DNA of 57,637 nt from Candidatus Thermoplasmatota archaeon (GCA_035540375.1 DATLGO010000075.1:1-57637), one strand, 5' to 3'. Numbered from the stretch's first letter, positions 1-57,637 are shown. Notes: a model not told the origin generated them from the letters alone. Translations and numbers: made by a program.

Positions 1-1
1 T

Positions 2-514
2 CTACGGCCTCCATTTTCTGTGAGCGATGTGCGCGCCCGCCAGCTTGCCCTTCGCCGGGCTCTCGGCCAGCCGCTCGGCAAGCCACTGGAACCATTCACC
101 GGCATTCGGGGACCCGCTCGTCTGCCGGACGTGTTCGGTCCAGGGACGCAGCCTCCTCCAGCACACGCGCACCGCGCCGCCGGCGAGCTCGTCGAAGCTC
201 GACAGCGGCACGAGCCGCGCGTAGACCATGTATCCCATCGTCTCGTACGCGATCGAGACGGTGCTCGCTGCGCGCGCGACCTCGGGCTGCCCGTCGATCC
301 GCTCGGGCGGGGCGTCGTCCGGCAGCGCCCACACGAGTTGGATCGCGTGCCACAGCTCCGTCGTCTGGAACGGCCGCACCAGCTCGATCGCTGCGCGCTC
401 GCGCCGGTCCCGCCGGATGGTCGCGAGCTGCACCACGGCGAACGCGACGCCGCCGACGACGGCGGCGCCGCCGAGGATCTCGGCGAACGCCGCGAGCGTC
501 TGCAGGTCGGCCAC
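2..514 (-). CDS. DUF4760-like membrane-anchored protein
   Basis: This predicted 170-residue protein starts at a GTG (MADLQTLAAF). It has one hydrophobic helix at about residues 8-28, then a charged cytosolic part with the motifs ETMGYMVY and NAGEWFQWLAERL, which resemble the uncharacterised DUF4760 family; that match is from memory. It follows atpB on the same strand after 137 bp, the position where many archaeal ATPase operons carry subunit D. It has no long coiled coil and cannot be D. Function is unknown. The stop codon lies at the window edge, so the gene is complete. Confidence 0.6.
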   Translation of the reverse strand: MADLQTLAAFAEILGGAAVVGGVAFAVVQLATIRRDRRERAAIELVRPFQTTELWHAIQLVWALPDDAPPERIDGQPEVARAASTVSIAYETMGYMVYARLVPLSSFDELAGGAVRVCWRRLRPWTEHVRQTSGSPNAGEWFQWLAERLAESPAKGKLAGAHIAHRKWRP

Positions 515-651
515 GATGGCGCAGGACGGATGGCCTTCAAGAACGCCGCGGTCCGTTCCCGGTTTCCTGGAACGGAGCAGCGCCACGCGTGGGGGAGCAT
601 GGACCGGGTGCGCCGGTGCGCCGACCGCCGGCGCCGGGGCGTCGCGCGGAC
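515..651. other. Intergenic region downstream of atpB
   Basis: These 137 bp lie between the atpB stop and the DUF4760-like start. I see no gene and no remnant of subunit D. A short inverted repeat (TTCC TGGAA, near 572) is too small to call a terminator with confidence. Confidence 0.4.
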
Positions 652-2058
652 CTAGGCCGGCGTCGTCGCGGCCGCGGCCTGCTTCGCGGCGTACTTGGGG
701 TGGAACTTCTCGATGAACTTCCGGTCCAGGCGGGTGAGCGCCTCCTCCGGGAGCTGACCGACGAGATCCCACGCCACGCGCAGCGTGTCCTCGATGGAGC
801 GGTCCTCGTCGCGGCGCTGCCGGACGAACCGGTCCTCGAAGACGTCCGCGAACTCCAGGAAGGCCTTGTCGCGCGCCGAGAGCGCCTCCTTGCCGACGAT
901 GGCCACGAGGCCGCGAAGGTCCTTGCCCTCCGCGTACCCGGCGTAGCACTGGTCGGAGACCGCCTTGTGGTCCTCGCGCGTCTTGCCCTTCCCGATGCCC
1001 TGGTTCATGAGGCGCGAGAGCGACGGCAGCACGTTGATCGGCGGGTACACACCCTTGCGGTGCAGCTCGCGCGAGATGACGATCTGCCCCTCGGTGATGT
1101 AGCCCGTCAGGTCGGGGATCGGGTGCGTGATGTCGTCGCCCGGCATCGTGAGGATCGGCACCTGCGTGATGCTGCCCTTGCGGTCCTTGATGCGCCCGGC
1201 GCGCTCGTACAGCATCGCCAGGTCCGTGTACATGTAGCCGGGGTAGCCGCGGCGGCCGGGAACCTCTTCGCGGGCCGCGCCGATCTGGCGGAGGGCCTCG
1301 CAGTAGTTCGTCATGTCCGTGAGGACGACGAGCACGTGGTAATCGTGCTCGTACGCGAGGTACTCGGCGGCCGTGAGCGCCAGACGGGGCGTGATGAGGC
1401 GCTCGATGGCCGGGTCGTCGGCGAGGTTCACGAACAGCACCGCGCGCTCGAGAGCGCCCGTGCGCTCGAAGTCGCGGCGGAAGAACTCGTACTCCTCGTT
1501 CGTGATGCCCATCGCGGCGAAGACGACGGCGAACTCCTCGCCGGAGCCGCGCACTTTCGCCTGGCGGGCGATCTGGAGAGCGATCTCGTTGTGCGGGAGA
1601 CCCGAGGACGAGAAGATCGGGAGCTTCTGGCCGCGCACGAGCGTGTTCATGCCGTCGATCGTGGAGATGCCGGTCTGGATGAACTCCTTCGGCGACTCGC
1701 GCGAGTACGGGTTGATGGCCGCGCCGATGATGTCGACACGCTTCTCGGGGATGATCTCGGGGCCGCCGTCGCGGGGCTGGCCGCCGCCCGAGAGGATGCG
1801 CCCGAGCATGTCCTTCGACACGGGGAGCTTGATGGTCTCGCCGAGGAACTTGACCGACGCGTCGCGGTTGATGCCGGACGTGCCCTCGAAGACCTGCACG
1901 GCGACGAGCGTGTCCGACGTGTCGAGGACCTGGCCGCGCTTGAGCGAGCCGTCGGCGAGGCGCAGCGAAACGAGCTCGCCGTAGCCCACGGGCTCCGTCT
2001 TCTCGAGGAAGACGAGGGGGCCGGCGATCTCCGTGATCGTCTTGTATTCCTTCGTCAT
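652..2058 (-). CDS. atpB: A-type ATP synthase subunit B
   Basis: This is the regulatory, non-catalytic subunit of the A1 head, which alternates with subunit A around the rotor stalk. The 468 residues match the usual length. It begins [17 protein letters not shown], has a degenerate nucleotide loop ([13 protein letters not shown]) in place of a true Walker A, and ends in an Ala/Thr-rich tail. The gene is separated from atpA by about 13.4 kb that holds a CRISPR-Cas and toxin-antitoxin region, whereas the two are normally adjacent. It has its own TATA-like box 28 nt upstream of the ATG, so it can be transcribed independently, probably from a leaderless message. Confidence 0.97.
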
Positions 2059-2085
2059 GGGAACCGCGCGGCGATGCGGGACGGC

Positions 2086-2096
2086 CCATATGAACG
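2086..2096 (-). promoter_or_regulatory. TATA-like promoter of atpB
   Basis: On the minus strand the sequence CGTTCATATGG ends 28 nt before the atpB ATG. This matches the spacing seen at several other first genes here (24-28 nt) and predicts a leaderless or nearly leaderless mRNA. Confidence 0.55.
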
Positions 2097-2130
2097 TACC
2101 GGCGGGCTCGACGAGTACCCACAGGCGGGG

Positions 2131-2152
2131 ATAAGTGTGTTGAGTGTGTTGA
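2131..2152 (+). promoter_or_regulatory. vapBC promoter with tandem operator repeat
   Basis: ATAAG begins at 2131, about 26 nt before the vapB ATG, and is a likely TATA element. A perfect 9-bp direct repeat, GTGTGTTGA twice (2135-2143 and 2144-2152), overlaps and follows it. That is a good candidate site for autoregulation by the VapB antitoxin. Binding is inferred. Confidence 0.5.
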
Positions 2153-2159
2153 CGCTCCG

Positions 2160-2381
2160 ATGCCCGTCCGGACCCTCACCGTGACCGATGCCGCCTACCA
2201 GCGCCTCGCGCGCCTCAAGCGCCCGGGCGAGAGCTTCACGGACGTCGTGCTGCGCCTCACGGGGGAGCGCTCGCTTGCCGACCTCCCCGCGCTCGTCACG
2301 CCCTCCGAGGCGCGCGCGCTCGCCGAGGCGATGCTCGCGGCGCGCGACGAGCGGCGCGACCCGCGGAGGCGCGGCCGATGA
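2160..2381 (+). CDS. vapB: VapB-type (DUF217) antitoxin
   Basis: A 73-residue antitoxin with the archaeal DUF217/VapB pattern: a short N-terminal beta strand ([14 protein letters not shown]) followed by a helix with the family signature [13 protein letters not shown], then a basic C-terminal tail expected to wrap the toxin. The N-terminal part should bind DNA as a dimer and repress the operon. The stop overlaps the vapC start by 4 bp (ATGA), so the two are translationally coupled. It is divergent from atpB. Confidence 0.85.
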
Positions 2382-2767
2382 TCCTCGACGCCTCCTTCCT
2401 CGTCGACCTCCTGCGCGGCGACCCCGGCGCCCGCGCCGCGCTCGCGGAGCTGGAGAAGGGGAGCGAGGCCGTGCGCATCCCCGCGCCCGCGCTCGCGAAG
2501 CTCGCGGAGGCGATGGCGCGGTCGAGGAACCCGCCACGCGAGGCCGCGCGGCTCGAGGCCCTCCTCCTCGCGGCGGGCGGCGTCGCGCTCACGGGCGCGC
2601 ACGCGCTGCGCGCGGGCCGCCTCGTCGGCGAGGCCGCGCGCGACGGGCTCGCGATGGACCCGCTCGACGCGATGACGGCGGCCATCGCCCTCGAGGAGGG
2701 CGAAACGCTCGTCACCCGCGCGCGCGAGTACGAGCGTGTCGAGGGACTCAGGGTGCGGGGGTATTGA
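2378..2767 (+). CDS. vapC: VapC-type PIN-domain ribonuclease toxin
   Basis: A 129-residue PIN-domain protein. Acidic residues expected to bind Mg2+ are visible: Asp4 ([12 protein letters not shown]), Glu44 (KLAEAM), and Asp94/Asp97 (MDPLDAMTAAIA), followed by a TR motif near the C terminus. VapC toxins usually cleave tRNA or rRNA. Overlap with vapB supports a type II toxin-antitoxin pair. It ends head-on against the MazF-like gene, with the two stop codons directly adjacent. Confidence 0.88.
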   Translation: MILDASFLVDLLRGDPGARAALAELEKGSEAVRIPAPALAKLAEAMARSRNPPREAARLEALLLAAGGVALTGAHALRAGRLVGEAARDGLAMDPLDAMTAAIALEEGETLVTRAREYERVEGLRVRGY

Positions 2768-3118
2768 TCAGGGAAACAGCGTCTCGAACTCCCGCATCAC
2801 CTGACGGAACACCTCGGGGCGGACCTGCCCCACCTTCGCGAGGACGAGGTCTTTCTTGAGGAGCGCGAGCTTCCCGACCTTCACACGGCTCGGCGAGGGC
2901 AGGCGTCCCGTCTGCATCCCGTCCTGCGTGACGACGAGGCTCGAGGGCGCCTGCTGAAGCCGGGACGTCATCGCGCAGATGATGACGTCGGGCCCCGCGC
3001 CGTTGAACTCGGCCGACGACAGCACAAGGGCTGGGCGCCGCTTCGCGGTCGAGGGGTCCGTGAACGGGAAGGGGACCACGACGACGTCGCCGGGTTTCAG
3101 ATCATCGTCCGTAGTCAT
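2768..3118 (-). CDS. PemK/MazF-type toxin
   Basis: This small protein has the MazF/PemK fold signature: LKPGDVVVVPFPFTD at the N terminus, then KRRPALVLSS, and a conserved VKVGKLALLKKD region. Family members are sequence-specific mRNA endonucleases. An ATG at 3118 (MTTDDDLK) is preferred; an upstream ATG at 3133 would add five residues. It overlaps the end of the AbrB-type antitoxin gene by 17 nt, as expected for a translationally coupled pair. Confidence 0.82.
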   Translation of the reverse strand: MTTDDDLKPGDVVVVPFPFTDPSTAKRRPALVLSSAEFNGAGPDVIICAMTSRLQQAPSSLVVTQDGMQTGRLPSPSRVKVGKLALLKKDLVLAKVGQVRPEVFRQVMREFETLFP

Positions 3119-3362
3119 TCCAGACCTCGTCATCGACCGGATTGTCCCACGTCTCCGCGAGGGCGGGGAGCGAGAGCGCTTCCCATCCCTCGAGGTCGTC
3201 GATCACGGCCTGCCCGATGTCCGTGGCCTTGCGAAGCACCACCCGTTCGCCGTCCTGGACGAGGAGGAGCTCCGACCCCTTTCGCAGATTGACGGCTCGA
3301 AGGACGTCCGCAGGAAGCGTGATCTGGCCCTTGTCGGTCACGCGCACGGTCCTTACGATCAC
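3102..3362 (-). CDS. AbrB/SpoVT-family antitoxin
   Basis: An 86-residue protein with an N-terminal swapped-hairpin DNA-binding domain (VRVTDKGQITLPADVLRAVNL...GSELLLVQDGE) typical of AbrB/MazE antitoxins. An acidic C-terminal tail (ETWDNPVDDEVWNDYG) should cover the toxin active site. The start is a GTG, 27 nt downstream of a TATA-like box, with palindromic half-sites between box and gene. It is cotranscribed with the MazF-like toxin. Confidence 0.83.
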   Translation of the reverse strand: MIVRTVRVTDKGQITLPADVLRAVNLRKGSELLLVQDGERVVLRKATDIGQAVIDDLEGWEALSLPALAETWDNPVDDEVWNDYGR

Positions 3363-3396
3363 ATCCGAACGTAAGGAATGCCTTACACCTATAGCT
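3351..3396 (-). promoter_or_regulatory. Promoter and operator of the AbrB/MazF module
   Basis: On the minus strand GCTATAGGTG ends about 27 nt before the GTG start. Three copies of the half-site CCTTAC/GTAAGG lie at 3351-3356, 3371-3376 and 3381-3386. The last two form a perfect inverted repeat with a 4-nt centre, and the first is offset by 20 bp, two helical turns. Symmetric half-sites suit a dimeric AbrB-type autorepressor. Function is inferred. Confidence 0.55.
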
Positions 3397-3440
3397 TTCT
3401 CCTGGAAATCGCCTCGATGGAACCGAGCGCGGTTCCACGC

Positions 3441-3451
3441 AACGTTTTATC
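3441..3451 (+). promoter_or_regulatory. TATA-like promoter of the secreted hydrolase
   Basis: AACGTTTTATC ends its TTTTAT core 26 nt before the ATG at 3476. The same ACGYTTTAT pattern and spacing occur upstream of the UPF0201 gene, supporting a leaderless start. Confidence 0.6.
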
Positions 3452-3475
3452 GCCCGCCCGCCCCGTCCGAGCCGC

Positions 3476-4489
3476 ATGAAGGGAGGCTACACAGCGGTCG
3501 CCCTCGCGCTCGCGCTCCTCGCGCCCGCGCTTGCGACCGCCCACGGGAACCACGGCGCCGCGCCCATCGCGATCGAGGACTTCGAGGTCGTCACCGCGGA
3601 CGGATCGACCGTGAAGGGCAAGCTCGCGTACCCGACCGACCGCGCGCCGACGCAGCTCGTCGTCTTCGCGCACGGCCGCGGACAGACCGTCGTCGGAGCG
3701 TGGATGGGCCACATCGCGGAGACCGCGCGCGAAGGCGTCGCGGTCGTCGCGGTGGACTTCCGCGACAACCTCGGCTTCCCCACGATGTGGGGCGCCGAGG
3801 ACACGAACGCGGCCGCCCTCAAGGCCTTCGGCCTCTTCCCGTCCGTGACGCGCGTGCACCTCGTCGGCGTCAGCATGGGCGGCGCGATCTCGGGCGTCGC
3901 CGCGGCCGAGAAGCCCCTGCGCCCCGACGGGTCGCCGCTCTACGACACCTGGATCACGATCGAGGGCGTCTCGAACGTTTTCGAGACGTACTACGCCGCG
4001 CGCGCGATCGGCGACCCCGCCGCCGCCGGCATGGAGCGCGACGCGGGCGGCAAGGCCGAGGAGGTCCCGCTCGAATACGCGCGCCGCTCCCCCGCGATGC
4101 GCGCCCACGACCTCGCCTACCTCGAAGGCGTCTTCCTCGTGCACGCGCTCAACGACGGCACGGTCCCCTACGACCAGAGCGTCGAGCTCGCCGCGGCGCT
4201 GCGCGGCGTCGGCCTCCCCGTCGAATTCGCGACGGTGCTCCGCGAGAAGCCCGGCCAGGACGAAGGCACCACCGGCACGTGGCGGATCTCCAATGCTGCC
4301 GGGCAGGCCGACCCCAGCGAGACGTCCGGGCTGCACCTCGCCGGGCACGCGTGGGAAGGGGACCGCGGGTCCACCGTGATGACGGTCGGGCTCGAGCGGT
4401 TGTTTGCGCTGCTGGAGGGGGATGCGATCCGGACGGGGGCGAGCGTGCACGATGCGAGCGCATCGTTCGGGGCGCGGGCGAGGGTGTAA
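3476..4489 (+). CDS. Secreted alpha/beta hydrolase
   Basis: A 337-residue protein with a signal peptide (about residues 1-22, ending ALATA) and a His-containing mature start (HGNHG). The alpha/beta hydrolase core shows VVFAHGRG, the nucleophile elbow GVSMGG with Ser133, an acid in HALNDGTVPY, and a His in LAGHAW that could complete the triad. This is the dienelactone-hydrolase/esterase type of fold, and the substrate is unknown. It sits between the toxin-antitoxin modules and the CRISPR array but has host-like GC content, so it may not have arrived with the cas genes. Confidence 0.75.
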   Translation: MKGGYTAVALALALLAPALATAHGNHGAAPIAIEDFEVVTADGSTVKGKLAYPTDRAPTQLVVFAHGRGQTVVGAWMGHIAETAREGVAVVAVDFRDNLGFPTMWGAEDTNAAALKAFGLFPSVTRVHLVGVSMGGAISGVAAAEKPLRPDGSPLYDTWITIEGVSNVFETYYAARAIGDPAAAGMERDAGGKAEEVPLEYARRSPAMRAHDLAYLEGVFLVHALNDGTVPYDQSVELAAALRGVGLPVEFATVLREKPGQDEGTTGTWRISNAAGQADPSETSGLHLAGHAWEGDRGSTVMTVGLERLFALLEGDAIRTGASVHDASASFGARARV

Positions 4490-4641
4490 TCGGCCCGGAA
4501 AGGCTCAAGCCGTTCGCCGCTGAATGACTTGCCGATGTGGCGGAAGCGATTCGCTCTCTTCGGGACGCTCACGAGGACGGCCTCGAAGATCTGAGGGATC
4601 ACGAGGACCGGCTCTGAGGGGGCGGGCGAGGAGACCGATCG
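4490..4641. other. Region beyond the trailer end of the CRISPR array
   Basis: These 152 bp lie between the hydrolase stop and the last repeat. No gene, no degenerate further repeat and no clear terminator were recognised. It is the 3' flank of the pre-crRNA if the array is read on the minus strand. Confidence 0.4.
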
Positions 4642-6744
4642 CAGATCATCCCCGCGCAAGCGGGGAACGCCCGGCAGTTGAGGTTGCCGGGACGCTCGCC
4701 TACGGATCATCCCCGCGCAAGCGGGGAACGCGCCTGGAGCGTGATCACGTTGCCCGGCACGATCGGATCATCCCCGCGCAAGCGGGGAACGCCTGAGACC
4801 CCAGCCGAGACTCCACCCGGGCGCCGGATCATCCCCGCGCAAGCGGGGAACGCGGCGCGGCCGTGTGGGATGCGCTGCGCGCGTGCGGATCATCCCCGCG
4901 CAAGCGGGGAACGCCGACGCAGCCGCGCGCTCTACGTAGCCGCGGCCGGATCATCCCCGCGCAAGCGGGGAACGCTGGTAGAGGTACAGCGCGCCCGTGT
5001 AGGGGCTCGGATCATCCCCGCGCAAGCGGGGAACGCGCGGGGGTGTTGCGGGTGCGCCTGGCGGGGGCCGGATCATCCCCGCGCAAGCGGGGAACGCTGG
5101 CCGAGGCTTGGGTGTGTGGCGCGTGCGGCCGGATCATCCCCGCGCAAGCGGGGAACGCCCGCGAGCGATCGAATACCAGCGAAGTGGATCCGGATCATCC
5201 CCGCGCAAGCGGGGAACGCCCGACCACGAGCGCCACGACGTGCCGCAGATCCGGATCATCCCCGCGCAAGCGGGGAACGCCAGAAGCCGCTGGGGGCTGA
5301 CTTGGCGACGGCCGGATCATCCCCGCGCAAGCGGGGAACGCCTCGACTTCTTCTTCGCCACGTTGGACACCTTCGGATCATCCCCGCGCAAGCGGGGAAC
5401 GCGCAAGCCGAGTCAAGCAGAGCACCATCAAGACCGGATCATCCCCGCGCAAGCGGGGAACGCACCATCACGTCCGGGGCGCCATCGACCTGGGTCGGAT
5501 CATCCCCGCGCAAGCGGGGAACGCAGGATTTCGCGCTCGGCGCTGTCACCATCAACCGGATCATCCCCGCGCAAGCGGGGAACGCATCGCTGAAGAAGTA
5601 CGCGCTGCGCGCGGTTTCGGATCATCCCCGCGCAAGCGGGGAACGCGGGGAGCCGTCCGCTGTGACGAGGAGGACGCGCGGATCATCCCCGCGCAAGCGG
5701 GGAACGCGCGGCCTTCTCGACCATGCTCGTGAGGCGCGTCGGATCATCCCCGCGCAAGCGGGGAACGCACCCCGAAGCCGTCCTCGACGCGGAACTCGCG
5801 CGGATCATCCCCGCGCAAGCGGGGAACGCTTCACGCCGGGCGCGTATCGCGCGGTGATCGGCGGATCATCCCCGCGCAAGCGGGGAACGCGAAAGTCGGC
5901 GACGTGACGCTCACGTCAGCGTCGGATCATCCCCGCGCAAGCGGGGAACGCGTCGTACGTGACCGTGACGGCGTTGTTCCCGGCGGATCATCCCCGCGCA
6001 AGCGGGGAACGCAGTCACCACGAGACGAGACCCCCTTACGCGACCGGATCATCCCCGCGCAAGCGGGGAACGCGTCGCGACTGGAATCCTCCTCGGCCTC
6101 GTCCACGGATCATCCCCGCGCAAGCGGGGAACGCTCGAACCCCGAGAAGGTCGCGTTATGGGCCGCCGGATCATCCCCGCGCAAGCGGGGAACGCTTTTC
6201 ACCTCGTGCATCGCGGGCCTGTTCTCGCGGATCATCCCCGCGCAAGCGGGGAACGCGGCGACATATCCGCCCGCGACCGCCTCCCAGGCGGATCATCCCC
6301 GCGCAAGCGGGGAACGCAAGTGAACGTGCGACGGCGTCGCAGAACCCCGCGGATCATCCCCGCGCAAGCGGGGAACGCCGCGAGGACCGGAACCGGCCTC
6401 GCGCGTCGCGCGGATCATCCCCGCGCAAGCGGGGAACGCCCCCGTTCCGGGTCGGACCCAGGGGGGGGCGCCGGATCATCCCCGCGCAAGCGGGGAACGC
6501 ACGGACAAGAGCGGCAACACCGCGACCGCGGACGGATCATCCCCGCGCAAGCGGGGAACGCATGGGGGGCGGTCCGGGTCCGGGGCTCGAAGCCGGATCA
6601 TCCCCGCGCAAGCGGGGAACGCTCCTGGGTGGCACCGAGGGTGAGGAGGCGGCGCGGATCATCCCCGCGCAAGCGGGGAACGCTCGGAGAGCGCTCTCGG
6701 TGTCGCGTGCGTACTCGGATCATCCCCGCGCAAGCGGGGAACGC
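4642..6744 (-). CRISPR. Type I-E CRISPR array, 35 repeats and 34 spacers
   Basis: The repeat is 29 bp with a palindromic core CCCCGC-GCAA-GCGGGG. On the plus strand it begins CGGATCAT and ends AACGC. It recurs every 61 bp from 4642 to 6716; the span equals exactly 34 periods plus one repeat, so all spacers are 32 bp. In the minus orientation the repeat starts GCGTTCCCC and ends GATGATCCG, the type I-E pattern, with a predicted 8-nt 5' handle ATGATCCG after Cas6e cleavage. The only clearly altered repeat is the leftmost (A at 4643 for G), which marks the old, trailer end. The leader side is therefore on the right, beside cas2. All repeats between look identical by eye. Confidence 0.98.
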
Positions 6745-8013
<1,269 letters not shown>

Positions 8014-8017
<4 letters not shown>

Positions 8018-8679
8018 GCTCGCTTGACCATCAGGAGCCCGAATCCGAACCCCTTGGCAGGGCCGATCCCTTTGCAAAGGGCCTCGGTGAAAGCCTCGGA
8101 ATCTGTGACCTTCAAGCGGCCTTCGTAGTCGATCCCCGTCACGCTCATCTCGCGTCCGTCACGGGGACGGCGGAAACGATGGGGTCGGTAATCATCGACC
8201 CGCACGTTGCCTCGTTCAACGGAGAATCCATGGCGCTCTCCTTGGCGTTCAAGCCACCGGATGCCCTCGTCCTGCACGAGAGCCTGAAGGTCGAATGCCT
8301 CACCTTTGGCCTTCAACTGGTGCTTGGCGGCCATCACGACGTCGTGACGTTTGCCATCCGACCGTTCTCCAGGTGAAGCGACGCGTTTTGTAGGGTTTGC
8401 TCGAAGCGAGAAGCGAAGCACGGCCCCCATCTCCAGCCGGGGAGTGTAGGCGCGCGATTCGACCCTCCAGCCCGGGAGCGCATGGGTCGGTTCGCGGTCA
8501 GAAACGACATGGAACGTGGGTTGACGCTCCGCGTCGTAACGGTAGACGAAACCGCGTTCGCCATCCGGGTCGCCGGCGAAGAATGACCAGATCTGCTGAT
8601 GGTGGCCGTAGGCTGTGGCGTTCGCGATGTTGCTGAGGGCGCTCTCTGGATCGACGAGCGTGATGCGTGTGAACTGCAT
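8014..8679 (-). CDS. cas6e: pre-crRNA endonuclease Cas6e
   Basis: A 221-residue Cas6e (Cse3/CasE) that cuts each repeat at the base of its hairpin and stays bound to the crRNA 3' end. Visible features are Tyr24 and His26/27 (AYGHHQQIWSFF), where the catalytic His is expected, and the C-terminal glycine-rich loop GIGPAKGFGFGLLMVKR. A strong Shine-Dalgarno site (AAGGAGGA) precedes the ATG. The start shares one base with the cas5 stop. Confidence 0.95.
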
Positions 8680-9416
8680 CAGGATTCCTCCTTGGACGCT
8701 ACGGTCGAGTGAACGACGCGTTCGATGAAGGTTCTCCGGACACGGCTCAGCGGCTGGTCGCGTTGCCGATGGGTCCGGACGTCCTCGAACCCGGGATTTG
8801 CATGAACGTCGAATTCCACGCGCAGATGCTCCTGACCCGCTTCGGAGTTCCGAAGCTTTCGGATGACTTCCCCGTCAATCTCTGGAAATCGGGCCGCTCG
8901 AAAAGCGTCTCTCAGCGTTGGCGCATCGACAATGTGCGGCGCGAATGGCAGGGCTGGCGGGCATGAGCGACGCCCGAGGTATGGGGGATAACGGGGTCGG
9001 TCGAGCGCCTTCGCGAGATCGTCGAGCCGATCGGTGCGGCCGTCTTTCTCCCAGACGGCGATGGTGAACGCGATGTCCTGCACGTAATCACGGCTCGTCA
9101 GAATCGTGTTCAGCTTCCGACCCTGGAGTTCCTCGCGGCGCGTCGGCCACACTGCGCGCCGTTCGCGTGAAGGAGATTGGATAGTGTGGTAATCCATGAG
9201 TAAGGCTCCCTCGGCTTCCGTGCGGATTCCGATGCCGATGCTTCTCGACAGGCCGTCATGACCTGACTCATCTGTCCGCTCGAGGCCCAGTGCGCCCCCG
9301 AGGATGCCCAGGATGGCACTGCGGGTCGGGAGGGCAAGCGAAGGCCGGTGCGTTCCCGGTGCGATGTCGCCCCAACTCGAGATGGGGCCGTAGACGCGAA
9401 AGAGTAGGTGGCGCAT
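8679..9416 (-). CDS. cas5e: Cascade subunit Cas5e
   Basis: A 245-residue Cas5e (CasD), which caps the 5' handle of the crRNA in Cascade. The N terminus LLFRVYGPISSWGD is typical, followed by the Cas5 motifs PTRSAILGILGGALG and PYLGRRSCPPALP. The C-terminal part (after about residue 205) is charged. It lies six bases after cas7e in the same operon. Confidence 0.95.
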   Translation of the reverse strand: MRHLLFRVYGPISSWGDIAPGTHRPSLALPTRSAILGILGGALGLERTDESGHDGLSRSIGIGIRTEAEGALLMDYHTIQSPSRERRAVWPTRREELQGRKLNTILTSRDYVQDIAFTIAVWEKDGRTDRLDDLAKALDRPRYPPYLGRRSCPPALPFAPHIVDAPTLRDAFRAARFPEIDGEVIRKLRNSEAGQEHLRVEFDVHANPGFEDVRTHRQRDQPLSRVRRTFIERVVHSTVASKEES

Positions 9417-9422
9417 GGGCCA

Positions 9423-10457
9423 TCAGCTTTGGATGAACTTCTTCAGTTCCTCGAACGAGCCCTCGCCGCTTTCGACGTTCAGCTTCTTTCGCTCGTCCGC
9501 GAGTGGGCCGTAGCTCTTGTCGAAGGCAGAAACGCGAGCTTCCAATTCCGCGATGGCCTTGGGCAGCACGTTTCCGTCACGGATCCCGCTCAGGAAGGCG
9601 ACGCTCAGGCTTCGGGGTTGGCGGTTGCCCTTCTCGACAAGGATGTAGTTCGCATACGCTCGACTCGCGAAGCTGTTTTGCTTCCCGGAAGGGGCAACCG
9701 TGGCCATGGCTTCGAGGAGGGCCCCGAGTGCGTTGCTCGCGAGTTCCGCATCGCCATCGAGATTGTCGACGAGGGATTCGGTGTCGATGCAGACGTAGGA
9801 GTAGAAGACCCCCGACCCGAATTCGTGAACGCCGACGTGACCCGCTCCGGCGTCTTCTTCGCGCGGCTTGAGGTCATCGACGGCCGTGAAATAGTCATCC
9901 TCGACAGTCACCGCGTGGACGGTGATGGCGTGGGCCACCTGAACTGCGGCATCGACGTTGTGCTGGGTCGAATCGGCGAGCATGCGGCCGAACATCGCGA
10001 TGTCCGCGGCGCGCGGCTTCTTGCGAAGGAGCAGCAGCTCCTCCTCATTGGGTCCGCGCTTGGCCTTGATCAAGACCTCCACGAGGCGGTCCACGGCCAC
10101 CTGCTCCTCCGGAGCAATGTGGGCCAGTTGGCCCGTTCGGAGTCCGTCGTCACTGGGTTTTCCGAACACGCTCGTGATTGCCTTCACCCACTCTGTCGCG
10201 GTCTCCGGCTTGATGCCGGCCTTGACGAACTTCTCATACGAGGCTTCAGCCACGCGCTTCGTTCGCGTGCCGATGGCGCCGGCGAGAGCGTGCTGGAAGG
10301 TTTCACTCGTCCTCCAGGCTCGCTTCAGGCTTTGACTGCTGATGCGCAGCCGGGTCGTCCCGCCGACGATGGCGGTCTTCGGTCTTCCGCTGTCATCGCG
10401 ATTGAGATTCGACGGCGGGTAGGTCGTTAGCATGTGGATTTGTCGGAACCGGGTCAT
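9423..10457 (-). CDS. cas7e: Cascade backbone subunit Cas7e
   Basis: A 344-residue Cas7e (CasC/Cse4), the repeated backbone subunit that wraps crRNA. The N terminus is characteristic (MTRFRQIHMLTTYPPSNLNRD), followed by the motifs GGTTRLRISSQSLKRAWR, EFGSGVFYSYVCID and KQNSFASRAYANYI. An AAGGAGTG Shine-Dalgarno site lies 8 nt upstream of the ATG. It follows cse2 by 7 bp. Confidence 0.97.
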   Translation of the reverse strand: MTRFRQIHMLTTYPPSNLNRDDSGRPKTAIVGGTTRLRISSQSLKRAWRTSETFQHALAGAIGTRTKRVAEASYEKFVKAGIKPETATEWVKAITSVFGKPSDDGLRTGQLAHIAPEEQVAVDRLVEVLIKAKRGPNEEELLLLRKKPRAADIAMFGRMLADSTQHNVDAAVQVAHAITVHAVTVEDDYFTAVDDLKPREEDAGAGHVGVHEFGSGVFYSYVCIDTESLVDNLDGDAELASNALGALLEAMATVAPSGKQNSFASRAYANYILVEKGNRQPRSLSVAFLSGIRDGNVLPKAIAELEARVSAFDKSYGPLADERKKLNVESGEGSFEELKKFIQS

Positions 10458-10464
10458 GATCTGG

Positions 10465-11001
10465 TCACTCCTTGCTCTTCGTCAGGATTTCTCGTGGAAG
10501 CTTCGAGTAGTATGAGCGCGCCCAGCGTCGCTGAACGTCCTCCTGTGTGTCCCACCAATAGAGAGACGAGGCGAGGTCGAGGACGTTGATCCTGCCTTGG
10601 AGTTGGCGAACGAGTCTGGTACCGGCGGCGATCCGCTCGGTCGCCCCCTCGACCTGCAGGAAACGTCGGAATCTCAGAGGGCTCATAGCCGGCACCGATC
10701 CCGCTCCAGTCTGGGCGAGTTGCTCTGCAACGCGCGCACCGCCGTCGTGCTCACGAACGTGACTGACGACTGCGGCGGCCACTGCGAGGCTCTCGAGGTG
10801 GGCATTCGGCATCGCCCGGACGAGCGCTTCGAAGGCTGGAACCATCTGGACTTCGAGCGCGGTCGAGCAGCGCCTCAGTTCGGCGAGCGCTCCGGGATCG
10901 CCTGGCCTCTTTCTCTCAGAATCTCCGCGAAGTCCCGCCCACCACTGGTGGACGCGCGTCGCCTCGAAGCTCTTCGATTCGCTGGACGTGGTTTCGGTCA
11001 A
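10465..11001 (-). CDS. cse2: Cascade small subunit Cse2 (Cas11e)
   Basis: This helical small subunit is present as a dimer in Cascade. The predicted start is a TTG at 11001 (LTETTSSESKSF), because TTGA overlaps the cse1 stop by 4 bp. No in-frame ATG lies near the expected start; an upstream ATG at 11184 would overlap cse1 extensively. From this start it has 178 residues, normal for the family. Features include VHQWWAGLRGD near the N terminus and RFRRFLQVEG with WWDTQEDVQRRWARSYY near the end. The rare TTG start may keep its level below that of Cas7. Confidence 0.9.
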   Translation of the reverse strand: MTETTSSESKSFEATRVHQWWAGLRGDSERKRPGDPGALAELRRCSTALEVQMVPAFEALVRAMPNAHLESLAVAAAVVSHVREHDGGARVAEQLAQTGAGSVPAMSPLRFRRFLQVEGATERIAAGTRLVRQLQGRINVLDLASSLYWWDTQEDVQRRWARSYYSKLPREILTKSKE

Positions 11002-12533
11002 GACATTCTCCCCTGAGTATGCTCGGCGCTCAAGTCGAGGACTTTGGGCAGTTCCTTGCTCAACTTGGCTTCGAGTCGGGCCTCTGCTTGGACAACCTGT
11101 TTGGGATCGATGTCCCCGAGGCGCGTGTACTGCACTCTCTCGCGGAAGGCGCGTCGAGTCTCTGCAACCACTCGGTGGAACCACGCCGCGCGTTCAATCA
11201 TCGAAACGTGAGATTGTGAGGCAACTTTTCGGAGGCTCGAGTAAAATGCGCCCTCCGTTCTCGTCCAGAGCGCTTGGCTCAAGAACGAAAGGTCCCCTTT
11301 CACGTCGAGTTGACCGTACCACGCGCCCTTGTAGGCGTCCTTCAATGATCGCGCCGCGACGTCGGTCGCGGCGATGAGATGCTGCGCGTGGTGGTCGACG
11401 CGCGCGCGAGTCCCATCATCACCAGGGATCACGTCGCCAACGGTACCTTCGTACCACCCTTCGACTTTTGCGTTGTCCATGGCATAGCCGGCGGCGCGAA
11501 GGCGCGCGTGGGGCGCCGCGAATCTTCTGGCGGGGGAACTCCGGTAGTGGTGCACGGAGAGCGCCGGCCGCCGGGAGCCGTCGTCGGAATTGCCGACGAG
11601 GCCGATCCAATGTCGATAAGCGCCAAGGTCGGAACGCCCTTTTCTCGCTGAGATCGTCCCTTTCACTTCTTGTGTCGGGGAGAGCGGGTGGATCCACGAT
11701 CCATGGTAATCGAAGCCATAGGGCCTCGAAATGAATTCCGTGAATCCCCAATTTAACTCGCCACACAGCACGCACTGCCTCGCACCTCGAGGGGACCCAA
11801 GCAGGATGCGCCGAGGCATTCCCCAGAAGACATGGCCCGGAGCGACTTCGGTGGACGTGAGTTTGGATCGCTTACCCTTCGATGGATCCGGCGTATTCAT
11901 CCACGGAAAGAGGGCTGGCTCCGGTTTTCCCGGACCTACCGTCCACGCTTCCGCGGGGAGGACGTTGAGCCAAACGGTCTCCCAGAGGTCGTCGCCGAGA
12001 ATCAACGTAGAAATCGGCCCTCCTCCCCGGATCGATGTCATGTTGCCGCGACCGCCTGCAGGAGAGAACGATTGGAGCGTGAAGAGTGCGAGGGCCGTGC
12101 AAGGTCCGCAAATGAAGGCCTCGGGCCGTCTCCGGATAAACAAATCCTTGTTGTCGTCGATGGTCGCATCGCCCGGGGTGTCGATGAGAAGGCCCGAAAT
12201 GGGTTCGGCCGCGCCCTCAAGGCCCGTTTCTTGCAAGAACGGTTGTCGGCTGGACGTCAGCTCGAATGCGTTGCTGAACGGGGCGAATTTGGAGGCTAGT
12301 TCGGCCTCGGAAGGAGGCTTATCGAACATCCCTTCCCATGATATCTCGCTCTTGGGTGCGAGGACGGTCTGATAGAGCCCGATGATGATCTCGTAGAGCG
12401 CCGCGTCGAAATCCGGCCTGGGGCTGGCGGGGCCCTTCGCGGCGCTGCTGATGATTTCCGTGGGTCGAATCCTGCGGTAACCTCCTGGCGTGGCGACCGG
12501 GATCCATGGATCCGAGATCAGGTTCAGCTTCAT
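10998..12533 (-). CDS. cse1: Cascade large subunit Cse1 (Cas8e)
   Basis: A 511-residue Cse1 (CasA), which recognises the PAM and recruits Cas3. The N terminus MKLNLISDPWIPV is diagnostic. Further family features are FELTSSRQPFLQE, a Gly-rich loop region (GGRGNMTSIRGGGPISTLI) and a helical C-terminal domain. A perfect Shine-Dalgarno sequence AAGGAGGA is 4 nt upstream of the ATG. It overlaps the cas3 stop by 4 bp. Confidence 0.96.
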   Translation of the reverse strand: MKLNLISDPWIPVATPGGYRRIRPTEIISSAAKGPASPRPDFDAALYEIIIGLYQTVLAPKSEISWEGMFDKPPSEAELASKFAPFSNAFELTSSRQPFLQETGLEGAAEPISGLLIDTPGDATIDDNKDLFIRRRPEAFICGPCTALALFTLQSFSPAGGRGNMTSIRGGGPISTLILGDDLWETVWLNVLPAEAWTVGPGKPEPALFPWMNTPDPSKGKRSKLTSTEVAPGHVFWGMPRRILLGSPRGARQCVLCGELNWGFTEFISRPYGFDYHGSWIHPLSPTQEVKGTISARKGRSDLGAYRHWIGLVGNSDDGSRRPALSVHHYRSSPARRFAAPHARLRAAGYAMDNAKVEGWYEGTVGDVIPGDDGTRARVDHHAQHLIAATDVAARSLKDAYKGAWYGQLDVKGDLSFLSQALWTRTEGAFYSSLRKVASQSHVSMIERAAWFHRVVAETRRAFRERVQYTRLGDIDPKQVVQAEARLEAKLSKELPKVLDLSAEHTQGRMS

Positions 12534-15208
12534 TTTTCCTCCTTGACTTCGAAGCCTCGAGTCATCGAGTAGGACAATTTCCAGCGGCGGCCTTCTGTGC
12601 TCCTCGCCTGACTCCAGGATTGATTGCCGGTGCGCTCCAGGACGACGACGTTCGCAGGTGTCAACGGATCCGCGCTCGGCGCGTCCTCGATCAACCCTGC
12701 AGCCAAGGCCACTGAACGGGAGATGCGGAGTCGCGATCCATCCCAGCCTTCCTCGTCCAATGGCTTAATCCCGTCAGGGTCCCGAGTCGCGAGGTGGAGG
12801 TCGACGCTCTCGAGACCCGCGCGGGTCTTTGCCCGATCCGGGTCCTCCCACCGGCCGTCGCGAGTCGAGTAGCCCGCGTCGAGTTTGAGGGCCTTGAGGT
12901 GCGCGTGGCTTTGTTGCGCCATGGCTTCGGCTTCAGCACGCTGGGTGATCTCAAGAAGCTCCGGGGGCAGGCGAGAGTAGACCGTTGGCCCATAGACTGC
13001 TTCGATGAGGTTTCTCGCGTCCTCTGGAATCCGGATGCGGCTGAAGGACCTCAATGTGGCGCATGTGAGCCATAGCCGCCCGTGGTCGGGGTACACAGCG
13101 GCTGTTCCTTTTGACCACCCTTGGACCCAATTCGCCGGCGGCTGATCGTCCCACGCGGGTGCATGCACGAGGAGGACCGGGGCCCCGCCGATCGGGCGTT
13201 GGCGGCCGGGGTGACGTTGGAGGCGGCCGGCGCGTTGCAGAAGGAGTTCGATCGGTGCCAGATCTGTGATCACCAGATCGAAATCGAGGTCGAGCGATTG
13301 TTCGACGACCTGGGTCGCGATGAGGACGCGTCCCCGTCTGTCGTGAGCCTGCCCGTTCGGGCCCGCCCAGGCGAGGAGTTCGTTCTCGTGTCGGCGGCGA
13401 TCCGCTTCTGTGAATCGGGCGTGGATCAGTGAGGGGCTGAGGTCAGATAGTTTGTCCCAGGCCTCGACGGCTTCTCGAACGGTGTTCCGGATCCAGCAGA
13501 CCGATTGCCCATTTTGCTGCGCGGCCTGGATGGCCTGAAACACGTCGTCCTGCGCGTGGAGGAACTGCAGGTCGAAAGACCGGGCTGATCCCTCCCGCGG
13601 CGCGATGGCTGTTTCCTTGCAGCTGCCCGAACCGTCGATTTGGGTCAAGAGAGGATAGGCACGGTTCTGGGAATTCGCGTGATCCACTCCGCATTCCTCG
13701 GCGAACGCACGCGAAAATCGGTCGCGGAGATGCAAAGGGAGGGTGGCGGAGAGAAGGATGGTCGACCCTCCCGCCCTCGTGTGGAACCGGAGAAGGGCCT
13801 CAAGGAGGGCTGTGGCGTGAGGGTCATAAGCGTGGACTTCGTCAACGACGAGAACTCGGGAGGCGAGTCCGAAGAGGCGCAACGATTGATGTTTGACGGG
13901 CAGTACGGCCAAGAGGGCTTGATCGATCGTTCCGACACCGACGTGGGCAAGGAATGTCTTCTTTCGGGAGTCCGCAAGCCATCGCGTGCATTCGAGTCTC
14001 CCCGTGTCGCTGCCTGAAGCCCGATCTTGGAGCGATTCGAGGACGTCGTTTCTGAAGTTGCTCATCGCGAGCCGCCCCGAGTGCGATAGGACGAGCGCGG
14101 CCTCGCTTGGCTTCTGGAAAATCTGCGGTGCTGCAATCTTGAGGCGACTGTACATCGCGTTCGCGGTCGCCTGGGTAGGCAAGGCGAAATAGAACCCCGT
14201 AGCCTCTCCGGTCCGCATGATACGGTGCACCGCGAGGAGGCTCGCTTCGGTTTTGCCGGACCCCGTCGTGTCTTCCATGATCACGAGGTGGGGGCCGGTG
14301 CTTGGTTTCCATGCTTCCACGGCCATCTGGAGCGGGGTCGGAGGGAATCGGAACATCTCGCGCGTTGTCGCCGGCGTGGCAATCGGCGTTGAGAGAATGC
14401 CCAAACCACGGATGGCGAGTTCAGCGCGTTGCATCGCCGACGCAAAATAGACTTGGAGAGAGGATGCCTCGCTCGATCGCGGAAACCAGGCCTCGTTCGA
14501 GCCGACCCAGTCGCAGAGGACCGCGAAACCTGCGATGTGCCAGGATCCTGCCCTGATGGCGGCATGAAGATCTTCGGCCGAAACGCCGTCGCGCCAAAGG
14601 GTTTCCAGCGGTGCAAGCTTGCGGAGCGCCTCGACCCAACGGGTGCCGCTTTCGATTCCCTCCTCGTCCCAAATGCCAACCGACGTCTGGAGGGCCTCAG
14701 GCGGTTGCCCGTGGTGGCCGGTGAAGGCGCCTTCGAGCGCCCAAAGGACGTGACGCCATTCGCCCTCGCTCCACGGGTGAACTTCGGCGAGAGATTTCGC
14801 GAGCGATGGAATGATGTGGGATTTGAGGAGGACGCTCCCGAGGGTCGTATGGTGGGGTTGATAGAGCCGGGGGGTCTTGCCTGGCCAGACCCGCTCAAAG
14901 TGCTCGCGGTCGAGCGCTTGGAAGCGATCGCAGAATTTTCCGATATCGTGGACGGCCAGGCCCAAGGTTAAGAGCGTTTCGAGGCCGTCGGGCCTCAGGT
15001 GGAGGCTTTGAGCCCAGCCTTCCCGCAGGGCAGGACTTGCTCGGAGCAGGGTAACTCCGACGGCGCTGACATCGAGAAGGTGCCACGGCAGGGCATGGTA
15101 CTTGCCATTGGATGCCGACTTGCCCCAATGCTTGAGGAGGTGGGATTCATCCCAACCTTGGGAACTCGTATCGGAGCCCCCGGCGTTTCCGCCCACCTCT
15201 GATTCCAT
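12530..15208 (-). CDS. cas3: Cas3 helicase-nuclease (type I-E)
   Basis: The Cascade effector that unwinds and degrades target DNA. An N-terminal HD nuclease shows LPWHLLDVSAVG and LAVHDIGKF. A superfamily 2 helicase follows, with Walker A EDTTGSGKTEAS, DEVH box VLVVDEVHAYD, motif III ILLSATLP and the C-terminal helicase motif QVVEQSLDLDFD. The start at 15208 (MESEVGG) has GGAGG five bases upstream; an earlier in-frame ATG at 15286 would add 26 atypical residues. It is the first gene of the cas operon, downstream of atpA. Length 892 residues fits I-E Cas3. Confidence 0.96.
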   Translation of the reverse strand: MESEVGGNAGGSDTSSQGWDESHLLKHWGKSASNGKYHALPWHLLDVSAVGVTLLRASPALREGWAQSLHLRPDGLETLLTLGLAVHDIGKFCDRFQALDREHFERVWPGKTPRLYQPHHTTLGSVLLKSHIIPSLAKSLAEVHPWSEGEWRHVLWALEGAFTGHHGQPPEALQTSVGIWDEEGIESGTRWVEALRKLAPLETLWRDGVSAEDLHAAIRAGSWHIAGFAVLCDWVGSNEAWFPRSSEASSLQVYFASAMQRAELAIRGLGILSTPIATPATTREMFRFPPTPLQMAVEAWKPSTGPHLVIMEDTTGSGKTEASLLAVHRIMRTGEATGFYFALPTQATANAMYSRLKIAAPQIFQKPSEAALVLSHSGRLAMSNFRNDVLESLQDRASGSDTGRLECTRWLADSRKKTFLAHVGVGTIDQALLAVLPVKHQSLRLFGLASRVLVVDEVHAYDPHATALLEALLRFHTRAGGSTILLSATLPLHLRDRFSRAFAEECGVDHANSQNRAYPLLTQIDGSGSCKETAIAPREGSARSFDLQFLHAQDDVFQAIQAAQQNGQSVCWIRNTVREAVEAWDKLSDLSPSLIHARFTEADRRRHENELLAWAGPNGQAHDRRGRVLIATQVVEQSLDLDFDLVITDLAPIELLLQRAGRLQRHPGRQRPIGGAPVLLVHAPAWDDQPPANWVQGWSKGTAAVYPDHGRLWLTCATLRSFSRIRIPEDARNLIEAVYGPTVYSRLPPELLEITQRAEAEAMAQQSHAHLKALKLDAGYSTRDGRWEDPDRAKTRAGLESVDLHLATRDPDGIKPLDEEGWDGSRLRISRSVALAAGLIEDAPSADPLTPANVVVLERTGNQSWSQARSTEGRRWKLSYSMTRGFEVKEEK

Positions 15209-15451
15209 GCCTCCCTCCGTTAGGACACGCGGTCGAGGGCACAGGTAATTTGCGCCGGATCGTTCGAGGCCGCCTCGTCCGTTCAATGAAAGGATGGGTG
15301 GATGGGCCTTAGAGTCTTCCTGCCCTTCCTAGCCAGGCGACTAGAATATCAAAGCGAAGATGCCGACAAGAACGTCATCGTATCCTGAGCCTTGCGGAGT
15401 GGTAGAAAGGCGGACGCGGCCCCGGGTCGCCCCGGGACCCGATCGAGCGGC
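15209..15451 (-). promoter_or_regulatory. Junction between atpA and cas3 with possible cas promoter
   Basis: This 243-bp segment separates the housekeeping operon from the cas operon. On the minus strand TTTGATATTCTAG (15341-15353) is the best TATA-like element; it would give a leader of about 100 nt before the Cas3 ATG at 15208. The segment is more AT-rich than atpA. No direct repeats, integrase site or tRNA were recognised that would explain an insertion. Confidence 0.35.
15418..15437 (-). terminator. Possible terminator after atpA
   Basis: A GC-rich hairpin, CCCGGG-GCGA-CCCGGG on the minus strand (15421-15436), starts about 15 nt after the atpA stop. It is followed some 10 nt later by a short T-rich stretch (CCTTTCT). 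This could limit read-through from atpA into cas3. The T run is weak. Confidence 0.35.
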
Positions 15452-17221
15452 CTACGCGCTCTTCAGCGCCGCAAACTCCCGCTGCAGCCGGTCGAGAACC
15501 GCCTTGTAGTTCGATTCCCACTCCGCCTCGAACTTCGCCTTCGCGAGGTCGCCGCGGATGTTGACCTTCAGCACGTCCGCAAGCGGCACGCCCGAGGCGA
15601 GCGCGCCGCGCGCGAGCTCCTCGTACTTCTTGAGGGCGACGAGCACGTCGTACTGCTTGCGCAGGGGCGCGTACGCGTCGATCGCGTGGAAGGCGTTCTG
15701 CTGGAGGAAGACCTCGCGGATGCCGCGGGCCACTTCGAGCGTGAGCTGCTGCTCCTCGGGGAGGGCGTCCGAGCCGACGAGCTGCACGATGTCCTGCAGC
15801 TCGGCTTCCGTGCCGAGGACCGTCGCGCCCCACGTGCGGAGCGCGCCCCAGTCCTTCGCGACGTGCGCCTCGTACCAGGGCACGAGGTCGCTCTCGTAGA
15901 GGGAGTAGGAGTCGAGCCAGTTGATGGCGGGGAAGTGGCGGCGCTGGGCGAGCTTCGCGTCGAGGGCCCAGAAGACCTTCACGATGCGGAGCGTGTTCTG
16001 CGTGACGGGCTCCGAGAAGTCGCCGCCGGGCGGCGACACGGCGCCGATGACGGTGACCGAGCCGGTCTTGCCCGAGAGCGTGTTGACGCGGCCGGCGCGC
16101 TCGTAGAACTCGGCGAGGCGCGCGGCGAGGTAGGCGGGGTAGCCTTCTTCGCCGGGCATCTCCTCGAGACGGGAGGAGATCTCACGCATGGCCTCGGCCC
16201 ACCGGGAGGTGGAGTCGGCCATGAGGGACACGTCGTAGCCCATGTCGCGGTAGTATTCCGCGATCGTGATGCCCGTGTACACGGAGGCTTCGCGGGCGGC
16301 GACGGGCATGTTGCTCGTGTTCGCGATGAGCACCGTGCGGTTCATGAGCGGCTTCTTCGTGTTCGGGTCCTCGAGGTGCGGGAACTCCGTGAGAACCTCG
16401 GTCATCTCGTTGCCGCGCTCGCCGCAGCCGATGTAGACGACGATCTGAGCGTCCGAGAACTTGGCGAGGGACTGCTGCGTGACGGTCTTGCCCGACCCGA
16501 AGGGGCCGGGGATGGCCGCCGTGCCGCCCTTCGCGACGGGGAAGAGACCGTCGAGGATGCGCATGCCGGTGATGAGGGGGATGTCGGGGCGGAGCTTGTT
16601 CGTGACCGGGCGCGGGACGCGGACGGGCCACTTGTGCATGAGGCGCAGCTCCGTGCCGTCCGCGAGCTTGCCGACGACCTCGTCGATCGTGAACGAGCCC
16701 TTGTTGAGGGACTGGATCGTGGTCTCCTTGACGCCCGGGGGGACCATGATCGTGTGGACGATCGTCTCGGTCTCCTGGACCGTGCCGAGGATCGAGCCGC
16801 CCTTGACCTTGTCGCCCGCCTTCGCGGTGGGGACGAAGTCCCACTTCTTCTTGTGGTCGAGGCCGGGCGCGTTGACGCCGCGGAGGATGAAGTCGCCCAT
16901 CTGGTCCTGGAGGACCTCGAGGGGGCGCTGGATGCCGTCGTAGATGGACGTGAGGAGGCCGGGGCCGAGCTCGACCGAGAGCGAGGCGCCGGTTTCGCGC
17001 ACGGGCTCGCCGGGCTTGATGCCCGAGGTGTCCTCGTAGACCTGGATGACCGTCTTGTCGCCCGCGATCTCGATGACCTCGCCCATGAGGCCTTCGTTGC
17101 CGACGAAGACGACCTCGTACATGCGGGCGTTGATGCCCTGCGCGGTCACGACGGGGCCCGCGACGCGGAAGATCGAGCCCTTCGCGCCGGTCTTCTTCTG
17201 AGTTACCGCCTCTTGAGCCAT
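15452..17221 (-). CDS. atpA: A-type ATP synthase subunit A (catalytic)
   Basis: The catalytic subunit of the A1 head, 589 residues. It has an N-terminal barrel ([15 protein letters not shown]), the bulge domain specific to A/V-type A subunits (about residues 110-200), and the Walker A loop GPFGSGKT at 239-246. [16 protein letters not shown] and [17 protein letters not shown] are further hallmarks. The ATG at 17221 is preferred because GAGGTG lies just upstream; the upstream GTG at 17230 is part of that ribosome site. The next gene on this strand is cas3 rather than atpB. Confidence 0.98.
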
Positions 17222-17240
17222 GGGATGCACCTCTTGAATG

Positions 17241-17552
17241 TCATTCCTTGTAAAGGTCGATGCCGATTGCTCGCTTGACCTTCTCGCGCAGGTCGCCGCC
17301 CGCCTCGCCGCCCATCTGGATGACGACGGGGTCGATGGATTCGCTGAGGCGGCGTCGGACGTTGGGCGCGAGGCCGGGCACGTCCTTCGCGTTGACGATG
17401 AGGATGCCGACGTCCTTCGGGCCCGTGAGGACCTTGTCGACGGCGGCCGTGAACTCTTCCGGGGTTTCGGCCTTCTCGGCGCGGCGGATGCCGGCGAGCT
17501 GGAAGCCGAGCACGAAGTCCTCGTCCCCGATGACGGCGATGGCCTTGCTCAT
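17241..17552 (-). CDS. atpF: A-type ATP synthase subunit F
   Basis: A 103-residue central-stalk subunit with a Rossmann-like fold. The start [22 protein letters not shown] is the family signature, and [10 protein letters not shown] is the second strand. It binds the rotor D subunit, which is not encoded in this window. Its ATG overlaps the atpC stop by 4 bp, and it precedes atpA by 19 bp. Confidence 0.95.
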
Positions 17553-18610
17553 AGAACCACCCGGATGAGCTCCTTCAGGGTCTCCTCGCGGAGGCCCGTC
17601 TGCTTGCCCCGCGCGATGATGCGCAGGTTGTCCGTCTCGATGCGCTGCCGCACGACGAAGTCGATGATCGGCAGGATGGAGAGCGGGTAGCGGTTCGAGA
17701 ACGTCGACGAGCTGTCGAGCACGAGCTTGTCGATCGCGGTGACCGCCGCGTTCAGGTTGGACGTCTCGAGCGTCCTCTTCACCGCGTCCGCGACGGGCGC
17801 GAAGCGGGTGGACTCGAGCTCGCGGGCCGCTTCCTCGGGCGTCGCGCGGAGCATGCGCCGCGCGACCTCGCCGGAGATCTCCTTGCCGCCCTTGAGCAGG
17901 TACTCGCCGACGTCCTCCAGGCCGGCGACCCGCGCGCGGATCACGGTCTTGAGGTTGATCGCGTCGACTTCCGCGCGCAGGAACGCGAGGAGGGCGCGGT
18001 TCGCGTGCGAGTTGGGCTCGACGCTCGCGAGGAGCAGCTCGTAGTAGCGCATGTCGAGCGCGTTCTCGGCCTTCGCGAGGCCGCCGTCGCCCGCGACGCC
18101 GTCGCCGAGCGCGGCGCCGTACGGCGTGCGCTGAAGGGCGGCGACGCTCTCCTCGAGGCTCTGGAAGCGCAGGAGCTCCTTGAGGTCGTCCGCGGAGAGC
18201 GCGCCCGCCGGGATGAGCGACGAGGCGATCTCCTCGTCCGACACGCCCGCGAAGCGGCCGCGGAGGATCGTCTTGACGTTGTACACGTCGTAGCGTTGGA
18301 GGTAGAGCAGGACCATCCGGCGGATGTCGCCGGTGGACCAGCGGATGACCTCCTGGTAGGTGCGCGCGAGGCGCAGGCGCCCGGCGCGCTCGATCAGGGC
18401 CGCGCCGCGGTACTTCGCGGCGAGCTCGTCGACCTCGCGCTTGTAGTTGCCTTCCTGGATGTAGCGCGAGATCTCGAAGACGTCCATGGCAAGGAGCTTC
18501 TGGTACTCCGTCGCCGGGATGAGCTTCGTCTCGCGCGCCCGGACGCGGGCCGTGACGTAGGCGTAGTTGCCGGTGGCCGACGATTGCAGCGCCGCGTCCG
18601 TGAGCTTCAC
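17549..18610 (-). CDS. atpC: A-type ATP synthase subunit C
   Basis: The socket subunit (V-type d homologue) linking the central stalk to the K ring, 353 residues. The GTG start at 18610 is preceded by GGAGTG and gives VKLTDAALQSSATGNYAYVTARVRARE. YNVKTILRGRF and INLKTVIRARV are the repeated helical motifs typical of subunit C. The reading frame is open further upstream but only as an artefact overlapping atpE. It lies four bases after atpE. Confidence 0.95.
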   Translation of the reverse strand: MKLTDAALQSSATGNYAYVTARVRARETKLIPATEYQKLLAMDVFEISRYIQEGNYKREVDELAAKYRGAALIERAGRLRLARTYQEVIRWSTGDIRRMVLLYLQRYDVYNVKTILRGRFAGVSDEEIASSLIPAGALSADDLKELLRFQSLEESVAALQRTPYGAALGDGVAGDGGLAKAENALDMRYYELLLASVEPNSHANRALLAFLRAEVDAINLKTVIRARVAGLEDVGEYLLKGGKEISGEVARRMLRATPEEAARELESTRFAPVADAVKRTLETSNLNAAVTAIDKLVLDSSSTFSNRYPLSILPIIDFVVRQRIETDNLRIIARGKQTGLREETLKELIRVVL

Positions 18611-18614
18611 GTTC

Positions 18615-19163
18615 TCACTCCTTGAAGAGCAGGCCCGCGACCTCGTGCAGGCTTGCGTTCCACACGTCGTCCAGGAGGGCTTCGTAGGTGAAGTCCTCGC
18701 GCGTCGCCCCGTCCGGGGAGACCACGACGACGCCCCCGAGGGCGTCGATCGTGCCCGCGACCTTGACACCGAGCTTCTCCGCGGCCGCCTTGTCCTGGGC
18801 CGCGACGTACACGAGGCCGTTCGGCATCGCGCGCTTGAGGAGCGTCTGGATGTGCTGGGCGCGGCGCTCCGCGGGGAGCTTCGCGAGGCGCTCGAGGACG
18901 GCCTTGCGGGCCTCCGCGAGGACGTCCTTCTGCGCGTTCAGGCGGACCTTCTTGCCTTCGAGCTCCGCGGACGCGAGGTCGCGCTTGCGGAGCGATTCGG
19001 CGGCGGTCTTCGCCTCGGCCTCGCGGCGGGCGCGGATGGCCGCGGCCTCGCGCTCCGCGCTCTGGACGATGGCGTCCGCTTCCGCGCGCGCCGCGTCGAT
19101 CTCCTTCTTCGCGGCGGCGCGGCCCTGCGCCAGGACGTTCTCGACGACTTTCTCGAGCGCCAT
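18615..19163 (-). CDS. atpE: A-type ATP synthase subunit E
   Basis: A 182-residue peripheral-stalk subunit. Residues about 5-75 form a long Ala/Glu/Arg-rich helix (AAKKEIDAARAEADAIVQSAEREAAAIRA) that pairs with subunit H. A globular C-terminal domain (from about residue 110) caps the A/B head and includes GVVVVSPDG and FTYEALLDD. The usual family length is close to 190. Confidence 0.93.
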   Translation of the reverse strand: MALEKVVENVLAQGRAAAKKEIDAARAEADAIVQSAEREAAAIRARREAEAKTAAESLRKRDLASAELEGKKVRLNAQKDVLAEARKAVLERLAKLPAERRAQHIQTLLKRAMPNGLVYVAAQDKAAAEKLGVKVAGTIDALGGVVVVSPDGATREDFTYEALLDDVWNASLHEVAGLLFKE

Positions 19164-19189
19164 GTGGGTTCACTTCCGTGTTGGCCCGT

Positions 19190-19528
19190 CTACGCGATCT
19201 TGCCGAGGAGCAGGAAAGCGACGACGAACCCGAAGATGACGATCGTCTCGGGGATGGCCACGAGCAGGATACCGCGGCCGAGGAAGCCCGCGTCCTCCGC
19301 GGTCGCGCCGACGGCGGCCGCGCCGATGTCCTTCTGCGCGATACCCGTCGCGAGGCCGGCGAGGCCGATCGCGAGGCCCGCGCCGATCGCGAGGCCCATC
19401 GTGCTGTTGTCCTGGACGACACCGCCCGTCGCGTTCTCGGCGGCCGTGGCCGAGCCGATGACGCCGAGGGTGATCATGAAGAGGCCGGTGCTCATGAGGA
19501 TGCGGCTGACGGTCTTGCGGACGTTCAT
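19190..19528 (-). CDS. atpK: A-type ATP synthase subunit K (rotor ring)
   Basis: The membrane rotor proteolipid, 112 residues from MNVRKTVSRILMSTGLF. An N-terminal hydrophobic segment (about 10-30, ending SATAA) may be a cleaved signal sequence. The two-helix hairpin follows: MGLAIGAGLAIGLAGLATGIAQ, then GILLVAIPETIVIFGFVVAFLL, with Glu94 as the ion-binding carboxylate. Whether it carries H+ or Na+ cannot be settled by eye. A GGGAG site precedes the ATG. Confidence 0.95.
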   Translation of the reverse strand: MNVRKTVSRILMSTGLFMITLGVIGSATAAENATGGVVQDNSTMGLAIGAGLAIGLAGLATGIAQKDIGAAAVGATAEDAGFLGRGILLVAIPETIVIFGFVVAFLLLGKIA

Positions 19529-19542
19529 TCCGAATATCTCCC

Positions 19543-21639
19543 TTATTCCGTTGTGAATTCCCTGACTCGCCCGAACGGCGAGAACTTCTTGCCGCCACCC
19601 TTGTAGAACTTCGTGAAGAACTCCACGTAGTTCAACCGGATGGCCTGGATGCCCGAGCTCAGGAGCCCGAGGCCGAAGACAAGGAGTTGGCAGATGGCGA
19701 AGAGGACGATGCCGACCACGGCGATCACGAGGCTGCCGCCGGTGAGCGTCATCGCGACGAGCGTGAGCCCGTTGAAGGCTGCGACCATCGCGCCCTTCGC
19801 GACGCCGACGCCCGCGAGACGCGTGTACGACAGCATGTTCGCGAGGAGCGACGGGACCTCGAGGAGGGCGATCGCGCCTTCCGTGACGACGAGGCCGAGG
19901 ACGCCGAGGCCGATGAAGGCGCCCGCCATGAGCGGATCGAAGGCTGCGGCGGGCAGGAGCGCGGCGAGGAAGCCGCCGACGCGGGGCGCGAGCGAACCGG
20001 CCTGGCTCAGCACGAGGATCATGAAGCCCGAGAGGACGAGGATCCAGCTCGCCTTCGCGATCGCGTGCTTCTTCGAGTGGCCGGCCTCGTTGAGGACGCC
20101 GAAGAGGAAGCCGACGCCGAGGTGGAAGAACGCGGCGACGACGGAGAAGATGAGCAGATCGCCCACTTCCGCGAGCTTGTGCACGTAAGGGTGGCCTTCC
20201 TTGAACTGCCCCGTGAGGAGGCAGCGCCACGTCGTCTCGGCGTGCGAGGACTGGAAGGCGGCGCACGTGAGCGCCTCGCCGTGGGCCTTCATCTCCTCGA
20301 CGGCGGTGTGCGGCGCGTCGAAGGGAATGCCGAAGGCGTCCTCGAAGACGAAGAAGCCGAAGGAGAAGGCGACGATACCGGAGACGAGGAACGCGAAGCC
20401 GAGTTCGCGGCCGCCGGTGCCGGCCTTCTTGACGAGCTTGAGCAGGAGGAGGCCGACGAGCGCCATGAGGACGCCGTAGCCCGCGTCGCCGATCATGAGC
20501 CCGTAGAAGAACGGGAACGTGAGGGCGAGGACGATGGTGGGATCGATCTCGTTCCACTTCGGGACCGAGAACATCTCCGTGAAGAACTGGAACTGGTTGG
20601 CGCCCGCCGCGTTCTTGAGCTTGGTCGGGGGCTCCTCGTGCGCGGCGGTCTCGCCGTGCGTCTCGACGAGGTGCTCCGGGCCGTGCCCGTGGGCGTGGTG
20701 GTCCGCCGCGCGCTCGCGCTCGACAATGTGCACGTTGCCCGACGTCGCCTGGTCGAGGGCAGCCTTGAGGGAGCCGACGTCCTCGGCGGGGACCCAGGCG
20801 TCGACCGCGAAGGCGTGCTCCGTCGAGGCGAACGTGAGCGGGGCTTCGGCCTTCTCGACCTCGATCGCGAGATGCTCCTCGGCCGCAAGGAGGAAGTCGC
20901 CGTGGCGCGCCGCGAGGTCCGCGAGGCGCGATTCCGACTGCTCGAGGCGGACCTTGAGGCCCGCGCGCTCCTGCTCGATCGCGGCGAGGCGCGCGGGGAT
21001 GGAGCCCGCGCCCTCGGGCACGCTCGTTTCGCGGTAGCCGGCCTTGAAGAGCGCGTCCGCGACGGCGTCGCGCGAGGCGACGGGCGCGAAGACGGCGACG
21101 AGGTTGCCCTCGCCGCGGAAGACCTCCGCGTCCGGCGCGGCCGCGCGGATTGCGGCGTCAACGGGCTCGGCGGTCGCGCCGACGAAGACCGCGAGGCTCT
21201 CGTAGCCGCGGAAGTCCTCGAGATCGAACGGAAGGGAGGCGAGGGGGCGCAGGCGCGTCTCCTCCTCGGTGAGCGCGTCGATCGCGGCCTGAGCCTTCGC
21301 CTTGGACTCGGCGGCGCCGGCGACGTCCTGCTCGGCCGCGAAGACCGCGGTCTCGAGCTGTTCGTCGATCGCGCGGCCCGCGCTCGCGCGCGCGGGCTTC
21401 TTGCCCTCGAGGCCGAGGGCGCGGATCATGCCGCGGATGCGCACGAGGCGCTCCGAGGCCTTGGAGGATTCAGGAAGGGAGCGGCCGAGCCGGAAGTCGG
21501 CGAACGCGGCGTCGCGTCCCTCGACGTGATCCACGATGTGCGCGACGCGGAGCTTGTAGAGCGTCTCGATGATCGCGCGTTCGCGGTCCCGCGAGGAGAT
21601 GACGAGGACCCGCTGCATCGGTTCCGGCTTGAGCGCCAT
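19543..21639 (-). CDS. atpI: A-type ATP synthase subunit I (stator, a subunit)
   Basis: A 698-residue stator protein. The cytosolic N-terminal half (to about residue 350) has coiled coils and alpha/beta elements (MQRVLVISSRDRERAIIETLYKL). The C-terminal half has about eight transmembrane helices starting near FPFFYGLMIGDAGYGVL. The segment MLSYTRLAGVGVAKGAM contains the conserved Arg that interacts with the K-ring carboxylate. It lies six bases after atpH. The usual length is about 650-700. Confidence 0.96.
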   Translation of the reverse strand: MALKPEPMQRVLVISSRDRERAIIETLYKLRVAHIVDHVEGRDAAFADFRLGRSLPESSKASERLVRIRGMIRALGLEGKKPARASAGRAIDEQLETAVFAAEQDVAGAAESKAKAQAAIDALTEEETRLRPLASLPFDLEDFRGYESLAVFVGATAEPVDAAIRAAAPDAEVFRGEGNLVAVFAPVASRDAVADALFKAGYRETSVPEGAGSIPARLAAIEQERAGLKVRLEQSESRLADLAARHGDFLLAAEEHLAIEVEKAEAPLTFASTEHAFAVDAWVPAEDVGSLKAALDQATSGNVHIVERERAADHHAHGHGPEHLVETHGETAAHEEPPTKLKNAAGANQFQFFTEMFSVPKWNEIDPTIVLALTFPFFYGLMIGDAGYGVLMALVGLLLLKLVKKAGTGGRELGFAFLVSGIVAFSFGFFVFEDAFGIPFDAPHTAVEEMKAHGEALTCAAFQSSHAETTWRCLLTGQFKEGHPYVHKLAEVGDLLIFSVVAAFFHLGVGFLFGVLNEAGHSKKHAIAKASWILVLSGFMILVLSQAGSLAPRVGGFLAALLPAAAFDPLMAGAFIGLGVLGLVVTEGAIALLEVPSLLANMLSYTRLAGVGVAKGAMVAAFNGLTLVAMTLTGGSLVIAVVGIVLFAICQLLVFGLGLLSSGIQAIRLNYVEFFTKFYKGGGKKFSPFGRVREFTTE

Positions 21640-21645
21640 GGATCC

Positions 21646-21984
21646 TCACTTGCCCGAGAGCCCGATCTTGCTCTCGAAATTCTTCACGAGGACGTCCACG
21701 GCCTTCGCGAACTCGGGGCCCTTCGTGCGGCCGCGGAGCTTGGTGGCCTCGGCGTCGCCGGCCTTGAGGATCTTGGCGCGGTCCTGCGCGACGGCGGCCT
21801 TCGCGCCCTCGAGCGCGGCCGTGTGGGCGAGATCGGCGTCCTTGCGGGCCTTCTCGACGACGTCCGCCGCGCGGCGCTCGGCTTCGCGGAGGAGGCGCGC
21901 CTTCTCGCGGGCCGCCTCTTCCTTGAGGCGACGGACCTCGGATTCGGCCTTCTTGACCTCGCGCAGAGCCTCGGCCGCCTGCAT
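21646..21984 (-). CDS. atpH: A-type ATP synthase subunit H
   Basis: A 112-residue peripheral-stalk subunit made mostly of one long charged coiled coil (ALREVKKAESEVRRLKEEAAREKARLLREAE), expected to pair with subunit E. The ATG at 21984 is preferred to a TTG at 22002. It is the first gene of the H-I-K-E-C-F-A operon and is divergent from the UPF0201 gene. Confidence 0.88.
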   Translation of the reverse strand: MQAAEALREVKKAESEVRRLKEEAAREKARLLREAERRAADVVEKARKDADLAHTAALEGAKAAVAQDRAKILKAGDAEATKLRGRTKGPEFAKAVDVLVKNFESKIGLSGK

Positions 21985-22010
21985 GGGGATCGAGGCGTGC
22001 AAGTCTATGG

Positions 22011-22019
22011 GACTATTTG
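22011..22019 (-). promoter_or_regulatory. Likely promoter of the ATP synthase operon
   Basis: On the minus strand CAAATAGTC lies about 27-34 nt before the atpH ATG, within an AT-rich patch unusual for this region. The match to the local TATA pattern is moderate. Confidence 0.4.
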
Positions 22020-22083
22020 TACGTTTGCCGGGTCGAAATTCCTCGGGAAATTACGATTCCCGGGACAAGGCGCCCGCTCGCGA

Positions 22084-22093
22084 ACGCTTTATC
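22084..22093 (+). promoter_or_regulatory. TATA-like promoter of the UPF0201 gene
   Basis: ACGCTTTATC has its CTTTAT core ending 26 nt before the GTG start at 22118. Spacing and sequence match the hydrolase promoter at 3441, so a leaderless mRNA is predicted. Confidence 0.6.
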
Positions 22094-22117
22094 GCCAGGG
22101 CGGCGGCTTCGCGCGCC

Positions 22118-22549
22118 GTGCGACGCATCCGCATCCGGGCGCCCATCCGCGCCACCGAGGACCCCGCGAAGGTCGAGGCCGCGGTCAGGAACGTCTTCCC
22201 CGACGCCCTCGTCGAGATCGCCCCCGATGGCCTCGTCGCGCAGGCCGAGAGCCTGGACCGGCTCGCGGAGCTCATCGCCAACCACCGCATCCCCGACAGC
22301 GCGCGCGGCGGGATGCTGCGGGGACACCCCCACGGCGCCGCATCGCTCGCGTTCCGGCTCGGCAAGCAGGCGGCCGCAGCCGGCCGACCGCACTTCTCGC
22401 CCCCCGCCTCCGCGCTCGGCGACATCGAGGTGGGCCTCGAAGCCGAGTCCGAGGAGGCGCTCCTGCGATGGGTCTATGCGACCGCGCCCGACACCACCGT
22501 GGACGCCGCCCTCGCGACGGTGCCTCCCCCGTACCGACCCGCTCCCTGA
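22118..22549 (+). CDS. UPF0201 family protein (COG1325-like)
   Basis: A 143-residue protein with the UPF0201 pattern: IRIRAPIRATEDPAKVEAAVRNVFPD at the N terminus and ESLDRLAELIANHRIPDSARG in the middle. The family is archaeal, and was once proposed as an exosome-associated or RNA-binding protein; this is from memory and its activity is not established. The GTG start fits a promoter 26 nt upstream. It is divergent from the ATP synthase operon. Confidence 0.85.
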   Translation: MRRIRIRAPIRATEDPAKVEAAVRNVFPDALVEIAPDGLVAQAESLDRLAELIANHRIPDSARGGMLRGHPHGAASLAFRLGKQAAAAGRPHFSPPASALGDIEVGLEAESEEALLRWVYATAPDTTVDAALATVPPPYRPAP

Positions 22550-22668
22550 CGCATGGCGCAGAACGTTTTCCCCAGGAAATCCGGTCGCGGAGGAGTTCGT
22601 ATGACATCGCGCGCGTGCGCATGGGTATAATAGGGAGTATGCTCTGTCCGCATGCGGGGCAGTGACAC
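22550..22668 (+). promoter_or_regulatory. Upstream region of the large surface protein
   Basis: This 119-bp gap holds GGTATAATAGG (22624-22634), the clearest TATA sequence in the window. It lies 37 nt before the ATG, so this gene would have a short leader of about 10 nt, unlike most first genes here. Confidence 0.5.
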
Positions 22669-25600
22669 ATGAGCGGATCAGAGCGATCTCTACGAGCGGC
22701 GATCTCGCTCCTCGTGATCGTGGGGCTCGTCGCCACCGCGAAGCCGGTCGCCGCCGCCGAGACCGACCCCCCGTTCACGACCGCGACGCCTTCGGGCACG
22801 CTCGGGTCGAACGGTTGGTACCGGGCGAGCCCGGTGACCGTCGCGTTCGCCGCCATCGACAACGGGAGCGGGGTCGACACGACGTATCGCCGCATCGGCG
22901 CGAATCCCTTCGTCGCGGGCAACGCCATCTCCGTCACGACCGACGGCACGAACGTCGTCCAATACTACTCCACGGACCGCGACGGGAACGTCGAAACGAC
23001 CCGCAGCCTGACGGTCCGGCTCGACACGCGCGACCCCCGCGCCATCATCACGAACCCGCCGGGAGCCGTCATCGACCCCGCGTCTCCGACCGTGCGCCGC
23101 TACAGCGCGGGCGTCAGCATCGCGGTGAGCTACCAGGACTTCCCCGGCGGATCGGGGATCTCCAACCGCTCGTACTTCCTCACGAAGGACGGCGTCGTCG
23201 GAGCCTGGACCGCGTACACCGACCCCGTCGCGGTCTCGGGCGAGGGCACGTACACCTTCACCGCGGTCGCCATCGACGTCGCCGGTCGCGAAGGGCGCGC
23301 GTCGCTCCAGTTCGCGATCGACACGACGCCCCCCGCGCTCTCGCTCGCGGCGATTCCCGCCGTCGCCGCGGGCGCGATGCCGCTGCGCCTCGCGGCCTCC
23401 GAGACGCTCGCCGCCTCGCCCGCGCCCTCCGCCGACCTCGACGGGCCCGGGTGCGCGCCGTGCACCGTGACCTTCGAACGCGCGACCAAGTTCACGTGGG
23501 TCGCCGTGTTCGAGGCCCCCGCCGCCGGGACCTACGCCGTCGACGTCGAGGCCAAGGACATCACGGGCAATGCGGGAACCCTCTCGACGACCCTCGTCGC
23601 CGCGCCGACGGGTCCCGCCGACACCGGTCTGACGCCCGCGCCCGGGAGCATCCTCGCCGCCCGTCCCGCGAGCGTGACCGCGACCTTCGCCACGCCCGTG
23701 GTCGCGCGCGCGGTCCTCCTCGACGGCGGCTTCGGCCTCCTCACGACCGCGCCCGCGGCCACGACCGCGACCGCCACGCTCGGCCACCAGGGCCCGGGCC
23801 CGCACGTCGCGGGTCTCTCCGTGGTCGACGGCGCCCACGCGCGCACCGTGGCGACGAACTACCTCGTCGCTCCGCAGGCGCCGATGCTCTCGGGCCTCGG
23901 CGTGCCCGACGCCGTCCCCGCGAACGCCCGCGTTCGGGCCTACGTGAACGCGAGCGCGGAGGGCGCGGGACTCGCGTCCGTCACCATCGCGGGAGCGCCC
24001 GCGCGGTGGCTCAGGGACACGCTCTGGGTCGCCGACGTCGGCCCCGTCGCGGAGGGCGCGACGATCGAGTTCGACGTCCAGGCCACGACCCTCGCGGGCG
24101 TCACGGCGATCCTCGACGGACCCGTCCGGACCGCGGGGGCGCCCGGCGCGGGCGTCGCGCCCGGCGTGGAACCCGGCGCGCTCGCGTGGGACGGGCGTCA
24201 TCTCCGCGCCAACGGGGCCTCCGGGCCCACGGGCGCCGGCGCGCTCGACGGACGGGCGCTCGTCGCCCCCGAGGGAGGCGCCGCGGCCTGGGTCACCGGC
24301 GTCGCGACGGCGAACGGCGGCCGCACCGACGTTGTCTTCGATCTCGACGCCTTCGGACCGGGCCTGTTGCGCGTCCGCGCGCTCTGGATCAACGATACGG
24401 CCGCCGATCTCGCCGCGGGCTTCGCGCCCTTCACCGTCCTCCGCGCGGCGACGACCGCCCCGACGCTCGTCGATCTCACCCTTCCGGCCTCCGCGACGCA
24501 GGGCCTCGTGCGCGTCACCGCCAACGTCTCCGGGGCCGACCGCGCGCGGCTCGTCTGGAACCTGACGGATCCGCTCGCGGGCGCGCCCGCCGACGCCCGT
24601 TTCGCCGAGCCCTCGACCGTGTCGAGCGCGGGCGGGATCCTCTCCGTCACCTTCGACCTCCAGCTCACGCCGGGCCTGCTGTGGGCGCGTCTCGAGGCGC
24701 ACGACGCCCGCAACGGCCGGCTTCTCACGCCCGCGAAGGCGCTCCACGTCACCGACTCGCAGGCGCCCGCGCTCTTCGCGCCGCAGCCGGCGAGCGGCCG
24801 CATCGTCGACGTGAAGCGCCCCGTCATCGGCCTCTCCTGGGCGGACCCCTCGGGCGTCGATGTCGCCTCGGTGGTCGTGCAGGTGAACGGCCAGACCGTT
24901 CCCGCCACCTCGCTCACGCTGACCGGCGGCGGCTTCACGCACGTCCCGGCCGCGGACCTCGACGGCTCGGTCACGGTTTCCGTCGACGTCAAGGACGCCT
25001 TCGGCCGGCTCGCCCACTTCGACTGGACCTTCACGGTCGGGAACGCCCCCGGCTCGACGACGAACCTCGGGCTCCCGGCCCCCTGCGCCGCGCAGGACCA
25101 GGTGGGGACGGGCTCCGAGGTGTCCTGCCCGGGCGCCGCGGGATCCGACGCGACGAACACGACCGGCGGGGCCTTCGAGACCGAGCCTCCCGCGATCCTC
25201 GCGCACGGTCCCGTCGGGGTCGTGCGCGACGCCGCCCCGTCGCTCACGCTCCGGTACCGCGACGCGGCGAGCGCGATTCCCGCCACCGGCGTGCTCGTGG
25301 ACCTCGACGGACGCCGCATCGCCGTTTCCGCCACGAACGAATCCGCGACCGCGACCCTCGCGGGCCTCGCCCCCGGCCCCCACCGGCTCGAAGCGACGGT
25401 GGACGACGCGCGCGGCAACCGCGCGCGGCTCGCATGGACCTTCTGGTACGCCCCTCCCGGAGCCGCTTTCGACGCGGCGGGCGGCGCGCTCACGGTGCCC
25501 GGCGTCGGCGTCCTCGACCCGCGCGGCGCGGGCAACGCCACGGTCGTCGTCGAGACGCGCGACGGGGCGCTTCATCTTGCGGGCTTCGCCGACGGGGGCC

Positions 25601-26358
25601 TCGCGTCCGTGCGCGTCGTCTCCGCCGAGCCCTTCCTCCTCGGGCCTAAGCCGCTCGTCGCGGGCGCGGATCTCGCGCTTCCCGCCATCGTGCGCGGGAA
25701 CGCCGCGGCCCCGACGCTCGCCTTCGAGACACCCTCGCCGATCGCGGGATCGCTTCGCGCGCGGGTCACCGGGCATGGTCTCGCGCCCCTCGAGGTGCGC
25801 GTCGCGCTCGTCGGGGCGCCGTCCAACTGGCCGACCGGGCCCGGGATCGCGGTCGTCGGGGTAGACGGGGGCGCGACAGTCTACGACGTGGACCTCAAGG
25901 GCCTCCCGGAGGGAGCGTGGATCGCGCTTGCGACCGTCCACGACGCGTGGGGACGCGCCGCCCGAGCGAACGCGACGTTCGCGTGGGACGAGACGCGCCC
26001 CGTCGCCTCGTTCTCGTACAAGCCGGGCGCGACCGCATTCGACGTCCTCGCGCGCGACGCGGGCGGCATCCGGTCCGTCCGGCTCCTTCTCAATGGCGTG
26101 GAGCGGGTGAACGCGACGTTCGACGCGCGGGAGAACGGATCGCGGGTCGTCACGGTCCCGCTCGAAGGCCCGCTTCCCCCGGGCAACCACTCGGTCGTCG
26201 TCGAGACGACGGACTTCGCGGGCAATCTCGCGAGGACCGAAGGCTGGATCGATCTTCCCGCGTCCGTCGACGTCCCGACCCAGCGCATCCCGGCGCCGTC
26301 CCTTCTCGCGATCGTCTCGCTTCTCGGCGTCGCCGCGCTCCTCGCCCGCCGCCGCTGA
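22669..26358 (+). CDS. Large Ig-like surface protein with C-terminal anchor
   Basis: A 1229-residue exported protein. It has a signal peptide (SLLVIVGLVATAKPVAAA) and then many beta-rich Ig-like modules; repeated local patterns include DTRDP/DTTPP followed by strands, and YQDFPGGSGISNRSYF like bacterial Ig-like domains. It ends with a linker (VDVPTQRIPAP), a hydrophobic helix (SLLAIVSLLGVAALLA) and an Arg cluster, like the PGF-CTERM type of sorted anchor, though no PGF triplet is present. A structural or adhesive cell-surface role is inferred. No catalytic motif was seen. Confidence 0.75.
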   Translation: MSGSERSLRAAISLLVIVGLVATAKPVAAAETDPPFTTATPSGTLGSNGWYRASPVTVAFAAIDNGSGVDTTYRRIGANPFVAGNAISVTTDGTNVVQYYSTDRDGNVETTRSLTVRLDTRDPRAIITNPPGAVIDPASPTVRRYSAGVSIAVSYQDFPGGSGISNRSYFLTKDGVVGAWTAYTDPVAVSGEGTYTFTAVAIDVAGREGRASLQFAIDTTPPALSLAAIPAVAAGAMPLRLAASETLAASPAPSADLDGPGCAPCTVTFERATKFTWVAVFEAPAAGTYAVDVEAKDITGNAGTLSTTLVAAPTGPADTGLTPAPGSILAARPASVTATFATPVVARAVLLDGGFGLLTTAPAATTATATLGHQGPGPHVAGLSVVDGAHARTVATNYLVAPQAPMLSGLGVPDAVPANARVRAYVNASAEGAGLASVTIAGAPARWLRDTLWVADVGPVAEGATIEFDVQATTLAGVTAILDGPVRTAGAPGAGVAPGVEPGALAWDGRHLRANGASGPTGAGALDGRALVAPEGGAAAWVTGVATANGGRTDVVFDLDAFGPGLLRVRALWINDTAADLAAGFAPFTVLRAATTAPTLVDLTLPASATQGLVRVTANVSGADRARLVWNLTDPLAGAPADARFAEPSTVSSAGGILSVTFDLQLTPGLLWARLEAHDARNGRLLTPAKALHVTDSQAPALFAPQPASGRIVDVKRPVIGLSWADPSGVDVASVVVQVNGQTVPATSLTLTGGGFTHVPAADLDGSVTVSVDVKDAFGRLAHFDWTFTVGNAPGSTTNLGLPAPCAAQDQVGTGSEVSCPGAAGSDATNTTGGAFETEPPAILAHGPVGVVRDAAPSLTLRYRDAASAIPATGVLVDLDGRRIAVSATNESATATLAGLAPGPHRLEATVDDARGNRARLAWTFWYAPPGAAFDAAGGALTVPGVGVLDPRGAGNATVVVETRDGALHLAGFADGGLASVRVVSAEPFLLGPKPLVAGADLALPAIVRGNAAAPTLAFETPSPIAGSLRARVTGHGLAPLEVRVALVGAPSNWPTGPGIAVVGVDGGATVYDVDLKGLPEGAWIALATVHDAWGRAARANATFAWDETRPVASFSYKPGATAFDVLARDAGGIRSVRLLLNGVERVNATFDARENGSRVVTVPLEGPLPPGNHSVVVETTDFAGNLARTEGWIDLPASVDVPTQRIPAPSLLAIVSLLGVAALLARRR

Positions 26359-27306
26359 TCAGAGCGGCCAGCGCCCGAAGGTCGCGGCATATCGCGCGGC
26401 GACGGCGCGCGCGTCCGGAAGCGACGTCTGCGGCCCGAGTGTTTCCACCGCGAAGGCCGCGGAGGCGCTCGCGACGCGCGCCGCGTCCTCGAAGCCGAGT
26501 CCGCCGGCAAGGGCTAAAAGATAGCCCGCGCGGTGCGCATCGCCCGCCCCCGTCGCGTCCACGAGCTGCGCGGGCACGGCGGGAATGACCGTCGAGCCCG
26601 CGGCCGTGTGGACGAGCGTCCCTTCGCCGCCGCGCGTTTCCACGACGGCATCGACGCCCGTTTTCAGCATGGCCCTGATCGCAAGCGCGGGCGAGGCTCG
26701 GGCGAGGCGATCGAGCTCGCGCTTGTTGCCGAACCACACGTCGACGTGCGGAAGACACGCTTCGATGTCGGCGATCGGCCGGTGGTACACTTCCTGGCCG
26801 GGGTCGAACGTCACGTACTCGGCCCGCTCCATGTGCGCGGGATAGGCGGGAATCTCGCCCGCGCTGAAATGCGCGAGGTCCGTCTCCCGGACGGGCATCG
26901 CGGCGAGCCGCGTCGAGGCGCCCGGGTGGAAGAAGAGCACCTGGTGCCCATCGGGCGCGTTGAAGATGAACGCGTGCGCCGTCGCTTCCTCCACGCGGAC
27001 GAGCCGCGAGAGATCGACCCCCAGCTTCGCGAGCGCCCGCTCGTACGCGCTTCCCCCGAAATCGGGTCCGACCGTCGCCGCGAGCGCGGGGCGAGCGCCG
27101 AGGGCGCCGAGGCGGGCCGCGACGTTGCCCGCGGCTCCACCCGGGACCAACGCGAGGCTTGCGACCCGCGCGGTCGATTCGGGCTCCGGCAATCGATCGA
27201 CGAGGCCGACCGTGTCGAAGGCCACCGAGCCGAAGACCGTGACGCGCACACGCGTCGAAGCGTGCGACCCGGCTTGAATCATCCTGCCCGATCCGTCGCG
27301 AATCAT
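26359..27306 (-). CDS. PfkB-family carbohydrate/nucleoside kinase
   Basis: A ribokinase-like kinase of about 315 residues. The family signatures are present: GGAAGNVAARLGALG near the N terminus and DATGAGDAHRAGYL near the C terminus, where the Asp of GAGD is the catalytic base. The usual Phe after GAGDA is replaced by His-Arg. Substrate is unknown; sugar or nucleoside is likely. The start may be the ATG at 27306 or the one at 27282. It is convergent with the large surface protein gene and divergent from hsp20. Confidence 0.85.
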   Translation of the reverse strand: MIRDGSGRMIQAGSHASTRVRVTVFGSVAFDTVGLVDRLPEPESTARVASLALVPGGAAGNVAARLGALGARPALAATVGPDFGGSAYERALAKLGVDLSRLVRVEEATAHAFIFNAPDGHQVLFFHPGASTRLAAMPVRETDLAHFSAGEIPAYPAHMERAEYVTFDPGQEVYHRPIADIEACLPHVDVWFGNKRELDRLARASPALAIRAMLKTGVDAVVETRGGEGTLVHTAAGSTVIPAVPAQLVDATGAGDAHRAGYLLALAGGLGFEDAARVASASAAFAVETLGPQTSLPDARAVAARYAATFGRWPL

Positions 27307-27321
27307 CGACTCTTGCGCCAG

Positions 27322-27335
27322 ACGGCTTATCCTGA
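27322..27335. promoter_or_regulatory. Bidirectional promoter between pfkB-type kinase and hsp20
   Basis: The sequence ACGGCTTATCCTGA reads as a TATA-like element in both directions (CTTATCC and GGATAAG). It lies 19 to 40 nt from the two divergent starts. Assignment to either gene is inferred. Confidence 0.35.
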
Positions 27336-27369
27336 ACAGAGGGCGACCGAAGCCTGGTGATCGGGACTG

Positions 27370-27750
27370 GTGCGCTCACCCTCCGATGAGATCGATCCGA
27401 AGGGCCTTCGCGCGGACTTCACCTGGCGGCCGCGCGCGCCCGACATCGAGATCATCGAGGAGACGGACGCGCTCATCGTCGCCTGCGAGATTCCGGGCGC
27501 CGAGCGCGAAGACATCCGCGTCGACGTGAGCCCCCAGCGCGTCGTGATTTCCGCCCTCGCCCGCGGCATCGACGCCGTGAAGGGGTACCTCCGCCGCGAA
27601 CGGTTTCCGAGCTTCGAGCGCTCGATCGCCCTCCCGTCGGAGGTCCGGCCGGACGCCGCCGAAGCCCACTTCAACAACGGCGTGCTCGAGGTCGTTCTGC
27701 CCAAGCGCGTCGGGGGCGGCGTCGGCGTCTACCGCCTCCCGGCGGAATGA
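27370..27750 (+). CDS. Hsp20/alpha-crystallin family small chaperone
   Basis: A 126-residue small heat-shock protein. The alpha-crystallin domain spans about residues 22-115, with DALIVACEIPGAEREDIRVDV and the closing FNNGVLEVVLPKR motif that corresponds to the A-x-x-n-GVL signature. It starts at a GTG. Such chaperones form oligomers that hold unfolding proteins without ATP. The N-terminal arm is short, and no clear IXI motif follows. Confidence 0.88.
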   Translation: MRSPSDEIDPKGLRADFTWRPRAPDIEIIEETDALIVACEIPGAEREDIRVDVSPQRVVISALARGIDAVKGYLRRERFPSFERSIALPSEVRPDAAEAHFNNGVLEVVLPKRVGGGVGVYRLPAE

Positions 27751-27792
27751 ACCGGCCAAGGGTTTAACATCCGCGCCGCGTCTCGCGGCGCG

Positions 27793-29613
27793 ATGTCCGT
27801 CCTCTCGGGCGCCCGCTCGGCGACCGCCGAGGCTTCATGGCGCGCCTTTGCGACCCCCGCCTTCGTGCGCGTCGCGCTCGCCCTCGTGCTCCTCGCAGCC
27901 CTCGCCGCGCGGCTCGCCCCCCTCGCCACGTTCGCGGTCTGGGGTTCCGATTCGGGCGAATACCTGTACCTCACCGAGAGGCTCGTCGCCGACGGGCGCC
28001 ACGTCGCGGAGTACGAGGGATGGGGGATCGTGTATCCGTCCTTCCCCGGATTCTACGCGCTTGCCGGCGCCGTCGCGGCCGCGACGGGCCTCGACGTCGC
28101 GACGGCCGTCGCCCTGACCGGCCCGGTTGTCGGGGCGCTCGTCGTTTTCGGGGTCTTCATCGTGGCTCGGGCCGTGAGCGGCGACCCGCTCGTCGGCCTC
28201 GCCGCGTCCGCGATCGTCGCGCTCGCCGCGCCCCACGTCATCGTCACGAGCCACGCGATGCCCGGCACGGTCGGCCACCTGCTCGCGCTGCTCGCGATCG
28301 TATCGCTGCTTCTCGCCTACGACGACCGCCGCTTCGTCGTTCCGCTCGCCCTCGCGGGGATCGCGGTCCTCGCAACGCACCATCTCACGACGTACTTCCT
28401 TGTCGGCGCCGTCGTGGGCATCGCCTTCCTGCGGGAGCTCGGAGCGAAGACGACCTCGCGCCGGCGTCTCGCCGTCGAGGCGCCCTTCGCCCTCGCGCTC
28501 GCGCTCGCGGCCGCCTCGCTCTGGCTCGGCCTCCCCACCTTCCGCGAGCGCATCGTGGCCGACGCCTTCGATTCGAGCCCCTACCTCGCGGCGGGCGCCT
28601 TCCTCGCGATCCTCGCGGCGCTCCCCATGGCCGTCCTCGCGCGGCGCCATCTCGCCCCGCGCGTCGAGCACCGGCCGCGCCTCCCCGGGCCCCGTTTCTG
28701 GGCGGTCGCGAGCGCGGCATCGCTTCTCGTGCCGGTCGCCGCCACCATCGTGTTCATGGGCACGGCGGTTCCGGGAACGGCCATCGCCGCGACGCCCGCG
28801 ACCGTCCTCTACGCCGCGCCGGTCTTCGCGGCCCTCGCCGTCGCGGGGCTCGGGGGCGCGTACCTCATGTTCCACCGCGACGGCCTCGCGGTGAGCGCCT
28901 GGGCCCTCGCCATCGCGGGTTCCCTCGCCTTCGCGGCCGCGACGGCAAACGAGGTCCTTCCCGCCTACCGGCACGTCGAATACATCCTCGAGCCCCTCGC
29001 GATCCTTGCCGGCGCGGGATGGATCGCCGCCTGGCGATGGGCCGCGACGGCCGCGCGCGACGAGGCCCGTCGACGATCGGTGCGCCGCGTCGCCTGGATG
29101 GGCGCGATCGTCCTCGTGGTCGCGCTCGCGTTCACGAGCCAGCCGCCGCGCGAGGCCGTCGGCGGCTTCGAGGAAGGCGTGACGCACGAGGAGATGGCCG
29201 CGATCCGGTGGGTCCGGGACCATCCGGACGTCGTTCCTCCGGGCTCGGTCGTCGCGGCCGACCACCGTCTTTCCTCCCTGCTCTTCGGCGTCGCGGGCAT
29301 GCGCGGCACGTGGGACTACGCGATCGAGACCTTCCACGCGCCGACGTTCGACGCCGCCCGCCGCGAGATGTCGAGCGTGGACCTGCCTTCGGGCAACGCG
29401 CAGCGCGTCGAGTTCGTGATGCTCTCGCCCATCACGCGCGAGGGGGTCATCGTGGGGCAGTTCGAGACGGCGCGCCCGATGACGGACGCGGCGTGGGGCA
29501 AGTTCTTCATCGACGAGCGATACGTGGAAGTCTATCGCGAGCCCGGCATCGAGCGCGGCGAGACCGGCGTATACCTCTTCCGCGTCACGGGCCTTCAGTC
29601 GGGGCCGCGGTAG
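27793..29613 (+). CDS. GT-C-like multipass membrane protein
   Basis: A 606-residue protein with about 11-12 transmembrane helices followed by a soluble C-terminal domain (from about residue 450). The first external loop contains GSDSGEYLYL, an acidic motif placed like the catalytic site of GT-C glycosyltransferases, and ATHHLTTYF occurs later. I infer a lipid-linked sugar transferase or relative, but the family is not certain. A TTTAAC box lies 25 nt upstream of the ATG. The 3' end overlaps the convergent gene by 19 bp. Confidence 0.6.
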   Translation: MSVLSGARSATAEASWRAFATPAFVRVALALVLLAALAARLAPLATFAVWGSDSGEYLYLTERLVADGRHVAEYEGWGIVYPSFPGFYALAGAVAAATGLDVATAVALTGPVVGALVVFGVFIVARAVSGDPLVGLAASAIVALAAPHVIVTSHAMPGTVGHLLALLAIVSLLLAYDDRRFVVPLALAGIAVLATHHLTTYFLVGAVVGIAFLRELGAKTTSRRRLAVEAPFALALALAAASLWLGLPTFRERIVADAFDSSPYLAAGAFLAILAALPMAVLARRHLAPRVEHRPRLPGPRFWAVASAASLLVPVAATIVFMGTAVPGTAIAATPATVLYAAPVFAALAVAGLGGAYLMFHRDGLAVSAWALAIAGSLAFAAATANEVLPAYRHVEYILEPLAILAGAGWIAAWRWAATAARDEARRRSVRRVAWMGAIVLVVALAFTSQPPREAVGGFEEGVTHEEMAAIRWVRDHPDVVPPGSVVAADHRLSSLLFGVAGMRGTWDYAIETFHAPTFDAARREMSSVDLPSGNAQRVEFVMLSPITREGVIVGQFETARPMTDAAWGKFFIDERYVEVYREPGIERGETGVYLFRVTGLQSGPR

Positions 29614-30134
29614 TGCTCGACCCAGGGGGACCGGGTCTTCGGCGCGGCTGCGCCGAGAAGAATGGTGACGCGGCACCCCTCGTCGCCGCGCGCGATCGCC
29701 TTCTCGATCTCGACGGTGGCCGCGCCGAAATGCCGCGCCGCGACCCCGCCGAACACGCTCGAGGTCATCTTGCAGAGCGCGGGCCGACCCTTGACCTCGT
29801 CGCCGAACGGGCACCGGCGGTTCGTGAGGACCAGGCGCGACGAACTCGCGGATTCGACCGAGAAATCGCCGCGGATGCGTCGTTTGACCTCGACGAGGAT
29901 CTTGCCGACGTCGTCCGGGGAGAAGCGGCCTTCGGGATCCTTGACGACACCTTGGGCGACGGCCCGCTCGAGGTCCTCGGCCATCCCGAGGCCCACCAGG
30001 CTCACGACCTCGCGGGCTTGTTTATCGCCCATGACGGCGGTCAACTCGGCGGCAAGGTCGCCCACGAGACGCGTCGCGAACGTCGTCAGGTCCAGACCCT
30101 TGATCTCCGTGGCCTTGCCCGGGGGGCGCGCCAT
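29595..30134 (-). CDS. Possible MetOD1-domain protein
   Basis: A 179-residue protein. The C-terminal half has RRCPFGDEVKGRPALC, MTSSVFGGVAARHFG and IARGDEGCRVTILL, resembling the methanogen output domain (MetOD1) with three conserved cysteines; this assignment is from memory. The N-terminal half is helical. The ATG at 30134 lies 27 nt after a clear GGTATAT box, so it is preferred over a TTG at 30146. Such domains occur in archaeal sensory and regulatory proteins; a metal- or redox-sensing role is speculative. Confidence 0.55.
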   Translation of the reverse strand: MARPPGKATEIKGLDLTTFATRLVGDLAAELTAVMGDKQAREVVSLVGLGMAEDLERAVAQGVVKDPEGRFSPDDVGKILVEVKRRIRGDFSVESASSSRLVLTNRRCPFGDEVKGRPALCKMTSSVFGGVAARHFGAATVEIEKAIARGDEGCRVTILLGAAAPKTRSPWVEHYRGPD

Positions 30135-30157
30135 AGGTTGAGGCAAGCCGCCCGATA

Positions 30158-30168
30158 GTCATATACCC
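30158..30168 (-). promoter_or_regulatory. TATA box of the MetOD1-like gene
   Basis: On the minus strand GGGTATATGAC lies about 27 nt before the ATG at 30134, giving a leaderless start. Confidence 0.55.
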
Positions 30169-30217
30169 GCGGATGATCGGCCGTTTCATCTACCGTCGGG
30201 GGAGGTTGTCTGTGAGG

Positions 30218-30400
30218 TCACGGACGGGGTTCCGACGGTCGGAACGAGCGCAGGAAGGCGAAACGCCCGGACTTGCGCGCGACCCACGCGCGCCGCTCCT
30301 CCGCGCTCATCGATCGGTAGCAGTCGCGGCAGAGTCCTGCATCCTTCCGCGATTCGTGGATGTAGTGGGCGGGCTCGCCGCAGGCGCAGGCGTGGTCCAT
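30218..30400 (-). CDS. Small Cys-rich, zinc-binding-like protein
   Basis: A 60-residue protein: CACGEPAHYIHESRKDAGLC followed by RDCYRSM provides four or five Cys plus His residues that could hold one zinc ion. A basic, aromatic tail follows (WVARKSGRFAFLRSF). No family was recognised. A box ACAAAG lies about 25 nt before the ATG, which supports it as a real transcription unit. It lies upstream of the MetOD1-like gene on the same strand. Confidence 0.6.
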   Translation of the reverse strand: MDHACACGEPAHYIHESRKDAGLCRDCYRSMSAEERRAWVARKSGRFAFLRSFRPSEPRP

Positions 30401-30536
30401 GCCCTGCGCTCGGTCGCTCGTGACTTTGTACCTTGTCCTCGTGCCCCTCGGGATCGCGCGGAAATGTCCACGTGCGACCGGCTCTTGAACCAGAGGCCTT
30501 TCCCCCTGTCACCCGGCCGGCCCCTTGGGACTGCGC

Positions 30537-31550
30537 ATGATGGACGAGGCTCGAACGATCGGGATCCGCGAAGCGATGGCCGACCCCGCCTGGACGCGGG
30601 ATTTTCCCTCCGCGTTCGCGCACCCGGGATACCTCGCCGCAGCGGCCCGCGGTGGCCCCGCTCCGGGGAGGCCCCTGCTCCTCGAGGCGGACGCCGGCGG
30701 TAAGGGTCCGACGCGCTGGGGGCTCGTCGAATACGCGAAATTCGGCTTCGTCGGCTCGGCGGCCTGGACCGAGCCCGTGCTTGCGGAAGGCGCCGACCGC
30801 GCGCGAGCCTGGAGGAGCCTCCTCGAAACGCTGCGCCGACGCGGCCACGCCATCCTGCGCATGAACTGCGTGTCGAGCCTGCGATGGAGCGACGACGACG
30901 TCCAGGCCGCGGCCGATGCCGCCCGCGCCCTCGGCGCGCGCGTCGCGACCTCGAACTACGGGACGTACGTCAACGACCTGAGCCTCTCCGAAGCCGACCG
31001 CTTCAAGGCCCTCGACGAATCGCACCGACGCAAGGTCAAGGCGGCGATCCGCGAGAAGCTCGGCTTCGAGACCCTCGACGTCGCCGCGTTCGAGGATTAC
31101 GTCCGCATGAGCGACGCGACGTTCGCCCGTCAGGGCATCCCGGGTCCCTCCCGCGCCTACCTCGAAGGCCTCCGCGACACCCCGAGCCACTTCACGTTCC
31201 ACGCCGCTCGCAACGCGGAAGGCGTCCCCCAGGCCGTCGCCCTCATCGCGCACGACCGCGGCACCGCCTACTACCTCCACGGCGGAAGCGGCTTGCGTCC
31301 GGCCAAGGGGGCCGGCAACTGGCTCCACTGGGCGCTCATGAACCACCTCGCGGCCCGCGGCATCGCGCGATACGACTTCGGAGGCGTCGACCTCAGGCCC
31401 GTCCACGGACAGAGCGACGGCATCCGCGCCTTCAAGAAAAGCTTCGGCGGCGAATTCCGCGAATACCGCGCCATCGACGTCGTCTTCTCGCCCGTCAAGC
31501 ATCGCCTCATCGAGACCGGGCGCGCGCTCGCGGCGAAGGTCGGGCTCTGA
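30537..31550 (+). CDS. FemAB-like GNAT-fold acyltransferase
   Basis: A protein of about 337 residues with the FemAB/FemX pattern of two GNAT-like domains. Key features are DESHRRKVKAAIREKLGFE in the middle, YYLHGGSGLRP, and near the end YDFGGVDLRP...GIRAFKKSFGGEFREY, the typical FemAB closing motif. Bacterial relatives add amino acids to peptidoglycan using aminoacyl-tRNA; archaea lack that wall, so the acceptor is unknown. Start could be the ATG at 30537 or 30540, or a TTG at 30525 that fits an upstream CCTTT box. Confidence 0.75.
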   Translation: MMDEARTIGIREAMADPAWTRDFPSAFAHPGYLAAAARGGPAPGRPLLLEADAGGKGPTRWGLVEYAKFGFVGSAAWTEPVLAEGADRARAWRSLLETLRRRGHAILRMNCVSSLRWSDDDVQAAADAARALGARVATSNYGTYVNDLSLSEADRFKALDESHRRKVKAAIREKLGFETLDVAAFEDYVRMSDATFARQGIPGPSRAYLEGLRDTPSHFTFHAARNAEGVPQAVALIAHDRGTAYYLHGGSGLRPAKGAGNWLHWALMNHLAARGIARYDFGGVDLRPVHGQSDGIRAFKKSFGGEFREYRAIDVVFSPVKHRLIETGRALAAKVGL

Positions 31551-31619
31551 ACGGCCGAGGCGCGACCACCCGCATCGTTGCTCCACAAACCCTTTCCCGG
31601 TTTCGTCGAGCCCACGCGC

Positions 31620-32405
31620 ATGAACGGGCGCGTGGTGGCCCTCGTGATCGGAGCCCTGGCGGCGGCGAGCGTCTCGGCAGCGGCGGTTCTCATGGCCGCG
31701 GGACAGTCCGAGGAACCGAAAGCCGATCAGGATCCCGGACCCGCGCGCTGCGCCGACGGCTGCCCCGACCTCGTCGTCGACGAGTTCACCCTCCGCCGCG
31801 ACCTCAAGCAGGAGAACATGAGCTTCGGGGCCGCCTCGTGCGCGGTGCGCGAAGGCATGGCGCCCGAGGGCGACCACAACTACCTGCGCTTCTCCATCAC
31901 GACCCTGAACATCGGCAACGCCGATCTCAAGCTCGGCAACCCGCAGACCCAGCCCGACTTCTTCGAGTTCCAGCCGTGCCACGACCACTACCATTTCCAG
32001 AACTACGCGGTCTTCCGCCTCTGGGACGTCTCGGCGTACCTCGAGTACCGCGACCTGCGCGACAAGAACCCGGAAGCGACGGCCGACGACATCCTGCTCA
32101 CGAACCCGCACCTCAAGGACGGGTTCTTCGCGGGCACCAAGGTCGGCTTCTGCCTGCGGGACACGAGCGGGCCCCGCGGCGTCATGCCCGCGGGCACGCC
32201 GCGCTACAGCGACTGCATGGTCGACCAGGGCATCAGCGTCGGGTGGGGCGACCTCTACGACTACACGGTCCACGGGCAGTGGATCATGATCGACGGCGCG
32301 ACGTCCGGCGCCTACTACCTCGAGGTCGAAGTCAACCCGCTCCGCATCCTCGAGGAGTCGGACTACACGAACAACGCGCTCGCGATCCGGATCAACCTGG
32401 CGTGA
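31620..32405 (+). CDS. Lysyl oxidase homologue
   Basis: A 261-residue exported protein. It has an N-terminal membrane segment (VVALVIGALAAASVSAAAVLM), then a lysyl oxidase domain. The copper motif is CHDHYHF (His121, His123, His125). Lys174 in GTKVGFCLRDTS and Tyr213 in GDLYDYTV align with the Lys and Tyr that form the LTQ cofactor in animal enzymes, and the end ESDYTNN matches closely. It probably oxidises lysine side chains of surface proteins to aldehydes, using copper and O2. Lysyl oxidases are known in archaea. The ATG at 31620 follows an ACAAACC box. Confidence 0.9.
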   Translation: MNGRVVALVIGALAAASVSAAAVLMAAGQSEEPKADQDPGPARCADGCPDLVVDEFTLRRDLKQENMSFGAASCAVREGMAPEGDHNYLRFSITTLNIGNADLKLGNPQTQPDFFEFQPCHDHYHFQNYAVFRLWDVSAYLEYRDLRDKNPEATADDILLTNPHLKDGFFAGTKVGFCLRDTSGPRGVMPAGTPRYSDCMVDQGISVGWGDLYDYTVHGQWIMIDGATSGAYYLEVEVNPLRILEESDYTNNALAIRINLA

Positions 32406-33476
32406 TCACGCGTCGTCCGCAAGCTCCCCGATCGGCCCCTGGTGGAACCCTTCGAGGTCGAGGACGTCGCGCCACGTCTCCTGGCACGCGCACGCAAGCG
32501 ACGAGAAGACGCGCACGTCCTGGCTCACATTGAAGGCCTGGATCGCGGCGAGGACGTGGTCGTCGCACGTTCCGCAATTGTGCGCGCCGCGGTGCTTGCC
32601 GCCCGCGACGGGGTCGCTCTTCACGGGCGTCGACGTCGCCTCCTTCGCGCGCTTCAGGACCTCGACCACGCTCCAGAGCCACGGGGGGCGGTACTGGCCG
32701 CGCGTCCAGAGCCGCTCGACGAGCGTGTTCTTCTGGATGTTCATCGGGTTGAACGAGACGGTGGAGGCGTGCGGGCCCGCAAGGCGCGCGGTCGCGACGG
32801 CGTCCTCGATGGCCTCCGCCTCCGTGAGGTACGGCGGCTTCACCATCGTGTAGGCCTTGAGCGTCGCGCCGTGGGCGGCGGCCGCCTTCGCGGCGGCCTC
32901 GAAGTCGGCGAGGAAGAACTCCTTGTTGACGCTGTAGCGCGCGACGGCGGGGTTCGCGCTCTCGAGGCCGACGCCGACCTCGAGCTTGAGGTCGACCCGC
33001 TTCGCCTTCGCGACGGCCGCGACGCGCGATTCGGTCACGTCGGGCGCCTGCGCCTCGACGTTGAGCTTCCGCACGCTCCCGGGCACGAGAGCGACGATGG
33101 CGCTCTGCGCCTCCTCGGCGACCTCGTACGGGTCGAAGAAGGAGCCGGAGGTGTAGATCTTCAGGATGGGCTCGCCCTTGTACGAGGCGAGCGCCTTCGT
33201 GAATTGCGTGATCAGCTCCTTCGCCTCGATCTTGCGGACGAACGAGTCGTTCACGTAGCCGCAGAACGTGCAGCCTCCGCCGAGCGCCCAGCGGCAGCCC
33301 CGCGTGCGGAGGATGACGACGAACGCCTGGACCTCCTTGCCCTCCCACCGGTCGGGCTGCGTGAACGTGGTCGAGGGCTCCGTGGGGTCGTCGTCGCGCA
33401 CCGTCAGGCGGCGCGCCTCCCGCGAGGCCTTCGCGAGGGGCTGGTAGAACGCGACCTTGGTGAATTCGGGCGTCAT
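32406..33476 (-). CDS. raSEA: Archaeosine synthase radical SAM subunit RaSEA
   Basis: A 356-residue radical SAM protein. The cluster motif is the Elp3-like CRWALGGGCTFCGY (C-x7-C-x2-C). Other features are KIYTSGSFFDPYEV, VGLESANPAVARYSVNK and a Cys-rich C-terminal part (HNCGTCDDH, SLACACQETW). With ArcS it converts preQ0-lysine at tRNA position 15 to archaeosine. Its ATG overlaps the arcS stop by 4 bp, matching the known ArcS-RaSEA partnership. Its 3' end directly abuts that of the convergent lysyl oxidase gene. Confidence 0.93.
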   Translation of the reverse strand: MTPEFTKVAFYQPLAKASREARRLTVRDDDPTEPSTTFTQPDRWEGKEVQAFVVILRTRGCRWALGGGCTFCGYVNDSFVRKIEAKELITQFTKALASYKGEPILKIYTSGSFFDPYEVAEEAQSAIVALVPGSVRKLNVEAQAPDVTESRVAAVAKAKRVDLKLEVGVGLESANPAVARYSVNKEFFLADFEAAAKAAAAHGATLKAYTMVKPPYLTEAEAIEDAVATARLAGPHASTVSFNPMNIQKNTLVERLWTRGQYRPPWLWSVVEVLKRAKEATSTPVKSDPVAGGKHRGAHNCGTCDDHVLAAIQAFNVSQDVRVFSSLACACQETWRDVLDLEGFHQGPIGELADDA

Positions 33477-35317
33477 TTCCTCGCCTCCTTCGCGGCAACG
33501 TGGTGGCGACCGACGACCGCGACGCCTCGTCGAACCTCCGTCATCTCGCTCCCCGCGAGCGCCGCCCGGCCGACGCCGCGGATGTCGCCCGCGTGGTGGA
33601 GGACCACCTCGTCCCCGGGACGGACCTCGCGGTCGGCGCCCTTGACGCCGACGCAGAAGACGCTGCCTTTCGGAACGAAGTCCTCGATCTCCACGCGGTA
33701 CGCGCCGCGCTCGAGGAGGCGGCGGCCGCCGTCGAGCGTGAGCGACAAGAGCCCGCGGTCGGTGAGCATCGCGAGCTGCGTCTCGCCGTCGAAGAGGCGC
33801 ACGAACGGGGTCTTCCCGCGCGCCGTCGCGCCTTCCGCGAGCGACCGTCCGGCTTCGCCGAACTGCCAGCTCGCGACGGCCGCGAGATCGTCCGCCATGC
33901 GGTCGCGCCACGTGACGCGCGGGCCGTCGGCCGTGGCGTCGTTGAGCGCGCGAACGAGCGCGCCGAGGCTCTCGTTCGAGAGCGGGTCGCCTTCGACCGT
34001 GTGCTCGAAGTCGGTCAGCACGGGCGCGACGATCTCCATCTCCGTTTCGTCGAGGTGGACGATGACGCGGTCGTACTTGTTGCGCTCGAGGAGCGCGTCG
34101 AGGGCGCCGCGGATCATCGCGCGCTCGTCCTCGTCCCAGTGGCCCGTGACGGGGAGATCGTACTGCGCGGCCGGGTAGACGCGCTCCAGCTCGCGCGGCA
34201 CGACGCCCAGGGGCGAAGTGACGATGACCTCGTGCACGGCGGCGCGACCGGGAACGCGCTCGAGCCATTCCGCGATGCGGCGGTGCGTGCGCGACTCGCT
34301 GTAGGGCTTGCGCGCCGAGCAGGGGAGGAGGAGCAGGACCCGAGCGCTCTCGGGCTTGCGGTAGCGCGACTCGATGCGGCGGCGGAAACGCTCGACCTCG
34401 GGCCTCTGGAGGCTCTCCTTGCTCGTCGCCGCGAGGACGCCTTCGCGGATGAGCGGGGCGCGCTCCTCGAAGTGGTCGTGGTGCTCGAGGTCGAAGCGGC
34501 GTAGGTGCGCGGCCATCTCGGGCGTCGCGCGGATGCGCGTCTCCACGAGGTCGCGCAGGCGGCCCGCCTCGATCGCGGCCGCGACGCGGGCGCGTTCCGT
34601 CTCGACGGCCGCAAGCGCGTGGCTTGTAAGCCAATCGAAACCGGTCGCGCCCGAAACGCAGGCGTCGCAGCGGCACGGCCGCGCGCCCGCGCGCTCGACC
34701 GCGGCCGCGTCCATCGGGCCCTCGGGCGTGAGATACTGGCCCTGGCGCGCGGCGAGGAGCGCGGCCGAGGAATCGAAGACGTCGATGCCCGCGTAGGCGA
34801 GGAGGGCCATCTCGTGCGGGAGGCCGCAGCCCGGCGCGTAGAGGAGGCGACCCGCGCCGACCGAGCGGCGCAGCGTCGTGACGTGGGCCGCGAGCGCGTA
34901 GGGGTTCGCAACGAGCGCGCGCGCGGAGCCCATGACGACGAGGTCCGACGCGTCGGTCGGCATGGCGGCGCGCGGGTCGATGGCCACGAGGGCCTGGCCC
35001 TTCGCGAGCGCGCCCTCGTTCTCCGCGTGGCCCGCGGCGAGAAGGTCCGCGCCCGAGGCGGGCGCGTACGGCAGCTCGGGGGCGATGGAGACGGCGGCGC
35101 CCGGCGCGGGCGCGAGAGGCGAGAAGCGCGAGCCGAGGTCCTGCACCCAGGGGCGATCCCCGGCGGGGGCGCGGCGCGCGAGGAGCGCCTTCGCGTGCGC
35201 GGGGGCGGGGTGGCGATCGGTGTCGACGTAGAGGACGACGGGCGTCTCGACGTCGGTTGCCCCGAGCGTCCAGCGCGCCCGGCGGGCCCATCCGTCGCGG
35301 GCGAGGACCTCGATCAT
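33473..35317 (-). CDS. arcS: Archaeosine synthase subunit ArcS
   Basis: A 614-residue ArcS (TgtA2 family). The N-terminal two-thirds resemble a tRNA-guanine transglycosylase without its zinc-site activity, and CRCDACVSG is present. The ArcS hallmark PCSARKPYSESRTHR lies in the middle, and a PUA RNA-binding domain ends the protein (about residue 535 on, SVFCVGVKGADREVRPGDEVVL). ArcS attaches lysine to preQ0 in tRNA, and RaSEA then releases glycine imine. It starts 27 nt after a TTTTATA box. Confidence 0.93.
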   Translation of the reverse strand: MIEVLARDGWARRARWTLGATDVETPVVLYVDTDRHPAPAHAKALLARRAPAGDRPWVQDLGSRFSPLAPAPGAAVSIAPELPYAPASGADLLAAGHAENEGALAKGQALVAIDPRAAMPTDASDLVVMGSARALVANPYALAAHVTTLRRSVGAGRLLYAPGCGLPHEMALLAYAGIDVFDSSAALLAARQGQYLTPEGPMDAAAVERAGARPCRCDACVSGATGFDWLTSHALAAVETERARVAAAIEAGRLRDLVETRIRATPEMAAHLRRFDLEHHDHFEERAPLIREGVLAATSKESLQRPEVERFRRRIESRYRKPESARVLLLLPCSARKPYSESRTHRRIAEWLERVPGRAAVHEVIVTSPLGVVPRELERVYPAAQYDLPVTGHWDEDERAMIRGALDALLERNKYDRVIVHLDETEMEIVAPVLTDFEHTVEGDPLSNESLGALVRALNDATADGPRVTWRDRMADDLAAVASWQFGEAGRSLAEGATARGKTPFVRLFDGETQLAMLTDRGLLSLTLDGGRRLLERGAYRVEIEDFVPKGSVFCVGVKGADREVRPGDEVVLHHAGDIRGVGRAALAGSEMTEVRRGVAVVGRHHVAAKEARK

Positions 35318-35342
35318 GGACGTCGCACGTACAGGCTTTGCC

Positions 35343-35352
35343 TATAAAACGC
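35343..35352 (-). promoter_or_regulatory. TATA box of arcS-raSEA
   Basis: On the minus strand GCGTTTTATA has its core ending 27 nt before the arcS ATG. It matches the ACGYTTTAT pattern seen elsewhere in the window, so a leaderless message is likely. Confidence 0.65.
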
Positions 35353-35364
35353 TTGGGTCCTGGG

Positions 35365-36279
35365 CTATTCCTTCGAGCGTCCGAAGCGGAAGCGCTTCTT
35401 CTCCGGCGGCGTCGCGTCCCCCGGGGGCGCGGCCTCCGCGCGTGCGCGCTTCGGCCAGGCGAAGCGGCGCTTGCCGCTCGCGCTTTCGATCGCGTCGTCG
35501 GCGGCCGCCGTCGTGTCCCCGTCCGGCTTGCGGCCGAGCTTCGGGAGCCCGAAGCGGCGCTTCGGCCCCTCGTCCGGCTGCGCCGCCTTCTCCTCGGAGG
35601 GCTTGTCGCGCCTGAGGCCCGGGATCGAGAACCTCGACTTCGGCTCCGGCGCGCTCGACGCCTTGACCTCGAGCCCGTCGACCACGGATCGAACGTCCTC
35701 GAGCTCTCGACCGCGGTGGCCCGTGACGCTCACGAGGGTCGTGCGCTCCTCGCCCTTGCTCGTGCGGTAGCGGGCCTCGGCGACGAAGCTCTGACCGGTG
35801 CGGTAGAGCACCTCCGCGTGGAGGAGATGGCCGTGGACGTTGTGGTCCACGACGGCGCGCTCCTCGTCGGTGAGCGGCTCGACCGGGTCGCGCGTCGCGC
35901 GCTCCGGGACGAGCTCGCGCGCGAGCGCCTCGGGGCCGGGCGGCGTCTCGACGGCGGCGGCGCGCGCGGGCGCCACGGGCTCGGGGGCCACGGATTCGAC
36001 CGCCGGCGCCGGCTCGGAGGCGGGCGCCGCGCCTTCGGGCGCCGGGAGCGCGTCGACGGCGTTGCGGATCTCGTCGAGGGAATCGTGCCGCGCCGGAATC
36101 CAGCTCCGTTCGTGGAACTCGACTTCCGCCGCGTCGCCCGCGACGGCGCGCTCGCGGCGACGCTTCTCGTCGCGCGGCGTGCGATCGAGCGCAACGACGC
36201 TGATGGTTTCGCGGCTCTCCTCGCGCGTCTCGCGCTCGACCTCGTCCTGCCGCGATTCGGTGCCGTTCTTGCGCGTCAT
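35365..36279 (-). CDS. Charged protein of unknown function
   Basis: A 304-residue hydrophilic protein of unrecognised family. The N-terminal 60 residues are very Glu/Arg-rich. An Ala/Pro/Glu linker follows (about 78-125). A folded middle segment (about 130-205) contains DEERAVVDHNVHGHLLHAEVLYRTGQ and TTLVSVTGHRGRELEDVRSVV. The tail repeats short basic blocks of the type KRRFGLPKLGR, KRRFAWPKR and KKRFRFGRSK, suggestive of nucleic-acid or membrane contact. Its ATG overlaps the vWA gene by 4 bp, so the two likely work together. Confidence 0.7.
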   Translation of the reverse strand: MTRKNGTESRQDEVERETREESRETISVVALDRTPRDEKRRRERAVAGDAAEVEFHERSWIPARHDSLDEIRNAVDALPAPEGAAPASEPAPAVESVAPEPVAPARAAAVETPPGPEALARELVPERATRDPVEPLTDEERAVVDHNVHGHLLHAEVLYRTGQSFVAEARYRTSKGEERTTLVSVTGHRGRELEDVRSVVDGLEVKASSAPEPKSRFSIPGLRRDKPSEEKAAQPDEGPKRRFGLPKLGRKPDGDTTAAADDAIESASGKRRFAWPKRARAEAAPPGDATPPEKKRFRFGRSKE

Positions 36280-37223
36280 GGGGATTCGTCCTTCTTCTTG
36301 AAGCGCCGCGCGAGGGCCGGCGTCTCGGCCTCCTCGTCGGTCAGCGCGCGGATCACGATCTCGAAATCGACCTCTTCGCCTCCGGGGGACGCGAGGTCGT
36401 CGCGCCAAGCGGGGTCGAGGTCGGCGGCGCGCGCGAGGGCTTCGAACGCGGCGCGGAAACCGTCGCGCGCAAGCGTTCCGCCGGAGCGGTGGGCGAGCGC
36501 CGCGAGCCCGGCGGCCCCGTCCTTCGAGAGGTCGAGGACGTGCACGGCGACTCCGAGCCGCCGCGCCCGATCGCCGAGCGCGGCGCCATCCTTCGGGTCG
36601 TCGTCCGTCACGAGGAGGATCGCGTGGCGGTTCGCGGGGTCGGCCGCTTCGAGCAGCGCGGCGAGGGCCGCATCCATCGCTTCGGGCGCACGGGCGCGAC
36701 CGCGCGGCGCGACCTCGGCGAGACCGCCGAGCGCCGCGCGCTCGAGCGGCGCGAAGGCTGGCTTCGCCGACCGGGGCGGGTGGACGCCCGCCGGCGCATG
36801 GAAAGCGACTTCGCCCGCGAACGTTGCGAGCGCGGCGGAGCGCACGAGGTCGCCGGCCTGGCGTTGGAAGGCCTCGAGGTGGCGCCGCGCCTGCGCGAGC
36901 CGGCGCGCGCCGGAGGCGTCGGGGCGTCCCATCGACCAGGAGGCGTCGACGAGCAGGACGACGTCGAAGACGTCGCGCTTCGCGAGGGGGGCTGGAAAGA
37001 CCAGCTCGACCACCGTGTCGGTGGAGACTTTCGCCGGCGAGCGCGGCTCGACCGCGACGACCACGAGCTCGGCGCCCGCGGCCTCGAATCCGTCGCGCGC
37101 GGCGAGGATGCGCCCCGCGAGGCTCGCGGCCTCCACGTCCCGCGCGAGCGCGAGCGCCCCCGCCTCGGAGGCGGGCGCGGCGAGGGGACGGAGGACCACG
37201 CGGGTCGCCCTCGGGGCCTTCAT
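36276..37223 (-). CDS. von Willebrand factor A domain protein
   Basis: About 315 residues. The vWA domain has an intact MIDAS motif (DVVLLVDASWSMG, D-x-S-x-S), with TDDDPKDGAALGD later, and a short acidic C-terminal region. The N-terminal 90 residues are a beta-rich domain of unknown type. An ATG at 37223 fits a TATA-like AAGTATTA about 26-29 nt upstream; an ATG at 37250 would add nine residues. It overlaps the charged protein gene and follows the HemK2-like gene. No AAA+ partner is adjacent. Confidence 0.78.
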   Translation of the reverse strand: MKAPRATRVVLRPLAAPASEAGALALARDVEAASLAGRILAARDGFEAAGAELVVVAVEPRSPAKVSTDTVVELVFPAPLAKRDVFDVVLLVDASWSMGRPDASGARRLAQARRHLEAFQRQAGDLVRSAALATFAGEVAFHAPAGVHPPRSAKPAFAPLERAALGGLAEVAPRGRARAPEAMDAALAALLEAADPANRHAILLVTDDDPKDGAALGDRARRLGVAVHVLDLSKDGAAGLAALAHRSGGTLARDGFRAAFEALARAADLDPAWRDDLASPGGEEVDFEIVIRALTDEEAETPALARRFKKKDESP

Positions 37224-37255
37224 GGCCGCGCCAAAGTCCAGCCCGATCATAATAC

Positions 37256-37873
37256 TTATGAGGACGACAACCGCAGGACGCGGATCGCCTCGAAGAAGAA
37301 TCGCTCCTCCGCGACGGTCCGGGCCGCAAACCCGAGCGCCTCCGCGCGAGCCTCGAAGCGCGCGAGGTTGCCTCGGGTCGAGAGCACGACGAAGGCGTCG
37401 CCCCCCGGGGCGAGGCGCGGCGCGAGGCCTTCGAGGAAGGCGAGCGCGACCTCCACCCCCTCGTCGCCGCCGTGGAAGGCGCGGTCGATGTCGCCCGCGA
37501 GCCGCTCCTCCTCGGTCGAGGGCAGGTAGGGCGCGTTGAAGGTGGCGCGCGCGAAAAGCGGCCGCTCGGGAAAGGCCGCCCAGAGGTCGGAAACGACCGC
37601 CTCGACGCGGTCCGCGACCCCGTTCGCGGCTGCGTTCGCGCGCGCGAGCCTCGCCGCCCGCGGGTTCACGTCCGCCGCGACGACGCGGCGTGCGCCGGCC
37701 CGGGCGAGCGCGATCGCGGCCGCGCCCGTGCCCGTGCCCATGTCGATCGCGTCCCCGCGCATCGGCCGGCGAGGGATGGACTCGACGAGGAGCCACGTGT
37801 CCTCGGCGGGCACGTAAACGTCGGGGTCGAGCGCAAGCCGGAAGCCGCGCTCCTCGAGGATGGCGTCGCTCAC
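37256..37873 (-). CDS. HemK2/PrmC-like methyltransferase
   Basis: A 205-residue SAM methyltransferase of the HemK2/Mtq2 type, which modifies the glutamine of the GGQ motif in release factors. Visible features are VYVPAEDTWLLVESI (substrate motif), SAM site IDMGTGTGAAAIALARAG, and FNAPYLPSTEEE, where the usual NPPY active-site motif reads NAPY. GTG start at 37873 overlaps the ksgA stop by 4 bp. The Pro-to-Ala change may affect activity or specificity. Confidence 0.82.
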   Translation of the reverse strand: MSDAILEERGFRLALDPDVYVPAEDTWLLVESIPRRPMRGDAIDMGTGTGAAAIALARAGARRVVAADVNPRAARLARANAAANGVADRVEAVVSDLWAAFPERPLFARATFNAPYLPSTEEERLAGDIDRAFHGGDEGVEVALAFLEGLAPRLAPGGDAFVVLSTRGNLARFEARAEALGFAARTVAEERFFFEAIRVLRLSSS

Positions 37874-38667
37874 GACGCGCCCCCGGGAAGGCGCGCGTGG
37901 AGCCAGTCCGCGACCGCGCCGAACGTCTCGGGCGCGAGCGTTTCGGGGCGCGCTTCGCGGTGCGGGAGGTCGGCGAGGAGGGGCTTGAGGGCCGCTTCGT
38001 CGACCTCGAGGAGGTGGCTCGCGTGCCTGAGACCGCTCGCAAGCGTCTTGCGCCGTTGGGTGAACGCGGCCGCGACGAGCCTCAGGAAGAGCCCCTCGTC
38101 CGCGACCGGGAAGGCCGGCTCGGCGCGCGGCCGCACGCGCACGAGCGCGCTTTCGACCTTTGGAGGCGGGAAGAACACGCCGGGCGGGACGCGCTCGACG
38201 ATCTCGCAGCGCGCGCGGTACGTCGCGTGCACGCTCAGCCGACCGTAGGCGTCCGTCGCGGGCTTCGCGACGAGCCGCTCCGCGAACTCGCGCTGGTACA
38301 TGAGGACCGCGACGCTCCACCCGGGGTGATCGAGAAGCCGGAACGTGACCGGGCTCGAGATCTGGTAGGGCAGGTTCGCGACGATCTTGTCGACCTTCGG
38401 CAGATCGACCTCGAGGGCGTCGCCCTTCACGATCTCCACGTTCGGGATCGCTTCCCCGGCGAGGACGTCCGCGAGGTCGCGGTCCAGCTCGACGGCGACG
38501 ACGCGGCGCGCCTTCGCGGCGAGGGCCCGCGTGAGGATGCCGCGGCCGGGCCCGATCTCGAGCACGACGTCGTCGGGTCCGACGTCGGCATGGCGCACCG
38601 CGCGCTCGGCGACGCGGGCGTCGGTGAGGAAGTGCTGGCCGAGGCTCTTTTTCGGCCGGTCGTTCAT
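37870..38667 (-). CDS. ksgA: rRNA dimethyladenosine transferase KsgA
   Basis: A 265-residue KsgA/Dim1 that dimethylates two adjacent adenosines near the 3' end of 16S rRNA. The signature parts are KKSLGQHFLTD, SAM loop LEIGPGRGILTRAL, and the catalytic NLPYQISSPV. The C-terminal helical domain follows from about residue 180. Its ATG overlaps the upstream small membrane gene by 4 bp and its stop overlaps the HemK2-like start, so the three genes are tightly coupled. Confidence 0.96.
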   Translation of the reverse strand: MNDRPKKSLGQHFLTDARVAERAVRHADVGPDDVVLEIGPGRGILTRALAAKARRVVAVELDRDLADVLAGEAIPNVEIVKGDALEVDLPKVDKIVANLPYQISSPVTFRLLDHPGWSVAVLMYQREFAERLVAKPATDAYGRLSVHATYRARCEIVERVPPGVFFPPPKVESALVRVRPRAEPAFPVADEGLFLRLVAAAFTQRRKTLASGLRHASHLLEVDEAALKPLLADLPHREARPETLAPETFGAVADWLHARLPGGAS

Positions 38668-38855
38668 GGCTCGATCCAGAACTCGCGGCCGAACAGCGCG
38701 TAGAGCGCGACCGCGACGCCCACGACCATCGCGGCCGTGTTCACGGTTTCGACGCCCCTCTGGCTCGCGTCCACCGCGCCCGCGATGACGGCGAGGACGC
38801 CGAGACCGATGCCGGCGAGTCGCCACGCGGGCGGACGCGTCCTGCGCAGGAGCAT
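38664..38855 (-). CDS. Small two-helix membrane protein
   Basis: A 63-residue protein (MLLRRTRPPAWRLAGIG) with two predicted membrane helices (about 13-28 and 40-55) and positively charged N terminus. No family was recognised. It fills the gap between the DUF655 gene and ksgA and overlaps the ksgA start by 4 bp (ATGA), so its translation would feed directly into ksgA. Confidence 0.65.
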   Translation of the reverse strand: MLLRRTRPPAWRLAGIGLGVLAVIAGAVDASQRGVETVNTAAMVVGVAVALYALFGREFWIEP

Positions 38856-38863
38856 GCGGGCCC

Positions 38864-39487
38864 TCAACGGGGAGGGCCGCGCGGGGGCCCGCGCGACGGG
38901 CCGCGGGGACCGAAGCTCGGCTCCTCGGGCGCCGGGGGCTGCACGAAGAGGTGGTACTTCTGGTTCGGGTCCGTGATCTCGGTCTCGATGCGGTGGGCGA
39001 TGAGCTTCTCGGGCTGGTGGAGCGCCTTCACGCGGTCGTCCATCTCCTTGAAGCTCTTGAAGAGGCCGCGCTTGCGCTCCTCCACGATGGCCCACATGAG
39101 CTTCTTGCCGAGGCCCGGAAGGAGCTCCAGCATGTGCATGCGGGTCGTGATGGGGCCGGCCTCGTTGTAGAACTTGAGGAAGCGCTCCTCCTGGGCCTTC
39201 ACCATCTGCTCGACGACGAAGCGGAGCTCGCTCACGGCCGCGTGCGTCATCTCCTCGTGGCGGACGCGTCCGCGCACGTGGTCGACGGGCGAGGATTCGC
39301 GAAGTGTCGGGTCGCGCCCGAGGTAGACGCGGTCCCCGACGAGCATGTTCGCGCCATGCCTGGGCACGAGCTCGAGGAGCACGAAGTTGCGCTCACCGAC
39401 GGAGTAGGCGATCGGGTCGCTCCGCCGCGTGTCGTCCGGACGCCCGCGGGGGAGGAAGTCCAGCACGTAGGCCCAGTCCTCGACCAT
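38864..39487 (-). CDS. DUF655 family protein
   Basis: A 207-residue archaeal DUF655 protein. The N-terminal OB-like part reads WAYVLDFLPRGRP and VGDRVYLGRD; a helical section has FYNEAGPITTRMHMLELLPGLGKKLMW, which resembles a helix-hairpin-helix nucleic-acid-binding motif. The tail is Pro/Arg/Gly-rich. The family is almost always found between rpoF and ksgA in archaea, as here. A role in RNA or ribosome metabolism is inferred from that context only. Confidence 0.9.
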   Translation of the reverse strand: MVEDWAYVLDFLPRGRPDDTRRSDPIAYSVGERNFVLLELVPRHGANMLVGDRVYLGRDPTLRESSPVDHVRGRVRHEEMTHAAVSELRFVVEQMVKAQEERFLKFYNEAGPITTRMHMLELLPGLGKKLMWAIVEERKRGLFKSFKEMDDRVKALHQPEKLIAHRIETEITDPNQKYHLFVQPPAPEEPSFGPRGPSRGPPRGPPR

Positions 39488-39506
39488 GGAGAATCACCCA
39501 GCCTCG

Positions 39507-39878
39507 TCACGGCATGTAAGCCCGGACGATCTCAAGTATCTTCTCGATCTCCGAGGGCTCCGGCGCGATGCGGTCCTTCGCGAAGATCGCGCGGACATCG
39601 TCCTCGTGCTTGGGCGCGAGGTCGGCGATCTTGTAGGCGTGGAACGGGGTGACCTTGCCGCCGATGTCCATGAGCTTCGCCATGAGCTCGGCGTTCTTGT
39701 CGGCTTCGGCGCGCGCGAAGATCGTCGCGTGCTCGAGCGAAAGCTTCTGCTCGTAGGCGAGACCTTCGACCTCGCCGCGGGCCTCGTTCTCGCGCTCGAG
39801 GAGCGCCTTGACCTCGGCGAGGGGGACGAAGCGGGCCTGCGGCTCCGCGGTCGCCTCGACGCTCGTCTTCTGAGCCAT
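39507..39878 (-). CDS. rpoF: DNA-directed RNA polymerase subunit F (Rpb4)
   Basis: A 123-residue RpoF that pairs with RpoE to form the polymerase stalk. It has the typical helical layout, with VPLAEVKALLERENE, TPFHAYKIADLAPKHEDDVRAIFAKDRI and IEKILEIVRAY. The ATG at 39878 follows GGAGTG; a GTG inside that ribosome site is not used. It lies five bases after the L21e gene. Confidence 0.93.
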   Translation of the reverse strand: MAQKTSVEATAEPQARFVPLAEVKALLERENEARGEVEGLAYEQKLSLEHATIFARAEADKNAELMAKLMDIGGKVTPFHAYKIADLAPKHEDDVRAIFAKDRIAPEPSEIEKILEIVRAYMP

Positions 39879-39883
39879 GGAAA

Positions 39884-40201
39884 TCACTCCTTCTTCGCCG
39901 TGGCCGAGACGGGCACTTCCCAGAGGTGCTCGGGCCGGGCGATGATCGACTTCATCTTGCCGCCGACGCGGATGGCGACGACGTAGGCGTCACCGCGGCG
40001 CTCGATGACGCGGCCGGTGAAGCCCTGGAACCGGACGTGGGGCGTCCCCTTGTGGACGCTCGGGTTGATCTTGATCGTGACCGAGGTGCCCTCGTCGTAC
40101 GTGCGCAGCGTGTGCGTGATCGGCGGCATGCCACGCTCGCGGTGGGGCTTCGTCATCTTGTGGCGGGACTTGGACCTCTGGCCCTTGGATCGGACAACCA
40201 T
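39884..40201 (-). CDS. rpl21e: Ribosomal protein L21e
   Basis: A 105-residue L21e. The basic N terminus (VVRSKGQRSKSRHKMTK) and the core PHVRFQGFTGRVIERRGDAYVV are characteristic. A GGAGG site sits 9 nt before the ATG. It follows pus10 by 17 bp and precedes rpoF. Confidence 0.96.
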   Translation of the reverse strand: MVVRSKGQRSKSRHKMTKPHRERGMPPITHTLRTYDEGTSVTIKINPSVHKGTPHVRFQGFTGRVIERRGDAYVVAIRVGGKMKSIIARPEHLWEVPVSATAKKE

Positions 40202-40218
40202 GTTTTCGAACCTCCGTT

Positions 40219-41490
40219 TTACGCTACAGGGGGAGCGTCGCCCGGCGCGCCGGCATCGTCGTATTGCACGTCGATGATGTCCAGCTCCGTCACCCGGGCC
40301 GGGACGCCGACGAGTTCCGCGAGCGAGGGCGTCGTGCGTCCCTCGTCGCCGGACACGAGTTCCTTGATGTACAGGCCCGCGTCGCCGCGGACCCGGATCA
40401 CGGCCCTCGCGCCCTCGGCGGCCTCCACGGCGGCGTCGACCACCGTGCGGTCGCGGACCTTGTCCGCGCGCCGGTGTTCGACCCTGGATGGCGTGCGCTG
40501 GGCGATTGCCGAACCCCGCAGAGCGGCTACGGCTTTATTAAGGTTCTCTTGCCCGACCTCGCGCTCGAACGCCACGACGGCGCGGTATTCCTTCGTGCCG
40601 CGGAAGTCCTTCACGGCCACGACCTCCGCCTTGCGGGCGGGCCTCAGGCCGAGGACCTCGACGCGCCCCGCCGCGTGCGCGTTGATGGCCTTCTCCAGGG
40701 CGGCGCAGTCGAGCGCGCGCTTCCTCGGATCCTTGAGCTCGAGGACGAACGGCCGACCCGGACCCAGGCACCGCGCGTCGATGTCCTCGCGGCCCGCGCC
40801 GTGGAACGCGCTCTCGGTCGCGCCCGCCTCCCGGCGCGGGATCTCCTCGACGAGCTCCTGCACGCTCGTCGCGTAGAGCTTCCCCGTCCCGTCGCACTGC
40901 ACGCAGCCGCGTCCCCTGCAGCGCCGGCACGGCCACACCGTCTGCGGGATCCCGCGCTCGTGCTTGCGGTAGCGGCCGTAGAGGAAGAGCCCGCCGTGCT
41001 GCAGCTCCACGACGTCGAAGCGCGTGTCGATGATCGCCGCCACGTCCGGATCCTTGAAATCCACCGTGCCGCCCACGCGACCCTGGAGCCGCTTCCCGAT
41101 CTCGCGGTTGAGCTCCGTGTTCACGTTCTCGGCCTTCTGGGCGTCCACCTGCGCCTTCGCGCGCAGGGCGCCCTCGCGCTCGGAGACGAGCGGGTCGAGG
41201 CGCGTCCCGACGAGGTACGTCGAGAACTCGATGCCCGCGAGCGCATCCGCCGCAAGCGATGCGAACTTCTCCAATTCGTCGAAGAGCCCCTCGCACACCT
41301 CGCACGCCGCGCTCGCGACGCCCGCCTCGAGCCCCGCGGCGCGCCGCACGATGGCCGCGCGCTCCGGGTTCGTAAGCCCCGTCTCGACGCGCCCGAAGAG
41401 GCGGCCGAGACAATGGTCGCAAAGGGACGCGTCCTCGACGGCGCGGCGCGCCTGTTCGAGGATGGGCGGGGATTCGAGGTCGCGCGTCAC
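40219..41490 (-). CDS. pus10: tRNA pseudouridine synthase Pus10
   Basis: A 423-residue Pus10 that makes pseudouridine 54 and 55 in archaeal tRNA. The N-terminal THUMP-like part carries zinc cysteines (LCDHCLGR, ACEVCEG). CRRCRGRGCVQCDGTGK is a second Cys cluster seen in archaeal members. The catalytic Asp lies in GREDIDARCLGPGRPF. The GTG start at 41490 lies 24 nt from a TATA-like element. It heads a nine-gene cluster that runs through to the charged unknown protein. Confidence 0.94.
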   Translation of the reverse strand: MTRDLESPPILEQARRAVEDASLCDHCLGRLFGRVETGLTNPERAAIVRRAAGLEAGVASAACEVCEGLFDELEKFASLAADALAGIEFSTYLVGTRLDPLVSEREGALRAKAQVDAQKAENVNTELNREIGKRLQGRVGGTVDFKDPDVAAIIDTRFDVVELQHGGLFLYGRYRKHERGIPQTVWPCRRCRGRGCVQCDGTGKLYATSVQELVEEIPRREAGATESAFHGAGREDIDARCLGPGRPFVLELKDPRKRALDCAALEKAINAHAAGRVEVLGLRPARKAEVVAVKDFRGTKEYRAVVAFEREVGQENLNKAVAALRGSAIAQRTPSRVEHRRADKVRDRTVVDAAVEAAEGARAVIRVRGDAGLYIKELVSGDEGRTTPSLAELVGVPARVTELDIIDVQYDDAGAPGDAPPVA

Positions 41491-41508
41491 GCGGCGCCGA
41501 TGGCCCGT

Positions 41509-41526
41509 CCCCCATAAGGCCTTTGG
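41509..41526. promoter_or_regulatory. Symmetric bidirectional promoter of pus10 and the TIM-barrel gene
   Basis: The near-palindrome CCCATAAGGCCTTTGGG (41511-41527) contains a CTTAT element for pus10 and a CTTTG element for the plus-strand gene. Each ends 24 nt before its start codon, so the site is symmetric about 41519. Both mRNAs should be leaderless. Confidence 0.55.
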
Positions 41527-41547
41527 GCCCGAGCGTGTTCGCGCCGC

Positions 41548-42261
41548 GTGCGGATCGGCTGCTCCACGACGCCCGGCGCGCCCCTCGCCCCCGAGCTCGC
41601 GCGCCTCGCAGGGCTCGGCTTCGACTTTGCTGAGGTCGCGCTCACGTTCGACGACGCGCGCCTCGAGCGCCTCGAGACCGGGGGCCTCCCGATCGAGACC
41701 GCGCACCTGCCCGACGTCGACTTCGGCGACGCCGACCTCGCCCGCGCAAGCGCGCTCGCCGACCTCGCGATCGCCGCGGGCGCGCGGACGCTCGTCATCC
41801 ACGGCGCCGTGCGCGGCGGCGAGGGCGCCCCGCTCGAACGCAAGGCCGCGTGGCTCGAGGACCTCGCCGCGGGGGTCGCGGCGAAGGGCGCGCGCCTCGC
41901 CTTCGAGCACACCGACGAGGACGCCGCCACGATCGGGCGCATCCTCGACCTTGCTCCGACGGCAGGCTTCTGCCTGGACACGGGGCACGCGAACCTGATG
42001 ACGCCCGACAACCGCAGTCTCGATCTCATCGAGACGTTCGCCGACCGCCTGATCGAGGTGCACCTGAGCGACAACCGGGGCGGCCGCGAGGAGTCGGACG
42101 ACCTCCACCTGCCGCTCGGCGAGGGGACGGTCCGCTTCGGGCCCATCGCGCGAGCGCTCAAGGCGCGGCGCTGGGACGGGCCCGTCGTGGTCGAGGTCTG
42201 GCACGGCGGGTACGAGGACCGGGGACGGGCGCTCGCGCTCGCGCGGCGGTTGTTGGCTTAA
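41548..42261 (+). CDS. Sugar phosphate isomerase/epimerase-like TIM-barrel protein
   Basis: A 237-residue xylose-isomerase-like TIM barrel. Metal and substrate positions are recognisable: RTLVIHGAVRGGE, LAFEHTDED (Glu), FCLDTGHANL (Asp, His), IEVHLSDNRGG (His) and VVVEVWHGGYED (Glu). Related proteins include sugar epimerases and endonuclease IV; the substrate is not known. It begins at a GTG (MRIGCSTTPG). It shares a promoter region with divergent pus10. Confidence 0.82.
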   Translation: MRIGCSTTPGAPLAPELARLAGLGFDFAEVALTFDDARLERLETGGLPIETAHLPDVDFGDADLARASALADLAIAAGARTLVIHGAVRGGEGAPLERKAAWLEDLAAGVAAKGARLAFEHTDEDAATIGRILDLAPTAGFCLDTGHANLMTPDNRSLDLIETFADRLIEVHLSDNRGGREESDDLHLPLGEGTVRFGPIARALKARRWDGPVVVEVWHGGYEDRGRALALARRLLA

Positions 42262-42310
42262 GCTCGACAGGCCACCTGCGCCTGGTATCGCCGCGACCTC
42301 GGGGGAGCCC

Positions 42311-42318
42311 ACAAATCC
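42311..42318 (+). promoter_or_regulatory. TATA-like box of the GNAT gene
   Basis: ACAAATCC has its AAAT core ending 26 nt before the ATG at 42342, the same distance as at 3441 and 22084. Confidence 0.45.
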
Positions 42319-42341
42319 CTTCCGTTCGAGCCGCAGCCTTG

Positions 42342-43244
42342 ATGCCCCGCGCGCGGCCTCGCCCCCGCGTGGCCGTATTCGTCGAGCCCAACCCGGACCC
42401 CGCCGTCGCGGCGGCGTCCGAGCGCGCCGTCGGCTGGCCGCGCACGGACGCGGAGCTTGCGCGCCGCTTCGCGCTCCCCGGTTCGCTGCACCTCGTCGCG
42501 CGCGACTCGAAGGGTCCGGCGCTCGCGACGGCGTCGTGCGTCGTCCACGACGGCTGGCGCGACGTCGCGCCCGGCGGCCTCGCGTGGATCGGCGGCATGG
42601 CGGTCGATGCGAAGGCGCGCGGCCGCGGCCTCGGGGCGGCGCTCCTCGACGGGCTTCTCGCGCACGCGCGGGCGCGGGACGTCTCCGTGATCGGGCTCGA
42701 CGCGACGCGCGAGGGACGACCGCTCTACGAGCGCGCGGGCTTTGGCGAGGTCGACGTTTCCGAACGGTGGTCGCTCCCGCCCTCCGCGACCGCGAAACCG
42801 CCCGCGACCCCGCCCGGCGACCACGCGGTGTACCCGATCTCCTCGTGCGAGATCATGGACCTCGTCGCCTTCGACGCGCCCCGCTTCGGCGCCTCGCGCG
42901 GCCCGCTCCTTGCGGCGCTTCTCGCCGCGTTCCCGGAGCGCTCGTTCGTGACGTTCTCGCGCTCGACGGGCGCCATCACCGGCCTCGTGTGCGGCCAGGA
43001 GCGTCACGTGGGCCCGTGGGTCGCGGACGACCCGGTCGCGGCCGCGTGGCTCCTGCACGCGTGCGTGGCGGCGGGCACGCCGCCCTTCGTGATGGCGCCT
43101 CGGTCGAACACGCGCGCCGCGGAGGCGCTCGCGTCGCTCGGCTACGCGCGGGACGGCATCGCGTGCGCGCGCATGACGATCGGCGGGCCGCTGCGGGCCC
43201 GGCGAGACGCCGTGTACGGCATCGCCGCGTGGGCGCTCGGCTAG
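42342..43244 (+). CDS. GNAT-family N-acetyltransferase
   Basis: A 300-residue protein with an N-terminal GNAT domain: LAWIGGMAVDAKARGRGLGAALL carries the acetyl-CoA loop, followed by LYERAGFGEVD. The C-terminal half (about 150-300) looks like the second domain found in two-domain GNAT proteins (ITGLVCGQERHVGPWVADDP). The acceptor is unknown. Start choice is supported by the box 26 nt upstream. It is convergent with the amidohydrolase, with a 4-bp overlap. Confidence 0.85.
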   Translation: MPRARPRPRVAVFVEPNPDPAVAAASERAVGWPRTDAELARRFALPGSLHLVARDSKGPALATASCVVHDGWRDVAPGGLAWIGGMAVDAKARGRGLGAALLDGLLAHARARDVSVIGLDATREGRPLYERAGFGEVDVSERWSLPPSATAKPPATPPGDHAVYPISSCEIMDLVAFDAPRFGASRGPLLAALLAAFPERSFVTFSRSTGAITGLVCGQERHVGPWVADDPVAAAWLLHACVAAGTPPFVMAPRSNTRAAEALASLGYARDGIACARMTIGGPLRARRDAVYGIAAWALG

Positions 43245-44758
43245 AGCGCGCCGTGCACGACGCGGCCGCCGAGGATCGTGGCGGCGACCCGCGCGTCCTT
43301 CACGCGCGTCGCATCCTCGCGCGGGTCGCGGTCGAGGACGACGAGGTCCGCGAGCTTGCCCGCGGAGACGCTTCCCTTCTCCTGCTCGGCGTGCTCGGCG
43401 TAGGCCGCGCCGATCGTGTACGCGCGGAGCGCCTCGTCGACGGTGAGGCGTTGCGCGGGCGTGGGCGCGTTCGCGGCCGCGTGGATGCCCGCGAGGGGGC
43501 CGAACGGCATGTGGTCGGAGCCGAACGCGACGGCGACGTCCTGGTCGAGGAGGACCCGCAATCGGTTGTGCGCGCCGACCGCGGCCTCGCCGAGGCGGGC
43601 CTCGTACATCATGCCCGGGTGGCCCCATTCGCCGATGAAGTTCGGCTGCACGCTCGCGACGATGCCGAGCTTCGCCATCGCGCGGGCCTGGCCGTCGTCG
43701 AACAGTTCCAGGTGCTCGATGCGGTGCCGTCGGGCGCGCGGCTCGCCTTCGGGGAGCTTCGCGTAGACGTCGAGGCACTGGGCGATCGCGGCGTCGCCGA
43801 TCGCGTGGATTGCGAGCTGGAGGCCCGCGGCCGAGACGCGGCGCGCGAGGTCCGCGAGGCGCTCGCGATCGAAAAGGAGCTGGCCCTGTCCGCCACCCGC
43901 GTACTGGCCGCGGAGCGCGGCCGTCCTCGACCCGATGCTCCCGTCGGCGAAGAGCTTGACGCCGCCGACGCGCAGGAACGCGTCGCCGAAGCCGGCTCGA
44001 AGGGCGAGCGCCTCGAGGGGTTCGACGGAGGGTTCGCGGAAGAGGCACCACACGCGCAGGCCGAGCCGCCCCGCGGCGCGCGCCTCCTGGAGGGCCGCGA
44101 AGTCCGCGGCGTCGACGATGCATTGCGCGCTCGTGACGCCGAGGGCCTGCGCCTGCCGGACGATGGCGTCGACGCCTTTCACGCGCGTCGCGGGCGCGGG
44201 CGCGACGGCGTCCCACACGCGGTAGAAGTCGTCCTCGCGCACGTGACCGTCGGGGAAGCGCGCGGGGTCAAGGCCCGCGCGCGCGAGCGCGGCCTGCGTC
44301 GCGACGCCCATGTGCATGTCGACGCGCGCGAGCACCGCGGCGCGGCCCTTCGCGGCCTGCTCGATTTCGGCGCGCGTCGGCATCGCGCGCGCGTCGCGCC
44401 ACTTGCTCTCGTCCCATCCGTAGCCGACGACCCAGCCGTCCTCGGGCGTGAGCCCCGCGCGCGCCGCGACGGCTTCGAGGAGCTCGCTCTTCGCGGTCAC
44501 GTTCGAGAGGTTGAGCCTGAGCGCGAGAACGCCGTACGTCACAAGGTGCGTATGCGCGTCGATGAAGCCCGGAACGACGGTCTTCCCGCGGAGGTCCGCG
44601 ATGCGCGTGCCTGGACCGGCGAACGCGCGGCACGCCGCCTCGTCGCCGACGGCGAGGATGCGGTCGCCCGCGATCGCGACCGCGCTCGCGGTCGGCGCGT
44701 CCCTCTCCATCGTGAGGACGTTCGCGTTCACGAGGAGGAGGTCCGCTTCGCGCGCCAC
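43241..44758 (-). CDS. Amidohydrolase (YtcJ-like, amidohydrolase 3 family)
   Basis: A 505-residue metal-dependent amidohydrolase. Metal-binding features are GFIDAHTHL at the N terminus, LAIHAIGDAA, RRHRIEHLELF and FGSDHMPFGPL. VKLFADGSIGSRTAAL is typical of the YtcJ/amidohydrolase-3 group. The substrate is unknown. A GTG start at 44758 (VAREADLLLVNAN) lies 38 bp after the zinc-ribbon gene on the same strand. Confidence 0.88.
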   Translation of the reverse strand: MAREADLLLVNANVLTMERDAPTASAVAIAGDRILAVGDEAACRAFAGPGTRIADLRGKTVVPGFIDAHTHLVTYGVLALRLNLSNVTAKSELLEAVAARAGLTPEDGWVVGYGWDESKWRDARAMPTRAEIEQAAKGRAAVLARVDMHMGVATQAALARAGLDPARFPDGHVREDDFYRVWDAVAPAPATRVKGVDAIVRQAQALGVTSAQCIVDAADFAALQEARAAGRLGLRVWCLFREPSVEPLEALALRAGFGDAFLRVGGVKLFADGSIGSRTAALRGQYAGGGQGQLLFDRERLADLARRVSAAGLQLAIHAIGDAAIAQCLDVYAKLPEGEPRARRHRIEHLELFDDGQARAMAKLGIVASVQPNFIGEWGHPGMMYEARLGEAAVGAHNRLRVLLDQDVAVAFGSDHMPFGPLAGIHAAANAPTPAQRLTVDEALRAYTIGAAYAEHAEQEKGSVSAGKLADLVVLDRDPREDATRVKDARVAATILGGRVVHGAL

Positions 44759-44796
44759 GCGCGGCGATGGTCGGCGGGCGGCAAGAACGCTTGCTT

Positions 44797-45012
44797 TCAG
44801 GCCGGCTTCTCCACGTGCTTCCCGTCGGCCCAGGCCTGCCGCGCGCCCTTCGCGTCGACGACCTCGTCGACGATGGCCTTGCACGCCATGCACCGGAAGC
44901 CGTAGCGGCGCTCCCCCTCGGCGCCCGGCGTGCAGGGTTCCGCCTTGAACTCGATGAACTTCGCGTCCGCGCGGCACGAGGGGCAGCGGGCCGCAAAGAC
45001 CATGGCTGGCAT
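44797..45012 (-). CDS. Small zinc-ribbon protein
   Basis: A 71-residue protein with two Cys pairs, ARCPSCRAD and FRCMACKAIV, forming a probable zinc ribbon, and a Lys-rich end. The ATG at 45012 lies 25 nt after a CTTTAG box; a second ATG at 45003 is possible. It is upstream of the amidohydrolase. Function is unknown. Confidence 0.75.
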   Translation of the reverse strand: MPAMVFAARCPSCRADAKFIEFKAEPCTPGAEGERRYGFRCMACKAIVDEVVDAKGARQAWADGKHVEKPA

Positions 45013-45035
45013 CGACGGGCGATGGCGGCTTCTCG

Positions 45036-45043
45036 GCTAAAGC
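45036..45043 (-). promoter_or_regulatory. TATA-like box of the zinc-ribbon gene
   Basis: On the minus strand GCTTTAGC ends about 25 nt before the ATG, predicting a leaderless start. Confidence 0.45.
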
Positions 45044-45070
45044 CTTGGCGCGGTCAAGGCGCATCTAGAC

Positions 45071-45079
45071 AACGCTTAT
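45071..45079 (+). promoter_or_regulatory. TATA-like box that sets the start of the first paralogue
   Basis: AACGCTTAT ends 26 nt before an in-frame GTG at 45105. The earlier ATG at 45078 lies inside the box and would not be in the transcript. Confidence 0.5.
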
Positions 45080-45104
45080 GGCGGCGCGCGTCGGGTTTCG
45101 TCCC

Positions 45105-45971
45105 GTGCAGCGCCTCCTCGCGTGCCTCCTCGCGCTCCTTGCGCTCCTCCCCGCCGCCACGGCGCAATCCAATCCCCACGAGATGCGGATCACGCTCGAC
45201 ACCTTCCGCGGCCAGGTGACGCCGGGCGAGCGCGCCGTGACGAACGCGACGATCGAGATCACCTGCTCGGCCGCCGCGATGGTCTCGTCCGGGCAGGCGC
45301 GGCTTCAGGTCGCGTTCTTCGCGGGGCCCCCCTGGGCGACGCCCGCCGCGCCGACGAGCGTCCGCGTCGATCCGAACGCGTGCGACGGAAAATTCGTCCG
45401 CGTGCGCGCGCCCCTCGGGCTCGACGTCGCCCGGGAGGCCCCCGCGTTCGTCGCCGAGACGGTCAAGGCGCGCGCGACGCTCACGACGCCCACCGCGAGC
45501 GCGAAGGCCGAGGCCGAAACGGTGGCGGCGCCCCATTGGCGAGGCGACTTCGACGCCGTCGTCGACGGTCCGATCGAGGTCGCGCCGGGCGGTCAGTCCA
45601 TCCTCGTCGTGCGCGTGACGAACCGCGCGAACGCCGTCACGGAATACACGCTCGAGCCTGAGCACGTGCCCGAGGGGTGGTCCGTCGTGCCGCCCGCGCC
45701 GCGCGACATCCCGGCCGCCGCGCTCGGGGGCTCGGGCATCACCGACGAGCTCCGCGTGACGATCGGAAGCCCCGGGTCGGGCGGCGCGCTGAAGGGCGAC
45801 CTCCGTTTCGTGATCCGGGCGGTCCCGTCCGTCGATCCCACGGCGGGCGAGGTCTCGAAACCGCTTGTCGTCGAGGTGAAGACGACGTCGAAGGCCGTGC
45901 CGACCATGGCGCTCGCCGGACCCGCCGCGGCGGCGCTTGCGGCCGCGCTCGCGGCGCGCAGACGGGCGTGA
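45105..45971 (+). CDS. Exported surface protein, paralogue 1 of 4
   Basis: About 288 residues. The GTG start at 45105 gives a canonical signal peptide (VQRLLACLLALLALLPAATAQ); an ATG at 45078 would add nine residues but overlaps the promoter. Two beta-sandwich regions follow: one has two Cys (ITCSAAAM and PNACDG), probably a disulfide, and the second resembles the NEW3/CARDB type (ILVVRVTNRANAVTEYTL, VPEGWSV). A hydrophobic helix and RRR end anchor it. Function is unknown. Confidence 0.75.
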   Translation: MQRLLACLLALLALLPAATAQSNPHEMRITLDTFRGQVTPGERAVTNATIEITCSAAAMVSSGQARLQVAFFAGPPWATPAAPTSVRVDPNACDGKFVRVRAPLGLDVAREAPAFVAETVKARATLTTPTASAKAEAETVAAPHWRGDFDAVVDGPIEVAPGGQSILVVRVTNRANAVTEYTLEPEHVPEGWSVVPPAPRDIPAAALGGSGITDELRVTIGSPGSGGALKGDLRFVIRAVPSVDPTAGEVSKPLVVEVKTTSKAVPTMALAGPAAAALAAALAARRRA

Positions 45972-46037
45972 CGCGGGCGCCGCCCCGGGAGAAGCATGCA
46001 GAGAAACTTGAAGCGGTCCGATCGCGATCGGCCCGTC

Positions 46038-46967
46038 ATGCGACGGGCGCTACCGGTCGTGATCGTCCTGCTCATCGTCGCGCCCGCGGTCGAGGCGCAG
46101 GCCGACGACCTTCTGCCGTTCGAGCTCGCGGTCGCGCCGTTCGACGGCCCGATCCCGCCGCTTGCGCCCATGACGCGCACCGCCGTTCTCGTCACCGTTT
46201 CGTGCGCGCGGCTTGTGGGGCATTCCGTCGCGTATCCGATGGACCTGACCTTCAGCATCGAGAGCGCCCCCGCCTGGGCGCTCGCTTCCGTGAATCCGAC
46301 GCGCGTGCCCGTTGGCCTCGACGCCTGCGACGCCGCGACGCGCACGGCGCGTTTCACCGCCTCGATGGGCGTCGTCACGCTTCCGGAGGCGCCCGCGTTC
46401 GAGGCCGGCGACATCACCCTCCGCGCCACGCTCCGGGGCGTCGCGGAGACCACGACCCGCGAGGCGATCGTGTCGTTGTCGGCCGACTGGGCGCCGCTCC
46501 TCTCCGTCGTCGTGGACGCCCCCGCCCGGGCCGTGGTGGGCGGCGAGACGGCGGAGTTCGTCTTCACCGCGACCAACCGCGGCAACGCGCCCGTCGTGGT
46601 CGCCTCGAGCGTCGAGAACGCGACCCGTAGCTGGAACGCGACCGGCCTCGGAACGGCCGCGATCGAGCCGGGCGCAAGCGCGCGCTTCCACCTGCGCGTC
46701 GACACGCCGTCGGACGTGCCCACGGACGCGGCCTCCTACACGGTCGCGTTCGCGTGGCATCTCGAAGCCGATCCCCGGCGCGCGAACGAGCCCGTCCTGG
46801 CGACCGTCCTGGTTTCGGTCCGGTCCGGATCCGTCGCCGGCCTCGGCGAGGCGCTCGAGGACACCGGGACGCTTCCTCTCGTCGCCCTCCTTCTTCCGGC
46901 CCCGGCGCCGCTCGCGCTCGCCCTTGCCCTCGCCTCGGCGGCCGCGGCCTTCCGACGGCGTCCATGA
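46038..46967 (+). CDS. Exported surface protein, paralogue 2 of 4
   Basis: About 309 residues with signal peptide (MRRALPVVIVLLIVAPAVEAQ). The same plan as its neighbours: LPFELAVAPFDGPIPP, a Cys pair (VTVSCARL, LDACDAA), a second beta domain (AEFVFTATNRGNAPVVV), then a hydrophobic C-terminal helix ending FRRRP. An ATG at 45996 would add 14 charged residues ahead of the signal peptide and is less likely. Confidence 0.75.
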   Translation: MRRALPVVIVLLIVAPAVEAQADDLLPFELAVAPFDGPIPPLAPMTRTAVLVTVSCARLVGHSVAYPMDLTFSIESAPAWALASVNPTRVPVGLDACDAATRTARFTASMGVVTLPEAPAFEAGDITLRATLRGVAETTTREAIVSLSADWAPLLSVVVDAPARAVVGGETAEFVFTATNRGNAPVVVASSVENATRSWNATGLGTAAIEPGASARFHLRVDTPSDVPTDAASYTVAFAWHLEADPRRANEPVLATVLVSVRSGSVAGLGEALEDTGTLPLVALLLPAPAPLALALALASAAAAFRRRP

Positions 46968-47040
46968 CGACCTCGGCGGCATTGTCGCCGCCGTCGACGG
47001 GCGCAGACATCGTTAAAGGGTCCACGTCCGCTGGCGCCGT

Positions 47041-47925
47041 ATGCGCTTCGCCCTCCTCGCGCTCGCGCTCCTTGCGCCCGCCGCAGGCGCCGCGGCCGGC
47101 CCCCTCGCGGTGGACGTCGTCGTCGCGCCGTTCGAGGGTCCCGTCCCGGTCATCACCGCGATCGCGCAGACGGACGTCAGCGCCACGGTCTCGTGCGCCC
47201 TCCTCGCGAACGCGGCCCCCGGAGGACCCGCGACGCTTGAGTTCGCCGTGCGCGAAAGCCCGGCTTGGACGTCGACGTCGATCTCGCCCGCGCGCGTCCA
47301 GCTCCCCGCGCCGGGCGCGTGCGACGCGAACACGCAGTCCGCCGTCGCGCGGACGAAGCTCTTCGTCGGGGTCGACGGGAGGGCTCCCGCCTTCGCCCCC
47401 GCGCTGATCGTGGTCGGAGCCGTGCTGCAGGGTCCGGCCGGAAAGCAGGAGGGCGAAGGCAACACGACGGTCGAAGCGGATTGGTTGAGCATCCTCGATG
47501 TCGACCTCGGGCCGGGGATCGCGAAAGTCGCCCCCGGGAAGACGGCCTCGTTCAAGATCCTCGCGACGAACCGCGGCAACGCGCCCGTCGACGTCCTCGT
47601 CGGCATCGACGCGGTCGACCGCGGCTGGAACGTCACGGTCGACTCCCCCCGCGGCGTCGCCCCGGGCGAGTCTCGCGAGGTCCTCGTCGAGGCCACCCCG
47701 CCCGCCACGGCCTCCGGAACGACGATCCTCCAGCTGCAGGCCGTCGCGCGCCTTGCCTCGGACCCGACCCGGTTCGGCGACTCGACCCGCCTCGCGCTCA
47801 TCGTGGATGTCGCGGGCGAAAGCGCGGTCGACCAGGTCGCCCGAGGCATCCCGGCTTTCCCGGGGGCCTTCGCCGCCCTCGCCCTCGTCGCCGGGGCCGT
47901 CCTCGCGCGCCGCGTCGTCAAGTGA
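47041..47925 (+). CDS. Exported surface protein, paralogue 3 of 4
   Basis: A 294-residue protein with signal peptide (MRFALLALALLAPAAGAAAG). It shares VVVAPFEGPVPV, the Cys pair (ATVSCALL, PGACDAN), ASFKILATNRGNAPVDVLV in the second domain, and a closing membrane helix with RRVVK. A TTAAA element lies 24 nt before the ATG. Its stop overlaps the start of the fourth paralogue. Confidence 0.78.
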   Translation: MRFALLALALLAPAAGAAAGPLAVDVVVAPFEGPVPVITAIAQTDVSATVSCALLANAAPGGPATLEFAVRESPAWTSTSISPARVQLPAPGACDANTQSAVARTKLFVGVDGRAPAFAPALIVVGAVLQGPAGKQEGEGNTTVEADWLSILDVDLGPGIAKVAPGKTASFKILATNRGNAPVDVLVGIDAVDRGWNVTVDSPRGVAPGESREVLVEATPPATASGTTILQLQAVARLASDPTRFGDSTRLALIVDVAGESAVDQVARGIPAFPGAFAALALVAGAVLARRVVK

Positions 47926-48872
47926 AAGCTCATCCGTGGGGAGGGCGCTCGCCCCGCGTGCGCGCCCTCGTCGTCGCCCTCGCCCTCCTCGCCCTCGCGG
48001 CCCCGGCCGCGGCGCAGAACGACCCCCTCGCGATCACGCTCACCATGACCCCGTTCGAGGGCCCCGTCGCCCCCGGGTTCGGGTTCGGATTCGCGTCGCT
48101 CAACGCGACGATGCCGTGCGCGCTCGCGCTCAACGCCGCGCCGCAGCAGGCCGCGACGCTCCGCTTCGTGGTCGAGGCGAGCCCGAACTGGAGCGAGCCC
48201 GTCGTCTTCCCGGCGCAGGTCAATCTCACGACCGAGATGTGCAAGGGAACCTCCATCCATGCGCTCGCGCAGGTGTTCGTGGGCGTCACGGACGACGCGC
48301 CCGCGGGCGCCGCGGAGCCCTTCCGCGTGAACGCGAGCATCACGGGCCCCCTCGGGACGAAATACGGCACCGCGTCGCAGGACCTCGTGGCCGGCTACCG
48401 CGGCGCGATCGACGTCGCCGCGAACGCGACGAGCGCGAAGATCCTCCCCGGCCAGACGGCGACGTTCCGCGTCACCGTCGAGAACAAGGGGAACGACAAG
48501 GTCCGCGTCGCGCCCGCCTGGGCCGCGGACCCCCCGGCCGGCTGGAGGCTCGCGGCGATCGACCCCGCGCTCGTGGGCTCGGCGCAGAAGGGCGACAACG
48601 CCACCTCCACCACGTTCCTCGTCGCCATCACCGCGCCCGCGGTGGAGGGCGCCGTGAAGGACACGAAGACCTTCAGCCTCCGCGTCTCCGCGACGCGCGA
48701 CGGCGACGCTTCCGACCCGCCGACGACGCGCACCCTCGGCTTCACCGTCACCTCCGAACGCGTCGTGGAGACGCCGACCCCGAAGCCGTTCGGGGTGCCC
48801 GGCCCCGCGGGCGCGCTCGTCGCCCTCGCGCTCGCCGGCGCCGCCGTCCTCGTCCGCGCCCGCCGCGGTTGA
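47922..48872 (+). CDS. Exported surface protein, paralogue 4 of 4
   Basis: A 316-residue protein if it starts at the GTG that overlaps the previous stop (GTGA). A second GTG at 47958 gives a shorter n-region before the same signal sequence (RALVVALALLALAAPAAAQ). It has LTMTPFEGPVAPG, Cys pair (ATMPCALA, TEMCKGT), ATFRVTVENKGNDKVRV, and the anchor PGPAGALVALALAGAAVLVRARRG. It is probably cotranslated with paralogue 3. Confidence 0.75.
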   Translation: MKAHPWGGRSPRVRALVVALALLALAAPAAAQNDPLAITLTMTPFEGPVAPGFGFGFASLNATMPCALALNAAPQQAATLRFVVEASPNWSEPVVFPAQVNLTTEMCKGTSIHALAQVFVGVTDDAPAGAAEPFRVNASITGPLGTKYGTASQDLVAGYRGAIDVAANATSAKILPGQTATFRVTVENKGNDKVRVAPAWAADPPAGWRLAAIDPALVGSAQKGDNATSTTFLVAITAPAVEGAVKDTKTFSLRVSATRDGDASDPPTTRTLGFTVTSERVVETPTPKPFGVPGPAGALVALALAGAAVLVRARRG

Positions 48873-48917
48873 CGGTTGCGGAAGCTATTTCCGGGGTCCC
48901 CTGGCTCCGGGAAGCGC

Positions 48918-50267
48918 ATGGGTCGGGACCTCCGGGCCTACATCCCTCAGGTCAAGCTCCCGCAGATCGCGAAGCTCGAGCCCCTCGCGAAGATTCCCAC
49001 CATCACGAAGGGCCGCTATTGGCGGCTCCTCTCGGCGATCTACATCGCGATCTTCCTCGTGCGGCTCGCCTTCAGCATCGTCACCATCACGTTCCGGCAC
49101 TACGTTGACGTGTCGGACACGGTCTACGCGATCCTGGTGGCGGGAAGCCCGCTCGCCGAGTTCGCGACCGTGCTCTTCCTCGGCCCGTTCATCGACCGGC
49201 ACGGGCGCAAGCCCGCGCTCATCGGCGGCCTCGCCATGGGCGCCGTCTCGCTCTTTGCGCTCGCGCTCACGAAGGACATCTGGCTCCTCTTCCTCGCGAA
49301 CATGCTCCACGGCGTCGCGGCCGCGGCGATCCTCGTGACGAGCCTCGCGACCATCGCGAGCTATGCGCCGCCCGAGTCGCGCGGCCGCGAATACGGCGTG
49401 TATGACTTCGTGAACCTGCTCGGCTACCTCGGCGGCTTCACGCTCGGCTTCATCCTGCTCGACGCGTTCCCCGGCCGCGTCGAGAACAGCTTCATCATCG
49501 CGGGCATGCTCGCCGTGCTCGGCCTCGCCTATGCGCATTGGAACGTGCGCGAGGACAGCTTCGGGGCGAAGAGCGATCCCAAGCAGCCGGTGACGCCGCG
49601 CAAGCTCTGGACGGTCGTCTCGAATCCCTACGTCTCCGTCCTCGCCGCGCTCTGGTTCGTGGTCTTCATGGTGATGGGGTCGCTCGTCACCTTCTTTCCG
49701 AAGGTCTACAACACGGTCTCCGACTCGGGTGGCGCCATCTCGGTCTCGATCCTCGGCGCGGCCGTCGCGTTCTTCGTGAGCCAGTTCTTCTTCGGCAAGC
49801 TCTCCGACAAGCACGGGCGAGAGCCCATCATGCTCCTCGGCGTGGGCGCCTACGGCGCGATCGCCCTCATCGTCGGCGCGGCGTTCCTCGCCGATCCCGC
49901 GGCCACGCCGCTTGCGCTCTACGGCACTCTCATCGTGTATTGGCCCGTCCTCGCGCTCCTCGGCCTCGTGGCCCTTGCCTTCGCGCCCGCGGCCCTCGCG
50001 GCGCTCGCGGACGCCGCGGAAGAAGGCGCGAAGGGCACGACGATGAGCATCTACCCGCTCGTCATCTCGCTCGGGTACATCGTCGGCCCGCCCCTTTTCG
50101 GCCTCGCCTCCGACGCGGGCGGGACGGGCGGCATCGTGGCGTTCATCCTCGTCATCGCCGGCCTTCTCGGCGCGCTCACCATCGTCCGGATGCGGCTCGT
50201 CGCGGCGGGCCTCGCGCGCATCGCCCGCGCCCCCGCGCAGGCGCCGGTCCTGGAACAGAAGCCGTGA
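48918..50267 (+). CDS. MFS transporter
   Basis: A 449-residue major facilitator protein with about 12 transmembrane helices. The loop motifs are GPFIDRHGRKPALIGG (between helices 2 and 3) and GKLSDKHGREPIM (the matching site in the second half). The substrate is unknown. The ATG at 48918 is 28 nt after GCTATTT; an in-frame upstream start at 48876 would place that box in the coding region. The N-terminal 45 residues are a cytosolic extension. Confidence 0.87.
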   Translation: MGRDLRAYIPQVKLPQIAKLEPLAKIPTITKGRYWRLLSAIYIAIFLVRLAFSIVTITFRHYVDVSDTVYAILVAGSPLAEFATVLFLGPFIDRHGRKPALIGGLAMGAVSLFALALTKDIWLLFLANMLHGVAAAAILVTSLATIASYAPPESRGREYGVYDFVNLLGYLGGFTLGFILLDAFPGRVENSFIIAGMLAVLGLAYAHWNVREDSFGAKSDPKQPVTPRKLWTVVSNPYVSVLAALWFVVFMVMGSLVTFFPKVYNTVSDSGGAISVSILGAAVAFFVSQFFFGKLSDKHGREPIMLLGVGAYGAIALIVGAAFLADPAATPLALYGTLIVYWPVLALLGLVALAFAPAALAALADAAEEGAKGTTMSIYPLVISLGYIVGPPLFGLASDAGGTGGIVAFILVIAGLLGALTIVRMRLVAAGLARIARAPAQAPVLEQKP

Positions 50268-50277
50268 TTCAGGCGGG

Positions 50278-50283
50278 CTTAAA
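50278..50283 (+). promoter_or_regulatory. TATA-like box of the ABC transporter operon
   Basis: CTTAAA ends 25 nt before the GTG at 50308. Confidence 0.4.
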
Positions 50284-50307
50284 CGCGCGGAGCGCCTCGC
50301 CCCGGTC

Positions 50308-51318
50308 GTGCCGGACGACGTCGTGATCGAGACGCGGGGCCTCACGCGCCGGTTCCGCGTCAAGGGGAGCGAGAAGGACCTGACCGCGGTGGACGCGATC
50401 GACCTCTCGATCCGTCGAGGCGAGATCTTCGGCCTTCTCGGTCCGAACGGCGCCGGGAAGACGACGACGATCAACATGCTCGTCACCATCCTCAAGCCGA
50501 CGGAGGGCGTCGGGCTCGTCGCGGGCCGCGACGTCGCGCGCGAACCCACGCTCGTGCGCAAGACCGTCGGCATCGTCTTCCAGGAGCCGTCCATCGACAC
50601 GATCCTCACCGCGCGCGAGAACCTCGAGCTCCACGCCCGCCTGTACGGCGTGCCGAAGGCCGAGCGCGCCAAGCGCATCCGGGAGATGCTCGCGCTCGTC
50701 GGGCTCACGGAGCGCGCCGATACGCTCGTGAAGCAGTTCTCGGGCGGCATGAAGCGCCGCCTCGAGATCGCGCGCGGACTCCTCCACCGGCCGGCCGTGC
50801 TCTTCCTCGACGAGCCCACCCTCGGCCTCGATCCGCAGACGCGCGAGCACATCTGGGCCTACGTCCGGAGGCTGCGCGACGAGTACGGCACCACGATCGT
50901 GCTCACGACCCATTACATGGGCGAAGCCGACGCGCTCTGCGATCGCATCGGCATCATCGACCACGGCCGGATCATCGCGCTCGGGACACCGCGCGAGCTC
51001 AAGGCGACCCTGCGGGGCGACCTCGTGCGTTTGCGTTTCGCGGCGCCCCCGGACGCGGGGCGCTTCAAGGGCCTCGCCGCCGTCGAGAAGGTCGAGGTGA
51101 GGGGGAACGAGGCCGCGCTCACGGTGCGCGACGCCGCCGCGAACCTGCCCCGCGTCCTCGCCGCCGCGGGCGAGGTCGAAAGCGTCGAGGTGCATCGCCC
51201 GACCCTCGAGGACGTGTTCATCGCGCTCACGGGGCGCGAGATCCGCGACGACACGACGGAAGGCGAGGCGTTCTCGGACGCCATCATGCGCTCCGCGACG
51301 GGAGGGAGCAACCGATGA
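50308..51318 (+). CDS. ABC transporter ATP-binding protein (DrrA-like)
   Basis: A 336-residue ATPase. Walker A is GPNGAGKTTT, the signature is FSGGMKRRLEIARG, Walker B with the catalytic Glu is VLFLDEPTLGLD, and the H-loop is LTTHYMGEAD. The C-terminal 90 residues form the accessory domain found in DrrA/NatA-type exporters. Start is a GTG. It overlaps the permease gene by 4 bp. The substrate could be a drug, lipid or surface polymer. Confidence 0.93.
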   Translation: MPDDVVIETRGLTRRFRVKGSEKDLTAVDAIDLSIRRGEIFGLLGPNGAGKTTTINMLVTILKPTEGVGLVAGRDVAREPTLVRKTVGIVFQEPSIDTILTARENLELHARLYGVPKAERAKRIREMLALVGLTERADTLVKQFSGGMKRRLEIARGLLHRPAVLFLDEPTLGLDPQTREHIWAYVRRLRDEYGTTIVLTTHYMGEADALCDRIGIIDHGRIIALGTPRELKATLRGDLVRLRFAAPPDAGRFKGLAAVEKVEVRGNEAALTVRDAAANLPRVLAAAGEVESVEVHRPTLEDVFIALTGREIRDDTTEGEAFSDAIMRSATGGSNR

Positions 51319-52169
51319 GCGGGCCCGTCGCCCGCGAGCGGGACGCGTCGCGGTCGGGCCCCGCGCTCGGGTGGTCGCACGAGATGCGCGCGATCGGCGC
51401 CATCTGGCTCAGGGAGTTCAAGGTCTTCACGCGCGAGCGCAGCCGCGTCATCTCCTCGATGTTCCAGCCGATCCTCTGGATCGCGTTCGTCGGCACGGGT
51501 CTCCAGGCCGCCGTGGACGCGGATCGTCTCGGCGGAACGGACTACCAGTCGTTCATCTTCCCGGGGGTCCTCGTGATGAGCACACTCTTCGGGACCATCT
51601 TCTACGGCCTCTACATCATCTGGGACCGCAAGCTCGACGTCCTCAAGGAGGTCCTCGTCGCGCCCGTGAGCCGGGCGAGCATCTTCTTCGGCAAGGTCGT
51701 GGGCGGAAGCACGGAAGCCGTCATCCAGGCGGTGTTCGTGCTCGTGGCCGGCTACGCGCTCGCGACCCTTGCGCCCTTCGCGTTCGCGGAGGGCATGGCC
51801 TCGACGCCCGTCTGGATCCTCCTTCCGGCGCTCGCGGTCGTGCTGCTCCTCGCGATCGGGTTCGTGAGCGTCGGTCTCTTCATCGGGAGCTTCTTCGAGA
51901 GCCTCGAAGGCTTCCAGGTGATCGCGAGCTTCCTCACGTTCCCGCTCTTCTTCCTCTCGGGCGCCCTCTACCCGCTCGACTCGCCCGGGTTCCCGACGTG
52001 GCTCGGCGTCGTCGCGCGACTCAACCCCGTGACCTACGCCGTGGACGCCCTGCGCGGGCTCCTCATCGGCCAGCACGCCTTCCCGTACTGGCTCGACTTC
52101 GCGGTCCTCGTCGGCTTCGCCGCCGTCATGATCGCGGCCGGGACGTGGGCGTTCAACCGGATGCGGTGA
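51315..52169 (+). CDS. ABC-2 type permease
   Basis: A 284-residue membrane protein of the ABC-2 family with six predicted helices. The family features are the cytosolic IWLREFKVFTRERSRVISSMFQPI at the N terminus and FFLSGALYPLDSPGFPTWLGVVARLNPVTYAVDALRG before the last helix. It is the partner of the preceding ATPase. The gene ends inside the 3' end of the convergent Rieske gene (17 bp overlap). Confidence 0.92.
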   Translation: MSGPVARERDASRSGPALGWSHEMRAIGAIWLREFKVFTRERSRVISSMFQPILWIAFVGTGLQAAVDADRLGGTDYQSFIFPGVLVMSTLFGTIFYGLYIIWDRKLDVLKEVLVAPVSRASIFFGKVVGGSTEAVIQAVFVLVAGYALATLAPFAFAEGMASTPVWILLPALAVVLLLAIGFVSVGLFIGSFFESLEGFQVIASFLTFPLFFLSGALYPLDSPGFPTWLGVVARLNPVTYAVDALRGLLIGQHAFPYWLDFAVLVGFAAVMIAAGTWAFNRMR

Positions 52170-53379
52170 AGACGCTCTCGAACACGCGCCGATGGAACCA
52201 GTGAGGGCCCCGCTCCGTCTCGGGAGCGAACCGACCCCGCGGCGCGAAGCCGGAAGCGGCGCCGCGCGCGGTCTGCGAAAGCGCGTCCACGTCCTCGTCG
52301 TCCACCTCGGTCATCATCCACGTCCGCTCGCGCTCGGCGTATTTCGACGCGTCGAGAACGCGGTGGTACCACAGGAAGTACGTGCGATGCGGCTTCCCCG
52401 GCACCGGCATGTAGGCGTTGATCGAGAGGCCCCACGGGTAGACATTGAGCGTCAGGTTCGGCCACACGAACCACCAGAGCGCGAAAACGCGCTTCGTCGG
52501 GTGGCGGAAGCGCTCGGCGACCTGATCGGGCGCGAGACCGTGCGCGGGGTCCTTCGCCCACGCCCACTGGAGGACCGCGTCGCCGTGGATCTCGGTCGCG
52601 TAGCTTGCGAGGTCGAGCGCGTCCGCGAGGCCTCCGGGCTTGCGGTGGATGAACGGGATGTGGAGCGCGTCCAGGTAGTTCCACGCGTGCTGCTTCCAGT
52701 TGCCCGCAAGCTCCCGAGCCTCGACGTCCATGCGGCGCGGCGCGAGCGCGGCGAGGTCGAGCGCGCCGAGCGAGGCCGCGACCGGCGCAAGCGTCGCTTC
52801 GAGGGTTTGCGCGGGCGCGCCGATCGACGCGAAAAGGAGGCCGCCCCATTCTCCGGCCGGAAGGGCGCGGAGGTCGTCGTCCGGGGAGGGGAACGCCTCG
52901 ACCTTCTCGAAGCCGGGCTGGTGGACGAACTTCCCCGCGCAGTCGAATTGCCGCCCGTGCTGCGGGCAGGTGATCGCCTTCTCGCGGCCCGGGCCCGCGA
53001 CGAGCGTGTGCCACGCATGGGTGCAGACGTTCGGGAACATCCGGAGCGCGCCGTCCCAATCGCGCTGGAGGAAGAACGGCTTGTCGAGGAGGCTCGTCGG
53101 CGCGCGGGCGCCTCGGCGGCGAACGAGGTCCGCGAGCGAGCGCGGGTCGTCGCGGGCCTCGTGGGGGCTGCGCTCGGGCACGAGGAGCCAGGCGCGCGGG
53201 AAGAGACGCTCGATCTCGAGCGCGAGGAACGCGGGGTCCGTGAACGCCTCCGCGGGAAGCGTCCTCGCCCGCGCGATGTCCGCCGCCACTTCGAATCGCT
53301 CGCGCTGCACGTCGCGCGAACGCCCCGCAGCGGGATGAAGGCTCCGCGACGCTCGACCGAAAGCTAGATGGAGCCCCAT
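52153..53379 (-). CDS. Rieske [2Fe-2S] ring-hydroxylating oxygenase alpha subunit
   Basis: About 408 residues from the ATG at 53379; a GTG at 53310 (VQRERFEVAADI) would remove an atypical 23-residue extension and may be the true start. The Rieske centre is CTHAWH...CPQHGRQFDC (C-x-H, C-x2-H). The mononuclear iron site is LDALHIPFIH, with two His and a nearby Asp. Similar enzymes hydroxylate or demethylate aromatic or quaternary-amine substrates. No reductase or ferredoxin gene is next to it. Confidence 0.85.
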   Translation of the reverse strand: MGLHLAFGRASRSLHPAAGRSRDVQRERFEVAADIARARTLPAEAFTDPAFLALEIERLFPRAWLLVPERSPHEARDDPRSLADLVRRRGARAPTSLLDKPFFLQRDWDGALRMFPNVCTHAWHTLVAGPGREKAITCPQHGRQFDCAGKFVHQPGFEKVEAFPSPDDDLRALPAGEWGGLLFASIGAPAQTLEATLAPVAASLGALDLAALAPRRMDVEARELAGNWKQHAWNYLDALHIPFIHRKPGGLADALDLASYATEIHGDAVLQWAWAKDPAHGLAPDQVAERFRHPTKRVFALWWFVWPNLTLNVYPWGLSINAYMPVPGKPHRTYFLWYHRVLDASKYAERERTWMMTEVDDEDVDALSQTARGAASGFAPRGRFAPETERGPHWFHRRVFESVFTASG

Positions 53380-53403
53380 ACGGGTGGGCAGCCGGGTTGA
53401 CCC

Positions 53404-54183
53404 ATGGCCGAAACCCGTCGCGATCTCGTGAAGACCGTTTGGCCGGACAAGCTCCTGTTCGGCGCCATCATGCTCCTTGTCACGTCGGCCATCGGCCTGC
53501 TCCACGGGCTCGTGGGCATGGCGGTCGACATCCGCTACGGAAAGAAGGTTCCCGAGTTCCTGGTCGCGATGCCGCCCGAAGGCACCGTCGTCCTGTCGGC
53601 CGCGGCGGCCGTGCTCGCCGTCCTCGCGCTGCGCCGCGTGCAGACCTCGTTCGGCATCGCGGGCGCGGTGAGCGGCGTCCTCGCGCTCGGCCTCCTCGGC
53701 CTGGGATCGCTCTTCTCGCTCATCGCGCTCGGTTTCCTCGTCGTCGCCCGACAGGAGGGCGAGGACACGACGCCCGAGACGGCGCGGCTCGCCCCGGAGG
53801 ACTGGCCCGACAAGTCGCTCGCGGCGAGCCTCCTCCTCTTCATGGCGGGCGGCGTGAACGTCGTCTGGGGCCTCGCGCTCATCCTCGACGTTGTGGGCTT
53901 CGGGACCATGGGCGCGGTCGTCGGCCCGCTCGCGGCGGCGGCCGGCCTCTTCGGCCTGGTCGCGAGCTGGTCGCTCTACCATCAGCGCGGCGCGAAGCGG
54001 GGCACCGTCGCGGCTCTCCTGAACGTCTTCGCGCTCGGGGCCTACGTCCTCGGCCCCCTGCTCGCCGTCGCCGCGCTCGTGCTCATCGGAAAGGCGCGCG
54101 CCGAGGGCGAGTTCGCGGTTCGCGCCAGGCCTGCCTCCGCCGCGGCCCCGGTCGCGAACCCCCCCGCCCCGAAAGGTCCCTGA
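53404..54183 (+). CDS. Internally duplicated multipass membrane protein
   Basis: A 259-residue protein with about eight hydrophobic helices. It is built of two similar halves: each begins with WPDK (VWPDKLLFGAIMLL at about 12 and DWPDKSLAASLLLF at about 136) and each ends in a similar basic turn (ARQEGED and ARAEGEF). No family was recognised and no catalytic residues stand out. It is divergent from the Rieske gene, with only 24 bp between the two ATGs. Confidence 0.75.
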   Translation: MAETRRDLVKTVWPDKLLFGAIMLLVTSAIGLLHGLVGMAVDIRYGKKVPEFLVAMPPEGTVVLSAAAAVLAVLALRRVQTSFGIAGAVSGVLALGLLGLGSLFSLIALGFLVVARQEGEDTTPETARLAPEDWPDKSLAASLLLFMAGGVNVVWGLALILDVVGFGTMGAVVGPLAAAAGLFGLVASWSLYHQRGAKRGTVAALLNVFALGAYVLGPLLAVAALVLIGKARAEGEFAVRARPASAAAPVANPPAPKGP

Positions 54184-54243
54184 GTCCCTGGGCACCCGGC
54201 CCGTTTCAGGAGGGGCCTTGGCCGCGCGCGTCGATGGCCTCGC

Positions 54244-54432
54244 ATGACCGAGCCGCGACCGGGCGAACGCGCCCTTCCCATGCGCTCGCTCGAGGACGCG
54301 GTCCGCTCGCTGAACGCGATGGCGGCCAGGCTCTCCGAGGTCGAGCCCGACCCCTCCCCGAAGACCGAGGCCGGGGACGACGGCGTGCTCTTCGTGCACA
54401 CCGTCGACGGCCGGACGCTTCCGCGTCGGTGA
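54244..54432 (+). CDS. Small hypothetical protein
   Basis: A 62-residue protein (MTEPRPGERALPMRSLEDAVRSL) with a short helix, an acidic/Pro segment and an end VLFVHTVDGRTLPRR. No family was recognised. An AGGAGG lies 27 nt upstream, too far for a normal ribosome site. It fills the only space between two well-supported genes, but coding status is uncertain. Confidence 0.4.
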   Translation: MTEPRPGERALPMRSLEDAVRSLNAMAARLSEVEPDPSPKTEAGDDGVLFVHTVDGRTLPRR

Positions 54433-54434
54433 GC

Positions 54435-56024
54435 CTACACGACGACGATCGCGCCGACCATGCCGAAGCGGTAGTGCAGCTCGCAGAAGTACGGATACGT
54501 TCCGGGCGTCGCGAACGTGCGGCTCACGCGCGCCCCTTGGGCAAGACCCTCGTGGAACGTGTCCGCGTCGCCGTCCGCGTTGGCGGGGTCGTTCGCGACG
54601 CCGTCGAGAGCGTCCTCCATCGTGTCGCTCGTCGTCACGGTGTGCGGAAGGAGCCGGCCCTCCCACGTGACCGTAGTCCCCGCGGGAACCGCGAGGACGG
54701 GCGAGACGAACGAGAAGCCGGCGGCTTCGACCAGGACCTCGGCTTCCTCCGGCGCCTCCACGACGGGCGCGACGCGCAGCACGCCGGCCCCGTCCGCGAC
54801 GTACATCGCCCCGTCCGGCCCGAAGAGCACGTCCGTCGGGAGGCCGAGGCCCGTGACGAAGTCGCTCACCCCGACGGCTTCGCCGTCCGGGCCCAGCTCG
54901 ACGCGCACCACCTTGTGGCCGACGTCGTGCGTCGAGAAGCCCTTGCGGTGCGGCTCGGGGAAGAACGGCCCGCACTCCCCGACGTAGACGGAGCGGCCGT
55001 AGGCGCCCGCGAACGCGGCGGGCCCCGGGGTCGGAAGGTCGAGGCCCGTCGCGCACACGTGCCATCCGAGGAGGGCCGTCGCTCGGGGCGCCGTCGAGCA
55101 GTCGTGGCCCGCGAAGAGCGGGTTCGTCTCCTTCGAGATGCCCGCGCCGACGGCGCCGGGCTCGCCGACGTCGAAGCAGAACGGGAACGCGAAGTTCGTG
55201 CCCGCCCCGGTGACGCGGTAAAGCGCGTCCTGCGAGCTGGGCGAGTCCGCGCCGTTGTTCGCGGTGTAGAGCGAACCGTCCGGGCCGAACGCGACGCCGA
55301 AATGGTTTCGGAAGCCCCAGGCGTACGCCTCGACGAGCGCGGCGAACGGGGCGTTGACCGGGTGCGAGGCGATCTCGCTCGCGGGGATCCTCGCGCCCGC
55401 GCCGTCGGTCCACCGCAGAATCGCGGGCGTCGCGGCGACCGCGGCCGGGTCGAAGCGCAGCACCGCGCCCGAGTACGGGAACACGTCGGCCGCGCCGCCC
55501 TGGATTCCGTTGTCGTTGGGGTTCCCGTTCGCGACGTAGAGCAACCCGTCCGGGCCGAGACGGAGGTGATTCGTGTTGTGGCGGCCGTTCGGGAGGCCGT
55601 CCACAACGACCTTCCGCTCGTTGCCGTCGAGGCGCCAGATGCGCCCGTCGGTGCGGCCCGTCGCCGGGTTCGCATGGCTGTCCGCGACGAAGAGCGCGCC
55701 GTCGACCCACGCGAGGCCGAGCGGCTGGCTGAAGCCGCTCGCGTGCCGCGCGACGCCGAGGGCGACGGGGCCCGCCTCCGTCCAGAGGACCGTCACGCGC
55801 TCCACGTCTCCCGCGAGGGTCGTCGCGTAGAGATCCGGACCCGGCATGCCGGGGCCCCACGCGAGGGCCGTCGGGACCCCGATCGGCGCGAAGGGCGCGA
55901 TCGCGAAGCCCGCGACGACGTCGGGGACGGGATTCGGCGGATCGAGGGCCGCGGCCGGGGCGGGGACGGCGGCGAGGGCGATCGAAGCGAGGGCCACGAA
56001 GACGATGAGCGGGCGGGCGCGCAT
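54435..56024 (-). CDS. PQQ-type sugar dehydrogenase fused to a cupredoxin domain
   Basis: A 529-residue exported protein. A signal peptide (IVFVALASIALAAVPAPAAA) is followed by a six-bladed propeller of the glucose/sorbosone dehydrogenase type: RHNTNHLRLGPDGLLYV, AYAWGFRNHFGVAFGPDG and GLPTDVLFGPDG. From about residue 430 a plastocyanin-like domain carries type 1 copper ligands: LPHTVTT (His) and YFCELHYRFGM (Cys, His, Met). The design suggests periplasmic-side oxidation with electrons handed to the copper domain. PQQ binding is inferred from family. Confidence 0.87.
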   Translation of the reverse strand: MRARPLIVFVALASIALAAVPAPAAALDPPNPVPDVVAGFAIAPFAPIGVPTALAWGPGMPGPDLYATTLAGDVERVTVLWTEAGPVALGVARHASGFSQPLGLAWVDGALFVADSHANPATGRTDGRIWRLDGNERKVVVDGLPNGRHNTNHLRLGPDGLLYVANGNPNDNGIQGGAADVFPYSGAVLRFDPAAVAATPAILRWTDGAGARIPASEIASHPVNAPFAALVEAYAWGFRNHFGVAFGPDGSLYTANNGADSPSSQDALYRVTGAGTNFAFPFCFDVGEPGAVGAGISKETNPLFAGHDCSTAPRATALLGWHVCATGLDLPTPGPAAFAGAYGRSVYVGECGPFFPEPHRKGFSTHDVGHKVVRVELGPDGEAVGVSDFVTGLGLPTDVLFGPDGAMYVADGAGVLRVAPVVEAPEEAEVLVEAAGFSFVSPVLAVPAGTTVTWEGRLLPHTVTTSDTMEDALDGVANDPANADGDADTFHEGLAQGARVSRTFATPGTYPYFCELHYRFGMVGAIVVV

Positions 56025-56106
56025 GGGAAGCCTCCGGCTCGCAAGCCCCCCGGCGGGTCATACCCCTATGCTGGAGACCCCTTTATCGGGCCCCGGGGCG
56101 CAGGAA

Positions 56107-56115
56107 GCCTTTTTG
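56107..56115 (+). promoter_or_regulatory. TATA-like box of the terminal gene
   Basis: GCCTTTTTG ends about 25 nt before the ATG at 56139. A second box, CCTTTATCG (56080-56088), lies further upstream and would give a 25-nt leader. Confidence 0.4.
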
Positions 56116-56138
56116 GGATCCATCCGCGTGGACGATCC

Positions 56139-57637
56139 ATGGCGCGCGCTGTCGCCCTCGCGGCCCTCCTCCTCGTCGCCCTCCCCATCGCCTCAGCCCA
56201 GGGGCACGACCATGGCGCCGCGGCCGGGAGCGGGGCCGTCGTGACGCGCGACCTCCACCCCTCGGGCCTCGCCATCGTGGGGAGCCTCAGCCACTTCGGC
56301 TTCGTGCTCGCGGACGCGGACGGGCAGCCCATCCGGCACAAGGATGGCCTCATCCGCGTCATGCAGGACGGCGTGATCCTGTTCGAGACGATGGCGCACG
56401 AGTACGATGGCGTCTATTCGCTCGATTACGTGTTCGTGAAGCCGGGCCCCTTCACCGTGACGCTCGTCGCGAAGATCGGAGACCAGGAGGTCGTCGACGT
56501 CTTCGAGGGCGTCGCGGTGATTCCGCGCGCGCCCTTCCCGACGCAGTTCGTCGTCGAGAAGCCCGCGGCCCCCGTCGCGGGCCGCCCGATGACGTGGAAG
56601 TACCGCGTCGCCGACGCGAACCTCACGCTCGTCCCGCACACGGACTCCATCTTCGTAGTCGAGCGCCTCCTCGACCGCAAGGTGGTCGTGCGCACGCACG
56701 TCCACAGCCACCTCGAGGACCAGGCGCTCACGTTCGTCCTCGACACGCCCGGCGAGTACCAGGTCCGCATGCTCGGCTACGACGCGTTCCCGGGCAAGAA
56801 CGAGACGGACTTCCTGCCGATCGCGGTCGAGATGCCGCTCACGGTCGCGCGCCCCACCGGGCCCGCGCCCGCGCTCCCCGCCGTCGCGCTCGACGCGGCC
56901 GCGCCCGCCGCGGCCGAGGTCCAGGCGGGCGGCTTCGAGCTCAAGATGGTCGCGGACCCCGACGCGCGCGTCGGCTCCCAGAGCCAGATCCGCCTCGGCG
57001 CCGTCGCGTGGGACCCCACTCTGAAGCGGCCCGTCCAGCACGTCGACTTCGCCCTCAAGGTCGTCGGTCCCGACGGCGCGGTCCGCTTCGAGTCGGCCTC
57101 GCTCCACGAGTACGACGGCGTCGCCGAGGTCCTCGTCTCCTACGCGACGCCCGGCGAGTACAAGGTCGAGTGGACCGCGCGCGCGAAGGGCGAGGAGCGG
57201 GAGGGCGCGACGACGTTCACGGTCCTCCCGCCCGTCGTCCCGCTCGATTTCGGGCCCTACGAGATCAAGCTCGTGGTGGACGCGCCGAAGCAGGGCGTTC
57301 CCACGAAGATCAAGGTCGACGTCCGCAACGCCGCGGGCCGCCACCTCGACCACGGCGAGAGCGAGATCGCGATCCTCTCCCCATCGAGCCTCGCCCCGAT
57401 CCTCCTCGCGAAGCTCCACGCGCACAGCTCGCCCCCCGAGGCGACCGTCACGTTCCCCGAGGCGGGCCGGATCCGCGTCCTCGTCCGAACGGAATCGCTC
57501 ATGCCCGGCGTGACCTTCACGCACGGCGACAAGGGCCTGGGCTCCGAGGCGCTCTTCTTCGTGGACGTCGAGGAGGCCCTCGCGACGCCCTCGATCCCCG
57601 TCGTCCCCGCGAAAAACGATCCCCCGCGGTCCATCCC
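56139..57637 (+). CDS. Secreted repeat protein, 3' end outside the window (partial)
   Basis: At least 499 residues, open to the window edge. The signal peptide (MARAVALAALLLVALPIASA) precedes a His-rich mature start (QGHDHGAAAG). Beta-sandwich modules follow, with repeated wording: HEYDGV then PGPFTV, and HEYDGV then PGEYKV, roughly 235 residues apart, with a further PGEYQV between. This resembles chains of Ig-like or YtkA-like domains. The HDHG start could bind a metal. The carboxyl end and any membrane anchor are not seen. Confidence 0.75.
   Translation, partial: MARAVALAALLLVALPIASAQGHDHGAAAGSGAVVTRDLHPSGLAIVGSLSHFGFVLADADGQPIRHKDGLIRVMQDGVILFETMAHEYDGVYSLDYVFVKPGPFTVTLVAKIGDQEVVDVFEGVAVIPRAPFPTQFVVEKPAAPVAGRPMTWKYRVADANLTLVPHTDSIFVVERLLDRKVVVRTHVHSHLEDQALTFVLDTPGEYQVRMLGYDAFPGKNETDFLPIAVEMPLTVARPTGPAPALPAVALDAAAPAAAEVQAGGFELKMVADPDARVGSQSQIRLGAVAWDPTLKRPVQHVDFALKVVGPDGAVRFESASLHEYDGVAEVLVSYATPGEYKVEWTARAKGEEREGATTFTVLPPVVPLDFGPYEIKLVVDAPKQGVPTKIKVDVRNAAGRHLDHGESEIAILSPSSLAPILLAKLHAHSSPPEATVTFPEAGRIRVLVRTESLMPGVTFTHGDKGLGSEALFFVDVEEALATPSIPVVPAKNDPPRSI

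Follow-up and report, generated by a model that had tools for sequence, protein, structure and literature searches.

Four tandem exported proteins of a Thermoplasmatota archaeon are distant, cysteine-bearing relatives of the choice-of-anchor T family

Four neighbouring genes on the + strand (45078-48872, from ORF reading) of a 57,637-nt stretch of Candidatus Thermoplasmatota archaeon DNA, hereafter the window, code for related exported proteins. By their sequences, the four fall outside the curated cut-off of NF041740 (choice-of-anchor T) but are distant relatives of that family by descent, and the array is most likely a diverged, Cys-bearing subgroup of the choice-of-anchor T-type family of Thermoplasmatota. 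Taken as a whole, our preferred reading, to which we assign a probability of roughly 0.6, is that these are exported, membrane-anchored envelope proteins with two Ig-like domains and a structural or adhesive role, perhaps processed by an archaeosortase.

Copy 1 (45078..45971, 297 aa; alternative start GTG 45105) is the most diverged of the four, with Cys63/Cys102 and the C-terminal helix AVPTMALAGPAAAALAAALAARRRA. For copy 2 (46038..46967; Cys56/Cys97), the N-termini of homologs led us to choose ATG 46038, giving 309 aa; a longer start at 45996 gives 323 aa. Copy 3 (47041..47925, 294 aa) has Cys52/Cys94 and the tail GIPAFPGAFAALALVAGAVLARRVVK, and is preceded by the AT-rich GTTAAAGGG, 21-29 nt upstream; such boxes are only suggestive, and we do not claim them as per-gene promoters. 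Copy 4 (47958..48872, 304 aa from GTG 47958) has Cys54/Cys95, six N-glycosylation sequons and the tail GVPGPAGALVALALAGAAVLVRARRG. The original prediction had the last two genes overlapping, and starting copy 4 at GTG 47922 does produce a 4-nt overlap with copy 3 (TGA 47923-47925). We read the start as GTG 47958 because homologs begin with MR(x)L directly before the hydrophobic stretch, a pattern that this codon fits better than 47922. It leaves a 32-nt gap after copy 3, and the overlap is probably an artefact of start choice.

The four proteins share one layout: a signal-like hydrophobic stretch, about 120 residues containing a Cys pair (domain 1), about 115 NEW3-like residues (domain 2), and a hydrophobic helix followed by Arg. 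The signal peptide, domain 1 Cys pair, second domain and Arg-ended membrane helix, all foreseen in the original prediction, are present in every copy. In copy 3, domain 1 (47098..47472, + strand, residues about 20-144) is a predicted Ig-like beta-sandwich carrying the Cys pair, and its homolog in choice-of-anchor T is the N-terminal domain; domain 2 spans 47473..47814 (residues about 145-258) and the C-terminal anchor 47815..47922 (residues about 259-294). In copy 4, alignment segmentation places domain 1 at 48021..48386 (residues about 22-143), domain 2 at 48387..48755 (residues about 144-266) and the anchor at 48756..48869, all on the + strand. Domain 2 had been described as NEW3/CARDB-like, of which the NEW3 half stood. 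Most of the PF10633 profile (NPCBM_assoc, NEW3) is matched by domain 2 of copies 3 (23.0 bits, 9.5e-5) and 4 (22.7 bits), just under the gathering cut-off of 24.4, and the window domains, unlike those of PF10633, are not joined to a glycosidase. A Pfam search gave no PF10633 match in copies 1 and 2, and no CARDB match at E up to 1 in any of the four.

That the copies are tandem paralogs on the + strand was borne out in both domains. With copy 3 as query, a whole-genome search returned copy 2 (E 3e-30), copy 4 (1e-27) and copy 1 (4e-13). Local alignment of domain 1 alone gave z = 9.2-25.2 over all six pairs, a level reached by 0 of 500 shuffles, and domain 2 alone gave z = 5.1-18.9. Dissimilar N-terminal domains had been named in advance as the outcome that would speak against relatedness; all six domain 1 pairs are significantly similar. 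The low identity between copies (about 30%) might be taken to mean that unrelated exported proteins had converged on a generic Ig fold, but the pairwise scores are significant in both domains, and the copies have in common their Cys pair, their collinear plan and a supported clade. The shuffle and tree results refute convergence, to which we attach next to no probability.

Structure prediction, which had been proposed as a check, indicated an Ig-like beta-sandwich for domain 1. The AlphaFold2 models of copy 1 (pLDDT 80.7, from an alignment of the four copies only) and copy 3 (pLDDT 84.7, with the body mostly >90, from an alignment of seven sequences) both consist of two consecutive all-beta domains followed by a C-terminal helix, so that both domains are predicted Ig-like beta-sandwiches. 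Against the PDB, Foldseek returned hundreds of matches for copy 3, the best of them mostly Ig-fold proteins. Between them, the matches of copies 1 and 3 included RbmA, transglutaminase C-terminal barrels, axonemal central-apparatus proteins and the CfaB pilin, with further matches to integrin legs and the S-layer protein SbsC. TM-scores of 0.2 to 0.4 make these matches unspecific, indicating an Ig-like fold and no more; a search of a viral structure library gave an equally unspecific picture, and the family profile found only chance-level matches among PDB sequences. RbmA of Vibrio cholerae, a tandem FnIII biofilm scaffold that ranked first among the PDB matches of the copy 1 model, likewise has two consecutive Ig-like domains, but with a TM-score of 0.25-0.33, no sequence relationship and a different mode of anchoring, the resemblance is one of fold only.

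Domain 1 had originally been left without a family. NF041740 is the only family that matched all four copies (E 2.9e-5, 9.5e-3, 6.8e-4 and 7.6e-4; 23.4, 15.1, 18.9 and 18.7 bits, against a cut-off of 70), with matches spanning both domains. In hhalign, the array aligned with classic choice-of-anchor T collinearly from signal peptide to anchor (P 98.9, E 1.3e-17, 259 columns). For domain 1 in particular, the profile search that had been suggested found NF041740-type relatives: profile-profile comparison linked array domain 1 with its order-level counterpart (P 98.9) and the order-level with the classic domain 1 (P 94.7), whereas the direct comparison of array and classic domains was weak (P 44.5) and needed the order-level bridge. 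Reversed and column-shuffled controls stayed below 1% for the end-to-end comparison and below 2% across the domain comparisons as well. A conserved branch from the same order and beyond (contig C9 of this genome, G003, G012 and others) reaches NF041740 with E-values down to 6.7e-13 and, by sequence, is the bridge between array and family. The AxFxGPxxP strand motif noted in the original prediction is the local form of a family-wide one, reading ITPVDAPIKPL in the C9 protein and ITPxxxPIKPL in the conserved branch. The array and NF041740 have the same elements in the same order (signal peptide, domain 1, NEW3-like domain 2, VPGF-type C-terminal anchor), and both are multicopy and tandem in Thermoplasmatota. 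The window copies differ in their scores, in the specific Cys pair of domain 1 and in their degenerate anchor motifs. In the wider family, domains 1 and 2 are related to each other (P 82 and 89), and the layout therefore amounts to two Ig-like modules in tandem; for the array itself, profile comparison found no significant similarity between the two domains. Shorter members that have domain 1 and an anchor but lack domain 2 occur at L114 (G000:C37) and L121 (G003:C12); therefore, domain 1 is able to stand alone. Choice-of-anchor T is a known archaeal surface-protein family that is functionally uncharacterised; judged by titles and abstracts, the literature on choice-of-anchor proteins, NEW3 in archaea and Thermoplasmatota PGF-CTERM held no paper recognisably on it.

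The Cys pair, the only cysteines in the mature parts of the four copies, is found in 10 of 33 homologs: the four array copies, one protein on contig C98 of the same genome, three from G001, and one each from G004 and G005. Its members lie 36-42 residues apart: the first closes a strand (VSC, VTMC), and the second falls in a loop ahead of a later strand. The remaining 23 homologs have no Cys at the first site, and throughout the 33 the pair is present as both or neither. This perfect co-occurrence supports a disulfide. On the tree of the 33 homologs, which is only partly resolved, the trait needs at least five changes. In G005:C25, G006:C81 and G006:C312, a different pair (alignment columns 58 and 107) connects the strand region at the N-terminus with the strand that follows, which suggests that disulfides arose in domain 1 on more than one occasion.

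All four copies end in a hydrophobic C-terminal helix with Arg, and the helix appears in both models. In copies 3 and 4 the tail comprises a short Pro/Gly motif (P-G-P at the start of the copy 4 anchor), the hydrophobic helix and the Arg end, a layout like that of PGF-CTERM/archaeosortase anchoring (TIGR04126, TIGR04178/PF09721); the anchor motifs of copies 1 and 2 are weak. Two proteins of the exosortase/archaeosortase family are encoded in the genome, one on C17 (above the TIGR02602 and TIGR04178 cut-offs) and one on C27 (above the TIGR04178 cut-off). In contrast to the known systems, however, none of the four tails was matched by the PGF-CTERM model, and the enzyme genes lie elsewhere in the genome. 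Archaeosortase processing of the four copies is possible. Under our preferred reading, the signal peptide would export each copy, and two consecutive Ig-like beta-sandwiches, the Cys-pair domain 1 and then the NEW3-like domain 2, would stand outside the cell. The C-terminal helix with its basic end would hold the protein at the cell surface, perhaps to be cleaved by an archaeosortase and replaced by a lipid, and the ectodomains most likely serve the cell envelope as short units of structure or adhesion.

We also considered the age of the array, which had been described as an expanding surface-protein family, possibly exchanging sequence under virus or host pressure. Expansion did occur: this genome has nine full-length family members, compared with three to four in six order- or class-level relatives, among them two genomes of only about 75% completeness. 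By sequence it is old, with third codon positions saturated between copies (45-52% identity, in DNA of about 73% GC) and tree end branches of 1.0 to 1.8 changes per site, so that the past expansion stands but a present one is not supported. The tree, built from 33 full-length homologs, groups the four copies with a sister-genus singleton, G001:C15, in a supported clade (95/97); a clade restricted to the four copies is not rejected (AU p 0.41). One alternative is that the array encodes surface antigens or virus receptors which actively diversify by swapping sequence between copies. This would be consistent with four tandem genes and with a copy number above that of relatives, and the contig also carries a type I-E CRISPR-Cas system, which speaks for virus pressure in general. 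However, the suggested recombination check found no conversion tracts among the four copies, identity is 20-37% per domain, and no identical stretch of DNA exceeds 22 nt, the longest one covering the conserved TNRGNAPV motif. The saturated third positions, the long branches and the inclusion of the singleton in the clade point the same way, copies in the tandem arrays of other genomes have diverged as well, and no family homolog was found in viral contigs, phages or plasmids. Judged by their sequences, the array copies bear no trace of either recent duplication or gene conversion. We regard active diversification as very improbable and, on the evidence of these copies and of relatives from the sister genus outward, no longer uphold the idea that exchange continues under pressure from viruses.

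The suggested count of copies in relatives showed the family to be multicopy across Thermoplasmatota and often tandem. Among the matches listed, 11 of 28 genomes have tandem arrays, 14 in all, which take in at least 34 NF041740 matches, where the count takes matches over the NF041740 cut-off among the best listed and one listed place is itself under it. In the arrays sampled from other genomes, identity between copies is mostly 23-50% and reaches 68% in one pair. A single-protein scan of a collection of genome contigs with copy 3 gave no match, and an alignment of the conserved branch used as query on them gave three loci. Judged by eye from sequence starts, members of the conserved VPGF (C9) branch (L111 on G000:C9, L117, L118, L124, L125 and L127) lie in a conserved cluster, an operon in which the family protein is followed by a membrane protein and then by two lipoproteins; in the C108 branch, the gene downstream of the family member is DNA topoisomerase VI B-like. 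The membrane protein of the C9-branch cluster is roughly 430-530 aa long, with a NEW3-like ectodomain and a long charged coil tail; this coil protein had no Pfam match.

Around the array itself lie a divergent amidohydrolase gene, an MFS transporter gene (48876-50264) and an ABC transporter pair (50308-52166). The array is on the same strand as the transporters and nearly abuts the MFS gene, as would be expected of ligand-binding or accessory subunits of either transporter. However, MFS orthologs in G001:C50, G002:C8 and G003:C10 are on contigs without a family member, therefore no functional link is indicated, and family members elsewhere have other neighbours; we consider a transporter role quite unlikely. 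In G001, the amidohydrolase ortholog shares its contig with two family members, but at a distance of 12-17 kb, a synteny that is weak at most. Elsewhere in the window, 22669-26355 encodes another large surface protein; it is exported, 1229 aa long and has an Ig-like match to Big_13. The type I-E CRISPR-Cas genes (4639-6600 and 8017-15286; Pfam: Cas3, Cse1, Cse2, Cas7/CT1975, Cas5, Cas6-type) are accompanied by a CRISPR array in which about 34 repeats recur every 61 nt. The system occupies a lower-GC island (0.62 vs 0.70) flanked by genes that, read by eye, resemble A-type ATPase subunits (about 655-2058 and 15455-17230), which gives it the look of an insertion into an ATPase operon.

Finally, membrane proteins with two winged-HTH domains (HTH_HVO_0163_N and HTH_24/MarR types) were observed at L145 (G021:C23), L150 (G029:C68), L153 (G010:C14), G037:C334 and G042:C498, and may be membrane-bound regulators sharing the fold of the surface proteins. 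They adjoin choice-of-anchor T genes in G010, G021, G037 and G042 and themselves bear such an ectodomain in G021 and G029, which raises the idea that the array proteins are surface ligands or sensors signalling with such regulators. This linkage occurs in distant phylum members only and no winged-HTH gene was seen near the window array, so we think a signalling role unlikely. Our most speculative proposal, a long shot, is a surface system of Thermoplasmatota whose choice-of-anchor T-type ectodomains recognise each other: anchored display proteins from tandem arrays would be accompanied by membrane-bound winged-HTH regulators that have the same ectodomain and read the state of the surface layer; if so, the window array would be the Cys-locked branch of the display set.

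Orphan-looking proteins of a poorly studied archaeal phylum now have a family assignment. Domains 1 and 2 are revealed as related Ig-like modules, a Cys-bearing subgroup is defined, and tandem arrays emerge as a recurrent habit of the choice-of-anchor T-type family.
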